Assembly: GCF_008710285.1 (NCBI RefSeq)
Contig: NZ_VYQF01000001.1
Location: 682,001-746,000, forward strand
Length of the DNA stretch: 64,000 bases
Direction of reading: 5' to 3'
Origin: Ginsengibacter hankyongi
GTDB lineage: Bacteria > Bacteroidota > Bacteroidia > Chitinophagales > Chitinophagaceae
In this document: positions 1 to 64,000 of the stretch, piece by piece
How the letters are laid out: every line of letters begins with the position of its first letter
How positions within the stretch are numbered: position 1 is the first letter of the stretch
Made by a program: the position numbers and the translations under genes
Notes under the pieces: model-generated
What the model saw: only the letters and a program-made list of their open reading frames with translations
Database searches by the model: none
Told to the model about the DNA's origin: nothing

Positions 1-1107
1 AAAATATGCGCCCCTTTGTTTTCTTTAAAAACGCATCACCAGGTTTTTATTTTCTCTCCATCGGCTGATATCGGCGGATCAGTAAAAGTTAACTATGATT
101 TATGCGGCTGCTTTGCAGATAAATCCCCATTGGTAATTTTTTCAAAGAAACCAAAGAACAACGAGTTCCTGGACCAGTTTAAAGTTCAAGGCGTTCGTAC
201 CGTTGATCTCCACCGTTATGTTGATAATAAATGGTATCATTTTGTAAATCTTTTTTACCGCGGCGTTATAGCCTCGTTGATCAATAAGGTCGAAAACCCG
301 GTAGTAATTGGTGGCGAAAGCTTATACTTCTATAAAGTATTGCCTCATGTAAAAAAAAATGCGGTACGTGCTGATATCTGTCACCTCAATACGTGGTTTA
401 ACTATACGCAACAATTTATTAAAGATCTTGATGTAAGAATTTTCAGCACTGCCAAACTTAAAAGAGATGCAGAAGCTTTATATAAAAAAAACAACTTGCC
501 GTTACCGTTATATTCCCGCTTACATTTTATAGATAATAAGGTTAATATTCCAGAACGTTTTCAAAATACTAATTCCACTTTATCGGTTGTTTTCGTTGGC
601 CGGGGCGCACCACAAAAAAGAATTCATATCATTGCCGCTATCGCAAAGAAGTTTTCTGAAATGAAAACCAATATTCATTTTTCGTTTGTCGGGGATGTGG
701 AAAAAATCATTAATCCTGCTGACTATCCGTATGCCACTTTTTACGGCAACATTAAGGGCGCTGATAAGATGGAGGAAATTTACCGCAACGCTGATGTCTT
801 GTTGCTCACCTCCGCCTATGAGGGGCTTCCTATTGCGGTTATGGAAATGATGGCGCATGGAAAAGTTGTTGTATCCACTGCCGTTGACGGTATTCCTGAT
901 TACATTACGAATGGAGAAAATGGTTTCCTGTTAAACAATAGTCCTGATGAAGGTAAAATCATTGCCGAAGGGATTGCTGTTCTGCAACACCTGGCTGATA
1001 ACAAAATTGTATTGGAGCAGGTAGGTAATAAAAGCAGGCGCTATGCAGAAGAGCATTTTAGCGGAAAAACATTTTGCGAAAAATACAGGAATTTATTAAT
1101 CAAATAA
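1..1107 (+). CDS. Glycosyltransferase, GT4-like (5' end probably outside window)
   Basis: Retaining GT-B glycosyltransferase, probably adding a sugar to a surface polysaccharide or O-antigen precursor in the cytoplasm. The C-terminal half carries the group-1 signature: a VVFVGRGAPQKR strand-loop near the donor site and the EGLPIAVME segment (E-x7-E type) followed by GIPDYI. The reading frame is open to base 1. The first in-frame start-like codon is a TTG at 16, a weak choice, so the true start probably lies upstream. It is convergent with the GDP-fucose genes that follow, which fits one polysaccharide locus. Acceptor and donor sugars cannot be read from the sequence. Confidence 0.85.
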   Translation, partial: KICAPLFSLKTHHQVFIFSPSADIGGSVKVNYDLCGCFADKSPLVIFSKKPKNNEFLDQFKVQGVRTVDLHRYVDNKWYHFVNLFYRGVIASLINKVENPVVIGGESLYFYKVLPHVKKNAVRADICHLNTWFNYTQQFIKDLDVRIFSTAKLKRDAEALYKKNNLPLPLYSRLHFIDNKVNIPERFQNTNSTLSVVFVGRGAPQKRIHIIAAIAKKFSEMKTNIHFSFVGDVEKIINPADYPYATFYGNIKGADKMEEIYRNADVLLLTSAYEGLPIAVMEMMAHGKVVVSTAVDGIPDYITNGENGFLLNNSPDEGKIIAEGIAVLQHLADNKIVLEQVGNKSRRYAEEHFSGKTFCEKYRNLLIK

Positions 1108-1133
1108 TTAGTTTCCGGCGAAACCGATAATTA

Positions 1134-2066
1134 TTAATTCAAATTAAGCGTAAGAAAGTCAGCATAGGTTTTTTTAATTCCTTCTTCCAAAGCGATTTCG
1201 TGTGTCCATCCCAGTGAGTGTGCCTTACTTACATCCATCAGTTTTCTTGGAGTGCCATCCGGCTTTGTTGCATCCCAGTTTATATCACCATCGTAGCCAA
1301 CGATATTTTTAATTAATTCAGCTAATTTCTTAATGGTCAAATCTTCGCCTGTTCCTATATTCAAAAACTGTTTCTGATTATAATGTTCCATTAAATGCAG
1401 GCACGCATTTGCCAGGTCATCTACATGTAAAAACTCCCGCTTGGGTGAACCCGTTCCCCATAACGTAATGGAGGGCATACCCGAAACTTTTGCTGTATGG
1501 AGTTTTCGAATAAGCGCGGGTAATACGTGCGAGTTCTGAAGATCATAATTATCATTAGGCCCGTACAAATTGGTAGGCATCAGCGAAATGTAATTGCATC
1601 CAAATTGTTCCCGGTAATATTCACATAATTTAATACCGGCAATCTTTGCAATCGCATAAGGCTCATTGGTGGACTCGAGTAGCCCGCTCAGTAAGTATTC
1701 TTCTTTTAAAGGCTGGGGCGCCAGTTTCGGGTAGATACAGGAGGAACCCAGGAACAATAATTTTTTCACCTCATTTTTATAAGCAGCCTGGATGATGTTT
1801 GTTTCAATCATAAGGTTGTCGTACAAAAATTCAGCCTTATAGGTATTGTTGGCCATAATACCCCCAACTTTTGCAGCCGCTAAAAAAACATAATCCGGCT
1901 TATTCGTCTCAAAGAATTTATTCACACTTTCCTGGTTCCTCAGGTCCAGTTCTGAAGATGTTTTTTCAATAATATTATTAAATCCTTCGCTTCTCAGTTT
2001 TCGTACTATCGCACTGCCAACCATACCCCTATGGCCCGCAACATATATCTTATCTGTTTTATTCAT
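1134..2066 (-). CDS. fcl: GDP-L-fucose synthase
   Basis: Bifunctional 3,5-epimerase/4-reductase that turns GDP-4-keto-6-deoxy-D-mannose into GDP-L-fucose with NADPH. At 310 aa it has the usual length. The N-terminal Rossmann motif is GHRGMVGSA, the catalytic serine region is LGSSCIYP, and the SDR YxxxK pair is in PYAIAKIAG. The LYGPNDNYD and [10 protein letters not shown] segments are also characteristic of the family. It lies 7 bp downstream of gmd on the same strand, so the two form the GDP-fucose operon. Confidence 0.95.
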
Positions 2067-2073
2067 AGTTAAA

Positions 2074-3189
2074 TCAATGTTCTATAGACTGGCTGATGAA
2101 GAATCCGCTATCAATAAGGTGTTTTTCTTTTTTAAATTTATCAAGGTCTGATGCGACCATTTCGCTTACCAGGTCCTTCAATGTGTGCGACGGAGTCCAA
2201 CCCAATTTTGTTTTTGCTTTTGTAGGATCTCCAATTAATAATTCAACCTCCGTAGGTCTGAAATAATTTTCATCAACATTCACTACTTCGGCGCCCGGTG
2301 CCAGATGAATAGCAGGATTACTGCAACTTTTTACAATTCCCACTTCTTTTACCCCGCTTCCTTTAAATTCCAGTTCCAGCCCCACCTCTGCAAAAGCCAT
2401 TTCAACAAATTTTCTTACCGTGGTGGTAACACCTGTAGCCAACACAAAATCTTCCGGTATATCCTGTTGCAAAATACGCCACATTCCCTCCACATAATCC
2501 TTTGCATGGCCCCAGTCCCTTTGTGCATCAAGGTTTCCGAGGTACACTTTATCCTGCATACCGAGCGCAATTTTAGCCGCAGCCCGGGTTATTTTTCTTG
2601 TAACAAACGTCTCCCCTCTCAGCGGGCTTTCATGGTTAAATAGAATTCCGTTGCAGGCAAACATATTGTAGGCTTCGCGGTAGTTAACCATAATCCAGTA
2701 AGCGTATAACTTTGCCACTGCGTAGGGCGATCTTGGATAAAATGGCGTTGTTTCTTTCTGCGGGATTTCCTGCACCAGGCCATACAATTCTGATGTGGAA
2801 GCCTGGTAAATCCTGGTTTTTTTTGCCAGCCCCAGCAAACGTACTGCCTCAAGCACCCTTAAGGTTCCCATGCCGTCTGCATCAGCGGCATATTCAGGGG
2901 TTTCAAAACTTACCTGCACGTGGCTCATCGCGCCAAGATTATAAATCTCGTCCGGCTGAACTTCCTGGATGATTCGAATGATATTGGTTGAATCAGTCAG
3001 GTCGCCGTAATGGAGTTTAAATTTCGGATCAGGGCGATGCGGATCTTCGTATATATGGTCAATACGTTCGGTGTTAAACAGCGAGCTTCTTCTTTTTATT
3101 CCATGCACTTCATAGCCTTTACTTAGTAAAAGTTCTGACAAATAGGCCCCGTCCTGGCCTGTTACTCCTGTTATTAACGCTGTTTTCAT
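2074..3189 (-). CDS. gmd: GDP-mannose 4,6-dehydratase
   Basis: Converts GDP-D-mannose to GDP-4-keto-6-deoxymannose, the first step to GDP-fucose and related deoxysugars. At 371 aa it is full length. The NADP-binding motif [10 protein letters not shown] opens the protein, the [15 protein letters not shown] segment is diagnostic, the active site includes QASTSELYG, and the YxxxK pair is in [11 protein letters not shown]. The C-terminus has [17 protein letters not shown]. It is first in a two-gene operon with fcl. The start at 3189 gives the canonical [15 protein letters not shown]-terminus. Confidence 0.97.
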
Positions 3190-3480
3190 AATTGCAAACT
3201 ACATGTTTTGTTTAAATGATTTTAGTTTTTTTTTGCCGTTGCTTCGAATCAGGGAAAAACCGTTAGCCAATTTTTCACCATTATCAGACGTAAAAAAAAA
3301 CAAAATATTGTTATTAATCGAACGCGAAATTAAATAATTAGGCCCATAAACAACGTTCTGCCCAAAGGTTTCATCCTAAGTTTTGCAAAAGGCGAAATTT
3401 ACATTTTTTCAAAGGCGCGATCCGTTCATTTGGCGGTGGGAAACGGAAAGATGTAAGGCATATTTTCCACAGCCGGATAA

Positions 3481-3510
3481 AGTCAGTTATACCTGATGTA
3501 TAAAACCTTG
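3481..3510 (+). repeat. Dispersed 30-bp repeat, copy 1
   Basis: Starts AGTCAGTTATA and ends TATAAAACCTTG. It matches 18008-18037 at 26 of 30 positions, with all differences in the middle. Both copies are intergenic. Function unknown. Confidence 0.5.
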
Positions 3511-3679
3511 CCGATGATGATAGATGCGCCCGCTAACAATAGGCCGGTTAAAACTTCAACGGTACTTCCGAAGCACCAAAAGATATAAATATGTTAATGT
3601 AAAAAAGCTATTGGCGGAAATAATTTTTAAACATAAAAGACGAATTATGACGTATGATTTTTTGCCATCCTGTTTTTTT

Positions 3680-3700
3680 ATTCACCATTCACCATTCACG
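3680..3700 (-). repeat. Heptamer array A (3 units) at a stop codon
   Basis: Units ATTCACC, ATTCACC and ATTCACG on the plus strand, with three bases between the array and the stop codon of the permease gene at 3704. The same three units in the same order recur at 6167-6187. Confidence 0.8.
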
Positions 3701-3703
3701 ATA

Positions 3704-6136
3704 TCACTCCGTTCTCAAACTCTTTACCGGGTTAGCTACCGCTGCTTTTAGTGCCTGGAAGCTGATTGTTATAAATGCGATGGTTATGGCCGCGATTCCT
3801 GTTATTAAAAAAACGATCCAGTTTATATGGATGTGATTGGCATAATCCAATAACCAATTATTCATAAAATACCATGCAAGGGGTGAAGCAATGAGGAACG
3901 AAACAATAATTAATTTTATAAAATCTTTTGAAAGCAGTGCAAGAATATCAGGTATAGATGCGCCCAATACTTTTCTTACACCTATTTCTTTAACGCGATT
4001 GATGGAAGCTAACGCAGCTAAGCCTAATAAACCGAGACATGCGAGAAATATCGATATGCTACTTGCACATCCAACAATGCTTGCCCATTTTTGTTCGGCT
4101 TTGTAATAGTTATTTATATCATCATCAAGGAAACTATACCGCATAGGAATACCCGGCAATAAACTATTCCATTCGTTTTGCATTGCTGCAATGGCTGCAG
4201 TTGGATCACCAGGTTTTACTCTTACATAAAAGTTTGCATACCCTTTATCCTTTGATGTGATGAAAGCCTGGTTCTTTACAACTTCACTTAATGAATGATA
4301 GCTAAAATTTTTTACTACGCCTGTTACAACAGCATTCTGCCCTTGAAAATTTTTAATTTCTTTTCCAACTGCGTTTTCAGTATTCCATCCAAAAGCCTTC
4401 ATCATGGTTTCATTAATGATGATGGATTTTACTGTGTCATTAATATTTGCAGCATTGAAGTTTTTCCCGGCAATCAATTTTAAATCCAACACACTCAAAT
4501 AGTTTGTGTCGATGATGTTTATATCTGCATTCAGGCCATTATCAGAGTATCCCAGATAATTTTGCCCGGCTCCCAAACCAGCAGCAGCGCTTGCAACATT
4601 TTCGATGGAACGTTGATTTATTATTGATTGTTTAAACAATGGGAAAATTTTAGCAGGATCTGATTCTGAAGCATCAACCACAATAACGTTTTCTTTATTA
4701 AACCCGGGATTTTTATTTAATAAATATTGCGTTTGCTGAAGCATAATAATCGTTGAGACAATTAATACAATCGATAACACAAATTGAAAAGTTACCAGCG
4801 ATCTGGTAAACAAGTTTGAACCTCCAACGCGAATTTTATTTTTAAGAATAAGAATCGGTTTGAATGAAGAAAGTACAAATGCCGGATAACTTCCTGCGAT
4901 TAATCCAACGATGATCACCAGGCTAACGAACAAAAAGAATATCTGCGGCGAAAGCGAGAAATGTAAATCACTTTTTGCAAGTTGATTAAAATATGGCAAT
5001 AATAAATTGGCTAACAATAATCCAATTATGGCTGAAACTATTGACAGTAAAAACGCTTCTGTTATAAATTGGAAAATAAGTTGACGTTTATCTGCGCCGA
5101 TAACTTTTCTTACACCAATCTCTTTACTTCTTCCTGCAGATCGCCCTATTGCAAGCGTAGTAAAATTAATGGAGGCAATAAGCAAAATCCCAAAAGCTAT
5201 TGCAAGCAGAATCCAGATGGATTTCAAATCAACGTGTGGAAAGTCGTGCCATAAATTAATATCAGAAGTATGTATTGAAAGCAATGGCTGCAACTTTAGA
5301 TTAACCGGTATTTCATTCTTTGGCCATGTAGCACCACTATTTTTTAAGTCAGTTAAATAGCCCGGATAAAACGTAGCAAGAAAATTTTGCAATTGTTTTT
5401 TATCATTGGCCAGTGTACTTCCCGGCCTTAACTGAACATAGGTTTGCTTATCAATATAATGAAAATCATTCCCGACAAAAATGCTTCCATTCACATATTT
5501 TTCAGCGTATAAAAAATTGCCTAAAATATCAAAGTGAATTGTTGAATTTTCAGGTATATCTTTTGAAACTGCGGAAATAGTGAAAGGTTGAAATGTGGCG
5601 CCTATTTTAATCTCGATTATTTTTCCAACAATATCGTCCGTTCCAAATAGCTCTTTTGCTTTTGATTCGGTTAATACAACATCATTCAGATTACGTAGCG
5701 CAGACGCAGCATTACCGTATTTCAAAGGAAAAGAAAAAACTGAAAACAGCGATGGATCTGCATAAGTAACTTCAGCCCGCAATCCTTTATTGTTTGCACG
5801 CAGTAAACTCTTGTCGTAAGGAAGTTGTATGCGTACATAATTTATTACATCGGGCAAATCCTGCTTCAGCGCTTCACCTAACGTTGTTGCTGTAGGACCG
5901 GAATAATCCATATAACCTGCAGCAGGCTGACCGTTTAATGCATCAAACCATACATAAGGGCGATAAATATTGCCTGCATTCTTATTAAACTTATCAAAAC
6001 TAAATTCATTATAAGCATATAAGGCAAGCAAGCTAAAACATGCAATGCCAATTGACAATCCTGAAATATTAATAACAGCAAAAAACTTTTGTTTTATAAT
6101 ATTTCGCCATGCAGTTATAAAATGATTTTTAAACAT
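3704..6136 (-). CDS. MacB/FtsX-type ABC transporter permease (paralog 1)
   Basis: Inner-membrane protein of the FtsX permease superfamily with MacB-like periplasmic domains, 810 aa. Layout: one membrane segment at about residues 20-42, a large periplasmic domain, three FtsX-type segments around 290-420, a further segment near 430-450, a second periplasmic domain, then three C-terminal segments. The SKEIGVRKVIGA and VKEIGVRKVLGAS cytoplasmic loops are family hallmarks, and it ends in NPVKSLRTE. Such proteins couple a cytoplasmic ATPase to periplasmic work (efflux, lipoprotein or signal handling), but no ATPase is adjacent. First described of three tandem paralogs. Substrate unknown. Confidence 0.85.
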   Translation of the reverse strand: MFKNHFITAWRNIIKQKFFAVINISGLSIGIACFSLLALYAYNEFSFDKFNKNAGNIYRPYVWFDALNGQPAAGYMDYSGPTATTLGEALKQDLPDVINYVRIQLPYDKSLLRANNKGLRAEVTYADPSLFSVFSFPLKYGNAASALRNLNDVVLTESKAKELFGTDDIVGKIIEIKIGATFQPFTISAVSKDIPENSTIHFDILGNFLYAEKYVNGSIFVGNDFHYIDKQTYVQLRPGSTLANDKKQLQNFLATFYPGYLTDLKNSGATWPKNEIPVNLKLQPLLSIHTSDINLWHDFPHVDLKSIWILLAIAFGILLIASINFTTLAIGRSAGRSKEIGVRKVIGADKRQLIFQFITEAFLLSIVSAIIGLLLANLLLPYFNQLAKSDLHFSLSPQIFFLFVSLVIIVGLIAGSYPAFVLSSFKPILILKNKIRVGGSNLFTRSLVTFQFVLSIVLIVSTIIMLQQTQYLLNKNPGFNKENVIVVDASESDPAKIFPLFKQSIINQRSIENVASAAAGLGAGQNYLGYSDNGLNADINIIDTNYLSVLDLKLIAGKNFNAANINDTVKSIIINETMMKAFGWNTENAVGKEIKNFQGQNAVVTGVVKNFSYHSLSEVVKNQAFITSKDKGYANFYVRVKPGDPTAAIAAMQNEWNSLLPGIPMRYSFLDDDINNYYKAEQKWASIVGCASSISIFLACLGLLGLAALASINRVKEIGVRKVLGASIPDILALLSKDFIKLIIVSFLIASPLAWYFMNNWLLDYANHIHINWIVFLITGIAAITIAFITISFQALKAAVANPVKSLRTE

Positions 6137-6166
6137 AGAAGTTGATTTATAAATTATGATCTATCT

Positions 6167-6187
6167 ATTCACCATTCACCATTCACG
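6167..6187 (-). repeat. Heptamer array B (3 units) at a stop codon
   Basis: Units ATTCACC, ATTCACC and ATTCACG, identical to array A and again three bases from a stop codon (gene ending at 6191). Confidence 0.8.
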
Positions 6188-6190
6188 ATA

Positions 6191-8566
6191 TCATTCCGTT
6201 CTCAAACTTTTCACTGGGTTTGCCATTGCCACTTTAATTGCTTTTATACTAACTGTAATTATTGCAATACCAAAAGTTATCAGCGCAGCTACAATAAAAA
6301 TCCACCAGCTTACTGTTGTTTTATAAGCGAAGTTTTGCAGCCATTTATTCATCACCCAATAACCAACAGGCAATGCAATACAGGTTGCGATTATTACGGG
6401 CTTTAATAAATCTTTTGATAATAAAACAACAATGCTTTGTACAGATGAGCCCAGCACTTTTCTTACACCGATTTCTTTAAACCGTTTTGTGGCAGTAAAT
6501 GATGCAAGGCCGAATAAGCCAAGGCAGGCAACAAAAATGGCTAAGCCCGCAAACACAGATAAAATAGTTTGCTGGCGAATATCTTTTTTATACAAATCAT
6601 CAAACTGCTGGTCTAAAAATTTGTATTCAAGCGGATAATCGGGCGCGGCTTTGCTATATGCGTTTCTTATAAGTGCAACACCGGCCTGCAAATTGCCTGG
6701 TTTCAATTTTACTAATATTTGCCTTCTGTCTTCTGCCGGCGATATCACCAACGCATCCACATCTTGTTTTAATGATTGAAAATTGAAATCATTAACCACA
6801 CCAATAATTCTGCGTCTTGCGCTATCCCGAACTGTGTTCAATATCCATTTGCCAATGGCTTCTTGTGGTGTCCATCCAAGTTTGGCTGCAGCTGTTTTAT
6901 TTATTAAAACCGCGCTTGTTGTATCAGTTGGAAATTGTGCTGAAAAATCTCTGCCTGCAATAATTTTTAAACCTAATGTTTTTACAAATTCAAAGTCGGC
7001 AAACTCGGTTCTTGCATTCCATCTTTCTGCATGATCTTCTACTTCAAACATATGCCCGTCAAAAAATCCTCCTGGCTCGCCACTCATTGCAGAGACGGAT
7101 TGTACGCCACTTTGATTTTGCAGTTCGTTTTTAAAAGTATTCAGGTTATTATAGATATCATTATTATCAATTGGAATAATTACGGTTTGCTCTTTATTAT
7201 AACCAAGTTGTTTGCTCTTTACATAATTCATTTGTTTTGTAATGATGATAGTGCCCACAATTAAAAACACGGATATGCTAAATTGAACAATAACTAATGC
7301 CTGCCTGAATGATGCGCCACCCTTTCCTGATTTCAATTTGCCTTTTAAGGCTTGTATGGGCGAGAATGCTGATAAAAAAAATGCAGGATAGCTGCCTGCT
7401 AAAATTCCTACAATAATAATTACACTAATAAGAAATAAATAAATAGTCCAGGTATTCCACGATACCGTTAATGAATAGCCTAATATTTGATTATACCATG
7501 GCATGATCAAAAACAGTAAACCAACAGAAAGTAAACATGAGATGGTTGTAAGCAAAAGTGATTCACCTATAAACTGCCAAACTAAATTATTACGTAATGC
7601 ACCTAGCACTTTACGTAAGCCAACTTCTTTAGAACGTTCTGCTGCACGAACCGTTGACAGATTCATAAAGTTGATGCAGGCAATAAGTAATATTAAAATT
7701 GCAATAGAAAGAAAAATATATACAACAGCTTTATCGCCGTGTTTAGTGTTGTCCAAAGAACCTGAAAAATAAACATCTTTTAATGGGGTTAATGAAAGCG
7801 TGAAATGGAAACCATACTTGCGCATATCACTACCCATATTTTTTTCCATAAAAGCAGGAAGCTGTTTTTCTACCTGGGACTGCGTTACATTAGGAGCAAG
7901 TTCCACATAAGTATATAATCCATTGTTTATCCACACATTCATAAAGCTGGCATTCCTGCGTCTTTCAAGAGAAGTAACAATATCAAAATCCAGGTGTGAA
8001 TTAGAAGGCACATCCTTTGCAATGCCTGTAACTTTTAACGGCGCTTCTTTGTTGAGCATAACAATTTTTCCCATTGCATTATCAATGCTTCCAAAATATT
8101 TTTTTGCTGTTGTTTCAGTTAGCACAACACTATTTATGTCATTCAATACTTTTGAAGGATTTCCTTTTAGTAATGGAAATGAAAAGAAGCTAAAAAAGTT
8201 TGAATCCACATCAATCTCTTTTTTTTCATGAAAAGATTTATCGCCGACACTAAATAAATTATCATTTTGATTTACACGAACAGCACTTGCTATTTGACCT
8301 TTGAAATCATTCAATAAAGCAGGCATGTAAGGACCAGACAGGTAGGCAACACTTGCCGCTTTTCCATCCATCTTTATTCCACGTTGCACACGATAAATGC
8401 GATCACCATTTTTATGAAATTTATCAAAGCTGAATTCATTCATGATAAATAAATAAATCATCATGCAAACTGTAATGCCAATGGTTAATCCAAGAATATT
8501 AATTAACGAAAACATTTTGCTCTTCATCAAATTGCGCCATGCGGTTTTGAAATAATTTTTAAACAT
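6191..8566 (-). CDS. MacB/FtsX-type ABC transporter permease (paralog 2)
   Basis: Second FtsX/MacB-type permease, 791 aa, with the same layout as its neighbours: an N-terminal MFKNYFKTAWRN anchor and membrane helix, periplasmic core, SKEVGLRKVLGA loop in the first FtsX block, second periplasmic domain, FKEIGVRKVLGSS loop in the second FtsX block, and NPVKSLRTE at the C-terminus. Its leader (around 8567-8585 on the plus strand) is almost the same as that of paralog 1, although the proteins have clearly diverged. No ATP-binding subunit is encoded nearby. Substrate unknown. Confidence 0.85.
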   Translation of the reverse strand: MFKNYFKTAWRNLMKSKMFSLINILGLTIGITVCMMIYLFIMNEFSFDKFHKNGDRIYRVQRGIKMDGKAASVAYLSGPYMPALLNDFKGQIASAVRVNQNDNLFSVGDKSFHEKKEIDVDSNFFSFFSFPLLKGNPSKVLNDINSVVLTETTAKKYFGSIDNAMGKIVMLNKEAPLKVTGIAKDVPSNSHLDFDIVTSLERRRNASFMNVWINNGLYTYVELAPNVTQSQVEKQLPAFMEKNMGSDMRKYGFHFTLSLTPLKDVYFSGSLDNTKHGDKAVVYIFLSIAILILLIACINFMNLSTVRAAERSKEVGLRKVLGALRNNLVWQFIGESLLLTTISCLLSVGLLFLIMPWYNQILGYSLTVSWNTWTIYLFLISVIIIVGILAGSYPAFFLSAFSPIQALKGKLKSGKGGASFRQALVIVQFSISVFLIVGTIIITKQMNYVKSKQLGYNKEQTVIIPIDNNDIYNNLNTFKNELQNQSGVQSVSAMSGEPGGFFDGHMFEVEDHAERWNARTEFADFEFVKTLGLKIIAGRDFSAQFPTDTTSAVLINKTAAAKLGWTPQEAIGKWILNTVRDSARRRIIGVVNDFNFQSLKQDVDALVISPAEDRRQILVKLKPGNLQAGVALIRNAYSKAAPDYPLEYKFLDQQFDDLYKKDIRQQTILSVFAGLAIFVACLGLFGLASFTATKRFKEIGVRKVLGSSVQSIVVLLSKDLLKPVIIATCIALPVGYWVMNKWLQNFAYKTTVSWWIFIVAALITFGIAIITVSIKAIKVAMANPVKSLRTE

Positions 8567-8592
8567 AGAAGTTGATTTATAAGATGTGATTT

Positions 8593-8641
8593 ATTCACCA
8601 TTCACGATTGACGATTCACGATTCACCATCCACCATTCACG
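8593..8641 (-). repeat. Heptamer array C (7 units) at a stop codon
   Basis: Seven consecutive 7-bp units on the plus strand: ATTCACC, ATTCACG, ATTGACG, ATTCACG, ATTCACC, ATCCACC, ATTCACG, then three bases and the stop codon of the permease gene at 8645. Longest array of the family here. Confidence 0.85.
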
Positions 8642-8644
8642 ATA

Positions 8645-11110
8645 CTATTCCGTTCTCAAACTCTTCACCGGGTTTGCTATCGCTACTTTTATTGCCTGGA
8701 AGCTCACCGTTAGTAATGCAATGAATACAGCTCCTGCACCCGCCACCAAAAATATCCACCAACTAACGGTCGTCCGGTAAGCGAAGTCCTGCAACCACTG
8801 TTTTGAAAAATAATAAGCAACCGGCGAAGCAACAATGATAGCTATCAGGATCAGTATCAAAAATTCTTTACTCAACATAGCAGTAATATTGGTAACGCTT
8901 GCACCAAGAACTTTACGGATGCCGATTTCTTTCGTTCGTTTTTGAGCAGTGTACATGCCAAGGCCAAACAAACCCATACAGGAAATAAAAATAGTAATGA
9001 CCATCGCTGCGTTCATGAGCCATGCCGTCTTCTTTTCCTGGCCGTATAACCAGGTAACAGATTCATTTAAAAAGCTATAATCAAATGGCTCACCCGGGTA
9101 TATTTTTTTCCATTGCTGTTCTATCCCCGATACAATTGGCTTTACAGATTTCATATTTGTTTCGGATGCTGCAAGCTTTATTGCAACACTAAAATTCAAT
9201 GAAGGATCATTTACTATTACAGCAGGCTGTATGGCATCATGAAAAGATTGCTGATGAAAATCCGCAATCACTCCAACTATCGGATAAGCTTTTTCTGTTG
9301 GTCCCATCATGTAGAGCATTTTACCTACCGCATCCTGAGGGTTAGTAAAACCGATTACCTTTGCCATGGATTCGTTTATCACAAATTCTTTCAGGCTGTC
9401 GCTATGCAACATGTTTCTGCCTGCAATAATTTTCATCTGGTAAAAAGGGATGTATTGGTCATCGCCAATTTCCATTAATGGCTGTGTAACTATTTCCTGC
9501 CTGCCTTTGTACTTAAAGCTATTCGTCATTTGCGCAAAACCCATCGGCGCATGATTTTGTAATATCACTTTATCAACACCTTTTATCTGTGCTACCTGTT
9601 GCGCCAGCACCTTTAGTTTTTGATCTTTATCGCGCCATTTCACTAATGTAATAACGTTATCCGTATTAAAGCCTTTATTGGTTGTGTTCATAAAACTGAT
9701 CTGCTTGCCGATAACTATAGCGCCGATAATAAAGACCAATGAAATTGAAAATTGAAACACAATTAATTCTTTACGCAGCCCCACCTTTTCACGACCTTGT
9801 TGCCCGGTTGCACCTTTCAGGCTTAGTACCGGCAAATAAGATGATAAAACTTTAGCCGGATAAAAACCAGCTAACAAAGATGTTAGCAGGGTAACGGCGA
9901 GCAAAAATAAAAGCGTGGATGAATTGGAAAGATGGAAGGCAACGCCTTCGGGGATGTAATCTTTAAAAAGATGCAACACAGGGTTAACGAGCAACACTGA
10001 AAGCACCACGGCAATGGAAGTAAGCGCCAATGTTTCTGTTAAGAACTGGAACATGATATTTCTCCTGTTACTGCCCAGCACTTTTCGCACCCCAATTTCT
10101 TTAGCCCGCTGTATAGATTGCGCTGTTGATAAATTAATAAAATTAACGGCTGCAATAATTAAGATAAATAAAGCAACGCCCATCAAAGCATATAATGTGG
10201 GCAGGTAAGCTTTCCTGAAATCATCACCGTCATCGCCGCGGTGAAAATCATCGGTAAAGTGAATGTCATTGAGCGGCTGGAGATACATGTGTAGTGAAGA
10301 ACTATTATCGGGAAATTTTACATGGTCTTTTATAAATGCCGCAAACCTTTTATTTATGCCGGATGGTGTGACCCCCTTTGCCAGTTTCACAAATGCCATG
10401 GATTGGTGCGGACTTAAGCTATTCCAGTCTTCCGTTGGAATCCGGCTTTTTAAAAAACTATGCGTTGCCGTGCTGATGGAAATAAAATCAGTATATCCAA
10501 AATCAGTATTCCCCTTCCAGTCTTTTACTATACCGGCTACGCCTACCCGTAATGAATCATCATAGATCACAGTTTTCCCGATCATGCTGCTTAACGGAAT
10601 ATCGCCGAAGTATTGACGTGCCCTTTTTTCTGAAAGCACTACTTTAAACGGTTCATTTAAAACCCGGGCATTACCTTCCAGCCATTGGTATTTAAAAATA
10701 TCAAAATATTGGGGCCAGGTAATAATGGAAGCAGAAACATAAGAGCCCTCAAGCCGGCCATCAAATTTTTTCAGCGGCCTGTTACCATCGGGTATGCTTA
10801 CCCCGGCACCGTAGGAGTAAACACCAGCCACTGCTTCAAAGCCGGGAACCTGGTTTTGAAAACCGGCCACATCAGAAAACGGGCTGTTTAAAAATTGCTT
10901 TTCTCCGCCGTTTCTTTGCGCCTCGCCAACTATGCGGTAGATGCGGTCTGAATCAGGATGAAATTTATCAAAGCTGAATTCATAATTTGTAACAAGAAAT
11001 ATGACAATGCAAGCGCAAATGCCCAAAGCAAGCCCGACTATATTGATCATGCTATAAATTTTATGACGGATGATACTGCGCCATGCTATTTTAAAATAAG
11101 TTTTAAACAT
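8645..11110 (-). CDS. MacB/FtsX-type ABC transporter permease (paralog 3)
   Basis: Third tandem FtsX/MacB-type permease, 821 aa, and the most upstream of the set, so likely first in the transcript. It has the N-terminal FKTYFKIAWRS anchor and helix, a periplasmic domain with FSFDKFHPDSDRIYR, the AKEIGVRKVLGSN loop, a second periplasmic domain, the TKEIGIRKVLGAS loop and NPVKSLRTE at the end. The 5' leader differs from those of paralogs 1 and 2. Role probably export or envelope maintenance; no cognate ATPase in the window. Confidence 0.85.
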   Translation of the reverse strand: MFKTYFKIAWRSIIRHKIYSMINIVGLALGICACIVIFLVTNYEFSFDKFHPDSDRIYRIVGEAQRNGGEKQFLNSPFSDVAGFQNQVPGFEAVAGVYSYGAGVSIPDGNRPLKKFDGRLEGSYVSASIITWPQYFDIFKYQWLEGNARVLNEPFKVVLSEKRARQYFGDIPLSSMIGKTVIYDDSLRVGVAGIVKDWKGNTDFGYTDFISISTATHSFLKSRIPTEDWNSLSPHQSMAFVKLAKGVTPSGINKRFAAFIKDHVKFPDNSSSLHMYLQPLNDIHFTDDFHRGDDGDDFRKAYLPTLYALMGVALFILIIAAVNFINLSTAQSIQRAKEIGVRKVLGSNRRNIMFQFLTETLALTSIAVVLSVLLVNPVLHLFKDYIPEGVAFHLSNSSTLLFLLAVTLLTSLLAGFYPAKVLSSYLPVLSLKGATGQQGREKVGLRKELIVFQFSISLVFIIGAIVIGKQISFMNTTNKGFNTDNVITLVKWRDKDQKLKVLAQQVAQIKGVDKVILQNHAPMGFAQMTNSFKYKGRQEIVTQPLMEIGDDQYIPFYQMKIIAGRNMLHSDSLKEFVINESMAKVIGFTNPQDAVGKMLYMMGPTEKAYPIVGVIADFHQQSFHDAIQPAVIVNDPSLNFSVAIKLAASETNMKSVKPIVSGIEQQWKKIYPGEPFDYSFLNESVTWLYGQEKKTAWLMNAAMVITIFISCMGLFGLGMYTAQKRTKEIGIRKVLGASVTNITAMLSKEFLILILIAIIVASPVAYYFSKQWLQDFAYRTTVSWWIFLVAGAGAVFIALLTVSFQAIKVAIANPVKSLRTE

Positions 11111-11333
11111 AAAATAAGTTTTAGGCCGTATGTTTTAAGTTATAAGTAAAAAGAAAACCCGATAACCATCACATTCACAACTCCTTTATGATTTATAATT
11201 CTGCGTGCCCGTTGCCGGGAAGCTGCACATCATCATCCTTAATATAAAGCCAATCACCGGAAAAACTTTCAATCCATATACCAAGCCTGCATCGTATTGA
11301 TAAAGAGTTATTTATTATAATTTATTTGGTGCG

Positions 11334-11357
11334 CAAGTGTTCATAAACGAACACTTG
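11334..11357. repeat. Perfect 9-bp inverted repeat
   Basis: CAAGTGTTC, six bases, then GAACACTTG. There is no T-run on either side, so it looks more like an operator or attenuator than a terminator. It lies about 220 bp upstream of the permease genes. Confidence 0.4.
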
Positions 11358-11538
11358 TTTAAAGAAAGTGAACAGTTGGGTACCCGGGGAAATGAATACA
11401 CCTGGTTGTCATAGAAAGTGTGATACACAGATAAAAGGGCGATAGAAATTACACCATAGCAAATATCAAACCTTTCGGGAATGCGGGGGCATTTTTTCAA
11501 AGTTGCCTTCTTTTGAGGTATCGATAACCCTACTAAAA

Positions 11539-11582
11539 AAAGCACAGGATATAACATTTGCTAATGCTATATCCTGTGCTTT
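11539..11582 (-). terminator. Intrinsic terminator of the OmpA-family gene
   Basis: Perfect 15-bp stem (AAAGCACAGGATATA and its complement) with a 14-nt loop. Read on the minus strand it begins about 18 bases after the OmpA stop codon and is followed by six Ts. Confidence 0.85.
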
Positions 11583-11600
11583 GGAAATTTTTATTTTATC

Positions 11601-13574
11601 TTATTTCGCCGGGATAATGTCAATAATTACTGTTCTGTTGTAAAATCTTTCTTCGGGAAGTGTATTGTCAAAGGGCGCCGTACCGGCATCCTCACCAAAC
11701 CCGTAAGATTCAAATGTAACACCTTTCGTTCCGGCTTTTGACAAGGCTTGCTCAATAATTTGCTGAGCGCTTGTTGCTCTTTCATGCGATAAGGTATGGT
11801 TATATGCTTCATCTCCTATAATATCCGTATGCCCATGAATAATAACCGTTCCATTTTCAGGTACAAGAGGCGTTATAACATCAGTAAGGAAATTTTCATA
11901 AGCAGCAATTGATTTCGATTGGTCGAAATTGAAGAGGATGCTGTAACGCAATCCTTCCTGTTTAGGATCATCCATTTTCATTAAACTAACAGAGCTTTCT
12001 TTCTCAATGGTACCGCCATTTTTTGTTTGGCCAATCATCATAATTTTATAATTACCCTGCTGGTTGTTGCCCAAAATCGTCTTCCCTGAAACTGAAGCCT
12101 GGTCTTGTGTATAAGGACCATAGTGCTGCACGTTACCCTGTTCATCTGTAACATCTACTGTCCATGATTTTAATGATTCAGCAGCTCCGTCTGTATTAAA
12201 TAGTACGTGGCTGTCTAAAGGATCTGTTTGTACAGAAGTTATTTCCACAGGTTTTAAATAGGGTGAACTACTTCCGCCAACCTGCATCAGTAATTCAGGA
12301 GAAGCGCTTACGATATCTACCCTGCGGTCTTCTTCACGTAATAATGCAAGTTCTTTATCACCACCCGGTTGTTCTGAGGAAATAGCTGGTTTATCTTTTC
12401 CATCAATATTTATTCTTGAGCCATCTATTCCAAAAACTGTTACTAAATACTGCTTAATATTTTCAGCCATTATTTTTCCTTCAGCAGGATTTTTACCTGA
12501 TGCACCAATTAAAGTAATAGTGCTTTGCGGATTGCTGCGCAAGCGATCGCCCATAATATTTAGAATATTATGATATAACGCTAACTGCCTTGCCGAACGG
12601 CCATTATTTAAATTATCCGGCTGTCCTTCCTGTAATTGGGCTTCTTTAAATGAGGCAGCCTGGTCCTCATTCAATTGTATGTAACGGGCAGGTATGTCAG
12701 TTGATTCCTGGTTAAAAAATACTGAATTAATAAGTGGGAATGTTTCTTTTACCTGTCGGCTCAATGGAACAACTTTGGGTGCCCTTACTGAGAACTGCAC
12801 ATCTTTTTCCTGGACAACCGGTGAAGTTGCTACGGATTCTTCTATTGGTTTAGCGATTGATTTCCTGGAAGTACCAAACTTTAGTGCAATACCGGCACGA
12901 ACTGTATAAAATGACCATGATTCTACTGAGCGTGGGTCATGACCAAAGTCGGTAAGAAAAGATACAAATGGAGAAACGGTCATCTGTGTTGCGCTTGTAC
13001 GTGCAGAAACCGGGATATCAATACCGGCGCCTGCCTGGGCTGAAAAAACAGTTTTGCGAATATCGCTCCAGTCGCCCCTGGTATCGGGTTGTTTTTCCTG
13101 CGTATACGTAAATGCTTTGCTCACATTAAAACTAAGTGTTGGCCCGCCAAAAATATAAAAGGCGTTAGAAAAGGGAGCGATGCGTAAACTGGGTTCAACA
13201 GCCACATAACTGATATTGGTTGACAGGTCTGCCGCACAATTACAGGGAGCCACCACGCCGTCAAACTTTCCGCCGCGGTTATCGTAAGCTATATTTAGCA
13301 TCCCACCCCAAACTTTGTTCGGCCTGTACTCCGTAAGTAAAGAGAGATAAGGCTTCACTCCGTCTCCTTTATGAAACGCAGTAGGTACTGTTAAGCTGTT
13401 GTTGAGCATTTGCGTGGTACCGCGATAAGTATTGAAGTTTGCAGCAGCTGATTCGCCGAACCACCATACGGGTTGTGTTCGCTTTACTTTTTGTGCATGG
13501 CCTGCGACCCCTGCGAAAATTGACACCAGGAACATGATTGCAAATTTTTTATTTGCTAGATGAAATTGTAACAT
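11601..13574 (-). CDS. OmpA-family outer-membrane protein
   Basis: Exported protein of 657 aa. The N-terminal hydrophobic stretch (about residues 10-26, ending AGVAGHAQ) is a signal peptide. Residues 30-230 look like a small outer-membrane barrel with alternating strands. Residues 270-420 resemble a first, degenerate OmpA-like domain, and the C-terminus has a classic OmpA peptidoglycan-binding domain (ILFNFDQSKS, then HGHTDIIGDEAYNHTLSHERA). It probably tethers the outer membrane to peptidoglycan. It lies downstream of the DUF3494 gene but is separated from it by a hairpin at 13614-13643. Confidence 0.85.
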   Translation of the reverse strand: MLQFHLANKKFAIMFLVSIFAGVAGHAQKVKRTQPVWWFGESAAANFNTYRGTTQMLNNSLTVPTAFHKGDGVKPYLSLLTEYRPNKVWGGMLNIAYDNRGGKFDGVVAPCNCAADLSTNISYVAVEPSLRIAPFSNAFYIFGGPTLSFNVSKAFTYTQEKQPDTRGDWSDIRKTVFSAQAGAGIDIPVSARTSATQMTVSPFVSFLTDFGHDPRSVESWSFYTVRAGIALKFGTSRKSIAKPIEESVATSPVVQEKDVQFSVRAPKVVPLSRQVKETFPLINSVFFNQESTDIPARYIQLNEDQAASFKEAQLQEGQPDNLNNGRSARQLALYHNILNIMGDRLRSNPQSTITLIGASGKNPAEGKIMAENIKQYLVTVFGIDGSRINIDGKDKPAISSEQPGGDKELALLREEDRRVDIVSASPELLMQVGGSSSPYLKPVEITSVQTDPLDSHVLFNTDGAAESLKSWTVDVTDEQGNVQHYGPYTQDQASVSGKTILGNNQQGNYKIMMIGQTKNGGTIEKESSVSLMKMDDPKQEGLRYSILFNFDQSKSIAAYENFLTDVITPLVPENGTVIIHGHTDIIGDEAYNHTLSHERATSAQQIIEQALSKAGTKGVTFESYGFGEDAGTAPFDNTLPEERFYNRTVIIDIIPAK

Positions 13575-13613
13575 AAAATATCTTTTTATAAATTAATTGT
13601 ATTGTTCTTTTGG

Positions 13614-13643
13614 AAATCATCCCGCCCGGCGGCGGGATGATTT
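13614..13643 (-). terminator. Strong hairpin between DUF3494 and OmpA genes
   Basis: Perfect 13-bp GC-rich stem (AAATCATCCCGCC with its complement) and a CGGC loop, 28 bases after the DUF3494 stop. Only three Ts close the stem on the minus strand, so it may attenuate rather than fully terminate transcription into the OmpA gene. Confidence 0.65.
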
Positions 13644-13670
13644 GTGTGTGTTGTTAAACTAATAACTTTG

Positions 13671-15518
13671 TTATTGTGGTACGTTAATAGTAGTGTTTAC
13701 CATGGTAACCGAAGCATTTAAGGAAAGCGCTCTGCCATTCAATACTGTCTGAACTGCATTACCGGCAGTAGAGAAAGTAACTCCTGCAGAAGCAATAATA
13801 GTTCCGCTCATAATACCACCGCCTGATCCGTTAATAGTGGCCGCACTACCCACATACCAGTAAACATTTTTAGCCTGGCCCTGGTTTATCATTACGACGC
13901 TGCGGGCTCCTGATGGACCGGCAACACCTACCGTTAAACCGCTTGCTGTCTGGAATATCCATTGCGCATTGGGGTCTCCTTTGGCATCCAGCGTAAGATT
14001 TCCGTTGGTTATTTTAAAAGTGCCGCTGGCAGATTTATAAACACCCGGAGCCAGGGTTAATCCTCCAAGTTCACCTGCACCCGGATCAGTTCCACCCGGT
14101 TTTGAAGCAGGAGAAATACTGTTATAAGCAGTGGTTGCATCTGCCAAAGCTTTAGTTGCTATGGTAAATGAAGTCGCATTTCCCGGCGCCGGAGGAGCCG
14201 TATAAATTCCACCTGTAACATCGCCTACATTCAGCGGGGTTTCTGTATATATATCGTTGTTGGTTCCATCATGGAATCCTGTAATTAAGGTAGAGGCCCC
14301 GGTGGTACCGATGCTTCCATTGTTAATGATGGTATTTAATCCCTGGTTGGTTATCCCGGCATTTCCGCCAAACGCACCAAAACCAGCCGCACTTCCTAAA
14401 AATGACGGAGGCGCTATTGATCCGGTAGTAAAGCTCCACACGTAATTGCTGACCAGTGAATTGCCTGCAAGGTCCTTTGCCCCTGTGGTAACTGTAGCTG
14501 TATAAACGGTACTGGATGCAAGATTAACTGAAGGAGAAAAAGTAACCGTTGTGCCTGAGTAGGCTAAAGTTCCTGAAACCGTGTTTGCTCCCTGTTTCAG
14601 AATAAATGTGGAAGCATTAAGCGTTAAAGGATCCATCGCCTCGCTAAAGGTGGCAGCAATATTTTTATCCAGGGCCACATTGGTAGCATTATTCACCGGG
14701 TCGGTGGAGGTTACCGTTGGTGGCGTTACATCGCCCGTCGTAGTAAAGTTCCATACATACTTGCTTATCATTGCATTGCCGGTAACATCTTTAGCACCGG
14801 TAGTAATGGTACCCGTGTAAGTGGTATTGGCCGTAAGATTAACCGATGGTGAAAAAACGGCCGTAGTGCCTGAATAAGAAACCGCACCATTCACTGAAAC
14901 TCCGCCAAGTGTTGTATTTACTAAGGTAAAGCTGGTGGTAGTGGATAAAGAATCCATTGCCTCACTGAAAGTAGCCGAGATCTTTTTGTTGAGCGCCACA
15001 CCTATGGCTGCATTCGCCGGATCGGTTGAAATAACCGTAGGCGGTATTATATCCGGACCTGCACCGGTTGTAAAGTTCCAAACATAATTACTTACCATGG
15101 CATTGCCCGCGGGGTCTCTTACCCCGGAAGTAACTGTCCCTGTATATTTAGTATTGGGTAAAAAATTATGAGTTGGTGAAAAAGTTGCCGTTGTGCCTGC
15201 ATAAGTAATCACCCCGGCAATTGGCGTCGTTCCGTTGGTTATTGTAAAGGTCAACGAATTGATGGTAGAAGGATTCATCGCTTCATTAAAGATGGCATCA
15301 ATTGTCTTGTTAAGACTTACGCCTGAAGCGGTATCCACAGGGTTGGTTGAAATTACTTTGGGACAGACGCCTAAAATCCCGGGTTCTTCGGTAACTTTTT
15401 TACATCCGGCTGCAAAAACAACCAGCAGTGCTAACATAAACCATTTGTTGAAAATGTGATGGTAGCCTTTACGTGTGCGGATAAGGGTTTTCTCCTTTTG
15501 GAAAGGGTTGTTTTTCAT
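13671..15518 (-). CDS. DUF3494 (ice-binding-like) lipoprotein with three Ig-like repeats
   Basis: Surface or secreted protein of 615 aa. A lysine/arginine-rich N-terminus and hydrophobic stretch end at the lipobox-like VFAAGCKK, so it is probably a lipoprotein. Three repeats of about 105 residues follow, each with STDPAN or similar and FSEAMD, matching bacterial Ig-like (Big_5/SbsA) modules. The C-terminal 220 residues match DUF3494, the beta-solenoid of many ice-binding proteins (GGLTLAPGVYK, LDAKGDPNAQWIFQ). DUF3494 proteins are not all ice-active; adhesion is an alternative. Neighbours are an OmpA protein and a PAS/AraC regulator. Confidence 0.85.
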   Translation of the reverse strand: MKNNPFQKEKTLIRTRKGYHHIFNKWFMLALLVVFAAGCKKVTEEPGILGVCPKVISTNPVDTASGVSLNKTIDAIFNEAMNPSTINSLTFTITNGTTPIAGVITYAGTTATFSPTHNFLPNTKYTGTVTSGVRDPAGNAMVSNYVWNFTTGAGPDIIPPTVISTDPANAAIGVALNKKISATFSEAMDSLSTTTSFTLVNTTLGGVSVNGAVSYSGTTAVFSPSVNLTANTTYTGTITTGAKDVTGNAMISKYVWNFTTTGDVTPPTVTSTDPVNNATNVALDKNIAATFSEAMDPLTLNASTFILKQGANTVSGTLAYSGTTVTFSPSVNLASSTVYTATVTTGAKDLAGNSLVSNYVWSFTTGSIAPPSFLGSAAGFGAFGGNAGITNQGLNTIINNGSIGTTGASTLITGFHDGTNNDIYTETPLNVGDVTGGIYTAPPAPGNATSFTIATKALADATTAYNSISPASKPGGTDPGAGELGGLTLAPGVYKSASGTFKITNGNLTLDAKGDPNAQWIFQTASGLTVGVAGPSGARSVVMINQGQAKNVYWYVGSAATINGSGGGIMSGTIIASAGVTFSTAGNAVQTVLNGRALSLNASVTMVNTTINVPQ

Positions 15519-15635
15519 AATTGCGCTTTAAAATTAATTGTTGTGTTTTTAGTTTTTACACGACAATAAAACGCAAGATGAGGGCAATAAAATCTGTAGA
15601 GGTGTTACATGATTTTGGGAAAAGACTTACATCTT

Positions 15636-17372
15636 TCACACATTTTCCGATGCGGTAAGTTGTTGTTGCTGCACCTGTTTAAAGTAAGATGGCGTGAAAC
15701 CCGTGACCTTTTTGAATTGATTGGATAAATGAGCCACACTGCTGTAATGAAGTTTCGATGCTATTTGTGTAAGGCTCACTTCCCCAGTCATCATTAATTC
15801 TTTCGCCCGTTCAATTTTTTGTACAATAATAAATTTTCGAATGGGAATGCCTTCGGCTTCTGAAAAGAGATTAGAAAGATAGGTATAATCATATTCCAGT
15901 TTCTTACTGAGATAATCAGAAAAGTTTGTTTGCAACTGTTCATCCGAATAATGAACCAAATCCACAATTATATTTTTTATCTTGCCGATAAGCATGGGTT
16001 TCCTATCCTCCATTGGCTCAGGAAAAGTGACTTTCTTTTCTGGTTGCCTGCTAACATTGTGCATAACCCCAATTATACGGCAGGCTTTTCCTTCGTTATT
16101 TCTAATGATGCTGGCCCTGCTAAATACTCTTGAAACAGAACCATCGGCCTTAATGAAGCGATAAGTACTTTCCCAGTAGGTAACAGGTGATGCAATTGCA
16201 TCGTACAGGCTTTTTATAATTGCTTCTTTATCATCGCGGTGAAAGTAATTAGCCCAATCAGCATCCATATTGCCGCCATTGTTTTTTGTTGAATACCCAA
16301 ATAATTCTTCAAATCTATCGCTCAGGAAAAATTCATTCGTTAATAAATTCCAGTGCCATATTCCCTCGATGGAAAGATTAGATGCTTTAAGCAATATATC
16401 GCCGTTATCGTTCTCTACGGTACTTTGATCATCCAGTTTTTTTTCAAGTTCCTGCAGCCTGCTTACATCCTGTATGGCACCGATAAGACGGATCGCTTTT
16501 CCCTGTTCGTCTCTTACAATGCTTGCCCTGCTGGTAGTGGATGCAACCGAACCGTCATAACGTTTGAACCTATAAGAATCGTCCCAGCTTTTATGATCTG
16601 AGCCAAGTGTCGTAAATAATTTTTTTTCAATAGTATTTTTTTCCTCGCGGATAAGGCAACGGCTGAAATGGTTAAAATGCACCGTATTATTTTGCACTTT
16701 ATAACCAAACACTTCTTCAATACTGTCACCTACATAAATTTCGCCGGTTACAATATCCCAGTCCCACATCACATCGTACGATGCTTTGGCTATATATTTT
16801 ATCCATTCATTATTTTCCGCAAGCCTGGCATCAGATCTTTCCTGCGCCACTATAATATTATCTGCAACTATTTTTTCTTTTTTTACTTCAACCTTTTTTT
16901 GCCTGGATTTAGCGAGAATAATATTATCCTCCACTATTTTATCCTTCTTAGTGTCGATTTCTTTTTGCTTCCTGATACTTTGACTCCTATCGGAAATGGT
17001 GGTAATGGCTTTTTCAATTCCGTCTTCATCCATAAAAACCGCAGAACTGATTTCGCAGGGAATCGCCTTGCCGGTTTTTGTTATAATATTTACCAGGGTA
17101 ACAGATTGCCCTTCAGCGTTCCCTTGGCTGAGCATTTTTTTAAAACTGGTCTCATTCGTATCGAAAACAGATGCCCTGCTTTTGGTTAATAATTCTCTTT
17201 TGGAAAAGCCTGTAAGGGTGCACGCAGCTTTGTTGACCAATATTATCTTGCCGCTGCTGACAATAGTAATGATGTTTGGCTGCGCGGCGTTATTAAAAGC
17301 GAGTTGTATCAGAGAGTCGTTATTTACCCCGGCATTGGAATTTTCAGGTGCGCCGGGCTTTTTTTTATTCAT
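15636..17372 (-). CDS. PAS-domain AraC-family transcriptional regulator
   Basis: Cytoplasmic sensor-regulator of 578 aa with no membrane segment. Domains: PAS at about 25-130, a charged linker (130-190) with two related KIVEDNII/KIVADNII repeats, PAS at 195-310 (MWDWDIVTGEIYVGD), PAS at 335-450 (GIWHWNLLTNEFFLSD), and an AraC-type double helix-turn-helix at about 465-570 (SLTQIASKLHYSSVAHLSNQ, then FKKVTGFTPSYFK). It has no histidine kinase domain, so a ligand or redox signal on the PAS domains would act directly on DNA binding. It lies just upstream of the DUF3494 and OmpA genes, which are its most likely targets. Confidence 0.88.
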   Translation of the reverse strand: MNKKKPGAPENSNAGVNNDSLIQLAFNNAAQPNIITIVSSGKIILVNKAACTLTGFSKRELLTKSRASVFDTNETSFKKMLSQGNAEGQSVTLVNIITKTGKAIPCEISSAVFMDEDGIEKAITTISDRSQSIRKQKEIDTKKDKIVEDNIILAKSRQKKVEVKKEKIVADNIIVAQERSDARLAENNEWIKYIAKASYDVMWDWDIVTGEIYVGDSIEEVFGYKVQNNTVHFNHFSRCLIREEKNTIEKKLFTTLGSDHKSWDDSYRFKRYDGSVASTTSRASIVRDEQGKAIRLIGAIQDVSRLQELEKKLDDQSTVENDNGDILLKASNLSIEGIWHWNLLTNEFFLSDRFEELFGYSTKNNGGNMDADWANYFHRDDKEAIIKSLYDAIASPVTYWESTYRFIKADGSVSRVFSRASIIRNNEGKACRIIGVMHNVSRQPEKKVTFPEPMEDRKPMLIGKIKNIIVDLVHYSDEQLQTNFSDYLSKKLEYDYTYLSNLFSEAEGIPIRKFIIVQKIERAKELMMTGEVSLTQIASKLHYSSVAHLSNQFKKVTGFTPSYFKQVQQQQLTASENV

Positions 17373-17530
17373 AGATCCTTGGGAGGTTAGCGTAAGATTC
17401 AGTTGTAAGATAGACTAAGCTGTGTATATAGCAATAAGGTTGCCAATATATCTGCGTTTTCTGATACTTGCTTGCAACAATGGCTGATTTTCTATACAAT
17501 TGTTGCATTCCTGGTAAGCACCTGGTTTAA

Positions 17531-17961
17531 AACGTTGCAGGTTGGTATCCTACCGGGTTCGGCATAAGGCGCTGCCGAAATATCAAACGCTTCCGCGAAT
17601 GGGCTGGCATTAAGCAGGATGCATTGGCAGCAGAACTCAACTGGAGCCAGCAGAAAGTTTCTTTACTGGAACAAAAAGAAGAGATTGAAGATGATGTGCT
17701 GGAAGAAGTGGCTAAAATTTTAAAAGTGCCGGAGGAAGCTATAAGAAACTTAGAAGATTCAAAGCAGTAAACTACTTTAATAGCTTTAATGACGGCAGAG
17801 TAAATCATGGAGCTGTTTACGCGTTTAATAGCAACTTTAACCCTATTGAAAAAGTTATACAGCTATACGATGAAAAAATTGCTTTGGATGAAAGAATGCT
17901 GAAGGAAAAGGGTGATATGATTGAAAAGCTGGAAGAATTATTGTTGAAGGGGAGAGCTTAA
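17531..17961 (+). pseudogene. Broken XRE-type helix-turn-helix regulator
   Basis: The plus strand encodes an XRE-like HTH (WAGIKQDALAAELNWSQQKV, then LLEQKEEIEDDVLEEVAKIL) that stops at 17768-17770. The expected continuation (AVNYFNSFND, then FNPIEKVIQLYDEKI, ending LLLKGRA) is in another frame from 17758 to the stop at 17959-17961, so a single-base shift near 17758 splits the gene. No ATG, GTG or TTG precedes the HTH in frame after the stop at 17528-17530, so the 5' end is damaged too. The intact family is a common small regulator in this group. It converges on the PfkB end of the neighbouring operon. Confidence 0.75.
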
Positions 17962-18007
17962 AGCTGTTTGTCGAGTGTGCCAAGCTAAGAAGCTGAGTTT
18001 AACTTAT

Positions 18008-18037
18008 AGTCAGTTATATCCGTTTTATAAAACCTTG
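18008..18037 (+). repeat. Dispersed 30-bp repeat, copy 2
   Basis: Matches 3481-3510 at 26 of 30 positions. It sits between the broken XRE gene and the end of the five-gene operon. Confidence 0.5.
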
Positions 18038-18089
18038 TTGATAACACTTAAGGCCCTTTGGCAGATAAATTTTTATCTATTTTCCAACT

Positions 18090-19121
18090 CTATACACTGC
18101 AAAATAATTCCGAAAATTGCCTATTTGTAGAAATATCAATTATTGGCGACAGCACTAAATCTTTTTGAGCTATACTTCTTGCTGAAGTGAAGGAATTAAT
18201 TGTCGAAACTAGAGATTTATATTCGTAATAATACATTAAGCCTCTAGCTCCATCATATAAACAATTTAACGCTCCTAGTGCTTGCCCAAATTCCAGTGCT
18301 CTTTCGATAAGGTCGATCTCGGCATTTAAAAGGCCAGTTTGTCCTGCCGAACAAAGGTAACTTATAATGCCAGAAGTGCACCAGTCACCGGCTCCAGCTG
18401 CATCCTGGATATTATTTAAAGAAAATCCTTTAATCGATTTCCAATGATTTGGCTCAGAACTCTTTTTAGTTCTATAAGCCAATCCCTGATCACCAAATGT
18501 TTCTATCTCCAAGAAACACCGAATGAGGTTATATCTTTCCTTATAATCCGGAATACGTTCATGTGAAAATTTTACAATATCAGCTATAGCAAGAAATTTT
18601 TCGAACTGTTTAATATCTCTGTATGATGAAGGTTCAAAATAAATAACTGCACCCTTTGATTTTAAATTCCTTGCAAGTTCCAGAGTACCGGGATTCATAC
18701 GATCAAAATAAAAAACCTGCGGTTTGATGCTCCGCTGTGATACTTCCACTGCAATGGTTTTTGTGATCGGCTTTAATTGTGGAAGCCAGGATTTTGTTTC
18801 AGGATCACGAAACTCGAACCGGTGAACCGGCTTTCCCGTTTTATCTTTAAGTATTCTATGGATAACAATGGGTGTGCTTCCCTCTTTATTAACGGAAATA
18901 TGATCGATATGAATATTCCATCTTTCCAAATCGTGCAAGAGTTCGGCTCCCGCCTGATTATTCGATAGCCTTGCCACTGGGTAACTATTCCAACCAAGAT
19001 AACTTAGTATACTTAGCACGTTACCACACGAGCCGCCGGCAGATAATTTGGGTAAAGTTGTAGGGCTCCCATTTAATATTACATCTAATGCAACCAACCC
19101 TGTGCCTAAACAAGTAGACAT
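18090..19121 (-). CDS. PfkB-family carbohydrate/nucleoside kinase
   Basis: Ribokinase-fold kinase of 343 aa. The N-terminal GGSCGNVLSILSYLGW (about 29-44) matches the first PfkB motif, and DAAGAGD (240-246) is the ATP-site/anion-hole motif with the catalytic aspartate. The family phosphorylates sugars, nucleosides and similar alcohols; the substrate cannot be read from sequence. Last gene of a five-gene operon, 7 bp after the unknown Rossmann-like gene. With a phosphoribosyltransferase, an SIS domain and a HAD phosphatase in the same operon, a ribose- or nucleoside-like substrate is a reasonable guess. The start gives MSTCLGTGLVALD. Confidence 0.85.
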   Translation of the reverse strand: MSTCLGTGLVALDVILNGSPTTLPKLSAGGSCGNVLSILSYLGWNSYPVARLSNNQAGAELLHDLERWNIHIDHISVNKEGSTPIVIHRILKDKTGKPVHRFEFRDPETKSWLPQLKPITKTIAVEVSQRSIKPQVFYFDRMNPGTLELARNLKSKGAVIYFEPSSYRDIKQFEKFLAIADIVKFSHERIPDYKERYNLIRCFLEIETFGDQGLAYRTKKSSEPNHWKSIKGFSLNNIQDAAGAGDWCTSGIISYLCSAGQTGLLNAEIDLIERALEFGQALGALNCLYDGARGLMYYYEYKSLVSTINSFTSARSIAQKDLVLSPIIDISTNRQFSELFCSV

Positions 19122-19128
19122 AATTTAT

Positions 19129-20280
19129 TTATTTTTTATATGGCTCACCAGAGAGCCAAATTAAGAAAAGTTCAGATCGATCCATAATATTTTTTTCAAA
19201 ACCATCGGCATCTATCTCATATCCAGAAGAGTCCACATTTAATATGCCAACCTTGATGTCATTTAGCACTTTAAATTCATAAGCACAAAGTAAAGCGCCA
19301 ATTGACAATAACTTCCTCGAAAACGTCGAGATGACAATATCACATCCTTTAACAACTGCAAGTGTCTCATTGTAATCACGGATTGTTTGACATAGTGTTC
19401 GGTAAACTTCAAAAGGATTTTGCTCTGGCACGTATATAATATTTTGCCCTTCTATATTCAACTCATCAAATAGCAATTGATGATATTCAATCAGCAATGC
19501 GTCAGAGCGTCTTGGATCCCTTGACGGAAAAGGAAGTACAGGACAAATTTCATTAGGTTTAATTTTTTCGTAGGCTGCACTAATCTGGTAAGCGGTTCCT
19601 TCACCAAGGATGGGAAGCCAGATAGTTTGCTTTTTATCATAAGTTAGTTCAGACCCGCCTCTAAAGCCAAATACATAAGATAATTCCGAGTCCGGTTGGA
19701 ATTCCTTGATGTGTGCATCGAGGGTAGCGTTTTCACATGTAATAATAAAAAAATTTTTATCCGAATCTTTATAGAATTGGTCCAACAAGGCCTGAATCTT
19801 ACCTATTAGTGAAAAATAAATGCCACGGGGCAATGCGCTTATATCAACTACAACATCTGTATAATTAGCGAACAATGTGGGGTCATTAAATACATCTGCA
19901 ATGTTTTGATCACCGACTCTTTTTCTCATTTTCCCTTCAGCACTCCACAGCTCAATTTTTTTAGGTGTGATTTTCCCTTCAGGTAAAAAATTGTAAAGAA
20001 TATCAACGTTTTTTTTCACGAGCGGCTTATATTTTTTGGAAGACGAACTTCTGCCCTCATCATATCTTATCAATAAACATTCAATGTCAAGTGCAGGGCA
20101 ATTATTCTTTAATAGTTGTATTCCTTTGTTCATTCTAATATCAAAGCCTTCACCCATTATATACAATAATTTCCTGCCACTTGAACCCTCAAAATATTCT
20201 CTCGCAAATGAAGAAATATCGTCATTACGCAAAAGAACATAGGGGTCCCATTTGAGAGTATGTTTTATTTTCTTGTCCAT
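19129..20280 (-). CDS. Unknown protein with two Rossmann-like segments
   Basis: Not recognised. It is a 383-aa soluble protein without signal peptide or membrane helix. Visible features: a beta-strand followed by glycine loop at 37-46 (LLYIMGEGFD), a conserved-looking strand-loop-helix TDVVVDISALPRGIYFSL (141-158), and a second one near 314-335 (DIVISTF, then SRKLLSIGALLCAYE). Both recall the ligand-binding strand-turn-helix of CARF-like nucleotide sensors, but that is only a resemblance. Its start overlaps the 3' end of the ATPase gene by 16 bases, so translation is probably coupled. It may be the ligand sensor or an enzyme of the operon. Confidence 0.6.
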   Translation of the reverse strand: MDKKIKHTLKWDPYVLLRNDDISSFAREYFEGSSGRKLLYIMGEGFDIRMNKGIQLLKNNCPALDIECLLIRYDEGRSSSSKKYKPLVKKNVDILYNFLPEGKITPKKIELWSAEGKMRKRVGDQNIADVFNDPTLFANYTDVVVDISALPRGIYFSLIGKIQALLDQFYKDSDKNFFIITCENATLDAHIKEFQPDSELSYVFGFRGGSELTYDKKQTIWLPILGEGTAYQISAAYEKIKPNEICPVLPFPSRDPRRSDALLIEYHQLLFDELNIEGQNIIYVPEQNPFEVYRTLCQTIRDYNETLAVVKGCDIVISTFSRKLLSIGALLCAYEFKVLNDIKVGILNVDSSGYEIDADGFEKNIMDRSELFLIWLSGEPYKK

Positions 20281-22139
20281 CGTAAGAGATCATCTGGTTT
20301 TCTAGTTCGCCAACCTCCATAGTTTAAAGGAAGACTAAACTTCACACATAACCAACGGTTGAGATAATAAACATTTTTTTTCTGTCCTTTTTTACCCTGC
20401 ATAGTTTCCTTTACATGCAATAAATTAAAAGCAAGACAAGTATTCAATACAAGTTGCAAATCCTCAAATATTTCATTCGAAAGCCAATCTTCTTCATTAA
20501 TTAGTTGAATAGTGCGAGAAGCGTCAATATAGAATCCAGTCACGCCAGGTGCATAGGGTGCCGTAGGCCTGAATGTTTCGGTAAAGCAGAATAAACAAAG
20601 ATTTTCTAAAAAACGCATGATAAGTGCACTTTCCGGAATCATTTTTTGTAATTCACGCCATTTTTCATTAGCAATACGCCTGATTTCTTTATCCTGATCT
20701 TTAGCGGTTATAGACACATTTGTCATATTCAAATTCAAAGACAACATTCTTTCATAAAGTGGTGCGCCGAAACTTAGAAATTGTTCAATATTATTAGTAG
20801 AAATTCTGGCGAGCATACTCATACCAAAATAATAAGGAATGCCAAATTGTTTACTTAAAAATAACCGTGCCGCAGTTATGATTTTTTCATCAGTTTTTTC
20901 TTCCATTTCCTGAATACTAAGAAAAAAATCCAATGCGAGTTCTGTTTTAGCGAGATTTCGATGAATTAGTATCTCCAGTTCTTTTGCTTTTTGGCAAATT
21001 TCCTGAGGAGTGCCATCTAAATTAAAAAGATAGTCTTTCCATAAATCGAATTTTTGCGTTTCGGCCGTAAGTGCAACAATATTTTTGAAAAGAGTTTCTT
21101 TTGCCTCCTGATAAATATCAGCAAGGTCTAATTCGTTTTGCAAATGCTCTAGGGAAAATTCGACGCCATCCCTGGATTCAGCTGCCCTTTTTATCGCAAT
21201 ATTGCTTAACAATTTTTCAAATTTAATTTCTCTATCCTTCCAGTAATTTTCCAAATTTAATTCTTCATAATCTCTGCCGCGGTTAGTTTTGAGGTTATTT
21301 AGGGCCTCTAACCTCTCGGAAAGCCATAGACTGACGTTGCTCCTGTTTGCAAGTAAATGAGAGATCAGAACGTCTCTTTGTCGGCTGGATAATTTATGAA
21401 TATCATCGAGCATGAAAAGAATGCGTGTACATACAGGCCTGCCATCTACTTTAATGAATTCAGGGCGAAGTGATTCGAAAGAAAACACCTCATTATGCCC
21501 TTCAATCGAAGTTTGTGTCATTGGAAGAAAACTATCAAGTAGTTCGTAAATTGATCTCTCAATGCCTGATGCCCAGTCATAAAGCAATTGACCGTTGCAG
21601 GGGACCTCAATTCTCTTATAAAACAATTTGCTATTGGGATAGCAGAATTCAATCCTTGAAAGATCTTCCGGAAACTGAAGCCGTTTCAGCGAAAGAACCG
21701 AACGTAATGTCGCAGTTATTATCCGACTATTTAATAAAGAATAAAACAAACGTTCTCTATTACCAACATCGATCCCCGCAAAACTCTCAAGTAATTCATA
21801 ATTCCTTGTGAATGTCAGATTTACACCGAGAACATGAATAGTATCATCGCTTACGACTTCAATCTTTTTTAACTTCTTGAAAACTTCTTTAAACTCGTCG
21901 CCTGACTTTCGGTTTTGTAATGTAAGAAGTGAATTTGGATCAAACAACCTCAACAAAGAACTTTTTCCCGCACCTGGAGAACTTCTTATAAAAAACAGTG
22001 TATCCCATAATTTGCCCTCAGCCTGTAACTCAATAAAAAAATCCAGTACCAATGGGCTATATAAGCGCAAAAATCCGGCGTCAGATTCTATGCTTTCTGA
22101 TGCTCGTAACAAAAATGGGTTTCTTATTTTAATGCTCAT
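20265..22139 (-). CDS. ORC/CDC6-like P-loop ATPase
   Basis: Protein of 624 aa with an N-terminal P-loop NTPase. Walker A is SPGAGKSS (54-61), preceded by a hydrophobic strand (TLFFIRS); Walker B is ILFMLDDI (about 240-247), followed by a helix and the sensor-like strand NVSLWLSER. The long C-terminal half is helical and may hold a winged helix (LCVKFSLPLNYGGW near the end), as in ORC/CDC6 or STAND-type switches. Its ATG overlaps the stop of the PRTase gene by 4 bases. In the operon it would be the switch or remodelling ATPase. No DNA-binding target is evident. Confidence 0.75.
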   Translation of the reverse strand: MSIKIRNPFLLRASESIESDAGFLRLYSPLVLDFFIELQAEGKLWDTLFFIRSSPGAGKSSLLRLFDPNSLLTLQNRKSGDEFKEVFKKLKKIEVVSDDTIHVLGVNLTFTRNYELLESFAGIDVGNRERLFYSLLNSRIITATLRSVLSLKRLQFPEDLSRIEFCYPNSKLFYKRIEVPCNGQLLYDWASGIERSIYELLDSFLPMTQTSIEGHNEVFSFESLRPEFIKVDGRPVCTRILFMLDDIHKLSSRQRDVLISHLLANRSNVSLWLSERLEALNNLKTNRGRDYEELNLENYWKDREIKFEKLLSNIAIKRAAESRDGVEFSLEHLQNELDLADIYQEAKETLFKNIVALTAETQKFDLWKDYLFNLDGTPQEICQKAKELEILIHRNLAKTELALDFFLSIQEMEEKTDEKIITAARLFLSKQFGIPYYFGMSMLARISTNNIEQFLSFGAPLYERMLSLNLNMTNVSITAKDQDKEIRRIANEKWRELQKMIPESALIMRFLENLCLFCFTETFRPTAPYAPGVTGFYIDASRTIQLINEEDWLSNEIFEDLQLVLNTCLAFNLLHVKETMQGKKGQKKNVYYLNRWLCVKFSLPLNYGGWRTRKPDDLLRWTRK

Positions 22140-23215
22140 TTTTCCCGATGTCTTGAAATTCTTGGAAATAAACCTTTATATTTTTTGTCTGCTGGCAACC
22201 AAAAAATGGCAATAGAATTATTTGGTGAATTATGATTTAGTACTAAGGGCAATCCACACTCATTAAAGCCTAAATATGGTAACTCATGCTTACCTTTTTT
22301 ATAATGTTCATCCACAACAGTATCATCAAAATATCTTGAAATAAAGCTCATAATAGCTGCGTCTTCAATAATTTTATTCTTGGTCGTATCGTCTATTAGA
22401 AGTAAACAATTGACCGTACAAGGAAATTCAATACCATTTTCTTCTTTCCATTCTGTTATTCCCGCTGTTATATTATCGATTGCATCTGAGGTTGCTATAT
22501 AGAATAAAATATGGACTTCAATTTTATCAAAATCAACTGCTGATTTAAATCCGCTGTTTTCTTCAAAAAATATTTTTTTAAAAATTTTTCCCAATTTACC
22601 TCTACCGCCGGATCTGCAAAAGGTTTTCCCACTCGCAGTAAAATCATCAATCAAAAAAATTGTTTTAAATTTAGCACCCGGCACATCCTTTTCTAAGTTA
22701 TCCAACATGTCCTTTACTTTTTCAGGTGATATGTCATAAGTTGAAATCACCTGCTCATTGTTTAGATAGGCACCCCTTCTAAATTGATCAATTCTTGATC
22801 CGTCGCTTAAGCCAATAAACAACGACATCCGTAAATTATTTTCGTAAGCAAGATCGTTCAGTATTTTTGTAACTAAATATGAGGCTAATCGCTTTTCAGC
22901 CGCTGTTTTTTTAATTAACAAGGGATTTACTTTTTCGGAAAAGAGGATATCAACCAAATGAGCCATTTGCTCACTGGAAACAAAAATAAGATGTTCCCTT
23001 ACTAACTTATAAGCGCTTTTTTTATCTTCAAGGCTATTAAATTGCTGCAACCATTTTACTAGACTTTCAAGAAACCTTGTTCCAGGGGCGAATTGTTGAT
23101 ATTCGTTCCATTTTAGATTAGCCATAGCCTGAAGCAAAGGGCGCTCACAGTCTATTTCGTCCGGCGTCCATTCCATAATCTTAGTTAGTAAGGTTTCTGC
23201 TAATGTAGTTCTCAT
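22136..23215 (-). CDS. Phosphoribosyltransferase-like protein
   Basis: Protein of 359 aa whose centre has the PRPP-binding signature of type I phosphoribosyltransferases: hydrophobic strand, two acidic residues and a small-residue loop in FLIDDFTASGKTF (187-199). Residues 1-120 form a helical N-terminal extension not found in housekeeping PRTases. The C-terminal third has LPYLGFNECGLPLVLNHNSP. Such atypical PRTases next to an ORC/CDC6-like ATPase have, as I recall, been discussed as conflict-system parts, but I cannot verify this here. Overlaps of 4 bases on both sides (ATGA type) show tight translational coupling. Confidence 0.8.
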   Translation of the reverse strand: MRTTLAETLLTKIMEWTPDEIDCERPLLQAMANLKWNEYQQFAPGTRFLESLVKWLQQFNSLEDKKSAYKLVREHLIFVSSEQMAHLVDILFSEKVNPLLIKKTAAEKRLASYLVTKILNDLAYENNLRMSLFIGLSDGSRIDQFRRGAYLNNEQVISTYDISPEKVKDMLDNLEKDVPGAKFKTIFLIDDFTASGKTFCRSGGRGKLGKIFKKIFFEENSGFKSAVDFDKIEVHILFYIATSDAIDNITAGITEWKEENGIEFPCTVNCLLLIDDTTKNKIIEDAAIMSFISRYFDDTVVDEHYKKGKHELPYLGFNECGLPLVLNHNSPNNSIAIFWLPADKKYKGLFPRISRHREK

Positions 23216-25092
23216 AAATCAGTTAATGTAAAGTATCCCTTCTTCATTTTTAGTTTACCAAATAAATATGAAACTGCCTTTTCATCCCTTAAGCCAGGCG
23301 GAAACATATTCCAGCCTGTTTTAGGAAAAGAGGAAACTTCGCCCACACTTAATGCATATTCGTTGGCCAATAATTCATAGTCGTTGCCCGGCCATTGACC
23401 CTTATCTCCAATACATAAAGCTTCAACGGGCAAACCTAGGGATTTACATAGTTTACGGCAATGGTTGAGCATATGGTTTTTGGAAGCAATTTTGCGAGGT
23501 ATGATGTCTATCGAATGCGAAGATTCAACCATGGTGATATCGCTTAAATCAAGCAACATTATTTCATTAAGTAAGATTTCTTTTAAGGAATTCCATTCCT
23601 CGGTCGTCTTTGAACCTAAAGTAAGTTGATTCGGACTTTCATCAGGGTTTATTCCAATTTTAATAAGTTGATTTTTAACAACCACTAAGGAAGGATGCAT
23701 ATGATTACTTTTATTAGGATGTTTCGCGTTTGATAAAGGCGCGATATCACTGCCATTATAATATCCAACCATCACATTCTTCATAAGTTCAGGATCGTTG
23801 TTAAATGCTCTCTCCAAATCCTCCCGTAAAGATTTTCCTCTGCCTGATACAATGCCCAGAACAAAACCTTTTTTTACAAAATTTATCAACAAAGATTTGA
23901 TCTCATCATTCAGACCGACGAAGCGGTTAGCTGATGAACATAACGTTCCATCGTAATCGAAGATTAAACTTCCAAATTTTGTAACACTGATTTTTTTTAT
24001 AAAGTTTAAGTAATGCTTTTCCCAATCCTTCAGTTGTTCATGCGAAAGGTCCGACAGCTTGGTCACTTTAGCTTTTCTAACAATGGCTACATCTTTTGTA
24101 CTTAGGCCTTGATTCGAAATTAACTTCTCGTACCTTAAATGATATATTTTCGAACCATAATCGGGTACGCCAGGCCGACCAGGATCTATGCCTTGTTTTA
24201 TACCATAAAGCCCTATTAATTCCATTGATTGAAGCAATAACTCAATAGTGCCGTCAAAATTTTCGAGATGACTATTAAATACAAGTTTTGGAATTCCTTC
24301 GGGTAGTAGTTGCAATGTTTTAAGACAAAGCTTTTCATCGGCAGGGCATGTCAATGCGATGATTGCTGAGTCCTTCTTTTTATCAAACCATTGATGACGA
24401 CCATGGGCAAAATGGCGGTAATCACTTACAAGAGACGGAGCTAAGCCGGCTTCTGAAAATTTGGATTCCAGGTCGACCGCGACCGCATGGTGAAAAGACC
24501 CATATAGAATAGTAAAGCAGGTATTGTGTCCTATTCGTTTTATGAAATCTATATAGAAAGTCTTGTGAAGAGGTTGAAATTCATTTTGCATAAACTGGTT
24601 AGTAATTGATCTAAACAAAATGACAAAAAATGCAATCAAGGAATTTGTGGCCAGAAAACCATCTTTCCCGTAAGGTGGTTCAAATTCAAAAGTAGTGCAG
24701 CATGAATAATTTTCTGATAGAGCTGCCAATTTACTTTTTTTTCTCATGCAGATGTTGACAATTGAAATCGGTTCACTTTCAATTGCTTTTTTAAATGCAA
24801 ATAAAATGTCAGTATTTCTTCCGCTTGCACTAATAAAAACTAAGTTACTTTTTCTAATAGTGGATTTAGCATAGAATAATTCCAAAGGAGTGATCGCTTT
24901 GGCAAAAATGCCTTTGGCTGTTAGAAGATCAGCAGCATACACACAGGCACTGAATGATCCTCCTGATCCTACTATATAGACAGGATGATGAAATTTATTA
25001 ACTATTTCAGCAAGCTTTGCTAGGTTTAATTTTTTTGCCCATTCTATTGTTTCAGGCAGCTTTCTAATTTCCTTTATAAACGGTTTTCCCAT
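23212..25092 (-). CDS. SIS-domain / HAD-phosphatase fusion protein
   Basis: First gene of the five-gene operon, 626 aa. The N-terminal half is a sugar-isomerase (SIS) fold: VYIVGSGGSFSACVYAADLL (38-57) and LVFISASGRNTDILFAFKKA (84-103), as in GlmS- or KpsF-like phosphosugar binders. After a linker, the C-terminal part is a Cof-type HAD phosphatase: DYDGT (379-383), SGRGKS (416-421), a lysine in PRKIASK near 532-538, and GDKGQWPGND (562-571). The fusion suggests phosphosugar isomerisation or recognition coupled to dephosphorylation. All HAD catalytic motifs look intact. The start gives MGKPFIKEIRKLPE. Confidence 0.85.
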   Translation of the reverse strand: MGKPFIKEIRKLPETIEWAKKLNLAKLAEIVNKFHHPVYIVGSGGSFSACVYAADLLTAKGIFAKAITPLELFYAKSTIRKSNLVFISASGRNTDILFAFKKAIESEPISIVNICMRKKSKLAALSENYSCCTTFEFEPPYGKDGFLATNSLIAFFVILFRSITNQFMQNEFQPLHKTFYIDFIKRIGHNTCFTILYGSFHHAVAVDLESKFSEAGLAPSLVSDYRHFAHGRHQWFDKKKDSAIIALTCPADEKLCLKTLQLLPEGIPKLVFNSHLENFDGTIELLLQSMELIGLYGIKQGIDPGRPGVPDYGSKIYHLRYEKLISNQGLSTKDVAIVRKAKVTKLSDLSHEQLKDWEKHYLNFIKKISVTKFGSLIFDYDGTLCSSANRFVGLNDEIKSLLINFVKKGFVLGIVSGRGKSLREDLERAFNNDPELMKNVMVGYYNGSDIAPLSNAKHPNKSNHMHPSLVVVKNQLIKIGINPDESPNQLTLGSKTTEEWNSLKEILLNEIMLLDLSDITMVESSHSIDIIPRKIASKNHMLNHCRKLCKSLGLPVEALCIGDKGQWPGNDYELLANEYALSVGEVSSFPKTGWNMFPPGLRDEKAVSYLFGKLKMKKGYFTLTDL

Positions 25093-25136
25093 AAAGATTA
25101 AAAGTATAACATTAAGCTAAATAATTAATGGAATAA

Positions 25137-25153
25137 TACTAATTTATTTAGTA
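25137..25153. promoter_or_regulatory. Possible operator: 6-bp inverted repeat before the five-gene operon
   Basis: TACTAA, five bases, then TTAGTA, about 45 bp upstream of the SIS-HAD start. It could be an operator. It is short and AT-rich, so chance is possible. Confidence 0.25.
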
Positions 25154-25156
25154 TGT

Positions 25157-25351
25157 TTATAAAAATAAATCCCCAAAAAAATAAAGTCGGTCAAAATAAT
25201 GTCCGTTTTTATGATGCGTATTCGTACTGCCGGCATAATGTCCCCCGTGGCTTTTGGTATGGTACCCTCCGCCGTAATATGGGTGCCTTGTTTGCCCAAA
25301 ACTCATGGCAGTAATAAACATCATCGCTGCCAATAGCATTAGCTTTTTCAT
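25157..25351 (-). CDS. Small secreted His/Gly-rich protein
   Basis: Secreted peptide of 64 aa from the MKKLMLLAAMMFITAMSFGQ start, chosen over an ATG 30 bases upstream because it begins a textbook signal peptide cleaved after FGQ. The mature part is rich in His, Tyr and Gly (HPYYGGGYH, SHGGHYAGS). Small proteins with this composition are common in Bacteroidota and of unknown function. The C-terminus (FDRLYFFGDLFL) is hydrophobic and unlike the basic, polar end I would expect; a shifted frame there ends in YKHTK, so a frameshift is possible. Confidence 0.55.
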   Translation of the reverse strand: MKKLMLLAAMMFITAMSFGQTRHPYYGGGYHTKSHGGHYAGSTNTHHKNGHYFDRLYFFGDLFL

Positions 25352-25381
25352 TTTATAATTTTTTATGTAACAAATCATCAC

Positions 25382-25807
25382 CTTCCCGGTAATACGGGAT
25401 GTATTGTTTAAACAAGAAACACAGGGGAAGGAATTACAGTTAGAACTATAAATCTACACATTATCACTTAAAAATGAAATAATTAATTCAACTGCAAAGA
25501 CTCAGGTGGTATACTAACAAAGCACTCCCGCCGTTATAATTATACACCCCTCACAATAAACTTCCCCAACCCTTCGTTACTTCCCGATATGGCCTGCGGG
25601 CATCGTCGTTTGAAAGGTGTATGATAGTTTTTCGGTACTTCTTCGGTAGTTGTTCGGTCGCAATAACCGAATAACTAATATCCTTCTTCCGCCTGTCTTT
25701 TGTAAAAGGCAGGGCACAGGCAGGTACTAAGGGTATAAGATGCAATAATAACAGAGATATTAATGAAGGATAAAGATTGATTTTATATAATTTAAAAATA
25801 AAAAATT
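25382..25807. other. Intergenic region, no gene seen
   Basis: About 425 bp. A 64-codon minus-strand open frame (25551-25745) has no recognisable content. There is a small hairpin near 25384-25399 (TCCCG, six bases, CGGGA) and an imperfect one near 25695-25714 (CTGTCTTTT against AAAAGGCAG). The promoter for the DUF6266 gene should lie at the right end, but I see no clear TAnnTTTG there. Confidence 0.4.
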
Positions 25808-26449
25808 ATGGCAACAATTCCTAACGGCATCCTGGGCGGCATACAAGGCCGGGTGGGTACTGTAACCGGCTATAACAGGTATGGCATAGACGTAATTCGC
25901 TCTGCAAAAAACAGGGGCACGGTAAAACCTACGGCAAAAAGACTGGCCCAGCGCAGCAAGATTACCGTATGTAATGCTTTTGCAAAAGCATTTGCCGGCA
26001 AAGGCTTTTTTACCAAAACATTCCCGGCCTTTGGCCATACCGGCTCCGGCTATAACCGTGCGGTAAGTGCACTCATGAGCCTGGCGCTGGTACCTTCGGA
26101 AGATGGCGTAACTATCAGCTACCCGCTGGTATTGATATCAAAAGGTACGCTGCCGCCTGCGCTGAACGCGGTAGCTGCAGCAACGGATGCAGGTAATATA
26201 CAATTCACCTGGACGGATAATACCGGCACGGGTACTTCCAAAAAAACAGACAAGGCCATACTGGTTGCTTACTTCCCCGCAACAAACGAAGTAGTATACA
26301 GCTTTGACGCAGGAACAAGACAATCCGGCAATGCAATTCTTGAAAATCCCAACAGGCAAGGGCAGCTTGCTGAAACATGGATGGGCTATTTAAGCAATGA
26401 CGAAGACGACGCAGCCTGCAGTGTGTATACAGGGAGTTTGGTGTTGTAA
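25808..26449 (+). CDS. DUF6266-family protein
   Basis: Protein of 213 aa with the hallmark N-terminus of this Bacteroidota family: MATIPNGILGGIQGRVGTV followed by GYNRYGIDVIRS and a PTAKRLAQRSK segment. The second half, from about residue 110, looks like a beta-sandwich (NIQFTWTDNTGTGTSKKTDKA, AILVAYFP). It has no signal peptide. Function unknown; paralogous families are often expanded in related genomes. The gene is visibly richer in G+C than its neighbours. It stands alone, divergent from the small secreted gene and convergent with the CDP-sugar operon. Confidence 0.75.
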   Translation: MATIPNGILGGIQGRVGTVTGYNRYGIDVIRSAKNRGTVKPTAKRLAQRSKITVCNAFAKAFAGKGFFTKTFPAFGHTGSGYNRAVSALMSLALVPSEDGVTISYPLVLISKGTLPPALNAVAAATDAGNIQFTWTDNTGTGTSKKTDKAILVAYFPATNEVVYSFDAGTRQSGNAILENPNRQGQLAETWMGYLSNDEDDAACSVYTGSLVL

Positions 26450-26494
26450 TATAAGGTTGTGCAGACTACATAGTTTACTACCGCATTCGAAGCG

Positions 26495-27475
26495 CTACAA
26501 TTTTTTCATCAATAAGAACAATTCTCTTCCAACGATTGAACGATCCAAAAGCTTTGCGATTTTGATGCGGAATTCTTTTTCGGGTATAAAATCCTGGTGC
26601 GGTACCAAACGGGCAGCATAGCTCTTATACTTGTCAATCAAATTTTTTACAGTAATCTTTCTTTGGTCACGGGGAGTTTTAAGTACCCGGTGGGCAAGGG
26701 CCTCGCAGAAGTAGAGCAGAAATCTTTTTCCATATCTTTCCAAAACCTGCTTTATTTTTTCGTTCTTGCCTCCCTGCTCAATTATAAATTCAAGGAACTT
26801 ATCAAATGCCTGCTGGTAGGCTTCACCGTTAGTTACCTTTGAGACACTGTTGTGAATCCTGTATTTAAAAGTGACGTCAAAAGAAGTGGCTTTGTAAGAC
26901 AGGCCCATGAGGCCAATCCAAAGTGCAAAATCAGCAAAGATCAGATTATTGTAGACGGGGTTAATGCCGCCAAAATCGTCATAATCCCCGGAGCGCATCA
27001 TATAGCCTGTTCCGGTGCTTTCAATAAGATTACACATATAAAGCGCCAGGAACTCATGCGCCTGCTGAACTTCATCCATCGGAAGGCAATTACGCAATAT
27101 CTTACCGTCTCCATCAATGTAATGATAGTGGCTTTGGTACAGGCTTGCGTTGGGATGTTTTTGAATAAGATCAGCCATTACCTGCAGGTAATTTGTATTC
27201 AAAATATCGTCGTGGCCTATTAACGTAATGAATTCATTCTTTGGGACCGACTTTATTCTTGCCCAATTCTCTTCTATCGATAAAGGTTTTTCTGATTGAT
27301 GTATAACAATCCTAGGATCGTTCAGCGATTGAAGCCATTCCAATGTACCATCAGTACTGCAATTATCAAGCACTATCAAATTAAAATCCTGCAGCGATTG
27401 TGACAGAATGCTATCAACACATTCTTTTGCATATACGCCGCCGTTCTTTACTGGTAATATAATGCTGAATTTCAT
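26495..27475 (-). CDS. Glycosyltransferase family 2
   Basis: GT-A fold inverting glycosyltransferase of 326 aa. N-terminal SIILPVKNGGVYAKECVDSIL and VLDNCSTDGTLEWLQ (nucleotide-binding DNCSTDGT), then the metal-binding aspartates in IGHDDILNTNYLQ, define the family. Last gene of the eight-gene CDP-sugar operon, 25 bp after the preceding glycosyltransferase. It probably adds a sugar, perhaps the CDP-linked deoxyhexose product, to a surface glycan at the cytoplasmic membrane. Confidence 0.88.
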   Translation of the reverse strand: MKFSIILPVKNGGVYAKECVDSILSQSLQDFNLIVLDNCSTDGTLEWLQSLNDPRIVIHQSEKPLSIEENWARIKSVPKNEFITLIGHDDILNTNYLQVMADLIQKHPNASLYQSHYHYIDGDGKILRNCLPMDEVQQAHEFLALYMCNLIESTGTGYMMRSGDYDDFGGINPVYNNLIFADFALWIGLMGLSYKATSFDVTFKYRIHNSVSKVTNGEAYQQAFDKFLEFIIEQGGKNEKIKQVLERYGKRFLLYFCEALAHRVLKTPRDQRKITVKNLIDKYKSYAARLVPHQDFIPEKEFRIKIAKLLDRSIVGRELFLLMKKL

Positions 27476-27500
27476 TCTAAAAATTTCAGAACTAATAAAA

Positions 27501-28466
27501 TCAACGATGGTATTTGATTAAAAATAGCGGTTTTTTAAGAAGAAACCCTATTTGCATAAGTTGAAACTTCGGGGAAACCGGCTTCATAAAGGAAAGGCTC
27601 ATAATCTTATGCGAGAAATCATTGATGTCCTGAAGTGTTTCCTGGTTGTAATTTTTATAAGTAAAATATTTTTTTAGAATAAAATAGTTGTTCAGGAACC
27701 AATTATGGAGATGTTTCTCCAGCGCATTTATGCCATTCTTTTTATAAGAACTTATATCAAAATGAGACGTGACAAACTGGTAAAAACCAACGCATCCTTT
27801 GTAATACAAATCAAAATGGCTTTTTGAAAAATTTTGATCGTGAGACGAAAGAGAGCCGTAGACATTGTTTATAAATACGCCGCCCCTGTCTTTACCACAC
27901 AAAACCAATAAGGCATGATCGGCAAAATGCGGGCTCCCAAAATCGGGTATACCACCAAATCCTTTAACAGTGGCTGTTTCCAATATACAACTTGACCATA
28001 AAATTGTTTCAGTTTTACCGGGATCTAACAACTCAAATACATAATTTTCCTTCTCAAATATTTCTACCTGTTTACCCGGGACATTTTTCCTTTTACAACC
28101 AAGATAAGCGGGATAACCGGGATGTAAATCGATAATACCCTTAAATTCTTTGAGCATATTCTTGTCAACATGATCGTCGTCAGTAAGCATCACAATATAA
28201 GGGGTCGTAGCCTTTTCGATAGCCCTGTTGAAACTTAGGATCATTCCCAGGTTTCGCTCATTATGGTAATACAAGAATCTATTATCATTAAATTCTCTTA
28301 CAATTCCTTCAGCGCTTGCTTCAGGATCATTGTCGCAAATCACTACATTAAAGTTTGGAAGCGTTTGTTGAGAAAGAGAATTTAATTGTTCTTTTAAAAA
28401 GCCGGGGCGCTTATAAGTACTTATGCAAAAGGTAACCCATGCCTGACTTTCCTGTACTCGTGCCAT
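27501..28466 (-). CDS. Glycosyltransferase family 2
   Basis: Second GT-A glycosyltransferase in the operon, 321 aa. The motifs are TFCISTYKRPGFLKEQLNSL, ICDNDPEAS (donor binding) and MLTDDDHVDKNML (DXD-like metal site). Its ATG overlaps the stop codon of the CmcI-like gene by one base (TAATG), so translation is coupled. The sequence is diverged from the neighbouring GT2, so the two should use different donors or acceptors. Confidence 0.87.
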   Translation of the reverse strand: MARVQESQAWVTFCISTYKRPGFLKEQLNSLSQQTLPNFNVVICDNDPEASAEGIVREFNDNRFLYYHNERNLGMILSFNRAIEKATTPYIVMLTDDDHVDKNMLKEFKGIIDLHPGYPAYLGCKRKNVPGKQVEIFEKENYVFELLDPGKTETILWSSCILETATVKGFGGIPDFGSPHFADHALLVLCGKDRGGVFINNVYGSLSSHDQNFSKSHFDLYYKGCVGFYQFVTSHFDISSYKKNGINALEKHLHNWFLNNYFILKKYFTYKNYNQETLQDINDFSHKIMSLSFMKPVSPKFQLMQIGFLLKKPLFLIKYHR

Positions 28467-29200
28467 TATTTTACTCTTTTTAAATAACCTTCAGGGTTCA
28501 CACTTATCAACAGCTTATTATCTATTGCTTTATCAACAATAAAATCATCGTTATTTTTTAGAAATTCATGAACGGCGGTTTTAGGATTGTTTCCAACTCC
28601 CCAGAACCTGTTGGGCAGGTAACTTTCGGGCAAATCTTCAACTATTGTATCGAAAACCACGATATAAGAACCCGGCGTTACAAACGGCGCATACAAATTT
28701 AATTCAGCCAAAACATGCTCATGTGTATGATTGGAATCAAGGCACACCATAACAGCTTGCCTGCCTTCAGCAAATGGTTTTACCCTGCTAACCATTTCTT
28801 CGGTTATTGAAGAACCTTCCAGCATGTGTATTCTTTTATACATCGGATGTTCCTCAATCTTCCTTTTGTTATGTTCTCTTATATCAATATCGATGCCGAG
28901 CACTTCGCCCTTTCCTATTAATTCTAACAATGATGCGTAGTAAATGATGGAGCCACCATGCGCAATGCCGGTTTCAATAATAAGATCAGGTCTTATTTCC
29001 CAGATTAATTCCTGCATGGCTATCATATCCTGCGGATATTGAATGATAGGTCTTCCCATCCACGTAAAGTTGTAGGAATACTTTGCACGATTCGATTCAA
29101 CATTGAAGGCATGGGCCGCTTCCTTAAGCGCAACATTTTCACCATTCGCTTTAATCAGTTGCACCTTTTCTTCTTCAAATTCCCGGATAGGATCTTTCAT
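28466..29200 (-). CDS. CmcI-like methyltransferase/hydroxylase family protein
   Basis: Protein of 244 aa of the cephalosporin hydroxylase (CmcI) family, which has a class I SAM-binding Rossmann fold. Signature segments are RPDLIIETGIAHGGSIIYYAS (SAM loop), VLGIDIDIREHN (acidic ribose-binding residues) and VMVCLDSNHTHEHVLAEL. Within sugar operons such proteins often act as sugar O-methyltransferases. It overlaps the upstream reductase gene by 26 bases. The exact substrate is not evident; methylation of the operon's deoxysugar is the simplest reading. Confidence 0.85.
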   Translation of the reverse strand: MKDPIREFEEEKVQLIKANGENVALKEAAHAFNVESNRAKYSYNFTWMGRPIIQYPQDMIAMQELIWEIRPDLIIETGIAHGGSIIYYASLLELIGKGEVLGIDIDIREHNKRKIEEHPMYKRIHMLEGSSITEEMVSRVKPFAEGRQAVMVCLDSNHTHEHVLAELNLYAPFVTPGSYIVVFDTIVEDLPESYLPNRFWGVGNNPKTAVHEFLKNNDDFIVDKAIDNKLLISVNPEGYLKRVK

Positions 29201-30035
29201 TAATTATTTTTTTAAGTTTAGCATCATCACCCCAGAATGACATTGCTTCGTAATCGGTGTATGGATAATACCCGAGATTTAATTTTATTTCCTGTTTATT
29301 ATCTTTTAAATAATTTTCAACAAGCTGTTTCACCTTCATAGGTTTCCCGCTACAACAATTAATAATACCGGAAATTGTATTTTGAAGTGCAATGCTAACA
29401 ATATATTCTGCGACTTTTTCTACCGGCAAATAATCCCTCTCCTGCTCTCCGCCACTCATATTAAATTCTTTATCTCCCTTTTGTAAAGCTGTTTGCAACT
29501 GCGAAAGTAAAGAACTGGGATTTTGCCCCTCACCGTACATGTAAAACAACCGGATCCATTTACAATCAAACGGGTACTTTTTTTTAAGTTCAAATAAAAA
29601 TTTGCGCAGTGTGTCTTTCGCCAACGCGTATGCGTTTTGCGGATCGGGTATCATATCTTCCGATAAACATCCTTCCCTCATTCCATATTCAAAACAGGTG
29701 CCGGTTACAACTACATTGTTCAAACCATTCATCACCATATTTTTTAAAAAAGAATAGTGAGCCATTAAATTATCTTCAAAATGAAAGAGTGATTTATAAT
29801 TTGGTAATCCCTGCCAGGCAAGATGTATCAACAAATCAGGACTGCCAAGTTGAGCAAAATAATTTTGAGTTAAATCGGGGTTATCAATATCGAGAAATGT
29901 GTATTCCAGTTTATCCCCGTTGCTTTTTAAATCAACTTTTCTTGTTGCAGCAATAACCTGGTGATTGTATTTTAATAACTCGTTAATTACATGCCTGCCC
30001 ACAAAACCCATTGCACCTGTAACTAAAATTTTCAT
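29175..30035 (-). CDS. NAD(P)-dependent sugar epimerase/reductase (SDR)
   Basis: Extended short-chain dehydrogenase of 286 aa. The Rossmann motif TGAMGFVGRH starts the protein, and the YxxxK pair is in YALAKDTLRKF. VVTGTCFEYG supplies the catalytic Thr/Ser region, and GEGQNPSSLL and RDYLPVEKVAEYI are typical of the sugar-nucleotide branch. In this operon it most plausibly reduces the C-4 ketone of the CDP-4-keto-6-deoxy-C-methyl sugar. One base separates it from the methyltransferase gene. Confidence 0.85.
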   Translation of the reverse strand: MKILVTGAMGFVGRHVINELLKYNHQVIAATRKVDLKSNGDKLEYTFLDIDNPDLTQNYFAQLGSPDLLIHLAWQGLPNYKSLFHFEDNLMAHYSFLKNMVMNGLNNVVVTGTCFEYGMREGCLSEDMIPDPQNAYALAKDTLRKFLFELKKKYPFDCKWIRLFYMYGEGQNPSSLLSQLQTALQKGDKEFNMSGGEQERDYLPVEKVAEYIVSIALQNTISGIINCCSGKPMKVKQLVENYLKDNKQEIKLNLGYYPYTDYEAMSFWGDDAKLKKIINERSYPGI

Positions 30036-30036
30036 T

Positions 30037-31263
30037 TTACAATATTTCAGTTTCGGGAATTGGAATTACAAATCTTCCGCCCCACTCTTTTATATAGCTC
30101 AGTTGGCTGGTTATTTCAGATTTTAAATTCCATGGAAGTATGATTACAAAATCCGGCTTCGCTTTAATTATTTCGCTTTCATTTACGACGGGAATATGAC
30201 TTGCCGGTAAAAATTTATTCTGCTTATGCGGGTTGGCATCAACCACAAAATCTATCAGGTCATTTTTTACGCCGCAGTAATTTAATAAAGTATTTCCTTT
30301 AGCTGCGGCGCCATAGGCAACTACTTTCTTGTTTTGCTTTTTCTGCTCAATTAAAAATTCCAGCAATTGGATTTTAGCATTAAAGGCTTTTTGTGTAAAC
30401 CCGCTATAGTATTCAATTTTGTTTATTCCAAAATTCAATTCTTTATCCAGCAAAGTCTTAACATTTTCAGTAATCGCTTGCTGGTTATTTTCAGCATGTG
30501 TTGCATAAATTCTTAATGAGCCACCATGGGTTGGCAGTTCTTCCACATCAGAAAGTTTAAGCCCCGCGGATTCAAATATTTGTTTAACGGTATAAAAAGA
30601 CAAGTAAGAAAAGTGCTCGTGGTAAATAGTATCGAACTGGTTATTATTGATCAATTGAACCAAATGCGGAAATTCCATCGTAATGATCCCATCTTCTTTC
30701 AAAAGAATTTTCATTCCACCCACGAAATCAACAATATCAGGAACATGAGCTAAAACATTATTACCTAAAAGCAAATCTGCTTTCTTATTTTTCGATGAAA
30801 GTTCTTTTGCTAACCGCACTCCAAAAAAATCAATGATAGTTTCAATGCCTTTATCAATAGCTACTTTTGCAGTGTTTGCTGTTGGTTCAATGCCCAGCAC
30901 GGGTATGTTTTTTTCTTTAAAGTATTGCAGCAAATAACCATCATTGCTGGCAATCTCTATAACAGAAGACGTTGAATTAAGGGCAAATCGTTCCACCATC
31001 TTTTGCACGTATGCTTTGCTGTGAGCCAGCCAGTCTTTTGAATAAGAAGAAAAATAGGCATATTCTTTATTGAAAATTGCATCCGATTTTTTGTATTCAT
31101 CTACCTGTACTAAAAAACAATGGGTGCAGGTGTATACCTTTAAGGGATAAAATACTTCCGGCTCATTCAATTCTTCTTTGGTTAAAAAAGAATTGGAAGC
31201 AGGCGAATTATTCAGATCAATAAATACATGCTCTAAAGGAGCTTTACAAAATCTACAGTTCAT
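30037..31263 (-). CDS. Zinc-binding sugar C-methyltransferase
   Basis: Protein of 408 aa matching the three-part C-methyltransferases of branched deoxysugar pathways (TylC3-like). N-terminal zinc site: CRFC in the first ten residues and CTHC near residue 45. Central SAM domain: SVIEIASNDGYLLQYF and VLGIEPTAN. C-terminal domain: KVVAYGAAAKGNTLLNYCG and a Rossmann-like end with FVVDANPHKQNKFLPAS. The family methylates C-3 of NDP-4-keto-6-deoxy sugars. It overlaps the epimerase gene by 11 bases. This gene marks the product as a branched sugar. Confidence 0.9.
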   Translation of the reverse strand: MNCRFCKAPLEHVFIDLNNSPASNSFLTKEELNEPEVFYPLKVYTCTHCFLVQVDEYKKSDAIFNKEYAYFSSYSKDWLAHSKAYVQKMVERFALNSTSSVIEIASNDGYLLQYFKEKNIPVLGIEPTANTAKVAIDKGIETIIDFFGVRLAKELSSKNKKADLLLGNNVLAHVPDIVDFVGGMKILLKEDGIITMEFPHLVQLINNNQFDTIYHEHFSYLSFYTVKQIFESAGLKLSDVEELPTHGGSLRIYATHAENNQQAITENVKTLLDKELNFGINKIEYYSGFTQKAFNAKIQLLEFLIEQKKQNKKVVAYGAAAKGNTLLNYCGVKNDLIDFVVDANPHKQNKFLPASHIPVVNESEIIKAKPDFVIILPWNLKSEITSQLSYIKEWGGRFVIPIPETEIL

Positions 31264-31816
31264 TATAAATATTTAATCCTTCAAAATTTTTATCAAGCAA
31301 TGGATGATTGCCATCCCTTTCTGAAACATTCTTTGCAGGCAACGGCCATTTGATTCCAACCATTTTATCATCGTACTTTATGCCGCCTTCAACTCCCGGC
31401 TTATAGTATTCGGAATGGTTATAGATTAACTGGCAATCGTCAGTCAATGTTTGAAAACCATGCGCAAATCCTTCCGGTATATAAATCATTCTTTTGTTTT
31501 CTGCGGATAATTCAATACCAATCCATTTTAAAAAAGTTTCAGAATTTCTTCGCAGGTCAACAATAACATCAAATACTTTGCCTGCAATACATCTTATTAA
31601 TTTTATTTCCGAAAAAGGGGGTTGCTGGTAATGCATTCCCCTTATAGTTCCTGCATTATTTGTAAATGAATGATTCATTTGCACCCATTCTTTTGAGTGT
31701 CCTATTTCAGCAAATTCATTTTTACAAAATGTTCTTACAAACCATCCCCTTTCATCTTCAATAGGAAAAATATCAATCTCGTAACTTCCTTCTAATCCGG
31801 TTGGAATAAATTTCAT
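31253..31816 (-). CDS. RmlC-like NDP-4-keto-6-deoxyhexose 3,5-epimerase
   Basis: Cupin-fold epimerase of 187 aa, the usual length of RmlC. It shows PIEDERGWFVRTFCKNEF, the catalytic His region TIRGMHYQQPP, GKVFDVIVDLR (active-site Asp/Arg) and YIPEGFAHGFQTLTDD. RmlC normally acts on dTDP sugars, but the neighbours make a CDP-sugar, so here it would epimerise C-3, C-5 or both of CDP-4-keto-6-deoxyglucose. It overlaps CDP-glucose dehydratase by 4 bases. Confidence 0.9.
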   Translation of the reverse strand: MKFIPTGLEGSYEIDIFPIEDERGWFVRTFCKNEFAEIGHSKEWVQMNHSFTNNAGTIRGMHYQQPPFSEIKLIRCIAGKVFDVIVDLRRNSETFLKWIGIELSAENKRMIYIPEGFAHGFQTLTDDCQLIYNHSEYYKPGVEGGIKYDDKMVGIKWPLPAKNVSERDGNHPLLDKNFEGLNIYNEL

Positions 31817-32895
31817 ATCGACTGGTATTTTCTTATTTGCTGCAAAGTAAAATCATATAAGTTGTTTTTCTTTTGACTGTACCAGTCGATCGTCCATTTA
31901 ATAGCCAGCTTACTATCCAGTTTCGGCTGCCAGTTCAGGTCTTTTTTTGCAAGGTTAATATCTAATTTTAAAATACCGGCTTCGTGCGGCTGATCCATAT
32001 CAGAAACGTCTAACCATTCCCCGCTTTCCCAGCAATCGATGGCAATTTTTACCAGGTCTTTTACCTTTAAGTGATCCTGTATCTCCGGGCCAAAATTATA
32101 CGCACGGGCTAAGTTTTCGTTTTCATTTAAAATACCTGCCGCTAAAAGATAACCTCCAAGTGGTTCCAAAACATGCTGCCACGGCCTGACAGCATACGGG
32201 TTTCTTACGGGGATTTTCTTTCCTTCCTTCAGGTGCTTCACAATATCCGGAACAATTCTATCCTCATTCCAGTCACCACCGCCAATTACATTTCCTGCTC
32301 TCGCACTTGCAATTGTTTTTTGATGTTCTCCAAACTTATCTATATTAAAAAACGATTTTGAAAAAGATTGAACTACGATTTCAGTGCATGCTTTACTGGC
32401 ACTATAGGGATCATGCCCACCCAACCTGTCGGTCTCAATAAATGGAATTTGCTCTTCTTTATTCTCGTATACTTTATCCGTGGTAATAATTATCGCGGTG
32501 CACTTATGTTGCAAGGAAATCATTGACTCCAAAACATTGGCAGTTCCCACAACATTTACATCAAATGTTTCAGCGGGTATATTATAAGAACGGCGCACGA
32601 GGGCCTGCGCTGCAAAATGAAATATGAAATCGGGCTTAAAATCTGCTATTTCTTTTTCAAGTCCACCTTTATCCCTGATATCTGCAATTACGCTTGTATG
32701 TGGCACGTGGGGAGCAATAATATTGTAAATCGACTCCCCGTTTCCGGGAGCAAGTGCATAGCCTTTTATTTCTGCGCCCAGGGTATGTAACCAGGTAATA
32801 AACCATGCGCCTTTGAAGCCGGTATGGCCGGTAACAAATATTCTTTTTCCCTTATAGAATTTTTCGAATGTAATTTGATTCACCAAACTTTCCAT
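31813..32895 (-). CDS. rfbG: CDP-glucose 4,6-dehydratase
   Basis: SDR enzyme of 360 aa converting CDP-D-glucose to CDP-4-keto-6-deoxyglucose. The N-terminal VTGHTGFKGAWFITWL is the signature that separates this family from dTDP-glucose dehydratases. The YxxxK pair is in DPYSASKACTEI, and IITTDKVYENKE and ARAGNVIGGGDWNEDRIVPD are also diagnostic. It overlaps the cytidylyltransferase gene by 16 bases. Second step of the operon's pathway. Confidence 0.95.
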   Translation of the reverse strand: MESLVNQITFEKFYKGKRIFVTGHTGFKGAWFITWLHTLGAEIKGYALAPGNGESIYNIIAPHVPHTSVIADIRDKGGLEKEIADFKPDFIFHFAAQALVRRSYNIPAETFDVNVVGTANVLESMISLQHKCTAIIITTDKVYENKEEQIPFIETDRLGGHDPYSASKACTEIVVQSFSKSFFNIDKFGEHQKTIASARAGNVIGGGDWNEDRIVPDIVKHLKEGKKIPVRNPYAVRPWQHVLEPLGGYLLAAGILNENENLARAYNFGPEIQDHLKVKDLVKIAIDCWESGEWLDVSDMDQPHEAGILKLDINLAKKDLNWQPKLDSKLAIKWTIDWYSQKKNNLYDFTLQQIRKYQSI

Positions 32896-33656
32896 TGAGC
32901 CTGATTATTTTTCCAAAGATCTTCCAATTCAATTTTATCTCTTAAAGCATCCATACACTTCCAGAAACCGCGATGCCGGTAAGCGACCAGTTGATTATCA
33001 TTTGCGAGGGTTTCCAGTGGTTCATCTTCCCACATCATATCAGCAACATCACCCTTTAAATAATTAAAAACCTCCGGCTTTAAAACAAAGAAACCGCCAT
33101 TGATCCATTTGCTTTCATCTTTTGCTTTTTCGCGGAACGATAAAACTTCTCCATCCGGCCCTACGTCCATTCCACCAAACCTGGCATCCATTTGAACAGA
33201 AGTAACGGTGGCAATTTTATTATGGCTTTTATGAAAAGCCAAAAGCTCTTTCAGATTTACATCACAAACCCCATCGCCATAGGTAAGCATAAAATCTTCA
33301 TCACCTATGTATTTTTGAACTTGTTTCAGTCTTCCTGCAGTTTTGGTATTTAGCCCCGTTTCAACCAGGGTGACCTTAAATGCTTCAGTATTTGTATCGT
33401 GAATTTCTATATTATTACTTCCCAATTCTATGGTTATATCAGAATTATGCAAAAAATAATGCATAAAATATTCTTTAATAACGTATCCTTTATAACCAAG
33501 ACAAATGACAAATTCATTAAATCCGAAATGATTATAAATCTTCATAATGTGCCACAGGATTGGCTTCCCGCCAATTTCTACCATTGGCTTGGGTCTTGCA
33601 TCAGTTTCCTCACTAATACGTGTTCCGAGTCCGCCAGCGAAGATTACAACTTTCAT
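32880..33656 (-). CDS. rfbF: Glucose-1-phosphate cytidylyltransferase
   Basis: Nucleotidyltransferase of 258 aa making CDP-glucose from CTP and glucose-1-phosphate. The N-terminal FAGGLGTRISEETDARPKPM is the nucleotide-binding signature, and LGYKGYVIKEYF and LTYGDGVCDVNL (metal aspartate) follow. It is the first gene of the eight-gene operon; a TAnnTTTG -7 match lies about 20 bp upstream (33676-33683). The gene set lacks the CDP-4-keto-6-deoxyglucose-3-dehydrase used for 3,6-dideoxyhexoses. Confidence 0.96.
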   Translation of the reverse strand: MKVVIFAGGLGTRISEETDARPKPMVEIGGKPILWHIMKIYNHFGFNEFVICLGYKGYVIKEYFMHYFLHNSDITIELGSNNIEIHDTNTEAFKVTLVETGLNTKTAGRLKQVQKYIGDEDFMLTYGDGVCDVNLKELLAFHKSHNKIATVTSVQMDARFGGMDVGPDGEVLSFREKAKDESKWINGGFFVLKPEVFNYLKGDVADMMWEDEPLETLANDNQLVAYRHRGFWKCMDALRDKIELEDLWKNNQAQWKVW

Positions 33657-33675
33657 AAATCACTTTTATAAGATT

Positions 33676-33683
33676 CAAAAATA
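33676..33683 (-). promoter_or_regulatory. Predicted -7 element for the CDP-sugar operon
   Basis: TATTTTTG on the minus strand fits the Bacteroidota TAnnTTTG consensus, 20 bp before the rfbF start. No clear -33 element. Confidence 0.4.
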
Positions 33684-33726
33684 TTATATAAGGTCAGATT
33701 TATACTAATTAAATATTTACCGGAAA

Positions 33727-34485
33727 TTAATTGACCAGCAAAGTACCTGAAGAAATTTTGTTAAGAAATAGTCCCAATGCTTTTTCTTTTGCATCGTTTA
33801 ATTCAAAGCTTATATATTTAGTATAATAATCAATAAGATTAAACTCCGAAAACGGATTCTCTTCAACAATTGTTTCAATTTTATGAAGTCCTGCACTATT
33901 AGCTTCATTAAAAGAATCTATAAAATCTGTATCTAACTTTTTATTACTTACCCATGCAGCAAATACGAATGGTAATCCCGTAAATTTTTTCCACTCGAGA
34001 CCAAGGTCATATATGTAAGGGGAAACCTTTCTCTGTTCCAGCGCCCTGTCGCCAATTACCAGCGCTGCGGTGGTGCCTGATATTTGAGACCGGTATTCCC
34101 CTGTTGTTTCCTCTATAACGGGATCAATTTTCCAGGATTCTTTAATGAGTATTTTTAATAGTTCAACAGAGGTCCTGCTTTGGTAGTCTAATAATATCTT
34201 TTCGATCTTATCGAGCGGAACTTCACTAAACAGGCAAACACTGGCGACTGCTCCGTCGCAGCTAATACAATAATTGGAAATGATATAATGTTCCTTCATT
34301 TCAGGAATGATGGCCACCGGCACGAGGCCCACATCAATTTTATCTTCCAGGAGCATTGAAGCAATTTTTGAAGGAAAGTCTATGTTTAAGTCAACGCTAT
34401 CAGCCATCATGCCATGTTCAAATCCGTATACCAGGGGTTTTGTATTAAGGTAACTAACGGCTCCAACCCTTATTTTTCTTTGCAA
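33727..34485 (-). CDS. mqnA: Chorismate dehydratase (futalosine menaquinone pathway)
   Basis: Periplasmic-binding-protein-fold enzyme of 252 aa, acting in the cytoplasm to make 3-enolpyruvylbenzoate from chorismate in the futalosine route. The N-terminal RVGAVSYLNTKPLVYGF is the family hallmark, with DVGLVPVAIIPEM and GDRALEQRK downstream. It shows that menaquinone is probably made by the Mqn rather than the Men pathway. It is transcribed divergently from purB over a shared palindrome (34497-34515). Confidence 0.93.
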   Translation of the reverse strand: MQRKIRVGAVSYLNTKPLVYGFEHGMMADSVDLNIDFPSKIASMLLEDKIDVGLVPVAIIPEMKEHYIISNYCISCDGAVASVCLFSEVPLDKIEKILLDYQSRTSVELLKILIKESWKIDPVIEETTGEYRSQISGTTAALVIGDRALEQRKVSPYIYDLGLEWKKFTGLPFVFAAWVSNKKLDTDFIDSFNEANSAGLHKIETIVEENPFSEFNLIDYYTKYISFELNDAKEKALGLFLNKISSGTLLVN

Positions 34486-34496
34486 ACCTATTACTT

Positions 34497-34515
34497 TAAA
34501 TTTGCGGCAAATTTA
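34497..34515. promoter_or_regulatory. Palindromic divergent promoter for mqnA and purB
   Basis: TAAATTTGCGGCAAATTTA is a perfect palindrome made of two head-to-head TAnnTTTG -7 elements: 34497-34504 on the plus strand (purB) and 34508-34515 on the minus strand (mqnA). RNA polymerase could not occupy both at once, so the two genes may compete. Confidence 0.5.
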
Positions 34516-34569
34516 GTGCAATGAAAATGATTAAAAGATCAATTTTTTGCATTCATTCAATCTATCTAC

Positions 34570-35913
34570 ATGCAACTTCAGCCACTTACTGCCATTTCAC
34601 CCATTGACGGAAGATACAGGAAACAACTTCAGCATCTTGATGAATATTTTTCAGAATACGCATTGATCAAATACAGGGTTAAAGTGGAAATTGCGTATTT
34701 TATTTTTTTGGCTGAAAATAGATTTTTCAAGATCACTCCTGTCTTAAAAAAACAATTAAACAGGGCTCATGAAGATTTTTCAATAGAAGATGCGGAAAAG
34801 ATTAAAGCCACGGAAAGCATTACCAATCATGATGTAAAAGCGGTTGAGTATTTTTTGAAAGAAAAGCTGGAACAACTCGGCGCAGGAAATTTGCAGGAAT
34901 GGATACATTTTGGATTAACATCGCAGGATATCAACAACACTTCCATACCGCTTCTGTGGAAAGATGTGGTGGAATTTGAATACCTGCCCGCAGTCATAAA
35001 CCTGCAACACGAATTATTAAATCTTTCAAAAGAATGGAAGAATATCCCAATGCTTGCAAAAACGCACGGGCAACCGGCATCTCCTACCATTTTGGGGAAA
35101 GAAATTATGGTATTTGCGGAAAGAATAGAAAACCAAATTCAGCAATTTAGCTACATACCTTTTACCGGAAAATTTGGCGGGGCAACGGGAAATTTCAATG
35201 CTCACTATGCTGCCTACCCGAAAACAAACTGGATAGCTTTTGCCAATAAATTCCTGGAAGATAAATTGGGTATTCAACGCCAGCAATACACTACGCAAAT
35301 AGAGCATTATGATTTGCTGGCTGCTCATTTCGATAATATAAAACGAATCAATACCATACTGACTGATCTCTGCCGCGATATGTGGAGTTACATAAGTATG
35401 GATTATTTCAAGCAACAAATTAAAAAGGGTGAAGTGGGCAGCAGCGCTATGCCCCACAAAGTAAATCCAATTGATTTTGAAAATGCCGAAGGGAATCTTG
35501 GAATTGCGAATGCTTTACTGGAGCACCTTTCAACAAAACTACCTATATCAAGACTGCAGCGTGACTTAACAGATTCCACTGTAATCCGGAACATAGGTGT
35601 ACCAATTGCACATACGATTTTAGCAATTAAATCGTTAGAGAAAGGATTAAAAAAACTTATTTTAAATCAGCAAAAATTAGATGCTGACCTCGAGGACAAC
35701 TGGGCAGTGGTTGCCGAAGCCATCCAGACAATTTTACGAAGGGAAAATTATCCGAAGCCTTACGAGGCATTGAAAGAGCTAACGCGGAACAATGAAAGGA
35801 TCACGCAGGAAAGTCTTCATACATTTATAGACTCACTTAAAATAAAATCAGCAATAAAAAAAGAACTTAAATCGTTTACACCTTTTAATTATACCGGGTT
35901 TTGTGATTTTTAA
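34570..35913 (+). CDS. purB: Adenylosuccinate lyase
   Basis: Fumarase-superfamily enzyme of 447 aa cleaving SAICAR and adenylosuccinate in purine synthesis. The superfamily signature is GSSAMPHKVNPIDFENAEGN with the mobile catalytic serine; other conserved parts are AISPIDGRYR, HFGLTSQDINNT and KTHGQPASPT. The length and the RYRKQ N-terminus fit the E. coli-type PurB. Its predicted -7 element is part of the palindrome shared with mqnA. Confidence 0.97.
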   Translation: MQLQPLTAISPIDGRYRKQLQHLDEYFSEYALIKYRVKVEIAYFIFLAENRFFKITPVLKKQLNRAHEDFSIEDAEKIKATESITNHDVKAVEYFLKEKLEQLGAGNLQEWIHFGLTSQDINNTSIPLLWKDVVEFEYLPAVINLQHELLNLSKEWKNIPMLAKTHGQPASPTILGKEIMVFAERIENQIQQFSYIPFTGKFGGATGNFNAHYAAYPKTNWIAFANKFLEDKLGIQRQQYTTQIEHYDLLAAHFDNIKRINTILTDLCRDMWSYISMDYFKQQIKKGEVGSSAMPHKVNPIDFENAEGNLGIANALLEHLSTKLPISRLQRDLTDSTVIRNIGVPIAHTILAIKSLEKGLKKLILNQQKLDADLEDNWAVVAEAIQTILRRENYPKPYEALKELTRNNERITQESLHTFIDSLKIKSAIKKELKSFTPFNYTGFCDF

Positions 35914-35973
35914 AAAAAGTAACTAACTTGTTGCTAATATATGATGCAAAACTAACTACCTCCAGCCACGCTT

Positions 35974-38900
35974 ATGAGAAAGATATTGTTTGGTTTCCTC
36001 CCTGTTTTTTTCACCCAATTAATATTTTCACAAGTTCCAAATTGCAACAACTGGCTGTCCACACCATCCTATGTATCCGCTGTGAACATTGGTAAATTAG
36101 CAGTACCCGGAAATCAACTCACTGTTGAAGCTACTATTTATCAGACAGCGGTTAATACGGCACTTGGCACCGCCGATATCGTTTCCAAACACACAGATCC
36201 GAGTGACGACAATTATTTGTTACGACCGGATTATTGTAGTATAACAACAACAAACGGATTCTACCAAACCGGGGATATTTGCAAAATAGAAGATAAGAAA
36301 GTTTATCATGTTGCGATGGTGTATGACGGGGCAACATTAAAATTTTACCGGAATGGATTTTTAATGAGCCAGCTTGCGGCCACCGGAAATTTAATTCAAA
36401 ATAACCAGGATACCAGGATTGGATACTACGCCTACCAATGGTGGAATACACAATTTTTTGGTTACATTAATGAAGTAAGGATTTGGAACGTCGCAAGGAC
36501 GCAAGCTCAGTTGAGAACCTACATGAATGCATCTCTACCTAATCCTTCAACACAGCCAGGATTGCTGGCCTATTATACTTTCGATAATTTACTTAACAAG
36601 CAGGGGAATCCAAGTTGGAATGGAGTTATACAGGGAAATGCAACAATTAACCAAACCCTACCGGATTGTAGCTTCATTGTCGATTCCTGTTCAATACCGG
36701 TAAGCTTACCCTATGTAATTAATGATTATACCGAAGTTTTGGGATTTAATATTTGCAAAAACGAACTTACAGTTGCAGACGCATCCAAATACAATGCTGG
36801 CGATACTGTGTTGCTGATTCAGATGAAGGGGGCCGTAATTGATTCCAGTAACACGGCAAATTTTGGAACAGTAACGAATTATAAAAATGCCGGGAATTAC
36901 GAATACAATTATGTAAAACAAAAGACCGGAAACGTAATTCAACTTAAAAACCTGGTGACAAGACAATATGATATACCAACTGGAAAGGTGCAAATAATAA
37001 GGGTGCCTTACTTCGATAACTTAACAATAAATGATAAGCTAACTTGTTTGCAATGGGATGGAAGCAAAGGGGGCGTATTGGCATTTAATGTGAAGAATAC
37101 TTTAACAATGAATGCGGATATTGACGTGAGCGGGAAAGGATTTATCGGGGGCCAGGTTATCAATCCAAAGAATAATAGCTTTTATTGCCACGAGAACAAT
37201 TACTATTATCCAAATGATCCAATTAAGGCGGCACCTAAAGGTGAAGGAATTGCGATTTTATCGGATCAAAAAATATTTGGTAAGGGTGCTTTAAGTAATG
37301 GGGGCGGTGGTGGATTAGAACATAATTCCGGAGGAGGGGGCGGCAGTAACAGCTCCAATGGCGGACTTGGAGGAAAGGAATGGATTACATGCGGCCCACC
37401 AATTAATAATAATGGAATTGGAGGAAAACCTTTAAGCTATTCAGGCATTGCAAATAAGACATTTTTAGGTGGCGGAGGGGGTGCAGGGCATTGTGATAAT
37501 ATTCCGGGATTCAATCCTTTGGGAGGAAATGGCGGAGGTATTATTATAATTAAAACCAATTTTATAAAAACAAATGGAAATATAATTACTGCTGATGGCG
37601 CAGGTGGAGTTGAATGCTTTAGGGATGCCCAGGCGTATAAATGTCACGAAGGCATGGGCGGAGGTGGCGGAGGTGGTGCAATTTTGATCAACGCAAATAG
37701 CTTCCTGGATAACACAAGCATTCATGTTAATGGCGGTAAAGGCGCAGATATGAATGGCGAGATACAGGGACAGTTAGGGCCAGGAGGCGGAGGCGGAGGT
37801 GGAGTATGTTGGGTATCCAATGCAACTTTACCCGGTAATGTCGTAGTCACCCAAAACGGCGGCATAAATGGAGTAAATATTGATTTTGGAAATGATTCTT
37901 ATGGCGCGACTGCTGGTCAAGCCGGCTCAAATCTATTCAACCTTAAAATCCCCGTCGATACTATTTTATTTAAACCAAACATAGATTCAGTAAGAATAAA
38001 AGATAGCGCTACCACATGTACCAGTTTCGATTTTAAAGGCCTTGGTTATACAAATACTGCTGCAATCAATTCCTGGAAATGGTCATTTGGGGATGGTGGC
38101 ACAGATGTTCAACAGAACACCTCGCACACCTATGCTGCTGCCGGAACCTATACAGTAACATTGGTAGTAACGGATATAAACGGATGTAAAGACAGCATTA
38201 CCCGGGATATATCTGCAAATAGAATGAGTTTTGATTTCTCTTTTGACCAGAATGTTTGTAATCCCCTATCTGTAAAGTTTACCAATATAGGTGCAGGAGC
38301 TGTGAATCCTTATTGGTCTTTCGGCGACGGAAGTAATATAACGGGCACGCTTATCCCAACTCATACTTATGCATCACCGGGAAATTATGTAGTAAAATTC
38401 AGCGTTCAAAACGGAGGTTGTGTTGATACTATCGCAAAAACAATTTCTCTTTCAATCATTCCTGCTGATATTATTATTACTCCTGACACAACCATTTGTA
38501 TTAACAGTACAAAACAGTTAAGAACAGTTCCTTCTTTAAATTTTTGCTGGTCGCCGGTAACCTATTTGGATAATCCGCTTTCACCAAATCCTGTAACATC
38601 AACCCCGCAAAATATTACCTATTATTTTACAGCACAGGTTACCGGAACTAATGTAATCAATAACGGAAACTTTGATAATGGGAATACAGGATTTACGTCA
38701 GCATATAGTTTTGCCAATCCAAATGTTACGGAAGGTGAATATTTTGTAGGGAAAAATCCGCAGGCATGGAATGCTTCGATGAGCGCATGCGGTGACCATA
38801 CAACCGGCAATGGAAATATGATGCTGGTTAACGGATCTCCTGCTGCCAACGTTAATGTATGGAAACAAACCGTTACTGTTATACCCAATACCAATTATGC

Positions 38901-40374
38901 ATTTTCTACCTGGATTGAGGCCCTGTTTCCTCCAAATCCTGCGCAACTGAGCTTTTCAATAAACGGAATTGATATTGGAAATTTAATTACGGCATCCCTG
39001 CCAACCTGCACATGGACTCAATTTTTTACGACATGGAATTCAGGTAATAATACTTCAGCAACGATTTCAATAGTAAATAAAAATACTTTCGTTCAAGGCA
39101 ATGATTTTGCGCTGGACGATATTTCTTTCGCCCCGGTGCTGGTGAAAAGAGATAGCGTAAAAATTAGCGTAAACACTCCTTTTATAAAATCTAATAATGA
39201 CAGCACAGTTTGTTCAGGATCTACAATTCAGTTACAAACCTCAGGTGCCAATACTTATTCGTGGACTCCTTCAACCGGATTATCAAATACCGCTATTCCC
39301 AACCCGGTGGCTACGGTGAACAATACAATTGCTTACGTTGTAGCCGGTGTTAATAATTTTGGTTGTATTGCCAATGATACTGTGAACCTTACGGCACTTG
39401 CCCTACCCGTTATTATAAAAAGCAACGATACAGTAATTTGCAACAACACTTCTGTACAAATTTTCGCTTTCGGGGGAAATAGGTATTCCTGGTCACCTGC
39501 AGCTTCATTAAGCAATCCCGATATCCCAAACCCGGTTGCATCACCAGTATCAACTACTAAATACTTCGTGACGGTAACAGGCAATAATTCATGCTCGAAT
39601 ACGGATTCTGTGTTGGTAAAAATAAATCCGCCTGCTGTATTTTCTGTTTCGCCCAATTCCTCTGTATGTTTCAAAAGTTCAACTCAATTAGTAGCGTCAG
39701 GCGGTGATACCTATACGTGGACCCCCACAGATGGACTCGACAATTCAAATATCAGCAATCCCATGTCAACACCTGGTGCTACGACCACTTACACGGTAAC
39801 CATTCATGAAAATACCTGTAATGAAACGAAAACTCTTTCGACTAATGTAACCGTATTGCCACTTCCCAATGTAAACGCAACCAGTTCCAATGATTTAACC
39901 TGTTCTTTAGGCTCCAGCCAGCTTACTGCAACCGGTGCAATAAATTATACATGGTCGCCTGCCACAGGATTAAACAATGCCGACATTGCAAATCCCGTTG
40001 CTACACCTGCTGTTACAACGGTATATGAAGTAACCGGTAAGGATGACAATGGCTGCACCAACGCTGATACCGTTACTGTTAAAGCAGATTTTAATATGAA
40101 TGCTTTATATCTCCTGCCCAATTCGTTTACACCTAACGGTGATGGTATAAATGATTGTTTTGGAATAAAGTATTGGGGAGTAGTGCAGCAACTTGACTTT
40201 AGCATCTACAACAGGTTTGGCGAAAGAGTATTTCACACAAGCAACCCCGCTATATGCTGGGATGGCACTTATAAACAGCAACTGCAGGATGTGAATGTTT
40301 TCGTGTATGTTATATCCGCTAAAACAGCGTGTGGAGTTGTTAACAGGAAGGGGACAGTATCCTTACTCAGGTAA
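35974..40374 (+). CDS. Giant T9SS-exported multidomain surface protein
   Basis: Secreted protein of 1466 aa. Residues 1-19 are a signal peptide (MRKILFGFLPVFFTQLIFSQ). Domains: LamG-like at about 40-215; a glycine-rich part around 430-620 with many GGGGG runs and scattered Cys/His; two PKD domains near 680-830 (WSFGDGG, YWSFGDGS); a carbohydrate-binding-like jelly roll near 885-1050; four Ig-like repeats (YSWTPSTGLSN and related) at about 1075-1370; and a C-terminal type B sorting domain (NSFTPNGDGINDCF, YNRFGERVF, WDGTYK). It is probably an adhesin or gliding-associated surface protein. It overlaps the convergent acetyltransferase gene by 8 bases. Confidence 0.88.
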   Translation: MRKILFGFLPVFFTQLIFSQVPNCNNWLSTPSYVSAVNIGKLAVPGNQLTVEATIYQTAVNTALGTADIVSKHTDPSDDNYLLRPDYCSITTTNGFYQTGDICKIEDKKVYHVAMVYDGATLKFYRNGFLMSQLAATGNLIQNNQDTRIGYYAYQWWNTQFFGYINEVRIWNVARTQAQLRTYMNASLPNPSTQPGLLAYYTFDNLLNKQGNPSWNGVIQGNATINQTLPDCSFIVDSCSIPVSLPYVINDYTEVLGFNICKNELTVADASKYNAGDTVLLIQMKGAVIDSSNTANFGTVTNYKNAGNYEYNYVKQKTGNVIQLKNLVTRQYDIPTGKVQIIRVPYFDNLTINDKLTCLQWDGSKGGVLAFNVKNTLTMNADIDVSGKGFIGGQVINPKNNSFYCHENNYYYPNDPIKAAPKGEGIAILSDQKIFGKGALSNGGGGGLEHNSGGGGGSNSSNGGLGGKEWITCGPPINNNGIGGKPLSYSGIANKTFLGGGGGAGHCDNIPGFNPLGGNGGGIIIIKTNFIKTNGNIITADGAGGVECFRDAQAYKCHEGMGGGGGGGAILINANSFLDNTSIHVNGGKGADMNGEIQGQLGPGGGGGGGVCWVSNATLPGNVVVTQNGGINGVNIDFGNDSYGATAGQAGSNLFNLKIPVDTILFKPNIDSVRIKDSATTCTSFDFKGLGYTNTAAINSWKWSFGDGGTDVQQNTSHTYAAAGTYTVTLVVTDINGCKDSITRDISANRMSFDFSFDQNVCNPLSVKFTNIGAGAVNPYWSFGDGSNITGTLIPTHTYASPGNYVVKFSVQNGGCVDTIAKTISLSIIPADIIITPDTTICINSTKQLRTVPSLNFCWSPVTYLDNPLSPNPVTSTPQNITYYFTAQVTGTNVINNGNFDNGNTGFTSAYSFANPNVTEGEYFVGKNPQAWNASMSACGDHTTGNGNMMLVNGSPAANVNVWKQTVTVIPNTNYAFSTWIEALFPPNPAQLSFSINGIDIGNLITASLPTCTWTQFFTTWNSGNNTSATISIVNKNTFVQGNDFALDDISFAPVLVKRDSVKISVNTPFIKSNNDSTVCSGSTIQLQTSGANTYSWTPSTGLSNTAIPNPVATVNNTIAYVVAGVNNFGCIANDTVNLTALALPVIIKSNDTVICNNTSVQIFAFGGNRYSWSPAASLSNPDIPNPVASPVSTTKYFVTVTGNNSCSNTDSVLVKINPPAVFSVSPNSSVCFKSSTQLVASGGDTYTWTPTDGLDNSNISNPMSTPGATTTYTVTIHENTCNETKTLSTNVTVLPLPNVNATSSNDLTCSLGSSQLTATGAINYTWSPATGLNNADIANPVATPAVTTVYEVTGKDDNGCTNADTVTVKADFNMNALYLLPNSFTPNGDGINDCFGIKYWGVVQQLDFSIYNRFGERVFHTSNPAICWDGTYKQQLQDVNVFVYVISAKTACGVVNRKGTVSLLR

Positions 40375-40888
40375 TGTACTCCATGTTCTGGTCTTCTTTT
40401 AAGAGCCCAAACAGGTTCATTTCTTCGCCATATTCCATAAATGTTTGCTGCGGACGAAACCCGCATTTCAGTAAAACATTTTTGGAACCTTCGTTGTGCA
40501 ATTCGGTTATGGCAGAAATTGAAAAAAACCTGTCCTGCTCAAATAGCCAGTTTATGCTTTCCTTTACAATTTCAGTGGCATATCCTTTGTGCCATTGATT
40601 CTTGATTAGCGAATATCCTATTTCAACGCCTGCCTTTTTATGATCCTTTTTAAAAAGAAGAAGCCCGATAAATTTATTACTCATCTTCTCCACGATAAAA
40701 TATCTTCCGAAAGGATAATGGCTTCGGTATCGGTTTAACTGGTCTTCAAAAATGTGCCGTGTTTCTTCTAAAGTAAGTGCCGGCAGAATAAATTCTGTAA
40801 TAGCCGGATCATTGTAAAGTTCATGCAATGCTTTTAAATCACGCGGTTGCCATTTGGTGGCATATAATCTTTTTGTTTCGAATATCAT
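40367..40888 (-). CDS. GNAT N-acetyltransferase (RimJ/RimL-like)
   Basis: Acetyl-CoA-dependent N-acetyltransferase of 173 aa. The RimJ/RimL-like start ETKRLYATKWQPRDLKALHEL, the VEIGYSLIKNQWHKGYATEIVKE motif A (CoA binding) and NEGSKNVLLKCGF near the end define the family. It lies 6 bp after prfC on the same strand, so the two are probably co-transcribed. The substrate could be a protein N-terminus or a small molecule. Confidence 0.88.
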   Translation of the reverse strand: MIFETKRLYATKWQPRDLKALHELYNDPAITEFILPALTLEETRHIFEDQLNRYRSHYPFGRYFIVEKMSNKFIGLLLFKKDHKKAGVEIGYSLIKNQWHKGYATEIVKESINWLFEQDRFFSISAITELHNEGSKNVLLKCGFRPQQTFMEYGEEMNLFGLLKEDQNMEYIT

Positions 40889-40894
40889 TAAACG

Positions 40895-42481
40895 TTATTT
40901 ATGAATTTCACTTGTAAAATGAAACTCAATATCAGGATTATTGGTTCGCTCTGTATTGAGGAACCATTCGCTCTGGGCCAGGTAAACTATGTGCCCATCT
41001 TTATCTTCAGCAATATTGGAAGATTTAAATTTTATAAATTCCGCCAGCTTTTTTGGATCTTTTGAAGTAAGCCAGCAAGCCTTATAAAACGGAAGTGAAT
41101 TTAATTGTACGGATGCACTGTATTCGTTCAGCAAACGATATTGTATTACTTCAAACTGCAGTTCGCCCACGCAACCTATTATCTTTTTATTGCCGCCAAA
41201 CTGGGTAAATAACTGGGCCACCCCTTCATCGGTAAGCTGCAACAAGCCTTTCTCCAGTTGCTTTGTTTTCATTGGGTCTTTGTTCACTACCTCTTTAAAT
41301 ATCTCCGGTGAGAAAGAAGGAATTCCTGTAAAATAAAAATCCTCTCCTTCAGTAAGGGTATCGCCTATTTTAAAATTACCGGTATCAAATAAGCCAACTA
41401 CATCACCGGGAAAAGCCGATTCGATAACGTCCTTATCTCTTGCTAAAAAACTATAAGGGTTACTGAACCTAACGTCTTTGTGTAAACGAACGTGATGAAA
41501 ATATTTGTTGCGCTCAAACTTTCCGGCGCATACCCTTAAAAAAGCGATCCTGTCCCTGTGCCTCGGGTCAAGGTTGGCGTGAATTTTAAAAATAAAGCCG
41601 CTAAACTTATCTTCAGAAGGCTCTACAACCCTTGTAGTTACGGCCCGGTGCTGGGGTAACGGCGCAATTTGTATAAAGGTTTCCAGTAATTCTTTTACAC
41701 CAAAATTGTTAATAGCACTTCCAAAAAATACAGGGGCAACCTTTCCCTGCAGGTAGGACTCCCGGTCGAAATCGCCATAAACACCTTCTAATAATTCCAC
41801 ATCTTCCCGTAACTGGGCAGCATCCTTCTCTCCTATTCTTACCGGTAAAATATCATCATTTAAATTTTCCAATGGAAGATAATCCTCTTCCGTTGCTTTC
41901 TGGTTTGGCTTAAATAACAAAAGGCTTTTATCATATAAATTATAAACCCCTTTAAAATCTCTTCCCATATTTATCGGCCAGCTTAAAGGATGTAACCTGA
42001 TTTTTAATTCAGATTCTATTTCATCTAACAGGTCAAATGGGTTTTTACCATCACGGTCAAGCTTATTTACAAAAACAATAACCGGCGTATCACGCATGCG
42101 GCAAACTTCCACCAATCTTTTAGTTTGTTCTTCCACTCCTTTCACACAATCTATCACCAAAACAACACTGTCAACAGCAGTTAATGTTCTATAGGTATCT
42201 TCTGCAAAGTCTTTATGGCCGGGTGTATCCAAAAGATTTACCAAAGTATTTTTATATTCAAAGCTCATTACGGAGGTGGCAACAGAAATTCCTCTTTGCC
42301 TTTCTATCTCCATAAAATCGGAGGTTGCATGCTTCTTTATTTTGTTACTCTTTACAGCGCCTGCAGTTTGAATAGCGCCGCCAAACAACAAAAACTTTTC
42401 AGTCAATGTAGTTTTGCCCGCATCGGGATGTGATATAATTGCAAATGTTCTGCGCTTCTGTATTTCGTTCAGATATTTCAT
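40895..42481 (-). CDS. prfC: Peptide chain release factor 3
   Basis: Translational GTPase of 528 aa that recycles RF1/RF2 from the ribosome. G1 is [10 protein letters not shown], the switch region has [17 protein letters not shown]3 is DTPGHKDF and G4 is NKLDRDG. Domain II and the RF3 C-terminal domain follow. The longer open frame begins 105 bases upstream, but homologues begin [13 protein letters not shown], so I take the ATG at 42481. A TAnnTTTG element sits only 9 bases upstream of it, so the mRNA may have a very short leader. Confidence 0.95.
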
Positions 42482-42489
42482 AAAGTGCG

Positions 42490-42497
42490 CAAAGGTA
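42490..42497 (-). promoter_or_regulatory. Predicted -7 element for prfC
   Basis: TACCTTTG on the minus strand, 9 bases from the chosen prfC start. Confidence 0.4.
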
Positions 42498-42609
42498 AGA
42501 ATTGTGAGATTATAGTTTATGAGTTTAACGTGCCGGATTGTAAGTTCGGTTTTGTTTATTATCAAACTCAGTTCGTCTACTTGCAACTCTTATTTAGAAC
42601 AGCAAATCG

Positions 42610-42617
42610 TATTTTTG
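42610..42617 (+). promoter_or_regulatory. Predicted -7 element for the acyl-CoA dehydrogenase gene
   Basis: TATTTTTG on the plus strand, 19 bases before the ATG at 42636. It supports that start over the longer open frame. Confidence 0.45.
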
Positions 42618-42635
42618 CAGATACAAATAAATATT

Positions 42636-43790
42636 ATGACATTCAAACTTACAGAAGAACAATTGATGATACGCCAGGCTGCACACGACTTTGCCAATAC
42701 AGAATGTCTTCCCGGGGTTATTGAGCGGGATGAAAAACAAAAATTTCCTTATGAGCAGGTAATAAAGCTGGCTGAATTAGGGTTTATGGGAATGATGGTT
42801 AGTCCTGATTATGGAGGCTCAGGCCTGGATACGGTAAGTTATGTTATTGCTATGGAAGAAATAAGTAAGGTAGATGCAAGTACCAGCGTTTGTATGAGTG
42901 TAAATAATAGTTTGGTTTGTTATGGTATTGAGGCATTTGGCACTGAGGAACAAAAGAAGAAATATTTGACCCCGCTTGCGCAAGGTCGCAAAGGTGGTGA
43001 ATTATATATTGGCGCTTTTTTATTGAGTGAGCCGGAAGCCGGAAGTGACGCTACTTCGCAGAGAACAACGGCTGTAGCTAAAGACGATCATTATGTTATT
43101 AATGGCGTTAAAAACTGGATCACCAATGGCAATAGTGCTTCGGTATATCTCGTGTTTGCACAAACGGATCTTACTAAAGGAAGCCGTGGGATAGATGTAT
43201 TTATTGTTGAAAAAAACTGGCCCGGTGTTACTGTTGGACCAAAAGAAAATAAATTAGGGATACGTGGGAGTGATACACACAGTATCTCTTTCACCGATGT
43301 AAAAGTTCCTAAAGAAAACCGGGTTGGCAAACATGGTTTCGGGTTTAAGTTTGCAATGATGACGCTTTCCGGAGGCCGGATCGGTATTGCATCACAGGCA
43401 TTAGGGCTTGCATCCGGAGCATTAGAAAGGTCTATCGCTTATTCAAAAGAAAGGAAAGCTTTTGGTACGGAAATAAAAAATCACCAGGTAATACAATTTA
43501 AAATTGCCGACATGGCAACAAGAGTGGAAGCCGCAAGACTGTTATGTTTCAGGGCTGCATGGCAAAAAGATAAAGGCGAAGATTATACTGAAAGCGCAGC
43601 AATGGCAAAAGTGTTTGCAAGCGAAACAGCCATGTGGGTAACTACAGAAGCGATACAAATACACGGGGGTTATGGATATGTAAAAGAATACCATGTTGAA
43701 AGAATGATGCGGGATGCCAAGATTACCCAGATATACGAGGGCACCAGTGAAGTGCAAAGGATTGTTATCAGCCGCGGAATTTTAAAATGA
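42636..43790 (+). CDS. Acyl-CoA dehydrogenase (short-chain type)
   Basis: FAD enzyme of 384 aa oxidising acyl-CoA to enoyl-CoA in fatty- or branched-acid breakdown. It has FLLSEPEAGSDAT (substrate/FAD loop), IRGSDTHSISFTDVKVP, KERKAFGTEI and the C-terminal QIYEGTSEVQRIVISRGIL with the catalytic glutamate. The upstream in-frame extension (39 codons) is AT-rich and poorly protein-like, and the -7 element lies inside it, so I start at MTFKLTEEQL. It is divergent from prfC. Confidence 0.94.
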   Translation: MTFKLTEEQLMIRQAAHDFANTECLPGVIERDEKQKFPYEQVIKLAELGFMGMMVSPDYGGSGLDTVSYVIAMEEISKVDASTSVCMSVNNSLVCYGIEAFGTEEQKKKYLTPLAQGRKGGELYIGAFLLSEPEAGSDATSQRTTAVAKDDHYVINGVKNWITNGNSASVYLVFAQTDLTKGSRGIDVFIVEKNWPGVTVGPKENKLGIRGSDTHSISFTDVKVPKENRVGKHGFGFKFAMMTLSGGRIGIASQALGLASGALERSIAYSKERKAFGTEIKNHQVIQFKIADMATRVEAARLLCFRAAWQKDKGEDYTESAAMAKVFASETAMWVTTEAIQIHGGYGYVKEYHVERMMRDAKITQIYEGTSEVQRIVISRGILK

Positions 43791-43860
43791 GCTAACCGGT
43801 TATATTGTTATATCGTTTAATAGTTTATTTAGTTACCTGATTATTGAACTTCGTTTATCC

Positions 43861-44523
43861 ATGCCTGTAAATTCTGAATTTTATAAAAATATTGTTGAAG
43901 AGTTAAAAACCAAAAACGTAACTCTCGTTGCAGTTTCAAAAACGAAACCTGCAGAAGAAATACTTGAATTATATAAACTTGGACAAAGAGATTTTGGTGA
44001 GAATTATGTGCAGGAATTAAGTGAAAAATATGAGCAGCTTCCAAAAGATATAAGGTGGCATTTTATCGGCCATCTTCAATCTAATAAAGTAAAATATATT
44101 GCTCCATTTGTTTCGTTGATACATGGAGTTGATAGTAAAAAATTATTAACAGAAATCAACAAACAAGGCGAAAAACTTAACCGCGTCATAGATTGTCTTT
44201 TACAGGTTCATATCGCAAGAGAAGAAACAAAATTTGGGTTGGATGAAAATGAGTTGCATGAATTACTTACCACGAATTACACGAATCTTACGCATGTAAG
44301 AATCCGTGGACTGATGGGAATGGCTTCCTTTACCGATGACATGGAAAAAGTCAGACATGAATTTAAAAGCCTGAAATTATTATTTGACAAGTATTCACTC
44401 GCCTTTCACAATTCACCATTCACTATTCTGAGCCTGGGCATGAGTGCTGACTATAAAATAGCAATTGAGGAAGGAAGCAACATGGTTAGGATTGGGAGTT
44501 TGTTGTTTGGAAAAAGATCATAA
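43861..44523 (+). CDS. YggS/PROSC-family PLP homeostasis protein
   Basis: PLP-binding TIM-barrel protein of 220 aa involved in vitamin B6 and amino-acid balance. LVAVSKTKPAEEI has the PLP lysine, and FGENYVQE, WHFIGHLQSNK and LSLGMSADY (phosphate site) are typical. Two stretches are built of the local repeats: residues about 137-145 (a TNY/TNL pattern from the 9-bp repeat, 44270-44296) and about 184-188 (NSPFT from the 7-bp repeat, 44411-44424). The frame is intact and the key residues are present, so it is probably functional. Confidence 0.92.
   Translation: MPVNSEFYKNIVEELKTKNVTLVAVSKTKPAEEILELYKLGQRDFGENYVQELSEKYEQLPKDIRWHFIGHLQSNKVKYIAPFVSLIHGVDSKKLLTEINKQGEKLNRVIDCLLQVHIAREETKFGLDENELHELLTTNYTNLTHVRIRGLMGMASFTDDMEKVRHEFKSLKLLFDKYSLAFHNSPFTILSLGMSADYKIAIEEGSNMVRIGSLLFGKRS
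44270..44296 (+). repeat. 9-bp repeat units inside yggS
   Basis: CCACGAATT, ACACGAATC and TTACGCATG in frame, encoding a TNY-TNL pattern. Same family as the intergenic copies at 44530-44560 and 47508-47538. Confidence 0.7.
44411..44424 (+). repeat. Heptamer array D inside yggS
   Basis: ATTCACC, ATTCACT and a partial third unit within the coding sequence, encoding SPFTI. Orientation relative to the gene is opposite to arrays A-C, E and F. Confidence 0.7.
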
Positions 44524-44529
44524 TTTATA

Positions 44530-44560
44530 ACACGAATTACAATCACGGAATACACGAATT
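44530..44560 (+). repeat. 9-bp ACACGAATT repeats after yggS
   Basis: Two exact ACACGAATT units (44530-44538, 44552-44560) with a decayed stretch between, starting six bases after the yggS stop. Confidence 0.65.
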
Positions 44561-44614
44561 AAAGCGCTTTTAATCTTTTAACATTTACAAATACAAATCT
44601 TTTTTACAATACCA

Positions 44615-44622
44615 TAAATTTG
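44615..44622 (+). promoter_or_regulatory. Predicted -7 element for the TonB-like gene
   Basis: TAAATTTG on the plus strand, 22 bases before the GTG start. Confidence 0.4.
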
Positions 44623-44644
44623 ATATTGAATAAATATTTCTTAA

Positions 44645-45529
44645 GTGAGTACAACAGCAATCAATCATAGGTTCGAGGCAGAAAAGAACAGGAAAGCCCT
44701 GATGTATACTACAGGGATTGTTGGGCTGTTTCTCATCATTGCAATATTTTATACATGGCCGTTATTGATTCCTCCTACGCCGCCGGTACAGGATTTAATT
44801 GATGTCAATCTTGGCAATGAGCAGGAAGGAATGGGCAATATTCAACCATTGGTAAAAGGAGAAAGAGCGCCGGATAATCAAAGTATGGAATCACACCAAA
44901 AAGCGGCTAAAGTAACGGAAGCCCCTACACGAAATGTGCAGGCCGATGAAAATAATGATGATAAAGAAGCTGCACCCGTTACAAAAGTGGAGAAGCCCAA
45001 GGAAGATGCAAAAGATATTAATAAGTCAAGCACCAATAAAGTAACCAAAAAAATTAATCCGTCCCCTGTTTTAAATCCAAATCCGGCGCCACCCAAACCT
45101 AAACTGCCTTTGTATAAAGGTGGTAACGGAAATGGTGGTAATGGCGCAACAGAAGATAATGGATATAGAAACCAGGGCTATAAACCCGGTAATGGAGATG
45201 CAGGAAGTCCGGATGGAAAACCTGATGCATACGGAAATTCTCCCGGCGGAAGAAGTGGTGTGAGCGTAGTGCGTGGGCTGTCGGGAAGAAGAATTATTCA
45301 TTTTCCCAGCATGACGGATGATTTTAATGAAAATGCAAAAGTATATGTAGATATAAAAGTAAATGCCGGCGGAAAGGTTGTTGATGCAGGCATTGCCCGT
45401 GGAACAACCACTTCCAACAGTTCTCTCAGGAACATCGCCATAGAAAAAGCAAAGGAATTAAAATTCCCTCCCAGCCAAAATGATGTGGAAAGCGGAACAA
45501 TACTTTTTGTGTTTGTTTTGAAGAACTAA
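44645..45529 (+). CDS. TonB-family energy transducer
   Basis: Protein of 294 aa with a cytoplasmic N-terminus, one membrane helix at about 20-42 (TGIVGLFLIIAIFYTWPLL), a long Pro/Lys/Glu then Gly/Asn-rich periplasmic spacer, and a C-terminal TonB domain (VYVDIKVNAGGKVVDAGI, AKELKFPPS). It would carry proton-motive energy to outer-membrane receptors. It starts with GTG at 44645; no ATG fits, and a TAnnTTTG element is correctly placed. ExbB/ExbD are not in this window, and folC lies just downstream. Confidence 0.85.
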   Translation: MSTTAINHRFEAEKNRKALMYTTGIVGLFLIIAIFYTWPLLIPPTPPVQDLIDVNLGNEQEGMGNIQPLVKGERAPDNQSMESHQKAAKVTEAPTRNVQADENNDDKEAAPVTKVEKPKEDAKDINKSSTNKVTKKINPSPVLNPNPAPPKPKLPLYKGGNGNGGNGATEDNGYRNQGYKPGNGDAGSPDGKPDAYGNSPGGRSGVSVVRGLSGRRIIHFPSMTDDFNENAKVYVDIKVNAGGKVVDAGIARGTTTSNSSLRNIAIEKAKELKFPPSQNDVESGTILFVFVLKN

Positions 45530-45625
45530 GTGAGAAACGCACGCTATAGAATGTTAGATGTATTACACTCCAAATTATCCAATTAGGTAATTATTTATCC
45601 TGTTGGCTGATTATATTTGCTTCCT

Positions 45626-46909
45626 ATGGATTACGGGCAAACAATACACTATCTCTACAACAAACTTCCTTTATACAGCACCATTGGCATTAAAGCTTAC
45701 AAAGCCGATTTAAATAATACAATTGCTCTCTGCGAATATCTGGGAGATCCTCAAAATAAAATAAAAACGATCCATATTGCAGGAACTAACGGCAAGGGCT
45801 CCGCGAGCCATATGCTTGCTGCAGTCTTTCAGCAAAGTGGCTACAATACCGGTTTATATACTTCTCCTCACCTTAAGGACTTCAGGGAAAGAATTAAACT
45901 AAACGGAGAAATGATACCTCAGGATTTTGTGATTGATTTTGTTGAAAGAACGAAAACATTTTCCAATGAAATAAATCCCTCATTTTTTGAACTCACTTTT
46001 GTAATGGCGCTTGAATATTTTGCCCAACAAAAAGTGGATATTGCAATTATCGAAACCGGCCTTGGCGGCAGGCTTGACAGCACGAATGTTATAACGCCGG
46101 AAGTTGCAATTATTACCAACATTGGATTTGACCATATGGATATTTTAGGAGATACGATTGAAAAAATTGCCACTGAAAAAGCGGGAATTATCAAACAAAA
46201 TATTCCGGTTATAATTGGTGAAACGCTGCCGTCAACAAAAACTATTTTCCTGGAAAAAGCGGCAGAAAAAAATGCTCCTGTTTTTTTTGCCGAAGAAGCG
46301 TTTAAAATAATTTCAGCTACACCGGTGAGTGAAAAACTGGAAGTAGAAATCCTTCCTAACAATACTGCAAAAACGAAAATTTATAATCTCGATTTACCTG
46401 CACTGTACCAGGCAAAAAACCTGCGCACAGTTCTTACAGCCCTTGATGTATTGCAAAATAAATATCTTTTAAAAGAAGAAAATATTAAATATGCACTAAG
46501 TCATGTAAAAGATATAACGGGCTTGCATGGACGCTGGGAGGTTATTCAACGCAATCCTTTGGTAGTTCTGGATGTTGCGCATAACGTTGATGGAATACAA
46601 CAATTAATTAACCAGATTAATAACAGTTCTTATAAAGCTCTTCATATTGTTTTCGGAATGGTAAAGGACAAAGAGATTGAAAAGGTTTTGGAACTGCTTC
46701 CTAAGAATGCAACTTATTATTTTACCAAAGCCCAAATCCCAAGAGCTTTACCGGAGGAAGAATTATTGCAACGGGCACAAAAATTTAATTTAACCGGATC
46801 TTCTTATGATGAAGTAAATAAGGCCCTGAATGCGGCTATGGATACAGCAACTGAAGAAGATATGATTATTGTTTGCGGGAGTGTATTTGTAGTAGGAGAA
46901 GTTAATTAA
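45626..46909 (+). CDS. folC: Folylpolyglutamate/dihydrofolate synthase
   Basis: Mur-ligase-type enzyme of 427 aa adding glutamate to folates (or dihydropteroate). The ATP-site loop is HIAGTNGKGSASHML, followed by GLYTSPHLKDFRERI, IIETGLGGRLDSTN and TNIGFDHMDILG, and DVAHNVDG in the C-terminal domain. I choose the ATG at 45626 over the TTG nine bases earlier. A TATATTTG match at 45612-45619 directly precedes it, which would give almost no leader. Confidence 0.94.
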   Translation: MDYGQTIHYLYNKLPLYSTIGIKAYKADLNNTIALCEYLGDPQNKIKTIHIAGTNGKGSASHMLAAVFQQSGYNTGLYTSPHLKDFRERIKLNGEMIPQDFVIDFVERTKTFSNEINPSFFELTFVMALEYFAQQKVDIAIIETGLGGRLDSTNVITPEVAIITNIGFDHMDILGDTIEKIATEKAGIIKQNIPVIIGETLPSTKTIFLEKAAEKNAPVFFAEEAFKIISATPVSEKLEVEILPNNTAKTKIYNLDLPALYQAKNLRTVLTALDVLQNKYLLKEENIKYALSHVKDITGLHGRWEVIQRNPLVVLDVAHNVDGIQQLINQINNSSYKALHIVFGMVKDKEIEKVLELLPKNATYYFTKAQIPRALPEEELLQRAQKFNLTGSSYDEVNKALNAAMDTATEEDMIIVCGSVFVVGEVN

Positions 46910-46916
46910 GTGCTTA

Positions 46917-46951
46917 ATTGCCCATTGCCATTTGCTTATTGCTTATCGCCT
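46917..46951 (-). repeat. Heptamer array E (5 units) at the NUDIX stop codon
   Basis: ATTGCCC, ATTGCCA, TTTGCTT, ATTGCTT and ATCGCCT on the plus strand, one base from the NUDIX stop codon and also close to the end of convergent folC. Confidence 0.7.
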
Positions 46952-46952
46952 T

Positions 46953-47492
46953 TTATATTTCTCCCATCCTTCTTAGTGCATAAAAAATACAATTTGCATG
47001 CATTGATTGAGCAATTTTATTTTCCAGAAAGAGTCCCTTTAATTCATCCAAAGGAATTATTACTACTTCAATATCTTCATTGTGATCAAGCTGTTGAATA
47101 CCCGTTCTTTTTCCACCCGTTGCAAGAAACAAAGCTGTATAATTATTTAACACGCCGGGGTTGGCGGCTATTAATCCAACCTGTTCAATAGACGAAAATT
47201 GATAACCCGTTTCTTCCATCAATTCTCTTGCTACCGCTATTTCAGGTGACTCGTTTTCATCAATAAACCCGCCCGGTAATTCAAGTAACACTTCTTCTAC
47301 CGGGTGCCTGTATTGCTTTACCATCAAAACGTTTCCGTCTTCCGTAATGGCTAACGCACAGGCAGTCTTTGGCAATTCCACTACAAAATATTCTTCTATA
47401 ATTTTTCCATCCGGCGCCAGGCATTTGTCTTTTCTTGCAGTAAAATATTTATGTTTCGATATATATTCGGAGGATAATGTTTCCCATTTCAT
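46953..47492 (-). CDS. NUDIX hydrolase (ADP-ribose pyrophosphatase type)
   Basis: Nucleoside-diphosphate-sugar hydrolase of 179 aa. The Nudix box G-x5-E-x7-REUxEExGU is complete in GGFIDENESPEIAVARELME followed by ETGY. Preceding QYRHPVEEVLLELP and the downstream proline-containing PGVLNNYTALFLA resemble ADP-ribose pyrophosphatases. Its likely role is clearing ADP-ribose or similar. It is convergent with folC. Confidence 0.9.
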   Translation of the reverse strand: MKWETLSSEYISKHKYFTARKDKCLAPDGKIIEEYFVVELPKTACALAITEDGNVLMVKQYRHPVEEVLLELPGGFIDENESPEIAVARELMEETGYQFSSIEQVGLIAANPGVLNNYTALFLATGGKRTGIQQLDHNEDIEVVIIPLDELKGLFLENKIAQSMHANCIFYALRRMGEI

Positions 47493-47507
47493 ATTAAATA
47501 ATTTATT

Positions 47508-47538
47508 ACACGAATTTTGGGCACGAATTACACGAATT
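47508..47538 (+). repeat. 9-bp ACACGAATT repeats between NUDIX and DinB-like genes
   Basis: ACACGAATT, then GCACGAATT and ACACGAATT. An inverted related stretch (ATTCGTGTAATTC) follows at about 47605-47617, so the spacer is mostly repeat-derived. Confidence 0.65.
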
Positions 47539-47645
47539 ATAATAGTTATCTCAGTTATATAATTTTTCCTTGAACCGGGCTATCCCAGGAATTTCACAAA
47601 AAGCATTCGTGTAATTCATGTTTTATAGTTTGTGTAATAAAAAAT

Positions 47646-48200
47646 TTAGCTCCATTTCATTCGTTCACGAAGTTTCACAATATGCGCAGTGTGATGAAGG
47701 CCATGCCAGGAATAACTTTTCAGCAATTCCCATAAACTAAGTTTTCTTTTTCTGTCAGGATGATACACCGAACGCTGCCATTGACCCTCTGTCATATCGT
47801 ACATTAATTGATACCACCTTGCGTGCAACGCATGCAGCAACGTTAATGAAATATTGATGGGTAAATTTTGGGTATCAGGTAACAATGCCCAGGCTTCCTG
47901 GTCGTAAGGTTTAATTACAGGATTATCTTCTGTTAATGCAAGTTTAAAACGCGCATAGGCATTGATATGGCTGTCGGCAACATGATGAACTAACTGATGC
48001 ACCGTCCACCCACCAGGCCTGTACGGAGTTTTAAGCTGATCTTCATCTAAGCCCTGGACCGCAAACTCCAGCATTGCAGGAAGCATTTTGATATCATTCA
48101 GCAACTTATGCTTTAAAGCATCACCATACAGGTCATTATATACATCACTTTCCTCCTCTAAACCTATTGGATAACTTAGACGTTGTTCTTCGTTCTCCAT
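47646..48200 (-). CDS. DinB/YfiT-like putative metal-dependent hydrolase or thiol transferase
   Basis: Four-helix-bundle protein of 184 aa. The start LSYPIGLEEE, GGWTVHQLVHHVADSHINAY (metal His) and YSWHGLHHTAHI (second His pair) match the YfiT branch of DinB proteins, some of which are bacillithiol S-transferases (BstA). bshC, for bacillithiol synthesis, is also in this window at 61675, which makes that reading attractive. It is 8 bp after the FKBP gene on the same strand. Confidence 0.85.
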   Translation of the reverse strand: MENEEQRLSYPIGLEEESDVYNDLYGDALKHKLLNDIKMLPAMLEFAVQGLDEDQLKTPYRPGGWTVHQLVHHVADSHINAYARFKLALTEDNPVIKPYDQEAWALLPDTQNLPINISLTLLHALHARWYQLMYDMTEGQWQRSVYHPDRKRKLSLWELLKSYSWHGLHHTAHIVKLRERMKWS

Positions 48201-48208
48201 AAAAAAAA

Positions 48209-48919
48209 TTATTTATTATGCACAATATCCAAAAGCTCAATGGTAAACACCAATGCTGCTCCTCCAGGTATTGCGCCACCAGCGCCACGATCGCCATATC
48301 CTAATTCTGAAGGAATGTATAATTTCCATTTACTGCCAACCGGCATTAATTGTAAAGCTTCTGTCCAGCCACGTATTACGCCGCCTACCGGAATAGTTAA
48401 CGCCTCATTTCTTTTGTAAGAATTGTCAAATTCCTTTCCATCAATTAACGAACCAATATAATTTGCTTTTACTGTATCGGTTGCTGTTGGAACAAGGCCG
48501 GTTCCCTTGGTAATTATTTCGTATTGCAAGCCACTTGGCAAGGTAATTACACCGGGCCTCTTTTTATTTTCTTCTAAGAACTTAGTACTTTTTTCTTTTT
48601 CCGCATTTGTTTTTTGTGCCATAAATTCCTGGAGTTTAGTTTGAATAGTCATATTACATTGTTCTGGCGAAATTAAAAGTTTTTTATTGTTATATACATC
48701 CTCGTAAGCTTTTTTAACCATGGCCGGGTTTATATTTTCCGCTCCCTGGGCTTTGTAATATTCAGCGGTCTGCACTCCCATTGCATAACTCAGGCTATCT
48801 GCTGTGCTAAGAGTTACTTTCGCCGGTGTCTTTTTAACAGCAGGTTTTGATGCGGGCTTTTTCGTTTGCGCATAACAAACAGAGAATAGTACGGGTAAAA
48901 TAAATAGTATTTTTTTCAT
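48209..48919 (-). CDS. FKBP-type peptidyl-prolyl cis-trans isomerase (exported)
   Basis: Periplasmic foldase of 236 aa. Residues 1-18 are a signal peptide (MKKILFILPVLFSVCYAQ). An FKBP N-terminal dimerisation domain follows (SLSYAMGVQTAEYYK, about 40-120), then an FKBP domain at about 130-235 with VKANYIGSLIDGKEFDNSY, VIRGWTEALQLMPVGSKWKL and YIPSELGYGDRG. It probably assists folding of outer-membrane or secreted proteins. Confidence 0.93.
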   Translation of the reverse strand: MKKILFILPVLFSVCYAQTKKPASKPAVKKTPAKVTLSTADSLSYAMGVQTAEYYKAQGAENINPAMVKKAYEDVYNNKKLLISPEQCNMTIQTKLQEFMAQKTNAEKEKSTKFLEENKKRPGVITLPSGLQYEIITKGTGLVPTATDTVKANYIGSLIDGKEFDNSYKRNEALTIPVGGVIRGWTEALQLMPVGSKWKLYIPSELGYGDRGAGGAIPGGAALVFTIELLDIVHNK

Positions 48920-48977
48920 TGGGGTTTATTTAAAAAATTTGTTCGGCAAAATAACGGATTTACAACAGTAATATTTC

Positions 48978-49736
48978 TTAATCTTCTCTGAAATCTTTTC
49001 CGGTGAGGTTAATAAATACATCTTCCAGGTTAGCGGATTTGGTAACCTTTGGCCTTTCGAAGCCTGAAGCGACAAGATCATCAATTAATTTATCGGGGGA
49101 TTGAAGAGCAATTATTTTTCCTTCATCCATAATCGCCACCCGATCACAAAGCTGCTCCGCTTCATCCATATAATGCGTGGTGATGATAACGGTGGTGCCT
49201 TTATCTCTTATCGTTTTAATGAGCTCCCACAAATTACGCCGGGCCTGCGGATCAAGGCCTGTAGTAGGTTCATCTAAAAAAATAATCCTGGGGTGATTAA
49301 TTAAAGTAGTTGCAATGGAAAAGCGCTGTTTTTGGCCGCCACTCATTTCTTTATATTTATTCTTAGCCTTGTCTTTCAGGTTTACCATTTCCAGCAATTG
49401 CATTGAATCGGTTTTCGTATTGTATAATCCACAAAAAAGATCAATCAATTCAAGAAGATTAAGGCCTGGATAAAACCCAGAGGTTTGTAGTTGTACACCG
49501 ATTATCTTTTTTATTTTTTCCGGTGACTTATCAAGGTCTAATCCATCAACAATAATTTTACCGGAAGTTTTATCACGAAGCGTTTCTATTATCTCCAGCG
49601 TGGTAGATTTGCCCGCTCCGTTGGGACCAAGCAATCCAAATATTTCCCCTGCATATACATCAAAAGAAATTCCTTTTACGGCTTCAAACTTGCCATAATT
49701 TTTTTTAAGATCTTTTACTGAAATAATTGTTTCCAT
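48978..49736 (-). CDS. ABC transporter ATP-binding protein
   Basis: ABC ATPase of 252 aa. Walker A is GLLGPNGAGKSTTL, the signature is MSGGQKQRF, Walker B is RIIFLDEPTTGLD, and the switch His is TTHYMDEAEQL. It resembles the CcmA/NatA type of ABC-2 exporters. A longer open frame starts 45 bases upstream, but those codons come from the 9-bp repeat spacer, so I start at METIISVKDL. No permease follows within the window. Confidence 0.9.
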   Translation of the reverse strand: METIISVKDLKKNYGKFEAVKGISFDVYAGEIFGLLGPNGAGKSTTLEIIETLRDKTSGKIIVDGLDLDKSPEKIKKIIGVQLQTSGFYPGLNLLELIDLFCGLYNTKTDSMQLLEMVNLKDKAKNKYKEMSGGQKQRFSIATTLINHPRIIFLDEPTTGLDPQARRNLWELIKTIRDKGTTVIITTHYMDEAEQLCDRVAIMDEGKIIALQSPDKLIDDLVASGFERPKVTKSANLEDVFINLTGKDFRED

Positions 49737-49794
49737 TTTTTTCTTTATTACACGAATTATCTTTATTGTTTTCTTATTCATTATAGTGTGTCCT

Positions 49795-49843
49795 CTTGCC
49801 CATTGCCTATTGACTACTGACTATTGACAACTCACCATTCTAA
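49795..49843 (-). repeat. Heptamer array F (7 units) running into the fbp stop codon
   Basis: CTTGCCC, ATTGCCT, ATTGACT, ACTGACT, ATTGACA, ACTCACC and a last unit ATTCTAA that contains the fbp stop codon. An ACACGAATT unit of the other family is at 49749-49757. Confidence 0.75.
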
Positions 49844-50853
49844 ATACTGACACCAAGACATACTTCCAGCTCCGCCATCATTGCAGCACTCCCAATAAAT
49901 AAAGGGGTACGCTCATGTAATTCGGTTGGTTGTTTTTCGAGTATTCTTTGGGTTCCATCTGTTGCTTTTCCACCTGCTATTTCAATTATATAAGCTAGCG
50001 GATTGCACTCGTAAAGCAATCGCAATTTGCCTTTCGGCTTTTGTGCAGTTCCGGGATACATAAAAATTCCTCCACGTATCAAATTACGATGTACATCAGA
50101 TACCATGCTGCCAATATATCTTTGCGTGTATGGCCCGCCGTTAGATTTATTTTTTTTCTGGCAAATATCGATATAGGCTTTAACTTCTTCGCTATATTGA
50201 AAAAAGTTACCATGGTTTACAGAATACATTCTGCCGGTTTCGGGACACCGGATATTAGGATGGCTTAAACAAAATTCTCCAATAGATTGATCTAAGGTAA
50301 AACCATTAACTCCTCTTTTTGTTGCATATACAAGAATGGTGGATGAGCCATAAATAATGTATCCTGCCGCTACCTGGCGCATGCCCGGTTGTAAAAAATC
50401 TTTAATAGTTAACGAAGTTCCCGTTTCACTTACCCGCCGATAGACGCTAAAAATTGTTCCGATAGATACATTCACATCAATATTGGTGCTTCCATCCAGC
50501 GGATCAAACATGCAGATATATTTAGAGTTCCTGCTGATTTCATTATCAAAAATAACTACATCATCCAACTCTTCACTTGCGATGCCTGCACAACTTATTC
50601 CATGTCTTAATACCCGTGTAAATTGGTCGTTTGCAAACTCATCTAATTTTTTTACCTCTTCTCCTTGTATATTCACATTCCCGGTATCTCCCAAAATATC
50701 AACGAGCCCTGCTTTATTCACCTCAACATTCACCCGCTTTGCCGCGAGGCCTATATCTCGCAAAAGTCCCGCCAGTTCACCGGTTGCTTTTGGAAATGCC
50801 CGCATTTCTCTTATCGTAAATTCATCTAAGGTTAATACCTGCCTGTTAACCAT
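49840..50853 (-). CDS. fbp: Fructose-1,6-bisphosphatase, class 1
   Basis: Gluconeogenic phosphatase of 337 aa. It contains FDPLDGSTNIDVNVSIGTIF (metal and phosphate site), RYIGSMVSDVHRNLIRGGIF, and YPGTAQKPKGKLRLLYE, all conserved in class 1 enzymes. Length is normal. A TAnnTTTG element at 50887-50894 precedes the start by 33 bases. It is divergent from the aspartate kinase gene. Confidence 0.96.
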   Translation of the reverse strand: MVNRQVLTLDEFTIREMRAFPKATGELAGLLRDIGLAAKRVNVEVNKAGLVDILGDTGNVNIQGEEVKKLDEFANDQFTRVLRHGISCAGIASEELDDVVIFDNEISRNSKYICMFDPLDGSTNIDVNVSIGTIFSVYRRVSETGTSLTIKDFLQPGMRQVAAGYIIYGSSTILVYATKRGVNGFTLDQSIGEFCLSHPNIRCPETGRMYSVNHGNFFQYSEEVKAYIDICQKKNKSNGGPYTQRYIGSMVSDVHRNLIRGGIFMYPGTAQKPKGKLRLLYECNPLAYIIEIAGGKATDGTQRILEKQPTELHERTPLFIGSAAMMAELEVCLGVSI

Positions 50854-50886
50854 ATATAACGTTCAATTGATTTTTTTGAAAGGAAA

Positions 50887-50894
50887 CAAAAATA
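50887..50894 (-). promoter_or_regulatory. Predicted -7 element for fbp
   Basis: TATTTTTG on the minus strand, 33 bases before the fbp start. Confidence 0.45.
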
Positions 50895-51056
50895 GGTGAA
50901 TTAATTAATTCGCTGTTTTTTGAATACACATCGTTTCGTATTTAAAAGAATTGCAGGAAACTTGTTTATTAAATAAGTATAAACGTGGCTATCATAAAAA
51001 TTTAAATAGCATTAATAATTCATTTTACTTTGCTACGCTAAAAGTTAAATTTTATT

Positions 51057-52325
51057 ATGAAGGTGTTTAAATTCGGAGGTGCCAGCATAAATAGTTTTGA
51101 ACGAATTCAAAATCTCGCAACAATCCTGGAAGAATATAAGAATGAAAAAATTTTAATTGTTATTTCGGCCATGGGCAAAATGACCAACGCACTTGAGAAA
51201 GTTACTGAGGCCTTTTATTCAGGCAAAAAAGCAGACGCTCTCCGGCTTTTTGAAAAGATAAAACAGAATCATTTGACCTTATTAAAATATGCCGTTACAC
51301 AACAGTGGGAAGCAGCTACTAATGACCTTCTCAATTTCTTCACAGAAGTAGAATGGCTGTTACATGATAAGCCAGTGAAAGAATACAATTATTATTACGA
51401 CCAGGTTGTATGTGCCGGCGAACTTTTATCGAGCACTATTGTAAGTTATTTTTTAAACGAAGAAAAAATACTAAACAAGTGGATTGACGTAAGAGATTTG
51501 CTTCGTACAGATAATACATTCAGGGAAGCGGTGATCGACTGGCCCGTAACCCGGCAAAAAATTGAAGAAAAAATTCTTCCTCTTTTTAGGGAAACTGACC
51601 TTGTTATTACACAGGGTTTTATTGGATCTAGCAACGAAAATGAAAGCACTACACTGGGCCGCGAGGGCAGCGATTATACGGCTGCTGTTTTTGCTAATAT
51701 TTTAAATGCAGAAAGTGTTACTATCTGGAAAGATGTGGAAGGAGTAATGAACGCTGATCCCAAAGATTTGCCGGGCGCAGTTAATATCCCTGAACTCAGT
51801 TATAAGGAAGTGATAGAAATGGCATACTATGGCGCCCAGGTAATTCATCCTAAAACTATAAAGCCTTTACAAAATAAAAATATTCCTTTGCATGTAAAAA
51901 GTTTTATAGAACGGCAGCTACCCGGTACCGTTATAACGGGAAAGAATCCGCATCATTTGCCTCCTATTATTGTATATAAACGTAACCAGGTATTAATGAC
52001 GTTTGAATCCAAAGATTTTTCATTTGTGGAAGGCAAACCGGTAAACACTTTATACGAAATTCTTGAGGATATAAAAATAAAACCCAATCTTACTCAAAAC
52101 GCCGCCATAAGCCTGTATATATGTATGGATGATGTTGCGGAAAAAATTGAAAAAGTTGCGATGGAAGCATCCGGAATTTTTGATGTACAACTTGAGAAAA
52201 ATTTAACGCTGCTCACTATAAGGCATTACACCGCGGAATTTATAAATAAGTTAACTGAAAATAAAACCATTGTATTACAACAAAAAACCGCTAATACAAT
52301 ACAGGTGTTAATGAGGGAAATTTAA
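51057..52325 (+). CDS. Aspartate kinase
   Basis: Amino-acid kinase of 422 aa making aspartyl phosphate for lysine, threonine and methionine synthesis. N-terminal MKVFKFGGASI, GFIGSSNENESTTLGREGSDYT (catalytic region) and ADPKDLPGAVNIPELSYKEVIEM follow the family; the C-terminal third has ACT-type regulatory segments, suggesting feedback control. It is monofunctional, with no homoserine dehydrogenase part. It overlaps the convergent L,D-transpeptidase gene by 4 bases. Confidence 0.94.
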   Translation: MKVFKFGGASINSFERIQNLATILEEYKNEKILIVISAMGKMTNALEKVTEAFYSGKKADALRLFEKIKQNHLTLLKYAVTQQWEAATNDLLNFFTEVEWLLHDKPVKEYNYYYDQVVCAGELLSSTIVSYFLNEEKILNKWIDVRDLLRTDNTFREAVIDWPVTRQKIEEKILPLFRETDLVITQGFIGSSNENESTTLGREGSDYTAAVFANILNAESVTIWKDVEGVMNADPKDLPGAVNIPELSYKEVIEMAYYGAQVIHPKTIKPLQNKNIPLHVKSFIERQLPGTVITGKNPHHLPPIIVYKRNQVLMTFESKDFSFVEGKPVNTLYEILEDIKIKPNLTQNAAISLYICMDDVAEKIEKVAMEASGIFDVQLEKNLTLLTIRHYTAEFINKLTENKTIVLQQKTANTIQVLMREI

Positions 52326-53089
52326 TCTATAACATAATCGCCTTTGCGATCGATTAATACAAGCGGCACCTGGTGGGTATCTTCAAACTTGTCGTAAGCA
52401 CCTTTTAACTCCATCGCAAATTTTTGTAACGAAGGATTATTTTTTGCAGTTGTTTTAAAATATTCCATCGACCTTCTTGAGTTATACCTGAAAGGAAATA
52501 CATGCACGGGAATAAAATCTTCGCCATTCGATTTTGCATAGCTTGCAATAATATAAATCTCTTCAATCTCCTCATCCGTAACGGGAATACACCCTACAGA
52601 CACGCAACTGCCATGAATATAAATAGAATTACCGGGGCGAAGTGAATCACTTAAAATCCTGTCGGACGCATTAGGATAGTTTAATCCAAGCGCAAGATGA
52701 TAATTGCTATGCGGATTAAATTCATTAATATAATAAAAGCCTTCGGGCACCTGGTAATCGCCCTGCAATCTTTTAGGGCCCATTGTGCCGCTTTGCATAC
52801 AAACTTTATAAGTTTTGAAAAGCTTGTATCTTTCTTTGGGGGCATTTTTTACCCACACTTCAAGTTGCGCATCATACTTAAAACTGCGGATGTAAACGTA
52901 TTTTGCGGGCCATTCCAATCCTTTGGCAGCGAACTCTTTTTGCAGGGTGTCTTCCTTGCTATTAAAAATACTGGCAAGCCTGAATGATGATTTCTCCTGT
53001 GCCACAAAAGAGTTTTGCGCATTTGAAATAAATGAGGTAAAAAAAATTACTAAGAAAGTGAAAATAAAAGCAGAAATTCTACTAAGCAT
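52322..53089 (-). CDS. L,D-transpeptidase family protein
   Basis: Exported cell-wall enzyme of 255 aa of the YkuD fold. Residues 1-25 are a signal peptide (MLSRISAFIFTFLVIFFTSF...NAQ). The catalytic motif is IHGSCVSVGCIPVTDEEIEE with the active cysteine in SVGC. The N-terminal part of the domain has RLQGDYQVPEGFYYIN. It would form 3-3 crosslinks or attach proteins to peptidoglycan. Confidence 0.9.
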   Translation of the reverse strand: MLSRISAFIFTFLVIFFTSFISNAQNSFVAQEKSSFRLASIFNSKEDTLQKEFAAKGLEWPAKYVYIRSFKYDAQLEVWVKNAPKERYKLFKTYKVCMQSGTMGPKRLQGDYQVPEGFYYINEFNPHSNYHLALGLNYPNASDRILSDSLRPGNSIYIHGSCVSVGCIPVTDEEIEEIYIIASYAKSNGEDFIPVHVFPFRYNSRRSMEYFKTTAKNNPSLQKFAMELKGAYDKFEDTHQVPLVLIDRKGDYVID

Positions 53090-53191
53090 TTTTATTCAGA
53101 TAGAAGATTATATGTTATAACGTAAAAGTAAATTTTTTATTGAAAAAAATAATTATTCCGCATTTTCTTAACTTATAATTATTCTAGATTA

Positions 53192-54325
53192 TCACAGATT
53201 TCCACGCTCGGCCTGCTCTCTTTCAATGGCTTCAAAGAGCGCTTTAAAATTTCCTTTGCCAAAGCTTTGGGCACCCTTACGCTGAATAATCTCAAAAAAC
53301 AGTGTGGGTCGGTCTTCCACAGGTTTACTGAAAATCTGCAGAAGATATCCCTCATCGTCTTTATCTATTAAAATTCCCAATTCACTCAAAGGCTTAAGGT
53401 CTTCATCTATGTGTCCAACCCTGTCTAAAACCGTTGCATAATAACTGGCAGGAATTTTTAAAAATTCCACTCCCCTTCCCTTCAGTTTTGTAACCGTGTC
53501 AATGATGTTATTAGTAGCAATTGCAATATGCTGGCAACCTTCCCCATTGTAAAATTCCAGATATTCTTCTACCTGGCTTTTTTTCTTCCCTTCAGCGGGT
53601 TCATTAATAGGAAATTTCACATACCCATTACCGTTACTCATTACTTTACTCATCAATGCTGAATATTCTGTTGATATGTCTTTATCATCGAAGCTCAATA
53701 TATTTCTGAAACCCATAACCTCTTCGTAAAATTTCACCCACTTGTTCATTTGGTTCCAGCCGACATTTCCGACACAGTGATCCACATACAAAAGCCCGGT
53801 TTCTGATGGATTATAATCGGTTTCCCATTTCCTAAAACCCGGCATAAAGACACCGGAGTAATTTCTTCTTTCAATAAAAAGATGAACTGTTTCTCCATAG
53901 GTATAAATGCCGCTCATAACCACTTCACCATTTTCGTCCTTTAAAGTTGTCGGCTGAATGTAGCTTTTTCCACCACGTTGGGTGGTTTCTTCCCACGCGC
54001 TGGTTGCGTCTTCCACTTTTAATGCAAGAACTTTTACGCCATCGCCATGTTTATTAATATGATCAGCAATTTCATTATCCTTTCTAAGCGGGGTAGTTAA
54101 AATAAACGTGAGTTTGTTTTGCCGTATCACATAACTTGCCCTGTCTTTTAAACCCGTTTCAGGGCCGGCATAAGCAAGCGATTGAAAGCCAAAAGCTGTT
54201 TTATAATAATGCGCCGCCTGCTTTGCATTACCTACATAAAATTCCACATAATCTGTTCCAAGCAAAGGCAAAAAATCTTCTTCTTTTTTTTCCTTCTTTG
54301 ATATTGCTATCGCTGATGTTTCCAT
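53192..54325 (-). CDS. hpd: 4-hydroxyphenylpyruvate dioxygenase
   Basis: Fe(II) enzyme of 377 aa turning 4-hydroxyphenylpyruvate into homogentisate in tyrosine breakdown. The three iron ligands are visible: His in VDHCVGNV, His in CQHIAIATN and Glu in LFFEIIQRKGAQSFG. Two vicinal-oxygen-chelate domains are present. Other tyrosine-pathway genes are not in this window. A TAnnTTTG element lies 17 bases upstream. Confidence 0.96.
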   Translation of the reverse strand: METSAIAISKKEKKEEDFLPLLGTDYVEFYVGNAKQAAHYYKTAFGFQSLAYAGPETGLKDRASYVIRQNKLTFILTTPLRKDNEIADHINKHGDGVKVLALKVEDATSAWEETTQRGGKSYIQPTTLKDENGEVVMSGIYTYGETVHLFIERRNYSGVFMPGFRKWETDYNPSETGLLYVDHCVGNVGWNQMNKWVKFYEEVMGFRNILSFDDKDISTEYSALMSKVMSNGNGYVKFPINEPAEGKKKSQVEEYLEFYNGEGCQHIAIATNNIIDTVTKLKGRGVEFLKIPASYYATVLDRVGHIDEDLKPLSELGILIDKDDEGYLLQIFSKPVEDRPTLFFEIIQRKGAQSFGKGNFKALFEAIEREQAERGNL

Positions 54326-54341
54326 GTAATTTTAATTTGCA

Positions 54342-54349
54342 CAAAGATA
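54342..54349 (-). promoter_or_regulatory. Predicted -7 element for hpd
   Basis: TATCTTTG on the minus strand, 17 bases before the hpd start. Confidence 0.45.
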
Positions 54350-54488
54350 AAAAATTAAAGAGCATCCTTACCCAATAGTTCGTGTTGACATTTTGAGAAT
54401 TCTATAATCTATTTCACAATTTGCTTCATATCAAATGAGATTTTAATATTTGTAAATCGGGAACATTTATCTTGCAGAAAATTTTTAA

Positions 54489-55610
54489 ATGAAGATTGGC
54501 ATATTAGGCGGTGGGCAATTAGGAAAAATGTTGTTGCAGGCGGGAGCTAATTATCCTGTGGAAACTTATGTAATGGAAAACGACGCAGAATGCCCGGCTG
54601 CGCATCTTTGTCATCATTTTACAAAGGGCGACATAACTAATTATGATGATGTTTATAATTTCGGCAAACATCTGGATGCAGTAACGATAGAAATAGAATC
54701 GGTGAATGTTGATGCACTTCAAAAACTGGAATCAGAGGGAATTAAAGTTTACCCCAGGCCATCTGCATTGGCAACCATTAAAAATAAGATTCTTCAAAAG
54801 CAATTCTATTCGTCCATAAATGTTCCTTCTTCTTCTTTTATAATCACTCAAAATAAAAATGAATTAAAATACCACATAAGCTTTTTGCCGGCGGTTCACA
54901 AAATTGGTATGGGTGGTTATGATGGACGGGGTGTGGTGGTTATTAATAATGAAAAGCAAATTGAGAATGGATTTGATGCACCTGCGGTATTAGAGAAACT
55001 GATGGATATTAAAAAAGAAATCGCTTTAATTGTTGCAGTAAATGAAGCAGGCGAAACCGCGTTATATCCCCCGGTTGAAATGATTTTTAATAAAGATTTT
55101 AATTTGTTACAATACCAGCTGAGCCCTGCTGCAATAAATGAAAAAACATTATGGAAAGCAGAAGCGATAGCACTAACAGTTGTAAAAAACTTTAATAGCC
55201 CGGGCCTGTTTGCAGTTGAAATGTTTATTGACATGGCGGACAATGTTTGGGTAAATGAAACCGCACCGAGGGTTCATAACAGCGGGCATCATACGATTGA
55301 AGGAAATTATTGCTCACAGTTTGATATGTTATGGAGAATTATGCTTAATTATCCATTAGGAAACACGGGCCATATTATGACTTCAGCAATGGTAAACCTG
55401 ATAGGGGAAGAAAACTGTGCCGGTAAGGTAAAATATGAGGGACTGCCAGATTTATTAAAGATTGAAAATGTATTTGTTCATATCTACGGTAAGAAGGATA
55501 CAAAGCCCGGAAGAAAAATGGGACATGTAACCATATTAAGCAATGAAAGACAGGAACTTATACATACGGCCAATAAAATAAAACATATATTGAAAGTAAT
55601 TGCAGAATAA
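54489..55610 (+). CDS. purK: N5-carboxyaminoimidazole ribonucleotide synthase
   Basis: ATP-grasp enzyme of 373 aa making N5-CAIR from AIR, bicarbonate and ATP in purine synthesis. The start MKIGILGGGQLGKMLLQAG is diagnostic; the ATP-grasp part has HKIGMGGYDGRGVVVI, and the metal site lies in VNETAPRVHNSGHHT. Its partner purE is 5.6 kb downstream on the same strand, with an RND efflux operon between them. Confidence 0.96.
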   Translation: MKIGILGGGQLGKMLLQAGANYPVETYVMENDAECPAAHLCHHFTKGDITNYDDVYNFGKHLDAVTIEIESVNVDALQKLESEGIKVYPRPSALATIKNKILQKQFYSSINVPSSSFIITQNKNELKYHISFLPAVHKIGMGGYDGRGVVVINNEKQIENGFDAPAVLEKLMDIKKEIALIVAVNEAGETALYPPVEMIFNKDFNLLQYQLSPAAINEKTLWKAEAIALTVVKNFNSPGLFAVEMFIDMADNVWVNETAPRVHNSGHHTIEGNYCSQFDMLWRIMLNYPLGNTGHIMTSAMVNLIGEENCAGKVKYEGLPDLLKIENVFVHIYGKKDTKPGRKMGHVTILSNERQELIHTANKIKHILKVIAE

Positions 55611-55685
55611 TGTTTATTAAGCGAAGGTTTTGTAATTTTTCGGCGTCTTATTCATCATCTATACAAAAAATCAGAAATCTACCTA

Positions 55686-56753
55686 ATGAAATTGAAGTAC
55701 TGGAAACTCCTGGCAGGGATTCTTTTTTTATTTTACATCTCCTCTTGCAGCAATAAATCAAACGACCAGTCAGATCTTCCCAAAAATATAAAAAGGCCGG
55801 GAGCAAATGCGTCATTGGCAGTTGAAGGATATGTTGTAACACCCTCCGTACTAAATTCTAAGATTGATGTGGCAGGAACCTTATTACCTTTTGAAGAAAC
55901 AGAAATTCATCCCGAAGTTGCGGGAAAAGTTGTGATGCTTTCCATTAAAGAAGGCAGCGTAGTAAAAAGGGGGACATTACTGGCCAGGCTTTTTGATGGC
56001 GACCTGCGGGCACAGCTCCATAAATTAGCGGTGCAACTGGAAGTTGCTGATAAAACACAAGCGCGCCAGGATGAATTATTAAAAATAGGAGGTATCAGCC
56101 AGGCGGATTATGATTTAAGTGTACTTAGCGTAAGTAGCATAAAAGCCGATATGCAGGTGCTCCAGGCATCTATCGATAAGACAATGATTCGTGCACCTTT
56201 TGACGGGAAGATCGGTTTTAAAAATATAAGCATAGGGGCCTACGTAACCCCGGCCACTATTGTGACCACTATCCGCCAGATTAATAAATTAAAACTGGAA
56301 TTCTCTGTCCCTGAAAAATACACCTCAAAAATAGCGCTGGGCCGTATAGTAAATTTCAGTACAGAATCTTCAGGAAAGAAATACGACGCTAAAATTGTTG
56401 CTACAGAATCAGGCATAACAGAAGAGAACCGTAGCCTGAAAGTACATGCTGTAGTGGAAAATGTTGACAATAACATAACATCCGGATCATTTGCAAAAGT
56501 AAATTTTGATATGGGTGATGATAATAACGCAATCATGATTCCTACTGAAGCGATCATTCCTCAGGCAAGAGATAAAAAAGTTATCGTGTATCATAATGGC
56601 GTAGCTGGTTTCAATACTGTAACCACCGGCGTACGGGATTCGGCTAGGGTTGAAATCTTAAAGGGCATTAATATTGGGGATACAGTAATTACAACCGGGC
56701 TATTAAACATTAAACCAGGAAGTAAAATCAGTATTTCATCTTTAAAAAAGTAA
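55686..56753 (+). CDS. RND efflux periplasmic adaptor (lipoprotein)
   Basis: Membrane-fusion protein of 355 aa. The signal ends at a lipobox (FYISSCSN), so it is probably anchored as a lipoprotein. It has split lipoyl motifs (EIHPEVAGKVVMLSIKEGSVVKRG and APFDGKIGFKNISIGAYV), a short alpha-hairpin, and beta-barrel and membrane-proximal domains (ATESGITEENRSLKVHA, MIPTEAIIPQ). It links the RND pump to the TolC-like channel encoded downstream. The pump gene begins 7 bp after its stop. Confidence 0.93.
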   Translation: MKLKYWKLLAGILFLFYISSCSNKSNDQSDLPKNIKRPGANASLAVEGYVVTPSVLNSKIDVAGTLLPFEETEIHPEVAGKVVMLSIKEGSVVKRGTLLARLFDGDLRAQLHKLAVQLEVADKTQARQDELLKIGGISQADYDLSVLSVSSIKADMQVLQASIDKTMIRAPFDGKIGFKNISIGAYVTPATIVTTIRQINKLKLEFSVPEKYTSKIALGRIVNFSTESSGKKYDAKIVATESGITEENRSLKVHAVVENVDNNITSGSFAKVNFDMGDDNNAIMIPTEAIIPQARDKKVIVYHNGVAGFNTVTTGVRDSARVEILKGINIGDTVITTGLLNIKPGSKISISSLKK

Positions 56754-56760
56754 CGTACAA

Positions 56761-59700
56761 GTGAATATATCTCATACCAGTTTACGTCGTCCTGTTTTTG
56801 CCATTGTAATGAACCTGGTAATTGTTTTATTTGGCGTAATAGGATTTAAATTTTTAGGCGTAAGAGATTATCCGGCTATTGACCCGCCTAATATTTCGGT
56901 ACGTACCTCCTATGCCGGTGCTAACTCCGACATTATTGAATCGCAGATAACAGAACCCCTGGAAAAGGCCATCAATGGTATTGCCGGGGTAAAAAATATA
57001 ACTTCTTCAAGCAGCGAAGGAAACAGCAGCATTAACGTAGAATTTGAATTGGGCGTTGATCTCGAAACTGCGGCTAACGATGTACGTGATAAAGTGTCAC
57101 AGGCAACGCGACAACTGCCCCAGGATATAGATGCACCTCCCGTTATTTCCAAAGCAGATGCTAATGCGCAGCCCATAATTGCAGTTACTGTACAAAGTAC
57201 CAAACGTAATCTTCTTGAAGTAACCGAATATGCCGAAAATAATATTGTTGAGCGCATACAAACCATTCCGGGTGTAAGTTCAGTGTCTGTGTGGGGCGAA
57301 AAAAGATATGCTATGCGTCTTTGGTTTAAGCCCGATAAATTAAATGCTTACGGACTTACAACAGATGATGTGCAACAAGCCCTGCTTACTCAAAGTGTAG
57401 AGCTTCCCGCAGGGAAAATTTATGGAAACACTACTGAACTCTCTGTAAGAACCTTCGGAAAATTAAATACTGAAGATCAATTTAATAATCTTGTTATAAA
57501 AAATATAGGTGGCGTAAACGTAAAATTGAGCGATGTTGCTGATGTGGTTTTAGGCCCCGAGGACGAGGAATCAGGCTTAAAGGAAAGTGAGGTTCCAATG
57601 ATAATGCTGGCAATAATTCCACAACCCGGCGCTAACTATGTTTCTATTTCCAATGAGTTTTATAAAAGATTAGCCAATATTAAAAAGGAGCTTCCACCGG
57701 ATTTTAAACTTGATATCGGGATGGATCAAACTGTGTTTATCAAGCGCTCTATTTCCGAAGTAAAAGAAACACTTTTTATAGCGTTAGGCCTGGTAATTCT
57801 CATCATTTATTTATTTTTCCGCGATTGGATCATAGCCCTTCGCCCTCTGCTCGATATTCCGGTTTCTTTGATAGGAGCTTTCTTTATAATGTATCTTTTT
57901 GGCTTTACTATAAACGTGCTTACACTTCTTGCTGTTGTATTGGCAACGGGCCTTGTAGTGGATGACGGAATAGTGGTCACTGAAAATATTTTCAAAAAAA
58001 TTGAACGGGGTATGAACAAATACCAGGCGGCAAGAGAAGGTTCGAAAGAAATATATTTTGCCGTTATTTCTACCTCTATCACGCTCGCCATAGTTTTTTT
58101 ACCCATTATATTTTTACAAGGTTTTGTTGGAAGGCTTTTCCGCGAATTCGGGATTGTTGTTGCGGGTGCCGTACTCATCTCAGCTTTTGTATCACTAACG
58201 CTAACGCCTGTACTCAATGTAAAACTTACCAGGAAAAAAATAGGTCATTCATGGTTTTATAAAAAAACGGAACCGTTTTTTAATGCGATGGAAAATGGCT
58301 ACAAGAGAAACCTGGCATCTTTTATGAAAGTTAAGTGGATCGCTTTAATACTGGTTGGAATATGTTTTAGCATCATCTGGGTTATTTTTTCGAATATCCC
58401 ATCCGAGCTTGCACCGTTAGAAGACCGCAATCAATTCAGAGTGGGAGTTACGGCGCCTGAAGGAACTTCTTATGATTATATGGATTCGTATATGGACAGC
58501 CTTACTCAAATGATCACTGATTCAGTTCCAGAAAAAACAAAAATGATAAGCCTTACCGCTCCCGGCTTTGGAGGTGGTGCGGTAAACAGCGGCTTCATCA
58601 GGGTAATGCTTACTGACCCGAAAGACCGCACCCGGTCTCAGCAACAGATAGTTGACATGGTGAACCGGGATATGAAAAAGTTTCCACAGGGTAAGGCTTA
58701 TGCAACACAGGAACAAACAATTTCGGTAGATCGTCGCGGAGGCCCCCCGATACAGTTTGTAATTCAAAATAATGATTTTGATAAAATAAAAAGTGTGCTT
58801 CCCGAATTTTTGAATGAAGTAAATAAAAGCCCCGTATTTGAAGGAGCAGATGTTGATCTCAAATTTAATAAGCCCGAACTGCGTGTTAATATTGACAGAT
58901 TACGGGCAAGTGAATTAGGGGTAAATGTGGATAATATTTCGCAAGCCCTCGAACTTGCTTATAGCGACAGAAGACTCGGGTATTTTTTAAAATCAGGAAA
59001 GCAGTATGAAGTATTAGGACAGGTAGATCGCAGCGACAGAGACGATCCAAACGACCTAAGTAAGATTATGGTGAAAAACAGCCGCGGCGAAAATATAAGG
59101 CTTGATAACTTAGTAGCTACGACGGAGGCTTCTGCCCCGCCGACCATTTATCATTTCAACAGGTATAAATCGGCAACTATCTCAGCGGGTCTTACTTCCG
59201 GCCACACTGTTGGCGACGGTATAAAAGAGATGCAAAGAATCTCAAAAAAATTATTGGACGAATCCTTTACAACTGCGCTCAGCGGAACGTCAAGAGATTA
59301 TGCTGAAAGCTCGGGTAATACGTTATTTGCGTTTGTGCTGGCGTTAGTATTGATATACCTTGTTCTCTCGGCACAATTTGAAAGTTTTATAGATCCTTTT
59401 ATCATTATGATTACAGTTCCGCTGGCATTGGCGGGGGCCTTGTTATCTCTTTGGATATTCGGGCAAACATTTAATATTTTTTCTCAAATAGGCATGATTA
59501 TGCTTATAGGGTTGGTTACTAAAAATGGAATATTGATTGTAGAATTTGCCAATCAAAAAAGAAAGGCAGGCATGGGTAAAGTTGAAGCAGTTATTGAATC
59601 AGCATTCTCAAGGTTACGGCCTATTTTAATGACGAGCCTTGCCATGTCTTTGGGGGCCCTGCCACTGGCGCTTTCAATTGGCGATGCCTCTACCAGCCGT

Positions 59701-59826
59701 ATACCGTTAGGTGTGGTAATTGTAGGTGGTATTCTATTTTCTTTGATACTTACCTTATTTGTTGTGCCGGCTATGTATGCTTTTCTTTCATCAAAAAAAA
59801 CACCGATACATGAGGCGCTTTCGTAA
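56761..59826 (+). CDS. RND-family multidrug efflux pump (HAE1/AcrB-like)
   Basis: Inner-membrane proton-driven pump of 1021 aa with twelve predicted helices and two large periplasmic loops. It begins with GTG: NISHTSLRRPVFAIVMNLVIV. The proton-relay aspartates lie in helix 4 (ATGLVVDDGIVVTENIF), and helix 10-12 segments include IGMIMLIGLVTKNGILIVEF and RPILMTSLAMSLGALP. It overlaps the start of the TolC-like gene by 17 bases. Substrates are unknown. Confidence 0.95.
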   Translation: MNISHTSLRRPVFAIVMNLVIVLFGVIGFKFLGVRDYPAIDPPNISVRTSYAGANSDIIESQITEPLEKAINGIAGVKNITSSSSEGNSSINVEFELGVDLETAANDVRDKVSQATRQLPQDIDAPPVISKADANAQPIIAVTVQSTKRNLLEVTEYAENNIVERIQTIPGVSSVSVWGEKRYAMRLWFKPDKLNAYGLTTDDVQQALLTQSVELPAGKIYGNTTELSVRTFGKLNTEDQFNNLVIKNIGGVNVKLSDVADVVLGPEDEESGLKESEVPMIMLAIIPQPGANYVSISNEFYKRLANIKKELPPDFKLDIGMDQTVFIKRSISEVKETLFIALGLVILIIYLFFRDWIIALRPLLDIPVSLIGAFFIMYLFGFTINVLTLLAVVLATGLVVDDGIVVTENIFKKIERGMNKYQAAREGSKEIYFAVISTSITLAIVFLPIIFLQGFVGRLFREFGIVVAGAVLISAFVSLTLTPVLNVKLTRKKIGHSWFYKKTEPFFNAMENGYKRNLASFMKVKWIALILVGICFSIIWVIFSNIPSELAPLEDRNQFRVGVTAPEGTSYDYMDSYMDSLTQMITDSVPEKTKMISLTAPGFGGGAVNSGFIRVMLTDPKDRTRSQQQIVDMVNRDMKKFPQGKAYATQEQTISVDRRGGPPIQFVIQNNDFDKIKSVLPEFLNEVNKSPVFEGADVDLKFNKPELRVNIDRLRASELGVNVDNISQALELAYSDRRLGYFLKSGKQYEVLGQVDRSDRDDPNDLSKIMVKNSRGENIRLDNLVATTEASAPPTIYHFNRYKSATISAGLTSGHTVGDGIKEMQRISKKLLDESFTTALSGTSRDYAESSGNTLFAFVLALVLIYLVLSAQFESFIDPFIIMITVPLALAGALLSLWIFGQTFNIFSQIGMIMLIGLVTKNGILIVEFANQKRKAGMGKVEAVIESAFSRLRPILMTSLAMSLGALPLALSIGDASTSRIPLGVVIVGGILFSLILTLFVVPAMYAFLSSKKTPIHEALS

Positions 59827-61132
59827 AATATTTCTTTTAATTTTTATACAGTTCTTTGTTTTTCATTATCATCTTTTCGCACAGGATAGTTTATTAACTG
59901 CAGATGAAGCGGTGAAATATGCCATTCAACATAATTTCGGAATTACAATTAGTAAAAATGAAATTGATATTGGGAAAATAAATAACAACTGGGCAAACGC
60001 AGGCGCCGTGCCACTTGTAAACGCTACAGCTAATAAAGTAGTTGGAGTAAATAATCTCCAGCAAAAATTAAACAATGGAACCGTAATTACTAAAAACGGT
60101 AATACCACTCAAAATTTCAATGCGGGTTTAGCTGTAAACTGGACAGTATTTGATGGGCTTAAAATGTTTGCAACAAAAAGAAGACTCGAAGAGTTGGAAA
60201 GAAACGGGGAATATGCTTTCAAGAAAAATTTAAATGAAACCGTTTATAATGTTATTTCCTCTTATTATAATGTTGTTACAATTAATGAACAAATAAAATC
60301 AACCCTTGAACAAATAACATTATACCGCGACCGCAACGATCTTGCGCAACGCAGGTTGGAAATAGGAACTGGCGCAAAATATGAAGTACTGGAAGCACAG
60401 GTTGATTTGAATGAACAATATTCCCTCCTGTTATCATTGCAAAATTCATTGGCATTAGCTAAGACGTCATTGAATAACCTGATGGGAAAGATCCCTGACA
60501 CCTCTTACAATGTTGTTGATACAATTACAGTAAACGAATTACCAACTATTGAAAATGCTCAAACTAAAATTGCAAAGCAAAATCCGGATATCCTTTTAGC
60601 CAACAGTGATCTTACCATTTTATTTGAAACCAAAAAAGAAATTAATGCAGAAAGGCTGCCGGTAGTAACCCTGAATGGTTTCTATAATTTTGCCCGAAAT
60701 AAAAATGGCGCAGGTTTTACTTTACTTAACCAAACATACGGGCCTTCGGGCTCAGTTGGTGTAGCGTTGCCATTATTTAGGGGTAGTGTTGTAAAAAAGC
60801 AACTAGCCGTTACCGATATACAAATAAAAAACCAGCAAATTACGCAGGCGCAAATAAAAAATAACATTGAAACCTTGTTGAGAAATGCCTATATAAATTA
60901 TAATAACTCATTAAAGCTGGTTGACCTTGAAAAGAGCAACCTCGTATTAGCAACAGAGAATATTTATATTGCCAACGAGCGTTACAAAAAATTAAACATT
61001 ACTTCTGTAGAACTTCGTCAAATACAGATAAGTTACAGCGATGCCAAGAACAGGTTGTACAATGCATTGAACCAGGCAAAGCTGGCAGAAGCACAGGTTG
61101 CTTTACTTACGGGAGATATTGCCAATCTTTAA
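59810..61132 (+). CDS. TolC-family outer-membrane efflux channel
   Basis: Outer-membrane factor of 440 aa. The chosen ATG (59810, inside the pump's 3' end) starts a clean signal peptide ending LFAQ; the longer open frame only adds pump-overlapping codons. Two OEP repeats with long coiled helices are visible ([41 protein letters not shown]-like region near 190; [20 protein letters not shown]). It completes a three-part RND exporter. Confidence 0.92.
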
Positions 61133-61167
61133 GAGAACACTATCTTTATTCTTTTAAATATATACTG

Positions 61168-61668
61168 ATGGCAATAAAAAAAAACGCTTTAGTGGGAATT
61201 ATAATGGGCAGCGACAGTGATTTAAAAGTTATGGAAGCTGCTGCTGAAATATTAAAAAAGTTTGAGGTTGCATTTGAACTTACGATTGTTTCAGCACATC
61301 GTACACCAATGCGAATGGTTGACTATGCTGCATCTGCCCATAGTAAAGGTTTAAAAGTAATTATTGCCGGCGCCGGAGGCGCCGCACACTTACCAGGAAT
61401 GGTTGCTTCAATTACCACATTACCTGTAATTGGTGTTCCTATAAAATCTTCCAATTCTATTGATGGATGGGATTCTGTTCTTTCTATTTTACAAATGCCT
61501 AACGGTGTTCCTGTGGCAACCGTAGCCTTAAACGCTGCAAAAAACGCAGGAATATTAGCTGTTGAAATTTTAGCAACTGCCGACGCTGCTCTTACCCAGA
61601 AGCTTGTTGATTTTAAAAATGAAATGAAAGAAGAAGTGGAAAGAAAGGCAGAGAAGATTGAAAAATAA
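61168..61668 (+). CDS. purE: N5-carboxyaminoimidazole ribonucleotide mutase
   Basis: Class I PurE of 166 aa converting N5-CAIR to CAIR. The N-terminal [27 protein letters not shown] and [15 protein letters not shown] segments form the active site, and GVPIKSS and [12 protein letters not shown] are conserved. It is 35 bp after the TolC-like gene and may be co-transcribed with it. Convergent with bshC, 6 bp apart. Confidence 0.97.
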
Positions 61669-61674
61669 TTGGAG

Positions 61675-63279
61675 TTAATTCTCCTCGATAATACAAAACT
61701 CCTGTTCCAGTGTTAATGAATTTTCGTAAAGTATTTTAAAAAAGTCATCCCCCAATCTTGCATAATACAGCATAAAATTTTCTATACGTTCCTGTAAATT
61801 CCCTTGCGGAAATAAAACAGAAAATATTTTAGACAATTGATTTTTTTGATCTTCAAACTTTCTCTTTTCTGCACGAAACATTTTCTTTTCTAATGCTGAT
61901 AATTTCTTTAGGGATTTCGTTTCAAGCGCTTCGGCATGTTGCTCCAGTGTAACATCAATTTCTTTTACCAGTTTTTTTATTGAATAATATGCTTGTTGCA
62001 TTTGGAATTTTTCTTCATCCAGTTTCAACCGGTGATTAGTTTGCCTTGTTACAATTTCATTTACTACTCCTTCTTCTCCCTTAAACAAATCAGGCGAAAG
62101 CAAGTCTAATTTCACCATGTGCTGATGATATCTTTTTTCAATAATCAGGAAAGAATTTCTAACAATCAATAATGGAAATGGAACTTTATAATATTGAAAC
62201 AGATCTTTCAGTTCGAGCCAGTAAGCAATTTCACCGCCTCCGCCAATGAAGGCAATGTTTGGCAACATCATTTCCTGGAAGAGTCCTCTTAAAATTACAT
62301 TAGGGCTAAACCGTTCAGGATGATTCTTTAATTCATTTTTTAATTCATCTTTTGTAAAAAAAAGTTTGGTATCATGAACAAGGTAATGGTCTTCCACCTG
62401 CACAATCCGGTTTCGTATATCATCTTTTAAATAAAATAAATTGATCTCCCGTGGATGCGCCTGCACTTTATATTTCTGTGATAATTTTTCCGAAGTTTTG
62501 CTTACAATATTTGAAGACATATTTTCAAAAATGTCTTCTTCAAAAATGGCAGACATTTCATTTTTTAATGAAGCGTTATCCGGTAAAAAAACAATAAGCC
62601 CATAATTTTTAAAAAGTTCATGAACCAGTAGAAAAGTTGATTGCTGTATTGTTGAATCTTTTTGAAAACATTTTTTTAGCAATTCAATTATCTTTTTGCC
62701 ATGTTCTTCAACAGACAATCGCCCTTCAAGTTCATTCATTAGTAGTAATAAACTATCATCCACTTTCATTCTTCCTACAGCGCCAGTTTGCATAGTGTTC
62801 CACACATATTTCTTTCCATCAACGACGACATGATTTAGTTCTTCCAAATCTGCATCTTCACTGCCCATAAAAAAAACAGGAACAAAATTATATTGTGGTA
62901 ACTGCTTTTTTAAATCATCAGCAAGCTTTATGGTATGAAGAATTTTATAAATGAAATATAAATGCCCCGTAAAAATATTGGGTTGATGCGCAGTGCAAAC
63001 AGTGAATGTATTTTCATTGGAAAGTGCATCAATATTAGCTTCTACTTTGTCGCTGTCGCCTATATTTTTATATTGAAGTTGTAACTGCTCAACTAATAAT
63101 TTCCTGTTGGTATTGAAATTCCTTCTTTCATTAATAGAATCGGTGATTCCATTAATATTTAATTCATGTTCGTAAAAATCTTTTAAATCATTTGCCCCGG
63201 CAACATAATCCAAAATAATTTTTGCAAATTTTCCTGTTGCTGAATAAGGTATGTATTGAGATTGAAATGCCTGGCTCAT
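61675..63279 (-). CDS. bshC: Bacillithiol biosynthesis cysteine-adding enzyme
   Basis: Protein of 534 aa matching BshC in length and motifs: TVCTAHQPNIFTGHLYFIYK, PVFFMGSEDADLEELNHV and LPNIAFIGGGGEIAYWLELK. BshC adds cysteine to GlcN-malate in bacillithiol synthesis. The C-terminal half has the long coiled coil seen in the family. BshA and BshB are not in this window. A TAnnTTTG element (63325-63332) lies about 46 bases upstream. Confidence 0.94.
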   Translation of the reverse strand: MSQAFQSQYIPYSATGKFAKIILDYVAGANDLKDFYEHELNINGITDSINERRNFNTNRKLLVEQLQLQYKNIGDSDKVEANIDALSNENTFTVCTAHQPNIFTGHLYFIYKILHTIKLADDLKKQLPQYNFVPVFFMGSEDADLEELNHVVVDGKKYVWNTMQTGAVGRMKVDDSLLLLMNELEGRLSVEEHGKKIIELLKKCFQKDSTIQQSTFLLVHELFKNYGLIVFLPDNASLKNEMSAIFEEDIFENMSSNIVSKTSEKLSQKYKVQAHPREINLFYLKDDIRNRIVQVEDHYLVHDTKLFFTKDELKNELKNHPERFSPNVILRGLFQEMMLPNIAFIGGGGEIAYWLELKDLFQYYKVPFPLLIVRNSFLIIEKRYHQHMVKLDLLSPDLFKGEEGVVNEIVTRQTNHRLKLDEEKFQMQQAYYSIKKLVKEIDVTLEQHAEALETKSLKKLSALEKKMFRAEKRKFEDQKNQLSKIFSVLFPQGNLQERIENFMLYYARLGDDFFKILYENSLTLEQEFCIIEEN

Positions 63280-63324
63280 CTATACTTTTTAATTGCTTTT
63301 GTAACGCAGTTATTTTTTGAGAAG

Positions 63325-63332
63325 CAAAGATA
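63325..63332 (-). promoter_or_regulatory. Predicted -7 element for bshC
   Basis: TATCTTTG on the minus strand, 46 bases before the bshC start. Confidence 0.4.
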
Positions 63333-63377
63333 TAGGGAAAAAATTGAGGGAAGACTTGGTAGTGTATTAGAAGGGAC

Positions 63378-63385
63378 TAAATTTG
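63378..63385 (+). promoter_or_regulatory. Predicted -7 element for the SRPBCC gene
   Basis: TAAATTTG on the plus strand, 19 bases before the ATG, with a TTG at 63356-63358 at 19-bp spacing that could be the -33 element. Confidence 0.5.
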
Positions 63386-63404
63386 AAAAATATCTAAAGT
63401 TGTT

Positions 63405-63878
63405 ATGCCTACAATATACTTAGAAACCAAAATAAAATCCAACATTCAAATTTGTTTTGACCTGGCCAGGAGTATTGACTTACACCAAATATCAACCGCA
63501 AAAACGAATGAAAAAGCAGTCGATGGCAAAACAAAAGGACTCATAAACCTTGGCGAATATGTTACTTGGCAGGCAAAACATTTTGGAATAAACCAAAGAC
63601 TAACATCAAAGATTACCCGATTTAATGAACCGTTTTACTTTAAAGATGAACAGCAAAAAGGAGCATTTAAATACATTGCTCATGACCATTACTTTGAAAA
63701 ATATGACCAGTATGTAATTATGAAAGATATTTTCAATTTCCAATCACCACTTGGGATGATTGGTAAGTTAGTTGACAAAATACTCCTTTCAAACTACCTA
63801 AAAAGATTACTCATTGAAAGGAACAGTACAATTAAAGAATATGCCGAAACAGAAAAATGGAAATCCATTTTTGAATAA
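63405..63878 (+). CDS. SRPBCC-family protein
   Basis: Small helix-grip protein of 157 aa, START/Bet v 1-like, with a hydrophobic ligand cavity. Visible segments are CFDLARSIDLHQIST, LGEYVTWQAKHFGINQRLTSKI, PFYFKDEQQKGAFKYIAHDHYFEK and DIFNFQSPLGMIGKLVD, as in proteins annotated as cell-division-inhibitor-like SRPBCC. Ligand and role are unknown. Divergent from bshC. The last 122 bases of the window, after this gene, show nothing recognisable. Confidence 0.85.
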   Translation: MPTIYLETKIKSNIQICFDLARSIDLHQISTAKTNEKAVDGKTKGLINLGEYVTWQAKHFGINQRLTSKITRFNEPFYFKDEQQKGAFKYIAHDHYFEKYDQYVIMKDIFNFQSPLGMIGKLVDKILLSNYLKRLLIERNSTIKEYAETEKWKSIFE

Positions 63879-64000
63879 ATACGCATAAAATCGTTCACGC
63901 CTTAATAATTTTCTTTTGGCCTAACACAAAAATTTTTAATAGCTTTAATCTATCAGCTAATTAATATTTCCTTACTTCTAAATCTATTACATTATGTCTT

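Follow-up and report, generated by a model that had tools for sequence, protein, structure and literature searches.

A near-obligate five-gene operon uniting a PRTase-CE phosphoribosyltransferase, an ORC/CDC6-like ATPase, a CARF6-family protein and two sugar-phosphate enzymes as a candidate mobile immune system

Phosphoribosyltransferases of the PRTase-CE family are predicted to act as nucleotide-targeting immune effectors, and PRTase-CE / ORC-CDC6-like conflict systems were reportedly named by Nicastro et al. in NAR 2023. CARF domains are readers of cyclic oligoadenylates from Cas10-type enzymes. A SIS protein, a PfkB-type kinase and a HAD phosphatase form the set making heptose-1-phosphate for ADP-heptose, a pathway type characterised by a SIS of the GmhA kind, a HAD of the GmhB type and a nucleotidyltransferase. 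PRTase/WH genes are listed as the typical effector genes of type III-A1 retrons (PMC12548924), and two further papers present NADAR as a tested antitoxin countering guanine ADP-ribosylation (PMC11543638, PMC11125620).

Here, a stretch of 64,000 nucleotides of Ginsengibacter hankyongi (contig NZ_VYQF01000001.1, positions 682,001 to 746,000; referred to as the window) was analysed, in which an operon brings such proteins together (Table 1). The five co-directional open reading frames, with overlaps of 4, 4 and 16 bases and one gap of 7 bases, were recomputed with the same result as in the preliminary description, and its view that four of the genes are enzyme-like was borne out by intact catalytic motifs in all four, based on profile matches and conserved alignment columns. 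A known housekeeping pathway was likewise rejected as an explanation, as none of the five proteins reached the cut-off of an NCBIfam model. Neither Rfam families nor tRNAs were found within the window, and the promoter and terminator scan performed no better than on shuffled sequences.

Table 1. Genes of the operon with their positions in the window.
Gene	Product	Position	Strand	Length
1	Fused double-SIS-like sugar-phosphate domain (N-terminal) and HAD-IIB-like phosphatase (C-terminal)	23212-25092	-	626 aa
2	PRTase-CE family phosphoribosyltransferase, proposed effector	22136-23215	-	359 aa
3	ORC/CDC6-like P-loop ATPase	20265-22139	-	624 aa
4	CARF6-family protein, proposed ligand sensor, possibly also enzyme	19129-20280	-	383 aa
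5	PfkB/ribokinase-family sugar or nucleoside kinase	18090-19121	-	343 aa

The PRTase matched the Pfam family PRTase-CE (PF24390; E 9e-27, 95 bits vs a cut-off of 27) and the PADLOC profile PRTase_III-A (E 1e-17). It contains a PRPP-loop-like motif (IDDFTASGKT) and a C-terminal HNSPNN..W..LFPR motif, D190, D191, F192 and G196 are invariant in 41 of 41 aligned rows, and the sole match among solved relatives was orotate PRTase (E 0.61). Its full-length form was present in 1 of 395 genomes of the phylum, namely the window's own, with partial matches in three more. The ATPase matched ORC-CDC6-like (PF24389; E 9e-23, 81.2 bits vs a cut-off of 27) and carries the Walker A motif SPGAGKS and the Walker B motif LDD; G56, G58, K59 and D245 are found in all 41 aligned rows and D246 in 39. 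The three full-length ORC-CDC6-like matches elsewhere in the phylum sample scored 312-383 bits, compared to 81 for the window ATPase. With both proteins above the curated Pfam cut-offs the operon resembles the PRTase-CE / ORC-CDC6-like conflict systems, from which it differs by the additional SIS-HAD and PfkB genes.

The fourth gene product, previously described as an unknown Rossmann-like protein, can be assigned by sequence to the CARF family: the PADLOC CARF6 profile PDLC01910 covers residues 10-382 of 383 (E 1.2e-109), and in the alignment of 41 rows, 7 columns are invariant and 32 nearly so. The window protein has no Pfam match, and its comparison with solved structures gave chance-level sequence matches only. 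The ATPase had been proposed to gate the response; because the protein encoded next to it belongs to the CARF family, this view was revised, and the probable reader of a message is CARF rather than the ATPase alone. The protein shares its family with the CARF effectors of type III CRISPR-Cas but differs from them in having no recognised fused effector domain.

In SIS-HAD, the HAD part was recognised by Pfam (PF08282, E 4e-5) and resembles sucrose-phosphatase in profile comparison (E 3e-4). The SIS part gave a weak Pfam match below the cut-off (PF01380, E 0.026), which is supported by a profile match to glucosamine-6-phosphate deaminase structures (NagB-II 8eol, E 5e-7). Residues D379, D381, T383, D563, N570, D571, E209, E214, H230 and G231 are invariant in 41 of 41 aligned rows, as are D240, G243, G245 and D246 of the PfkB protein (PF00294, E 6e-11; motif DAAGAGD), whose closest structures are fructokinase, the sugar kinase PH1459 and ketohexokinase. 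An ADP-heptose-type pathway was not recognised: the SIS is nearest to NagB-II/GlmS types, the HAD is nearest to HAD-IIB types, and none of the five proteins matched a nucleotidyltransferase. Full-length SIS-HAD occurred in 1 of the 395 phylum genomes, again the window's own, with partial matches in 28 more. A free-standing metabolic enzyme was rejected as an explanation, since no full-length match lay away from the operon in these genomes or in 72,556 plasmids.

A PRTase-based genome search yielded 105 confirmed loci, the best 80 of which were analysed. ORC and PRTase were present in 80, SIS-HAD in 78, CARF in 76 and PfkB in 74 of them, and the missing genes adjoin contig ends in all loci (1.2 kb remain before the contig end in L057) except for PfkB in L076. 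A SIS-HAD split over two reading frames (L017) and short SIS-HAD, ORC and CARF reading frames (L046) were counted as present, and due to near-copies (L026/L027, L039-L042/L044, L058/L059) the number of independent cases is below 80. In the plasmid set, PRTase and CARF lay no more than about 8 kb away in 17 of 17 records with SIS-HAD. Thus, the five genes form a near-obligate unit, as the preliminary description had anticipated. Judged by the labels of the records, many of which are metagenome-assembled genomes, the set is spread over ten phyla, including two of archaea, and its order is kept in most loci, which argues against a chance association. Distance-matrix correlations were highest for CARF-ORC (0.90) and SIS-HAD-PfkB (0.88) and ranged from 0.51 to 0.72 between the halves; together with gene-order swaps among the loci and one plasmid with two trios flanking a single pair, they suggest a two-module structure.

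The other PRTase-CE loci in the phylum sample point to conflict systems. Among the 16 other PRTase-CE loci counted at 50 bits or more in the 395 phylum genomes, eight adjoin retron-type reverse transcriptases, five directly adjoin the N-glycosidase NADAR, two are fusions (AAA or HD) and one belongs to an operon of DNA methylase, PRTase, ORC and CARF6. Both of the reverse transcriptase-linked loci given to PADLOC were typed RT_III-A, and the window PRTase matched four reverse transcriptase-linked PRTases in profile comparison (E 7e-14). Retron type III-A (reverse transcriptase, PRTase and winged helix) has the PRTase family and the DD and PNN..W motifs in common with the operon. However, such a reverse transcriptase is absent from the window and from all 89 loci records searched, neither the window nor the five-gene loci gave a match to three retron-linked reverse transcriptases used as queries, so that a type III-A retron was not recognised, and the eight reverse transcriptase-linked loci lack relatives of ORC, CARF, SIS-HAD or PfkB. 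The eight retron-type neighbourhoods and the effector precedent in type III-A1 retrons (PMC12548924) suggest that the PRTase is an effector; its earlier proposed role as a messenger maker was revised accordingly.

NADAR was located near 17 of the best 80 of 105 loci and is added in many Pseudomonadota copies, where it may serve as an antidote; an HTH regulator accompanies this variant. The arrangement is similar to the DarT1-NADAR toxin-antitoxin system in that a possible antidote adjoins a ribosyl-transferring enzyme, but the operon enzyme belongs to the PRTase family while that of DarT1 is an ADP-ribosyltransferase, and the window's genome is devoid of NADAR.

The methylase-containing sister operon was found at L129 and in all four opened records (L145-L147, L150) of ten plasmid records with the sister ATPase. 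It has the identical PRTase-ORC-CARF6 order with tight gene junctions, and the PADLOC CARF6 profile PDLC01922 matches the CARF proteins of both operons. It differs in that an N6/N4 DNA methylase, present in 5 of 5 sister loci, with ThyX inside or close to three of them, occupies the place of SIS-HAD and PfkB, neither of which was found in any of the five.

The distribution of the operon is patchy (1 of 195 genomes of the family, 1 of 20 of the genus). Eight of the 17 plasmid records were typed as conjugative, at least five copies among the best 80 of 105 loci lie on contigs larger than 1 Mb, and genes for conjugation, restriction-modification and AbiE were found near operon loci, with AbiE-like genes inserted in four. 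The preliminary description had suggested a check for enrichment in defence islands. For this, 138 ORFs were drawn from a flank pool of 572 (73 loci, six near-copy loci omitted) and 137 analysed after one was dropped, and 126 were drawn from a control pool of 169 (15 stretches) and 117 analysed after nine stretch-end ORFs were dropped. Among the 25 families listed for each set, the flanks contained T4SS coupling protein (4), NADAR (4), T2SSE/VirB11-like (3), AbiEi (2), GmrSD (2), Eco57I (2) and resolvase (2), and the controls UvrD (3), GGDEF/EAL (3) and HSDR_N (2). This comparison is qualitative and suggestive only, since NADAR in part belongs to the operon itself and related islands contributed some of the conjugation genes. 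An IMG/VR contig (L089) carries PRTase-ORC-CARF-PfkB and NADAR on a piece that starts at the PRTase.

Cyclic-oligonucleotide synthases of the Cas10 and SMODS types were searched in 42 genomes, i.e. 41 from the best 80 loci, selected for long contigs and including some incomplete bins, and the window's own. Matches above the cut-off were obtained for the Cas10 palm in 7, for SMODS in 10 and for either in 15 genomes, and a strong Cas10-palm match in only 4. Neither was found above the cut-off in 27 of 42, among them the window's genome, in which a type III CRISPR-Cas system was consequently not recognised. Type III CRISPR or CBASS as the source of the CARF ligand was therefore rejected as a general rule.

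Taken together, the operon is somewhat more probably than otherwise a mobile five-gene immune system, directed against phages or plasmids, with a sensor-effector half and a metabolic half. In the former, infection would be detected by a switch composed of the ORC/CDC6-like ATPase and the protein of the CARF family, and the activated PRTase may arrest growth by PRPP-type chemistry, through formation or cleavage of an N-ribosyl bond on a nucleotide or nucleic-acid base. SIS-HAD and PfkB would interconvert a phosphosugar and either set the level of a small ligand read by CARF or clean up the PRTase product. Of the preliminary description, the conflict or defence module thus remains the better reading, based on the PRTase neighbours, the methylase sister operon, the CARF family and the patchy, sometimes plasmid-borne locus. 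No description of the five-gene operon was recognised in the papers searched, which are mostly openly accessible. Several findings were counted against an immune role: classical killers such as a nuclease or a pore are missing from the five-gene set; a pure defence system would not usually include two near-obligatory sugar enzymes; none of 50,697 phage records contained the PRTase or CARF; the control stretches, too, contain restriction-modification genes; NADAR is missing from the window's own genome; NADAR-linked PRTases resemble the window PRTase in motifs only (profile comparison, E 0.013); the likeness between the sister and window CARF proteins is distant (profile comparison probability 13%, E 0.002); in the phylum sample, 5 of the 7 places with ORC-CDC6-like proteins (L172-L176) have no relatives of PRTase, CARF or SIS-HAD nearby; and the concatenated tree groups by phylum (10 label changes vs 21.3 when shuffled), which indicates infrequent transfer between phyla.

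The near-obligatory, co-evolving SIS-HAD and PfkB, the four enzyme-like genes with intact motifs and the metabolic precedent of the ADP-heptose triad would also suit an operon that synthesises or salvages an unusual nucleoside or sugar nucleotide, in which SIS isomerises, PfkB phosphorylates, HAD dephosphorylates, the PRTase joins base and ribose-phosphate, and CARF and ORC merely regulate. A metabolite maker could use the recurring efflux-type genes (AcrB-like in 8 loci, HlyD in 4), but these lie a median of 3.5 kb away, only NADAR and the HTH gene recurring inside or abutting the operon. This explanation is considered improbable in view of the very patchy distribution, the full-length SIS-HAD that was not seen away from the trio in the 395 genomes or 72,556 plasmids, and the retron-type, NADAR-linked, fused and methylase-associated contexts of the other PRTase-CE loci.

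A toxin-antitoxin or plasmid-maintenance module, with a PRTase toxin restrained by ORC-CARF, NADAR and SIS-HAD/PfkB as antidotes and the stability of mobile DNA instead of immunity as benefit, would account for plasmid carriage, PRTase-NADAR pairs, the HTH regulator and the inserted AbiE-like genes. However, a module of seven kilobases with two sugar enzymes is costly for simple addiction, the PRTase family is tied to retrons and some copies reside on contigs larger than 1 Mb, which makes this explanation still less probable. From the recurrence of the trio with a DNA methylase in the five opened sister loci, and of ThyX in or near three, a modification-linked restriction system could be imagined by analogy, in which SIS-HAD and PfkB either replace the methylase and provide a sugar mark, or act on phage nucleotides modified with sugars by sensing or stripping them, while ORC scans DNA and the PRTase replaces the nuclease. 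As known substrates of SIS, HAD and PfkB proteins are free sugars and the five-gene set has neither a glycosyltransferase nor a DNA-modifying enzyme, this was regarded as the least probable of the explanations.

Within the immune reading, a more specific, cyclase-free pathway is conceivable, though rather unlikely: SIS-HAD and PfkB would make or remove a phosphosugar-based messenger, a stand-alone CARF would read it, and ORC would license a PRPP-dependent toxin marking nucleotides or nucleic acids with an N-phosphoribosyl group, which NADAR would erase where present. The PRTase-NADAR neighbourhood offers a testable guess for the chemistry of retron III-A-type PRTases, namely an N-ribosyl bond written by the PRTase and cut by NADAR. 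The operon ties a CARF-family protein to sugar-phosphate enzymes, 27 of 42 searched genomes have no Cas10 or SMODS match over the cut-off, and since candidate makers are found within the operon itself, the CARF ligand can be sought directly. If the more specific pathway were true, its messenger would not be a cyclic oligoadenylate, and it would add a new class of signal to those read by CARF domains and, to immunity, a new type of reversible base modification.

The operon consists of five open reading frames on one strand (see table), whose junctions are, from 5′ to 3′, overlaps of 4, 4 and 16 bases followed by a gap of 7 bases; ORF calling matched the preliminary description exactly, in the positions of the genes as well as in their junctions.

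Genes of the five-gene operon in order of transcription (ORF calls; positions in the window)
Order	Product	Position	Strand
1	SIS-HAD	23212-25092	-
2	PRTase	22136-23215	-
3	ORC-like ATPase	20265-22139	-
4	CARF6-family protein, 383 aa	19129-20280	-
5	PfkB	18090-19121	-

Pfam assigned gene 2 to PRTase-CE (PF24390, E 9e-27), gene 3 to ORC-CDC6-like (PF24389, E 9e-23) and gene 5 to PfkB (E 6e-11), and in the product of gene 1 it detected HAD (E 4e-5) as well as SIS under the cut-off (E 0.026). The SIS reading is made firmer by a profile of 41 relatives, which matched the glucosamine-6-phosphate deaminase NagB-II (8eol, E 5e-7) with Glu and His-Gly aligned. The HAD half matched HAD-IIB sugar phosphatases, e.g. 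sucrose-phosphatase (profile match, E 3e-4), the structures closest to the PfkB protein were fructokinase, PH1459 and ketohexokinase, and the PRTase was matched by the PADLOC PRTase_III-A models. No Pfam match was found for the 383-aa product of gene 4, which had been described as unknown; its family can be named, since the PADLOC CARF6 profile matched it over the whole length (E 1.2e-109). An alignment of 41 relatives shows that the enzymes and the ATPase have kept their key motif residues, namely DD..(S)G in the PRTase, Walker A GxGK and the Walker B D in the ORC-like ATPase, DxDGT in the HAD half and GxGD in PfkB. Of the columns in the alignment of the CARF-family protein, 7 were invariant and 32 nearly so, among them D47, D142, D146, S148, N176, R257, D260, E286, S318 and K323. 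This exceeds the expectation for a passive regulator, and the protein may therefore also be an enzyme.

Just upstream of SIS-HAD a 64-aa His/Gly-rich frame with a signal-peptide-like start, which may be due to chance, is located on the minus strand (25157-25351). A repeated gene family adjoins the operon: the 768-bp stretch 25760-26527, which contains a 213-aa ORF (25808-26449, plus strand), recurs with 95% identity on another contig of this genome, and there are weaker copies elsewhere. As read from translations, glycosyltransferase and sugar-nucleotide genes of the surface polysaccharide type (26495-33656) lie directly beyond the operon on this side, and past its 3′ end a protein is encoded in which PAS-like repeats are joined to an AraC-type DNA-binding end (15636-17372).

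For the analysis of linkage, the PRTase alignment was scanned against 84,980 species genomes, 105 relatives were confirmed, and gene presence at the best 80 of these 105 loci was scored with family models built in this analysis. At these 80 loci the PRTase and ORC were always present, SIS-HAD was present at 78, CARF at 76 and PfkB at 74. Both loci lacking SIS-HAD, all four lacking CARF and five of those lacking PfkB adjoin contig ends, which leaves a single locus (L076) as the only true absence of PfkB. Among 72,556 plasmids SIS-HAD was found in 17 records, all of which also carried PRTase and CARF within about 8 kb; PRTase and CARF were each found in 18 records, the additional ones being an orphan PRTase (L148) and a 25% CARF match (L149). 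The proposal that the five genes form a unit is thus borne out, the neighbours being conserved together across genome and plasmid loci.

The gene order of the window was found at 53 of the best 80 of 105 loci, and at one more with SIS-HAD as two ORFs. At 12 loci SIS-HAD and PfkB precede PRTase, ORC and CARF (a 13th is cut before CARF), at three the SIS-HAD/PfkB pair is divergent, at two it follows the trio, and the other eight are all cut except L076. Pairwise distance-matrix correlations were highest for CARF-ORC (0.90) and SIS-HAD-PfkB (0.88), the PRTase correlated with CARF at 0.79 and with ORC at 0.78, and values between the two halves ranged from 0.51 to 0.72. Due to these correlations and the swaps in gene order, the operon is divided into two modules, one being the PRTase-ORC-CARF trio and the other the SIS-HAD/PfkB pair. 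On one Sinorhizobium plasmid (NZ_CP088118.1; locus L177, 8002-20179) two PRTase and two CARF places were detected by tblastn; these places and the gene sizes fit two trios around one SIS-HAD/PfkB pair, with NADAR and HTH, which hints that one sugar module could serve two trios. At four loci (L051, L052, L054 and L065; Pfam was run on L051) an AbiEi/AbiEii-type gene family lies between CARF and PfkB; three of these copies are from Bacteroidales, and the fourth is from a bin with the label Gastranaerophilales.

The operon is rare within groups (1/195 genomes of the family, 1/20 of the genus), and full-length PRTase and SIS-HAD occurred in 1/395 genomes of the phylum, with partial matches in another 3 and 28, respectively. 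A tree of 41 rows, comprising the window and 40 loci, many of them from MAGs, covered ten phyla (Bacteroidota, Pseudomonadota, Planctomycetota, Acidobacteriota, Myxococcota, Chloroflexota, Armatimonadota, Nitrospirota, Thermoplasmatota and Nitrososphaerota) and clustered by phylum, with 10 label changes compared to 21.3 in shuffles. Mobility is therefore claimed within groups and on plasmids, and not as frequent transfer between phyla.

NADAR was present near the five-gene operon at 17 of the best 80 of 105 genome loci, all assigned to Pseudomonadota from their record titles, as well as at three of six plasmid loci opened and at one further locus (L089). NADAR was not found in the genome of the window and is thus optional. 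The PRTase-CE family exceeded the cut-off in 21 of 395 phylum genomes, with weaker matches in many more, and scored 50 bits or more at 17 places, the window operon and 16 others. At five of these 16 NADAR is the next gene (two called by Pfam, three by a profile built in this analysis), so that NADAR accompanies the family in two settings, the operon and stand-alone pairs. The five pairs are from Bacteroidota-phylum genomes, and in one case (L132) a GmrSD type IV restriction gene comes next. NADAR is reported to reverse guanine ADP-ribosylation and to act as an antitoxin, and action on riboflavin intermediates has been suggested (PMC11543638, PMC11125620). The PRTase-CE/NADAR pair is a candidate minimal toxin-antitoxin. 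In a 2026 defence-prediction paper PRTase domains, which may or may not be of the PRTase-CE family, and NADAR domains are among the defence proteins (PMC13092281).

Eight of the 16 other loci adjoin a retron-type reverse transcriptase, three called by Pfam and the other five by their resemblance to these; both enzymes put through PADLOC were RT_III-A. In type III-A1 retrons, PRTase/WH are described as the typical effector genes (PMC12548924). Fusions to an AAA domain (L130) and an HD domain (L136) were also observed. As profiles, four RT-linked PRTases matched the window family with E 7e-14 and the NADAR-linked ones by motif only (E 0.013), although Pfam groups the NADAR-linked and the window PRTases in one family. 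The three reverse transcriptases called by Pfam had no match in the window or the five-gene loci.

A sister operon was found at locus L129, where an N6/N4 DNA methylase, a PRTase, a full-length ORC-CDC6-like ATPase (382 bits) and CARF6 (E 9e-101) follow in a row. A relative of this ATPase occurs in ten plasmid records, and all four opened repeat the set, although in one of them (L150) the ORC, methylase and ThyX genes are fragmented. Neither SIS-HAD nor PfkB was found nearby at any of the five loci. The thymidylate synthase ThyX, present in or near three of them, is unexplained in this restriction-like operon. PF24389 was matched with E 1e-10 or better in 7 phylum genomes, and five of these places have no PRTase or CARF relative nearby, which counts against a fixed PRTase-ORC-CARF trio. 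At two (L174, 1252-aa ORF; L175, 855 aa) a DNA-methylase-like ORF lies in the same stretch.

A known cyclase was considered as the source of the CARF ligand. Among 42 operon-bearing genomes, 4 had a strong Cas10-palm match (85 bits or more) and 8 a weaker one; the cut-off was exceeded in 7 genomes for Cas10-palm and in 10 for SMODS. The weak Cas10 matches are read as GGDEF-like, because the control search also matches in E. coli. Since neither was over the cut-off in 27 of the 42 genomes, including that of the window, a Cas10 or SMODS product was rejected as a general rule.

The families are known from Pfam and PADLOC, and named conflict-system literature exists. No paper recognisably describing the five-gene operon was found in the literature searched, which is not proof of absence. 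What the present analysis adds is that the five genes form a combination and are almost always linked, that they behave as two modules, that NADAR recurs beside them and that no cyclase is obligatory. The anatomy and the linkage of the genes are established. On balance and with moderate confidence, the operon is regarded as an immune system, in which ORC and CARF would sense infection and the PRTase would then fire at its target. SIS-HAD and PfkB might either control the CARF ligand or reverse the PRTase product. The breakdown of fructosamine by FrlB/FrlD also uses SIS plus PfkB and undoes a sugar-nitrogen bond, which would fit the latter idea. Solely by analogy with the sister operon, where a DNA methylase occupies their place, a self-protecting role of SIS-HAD and PfkB is suggested.
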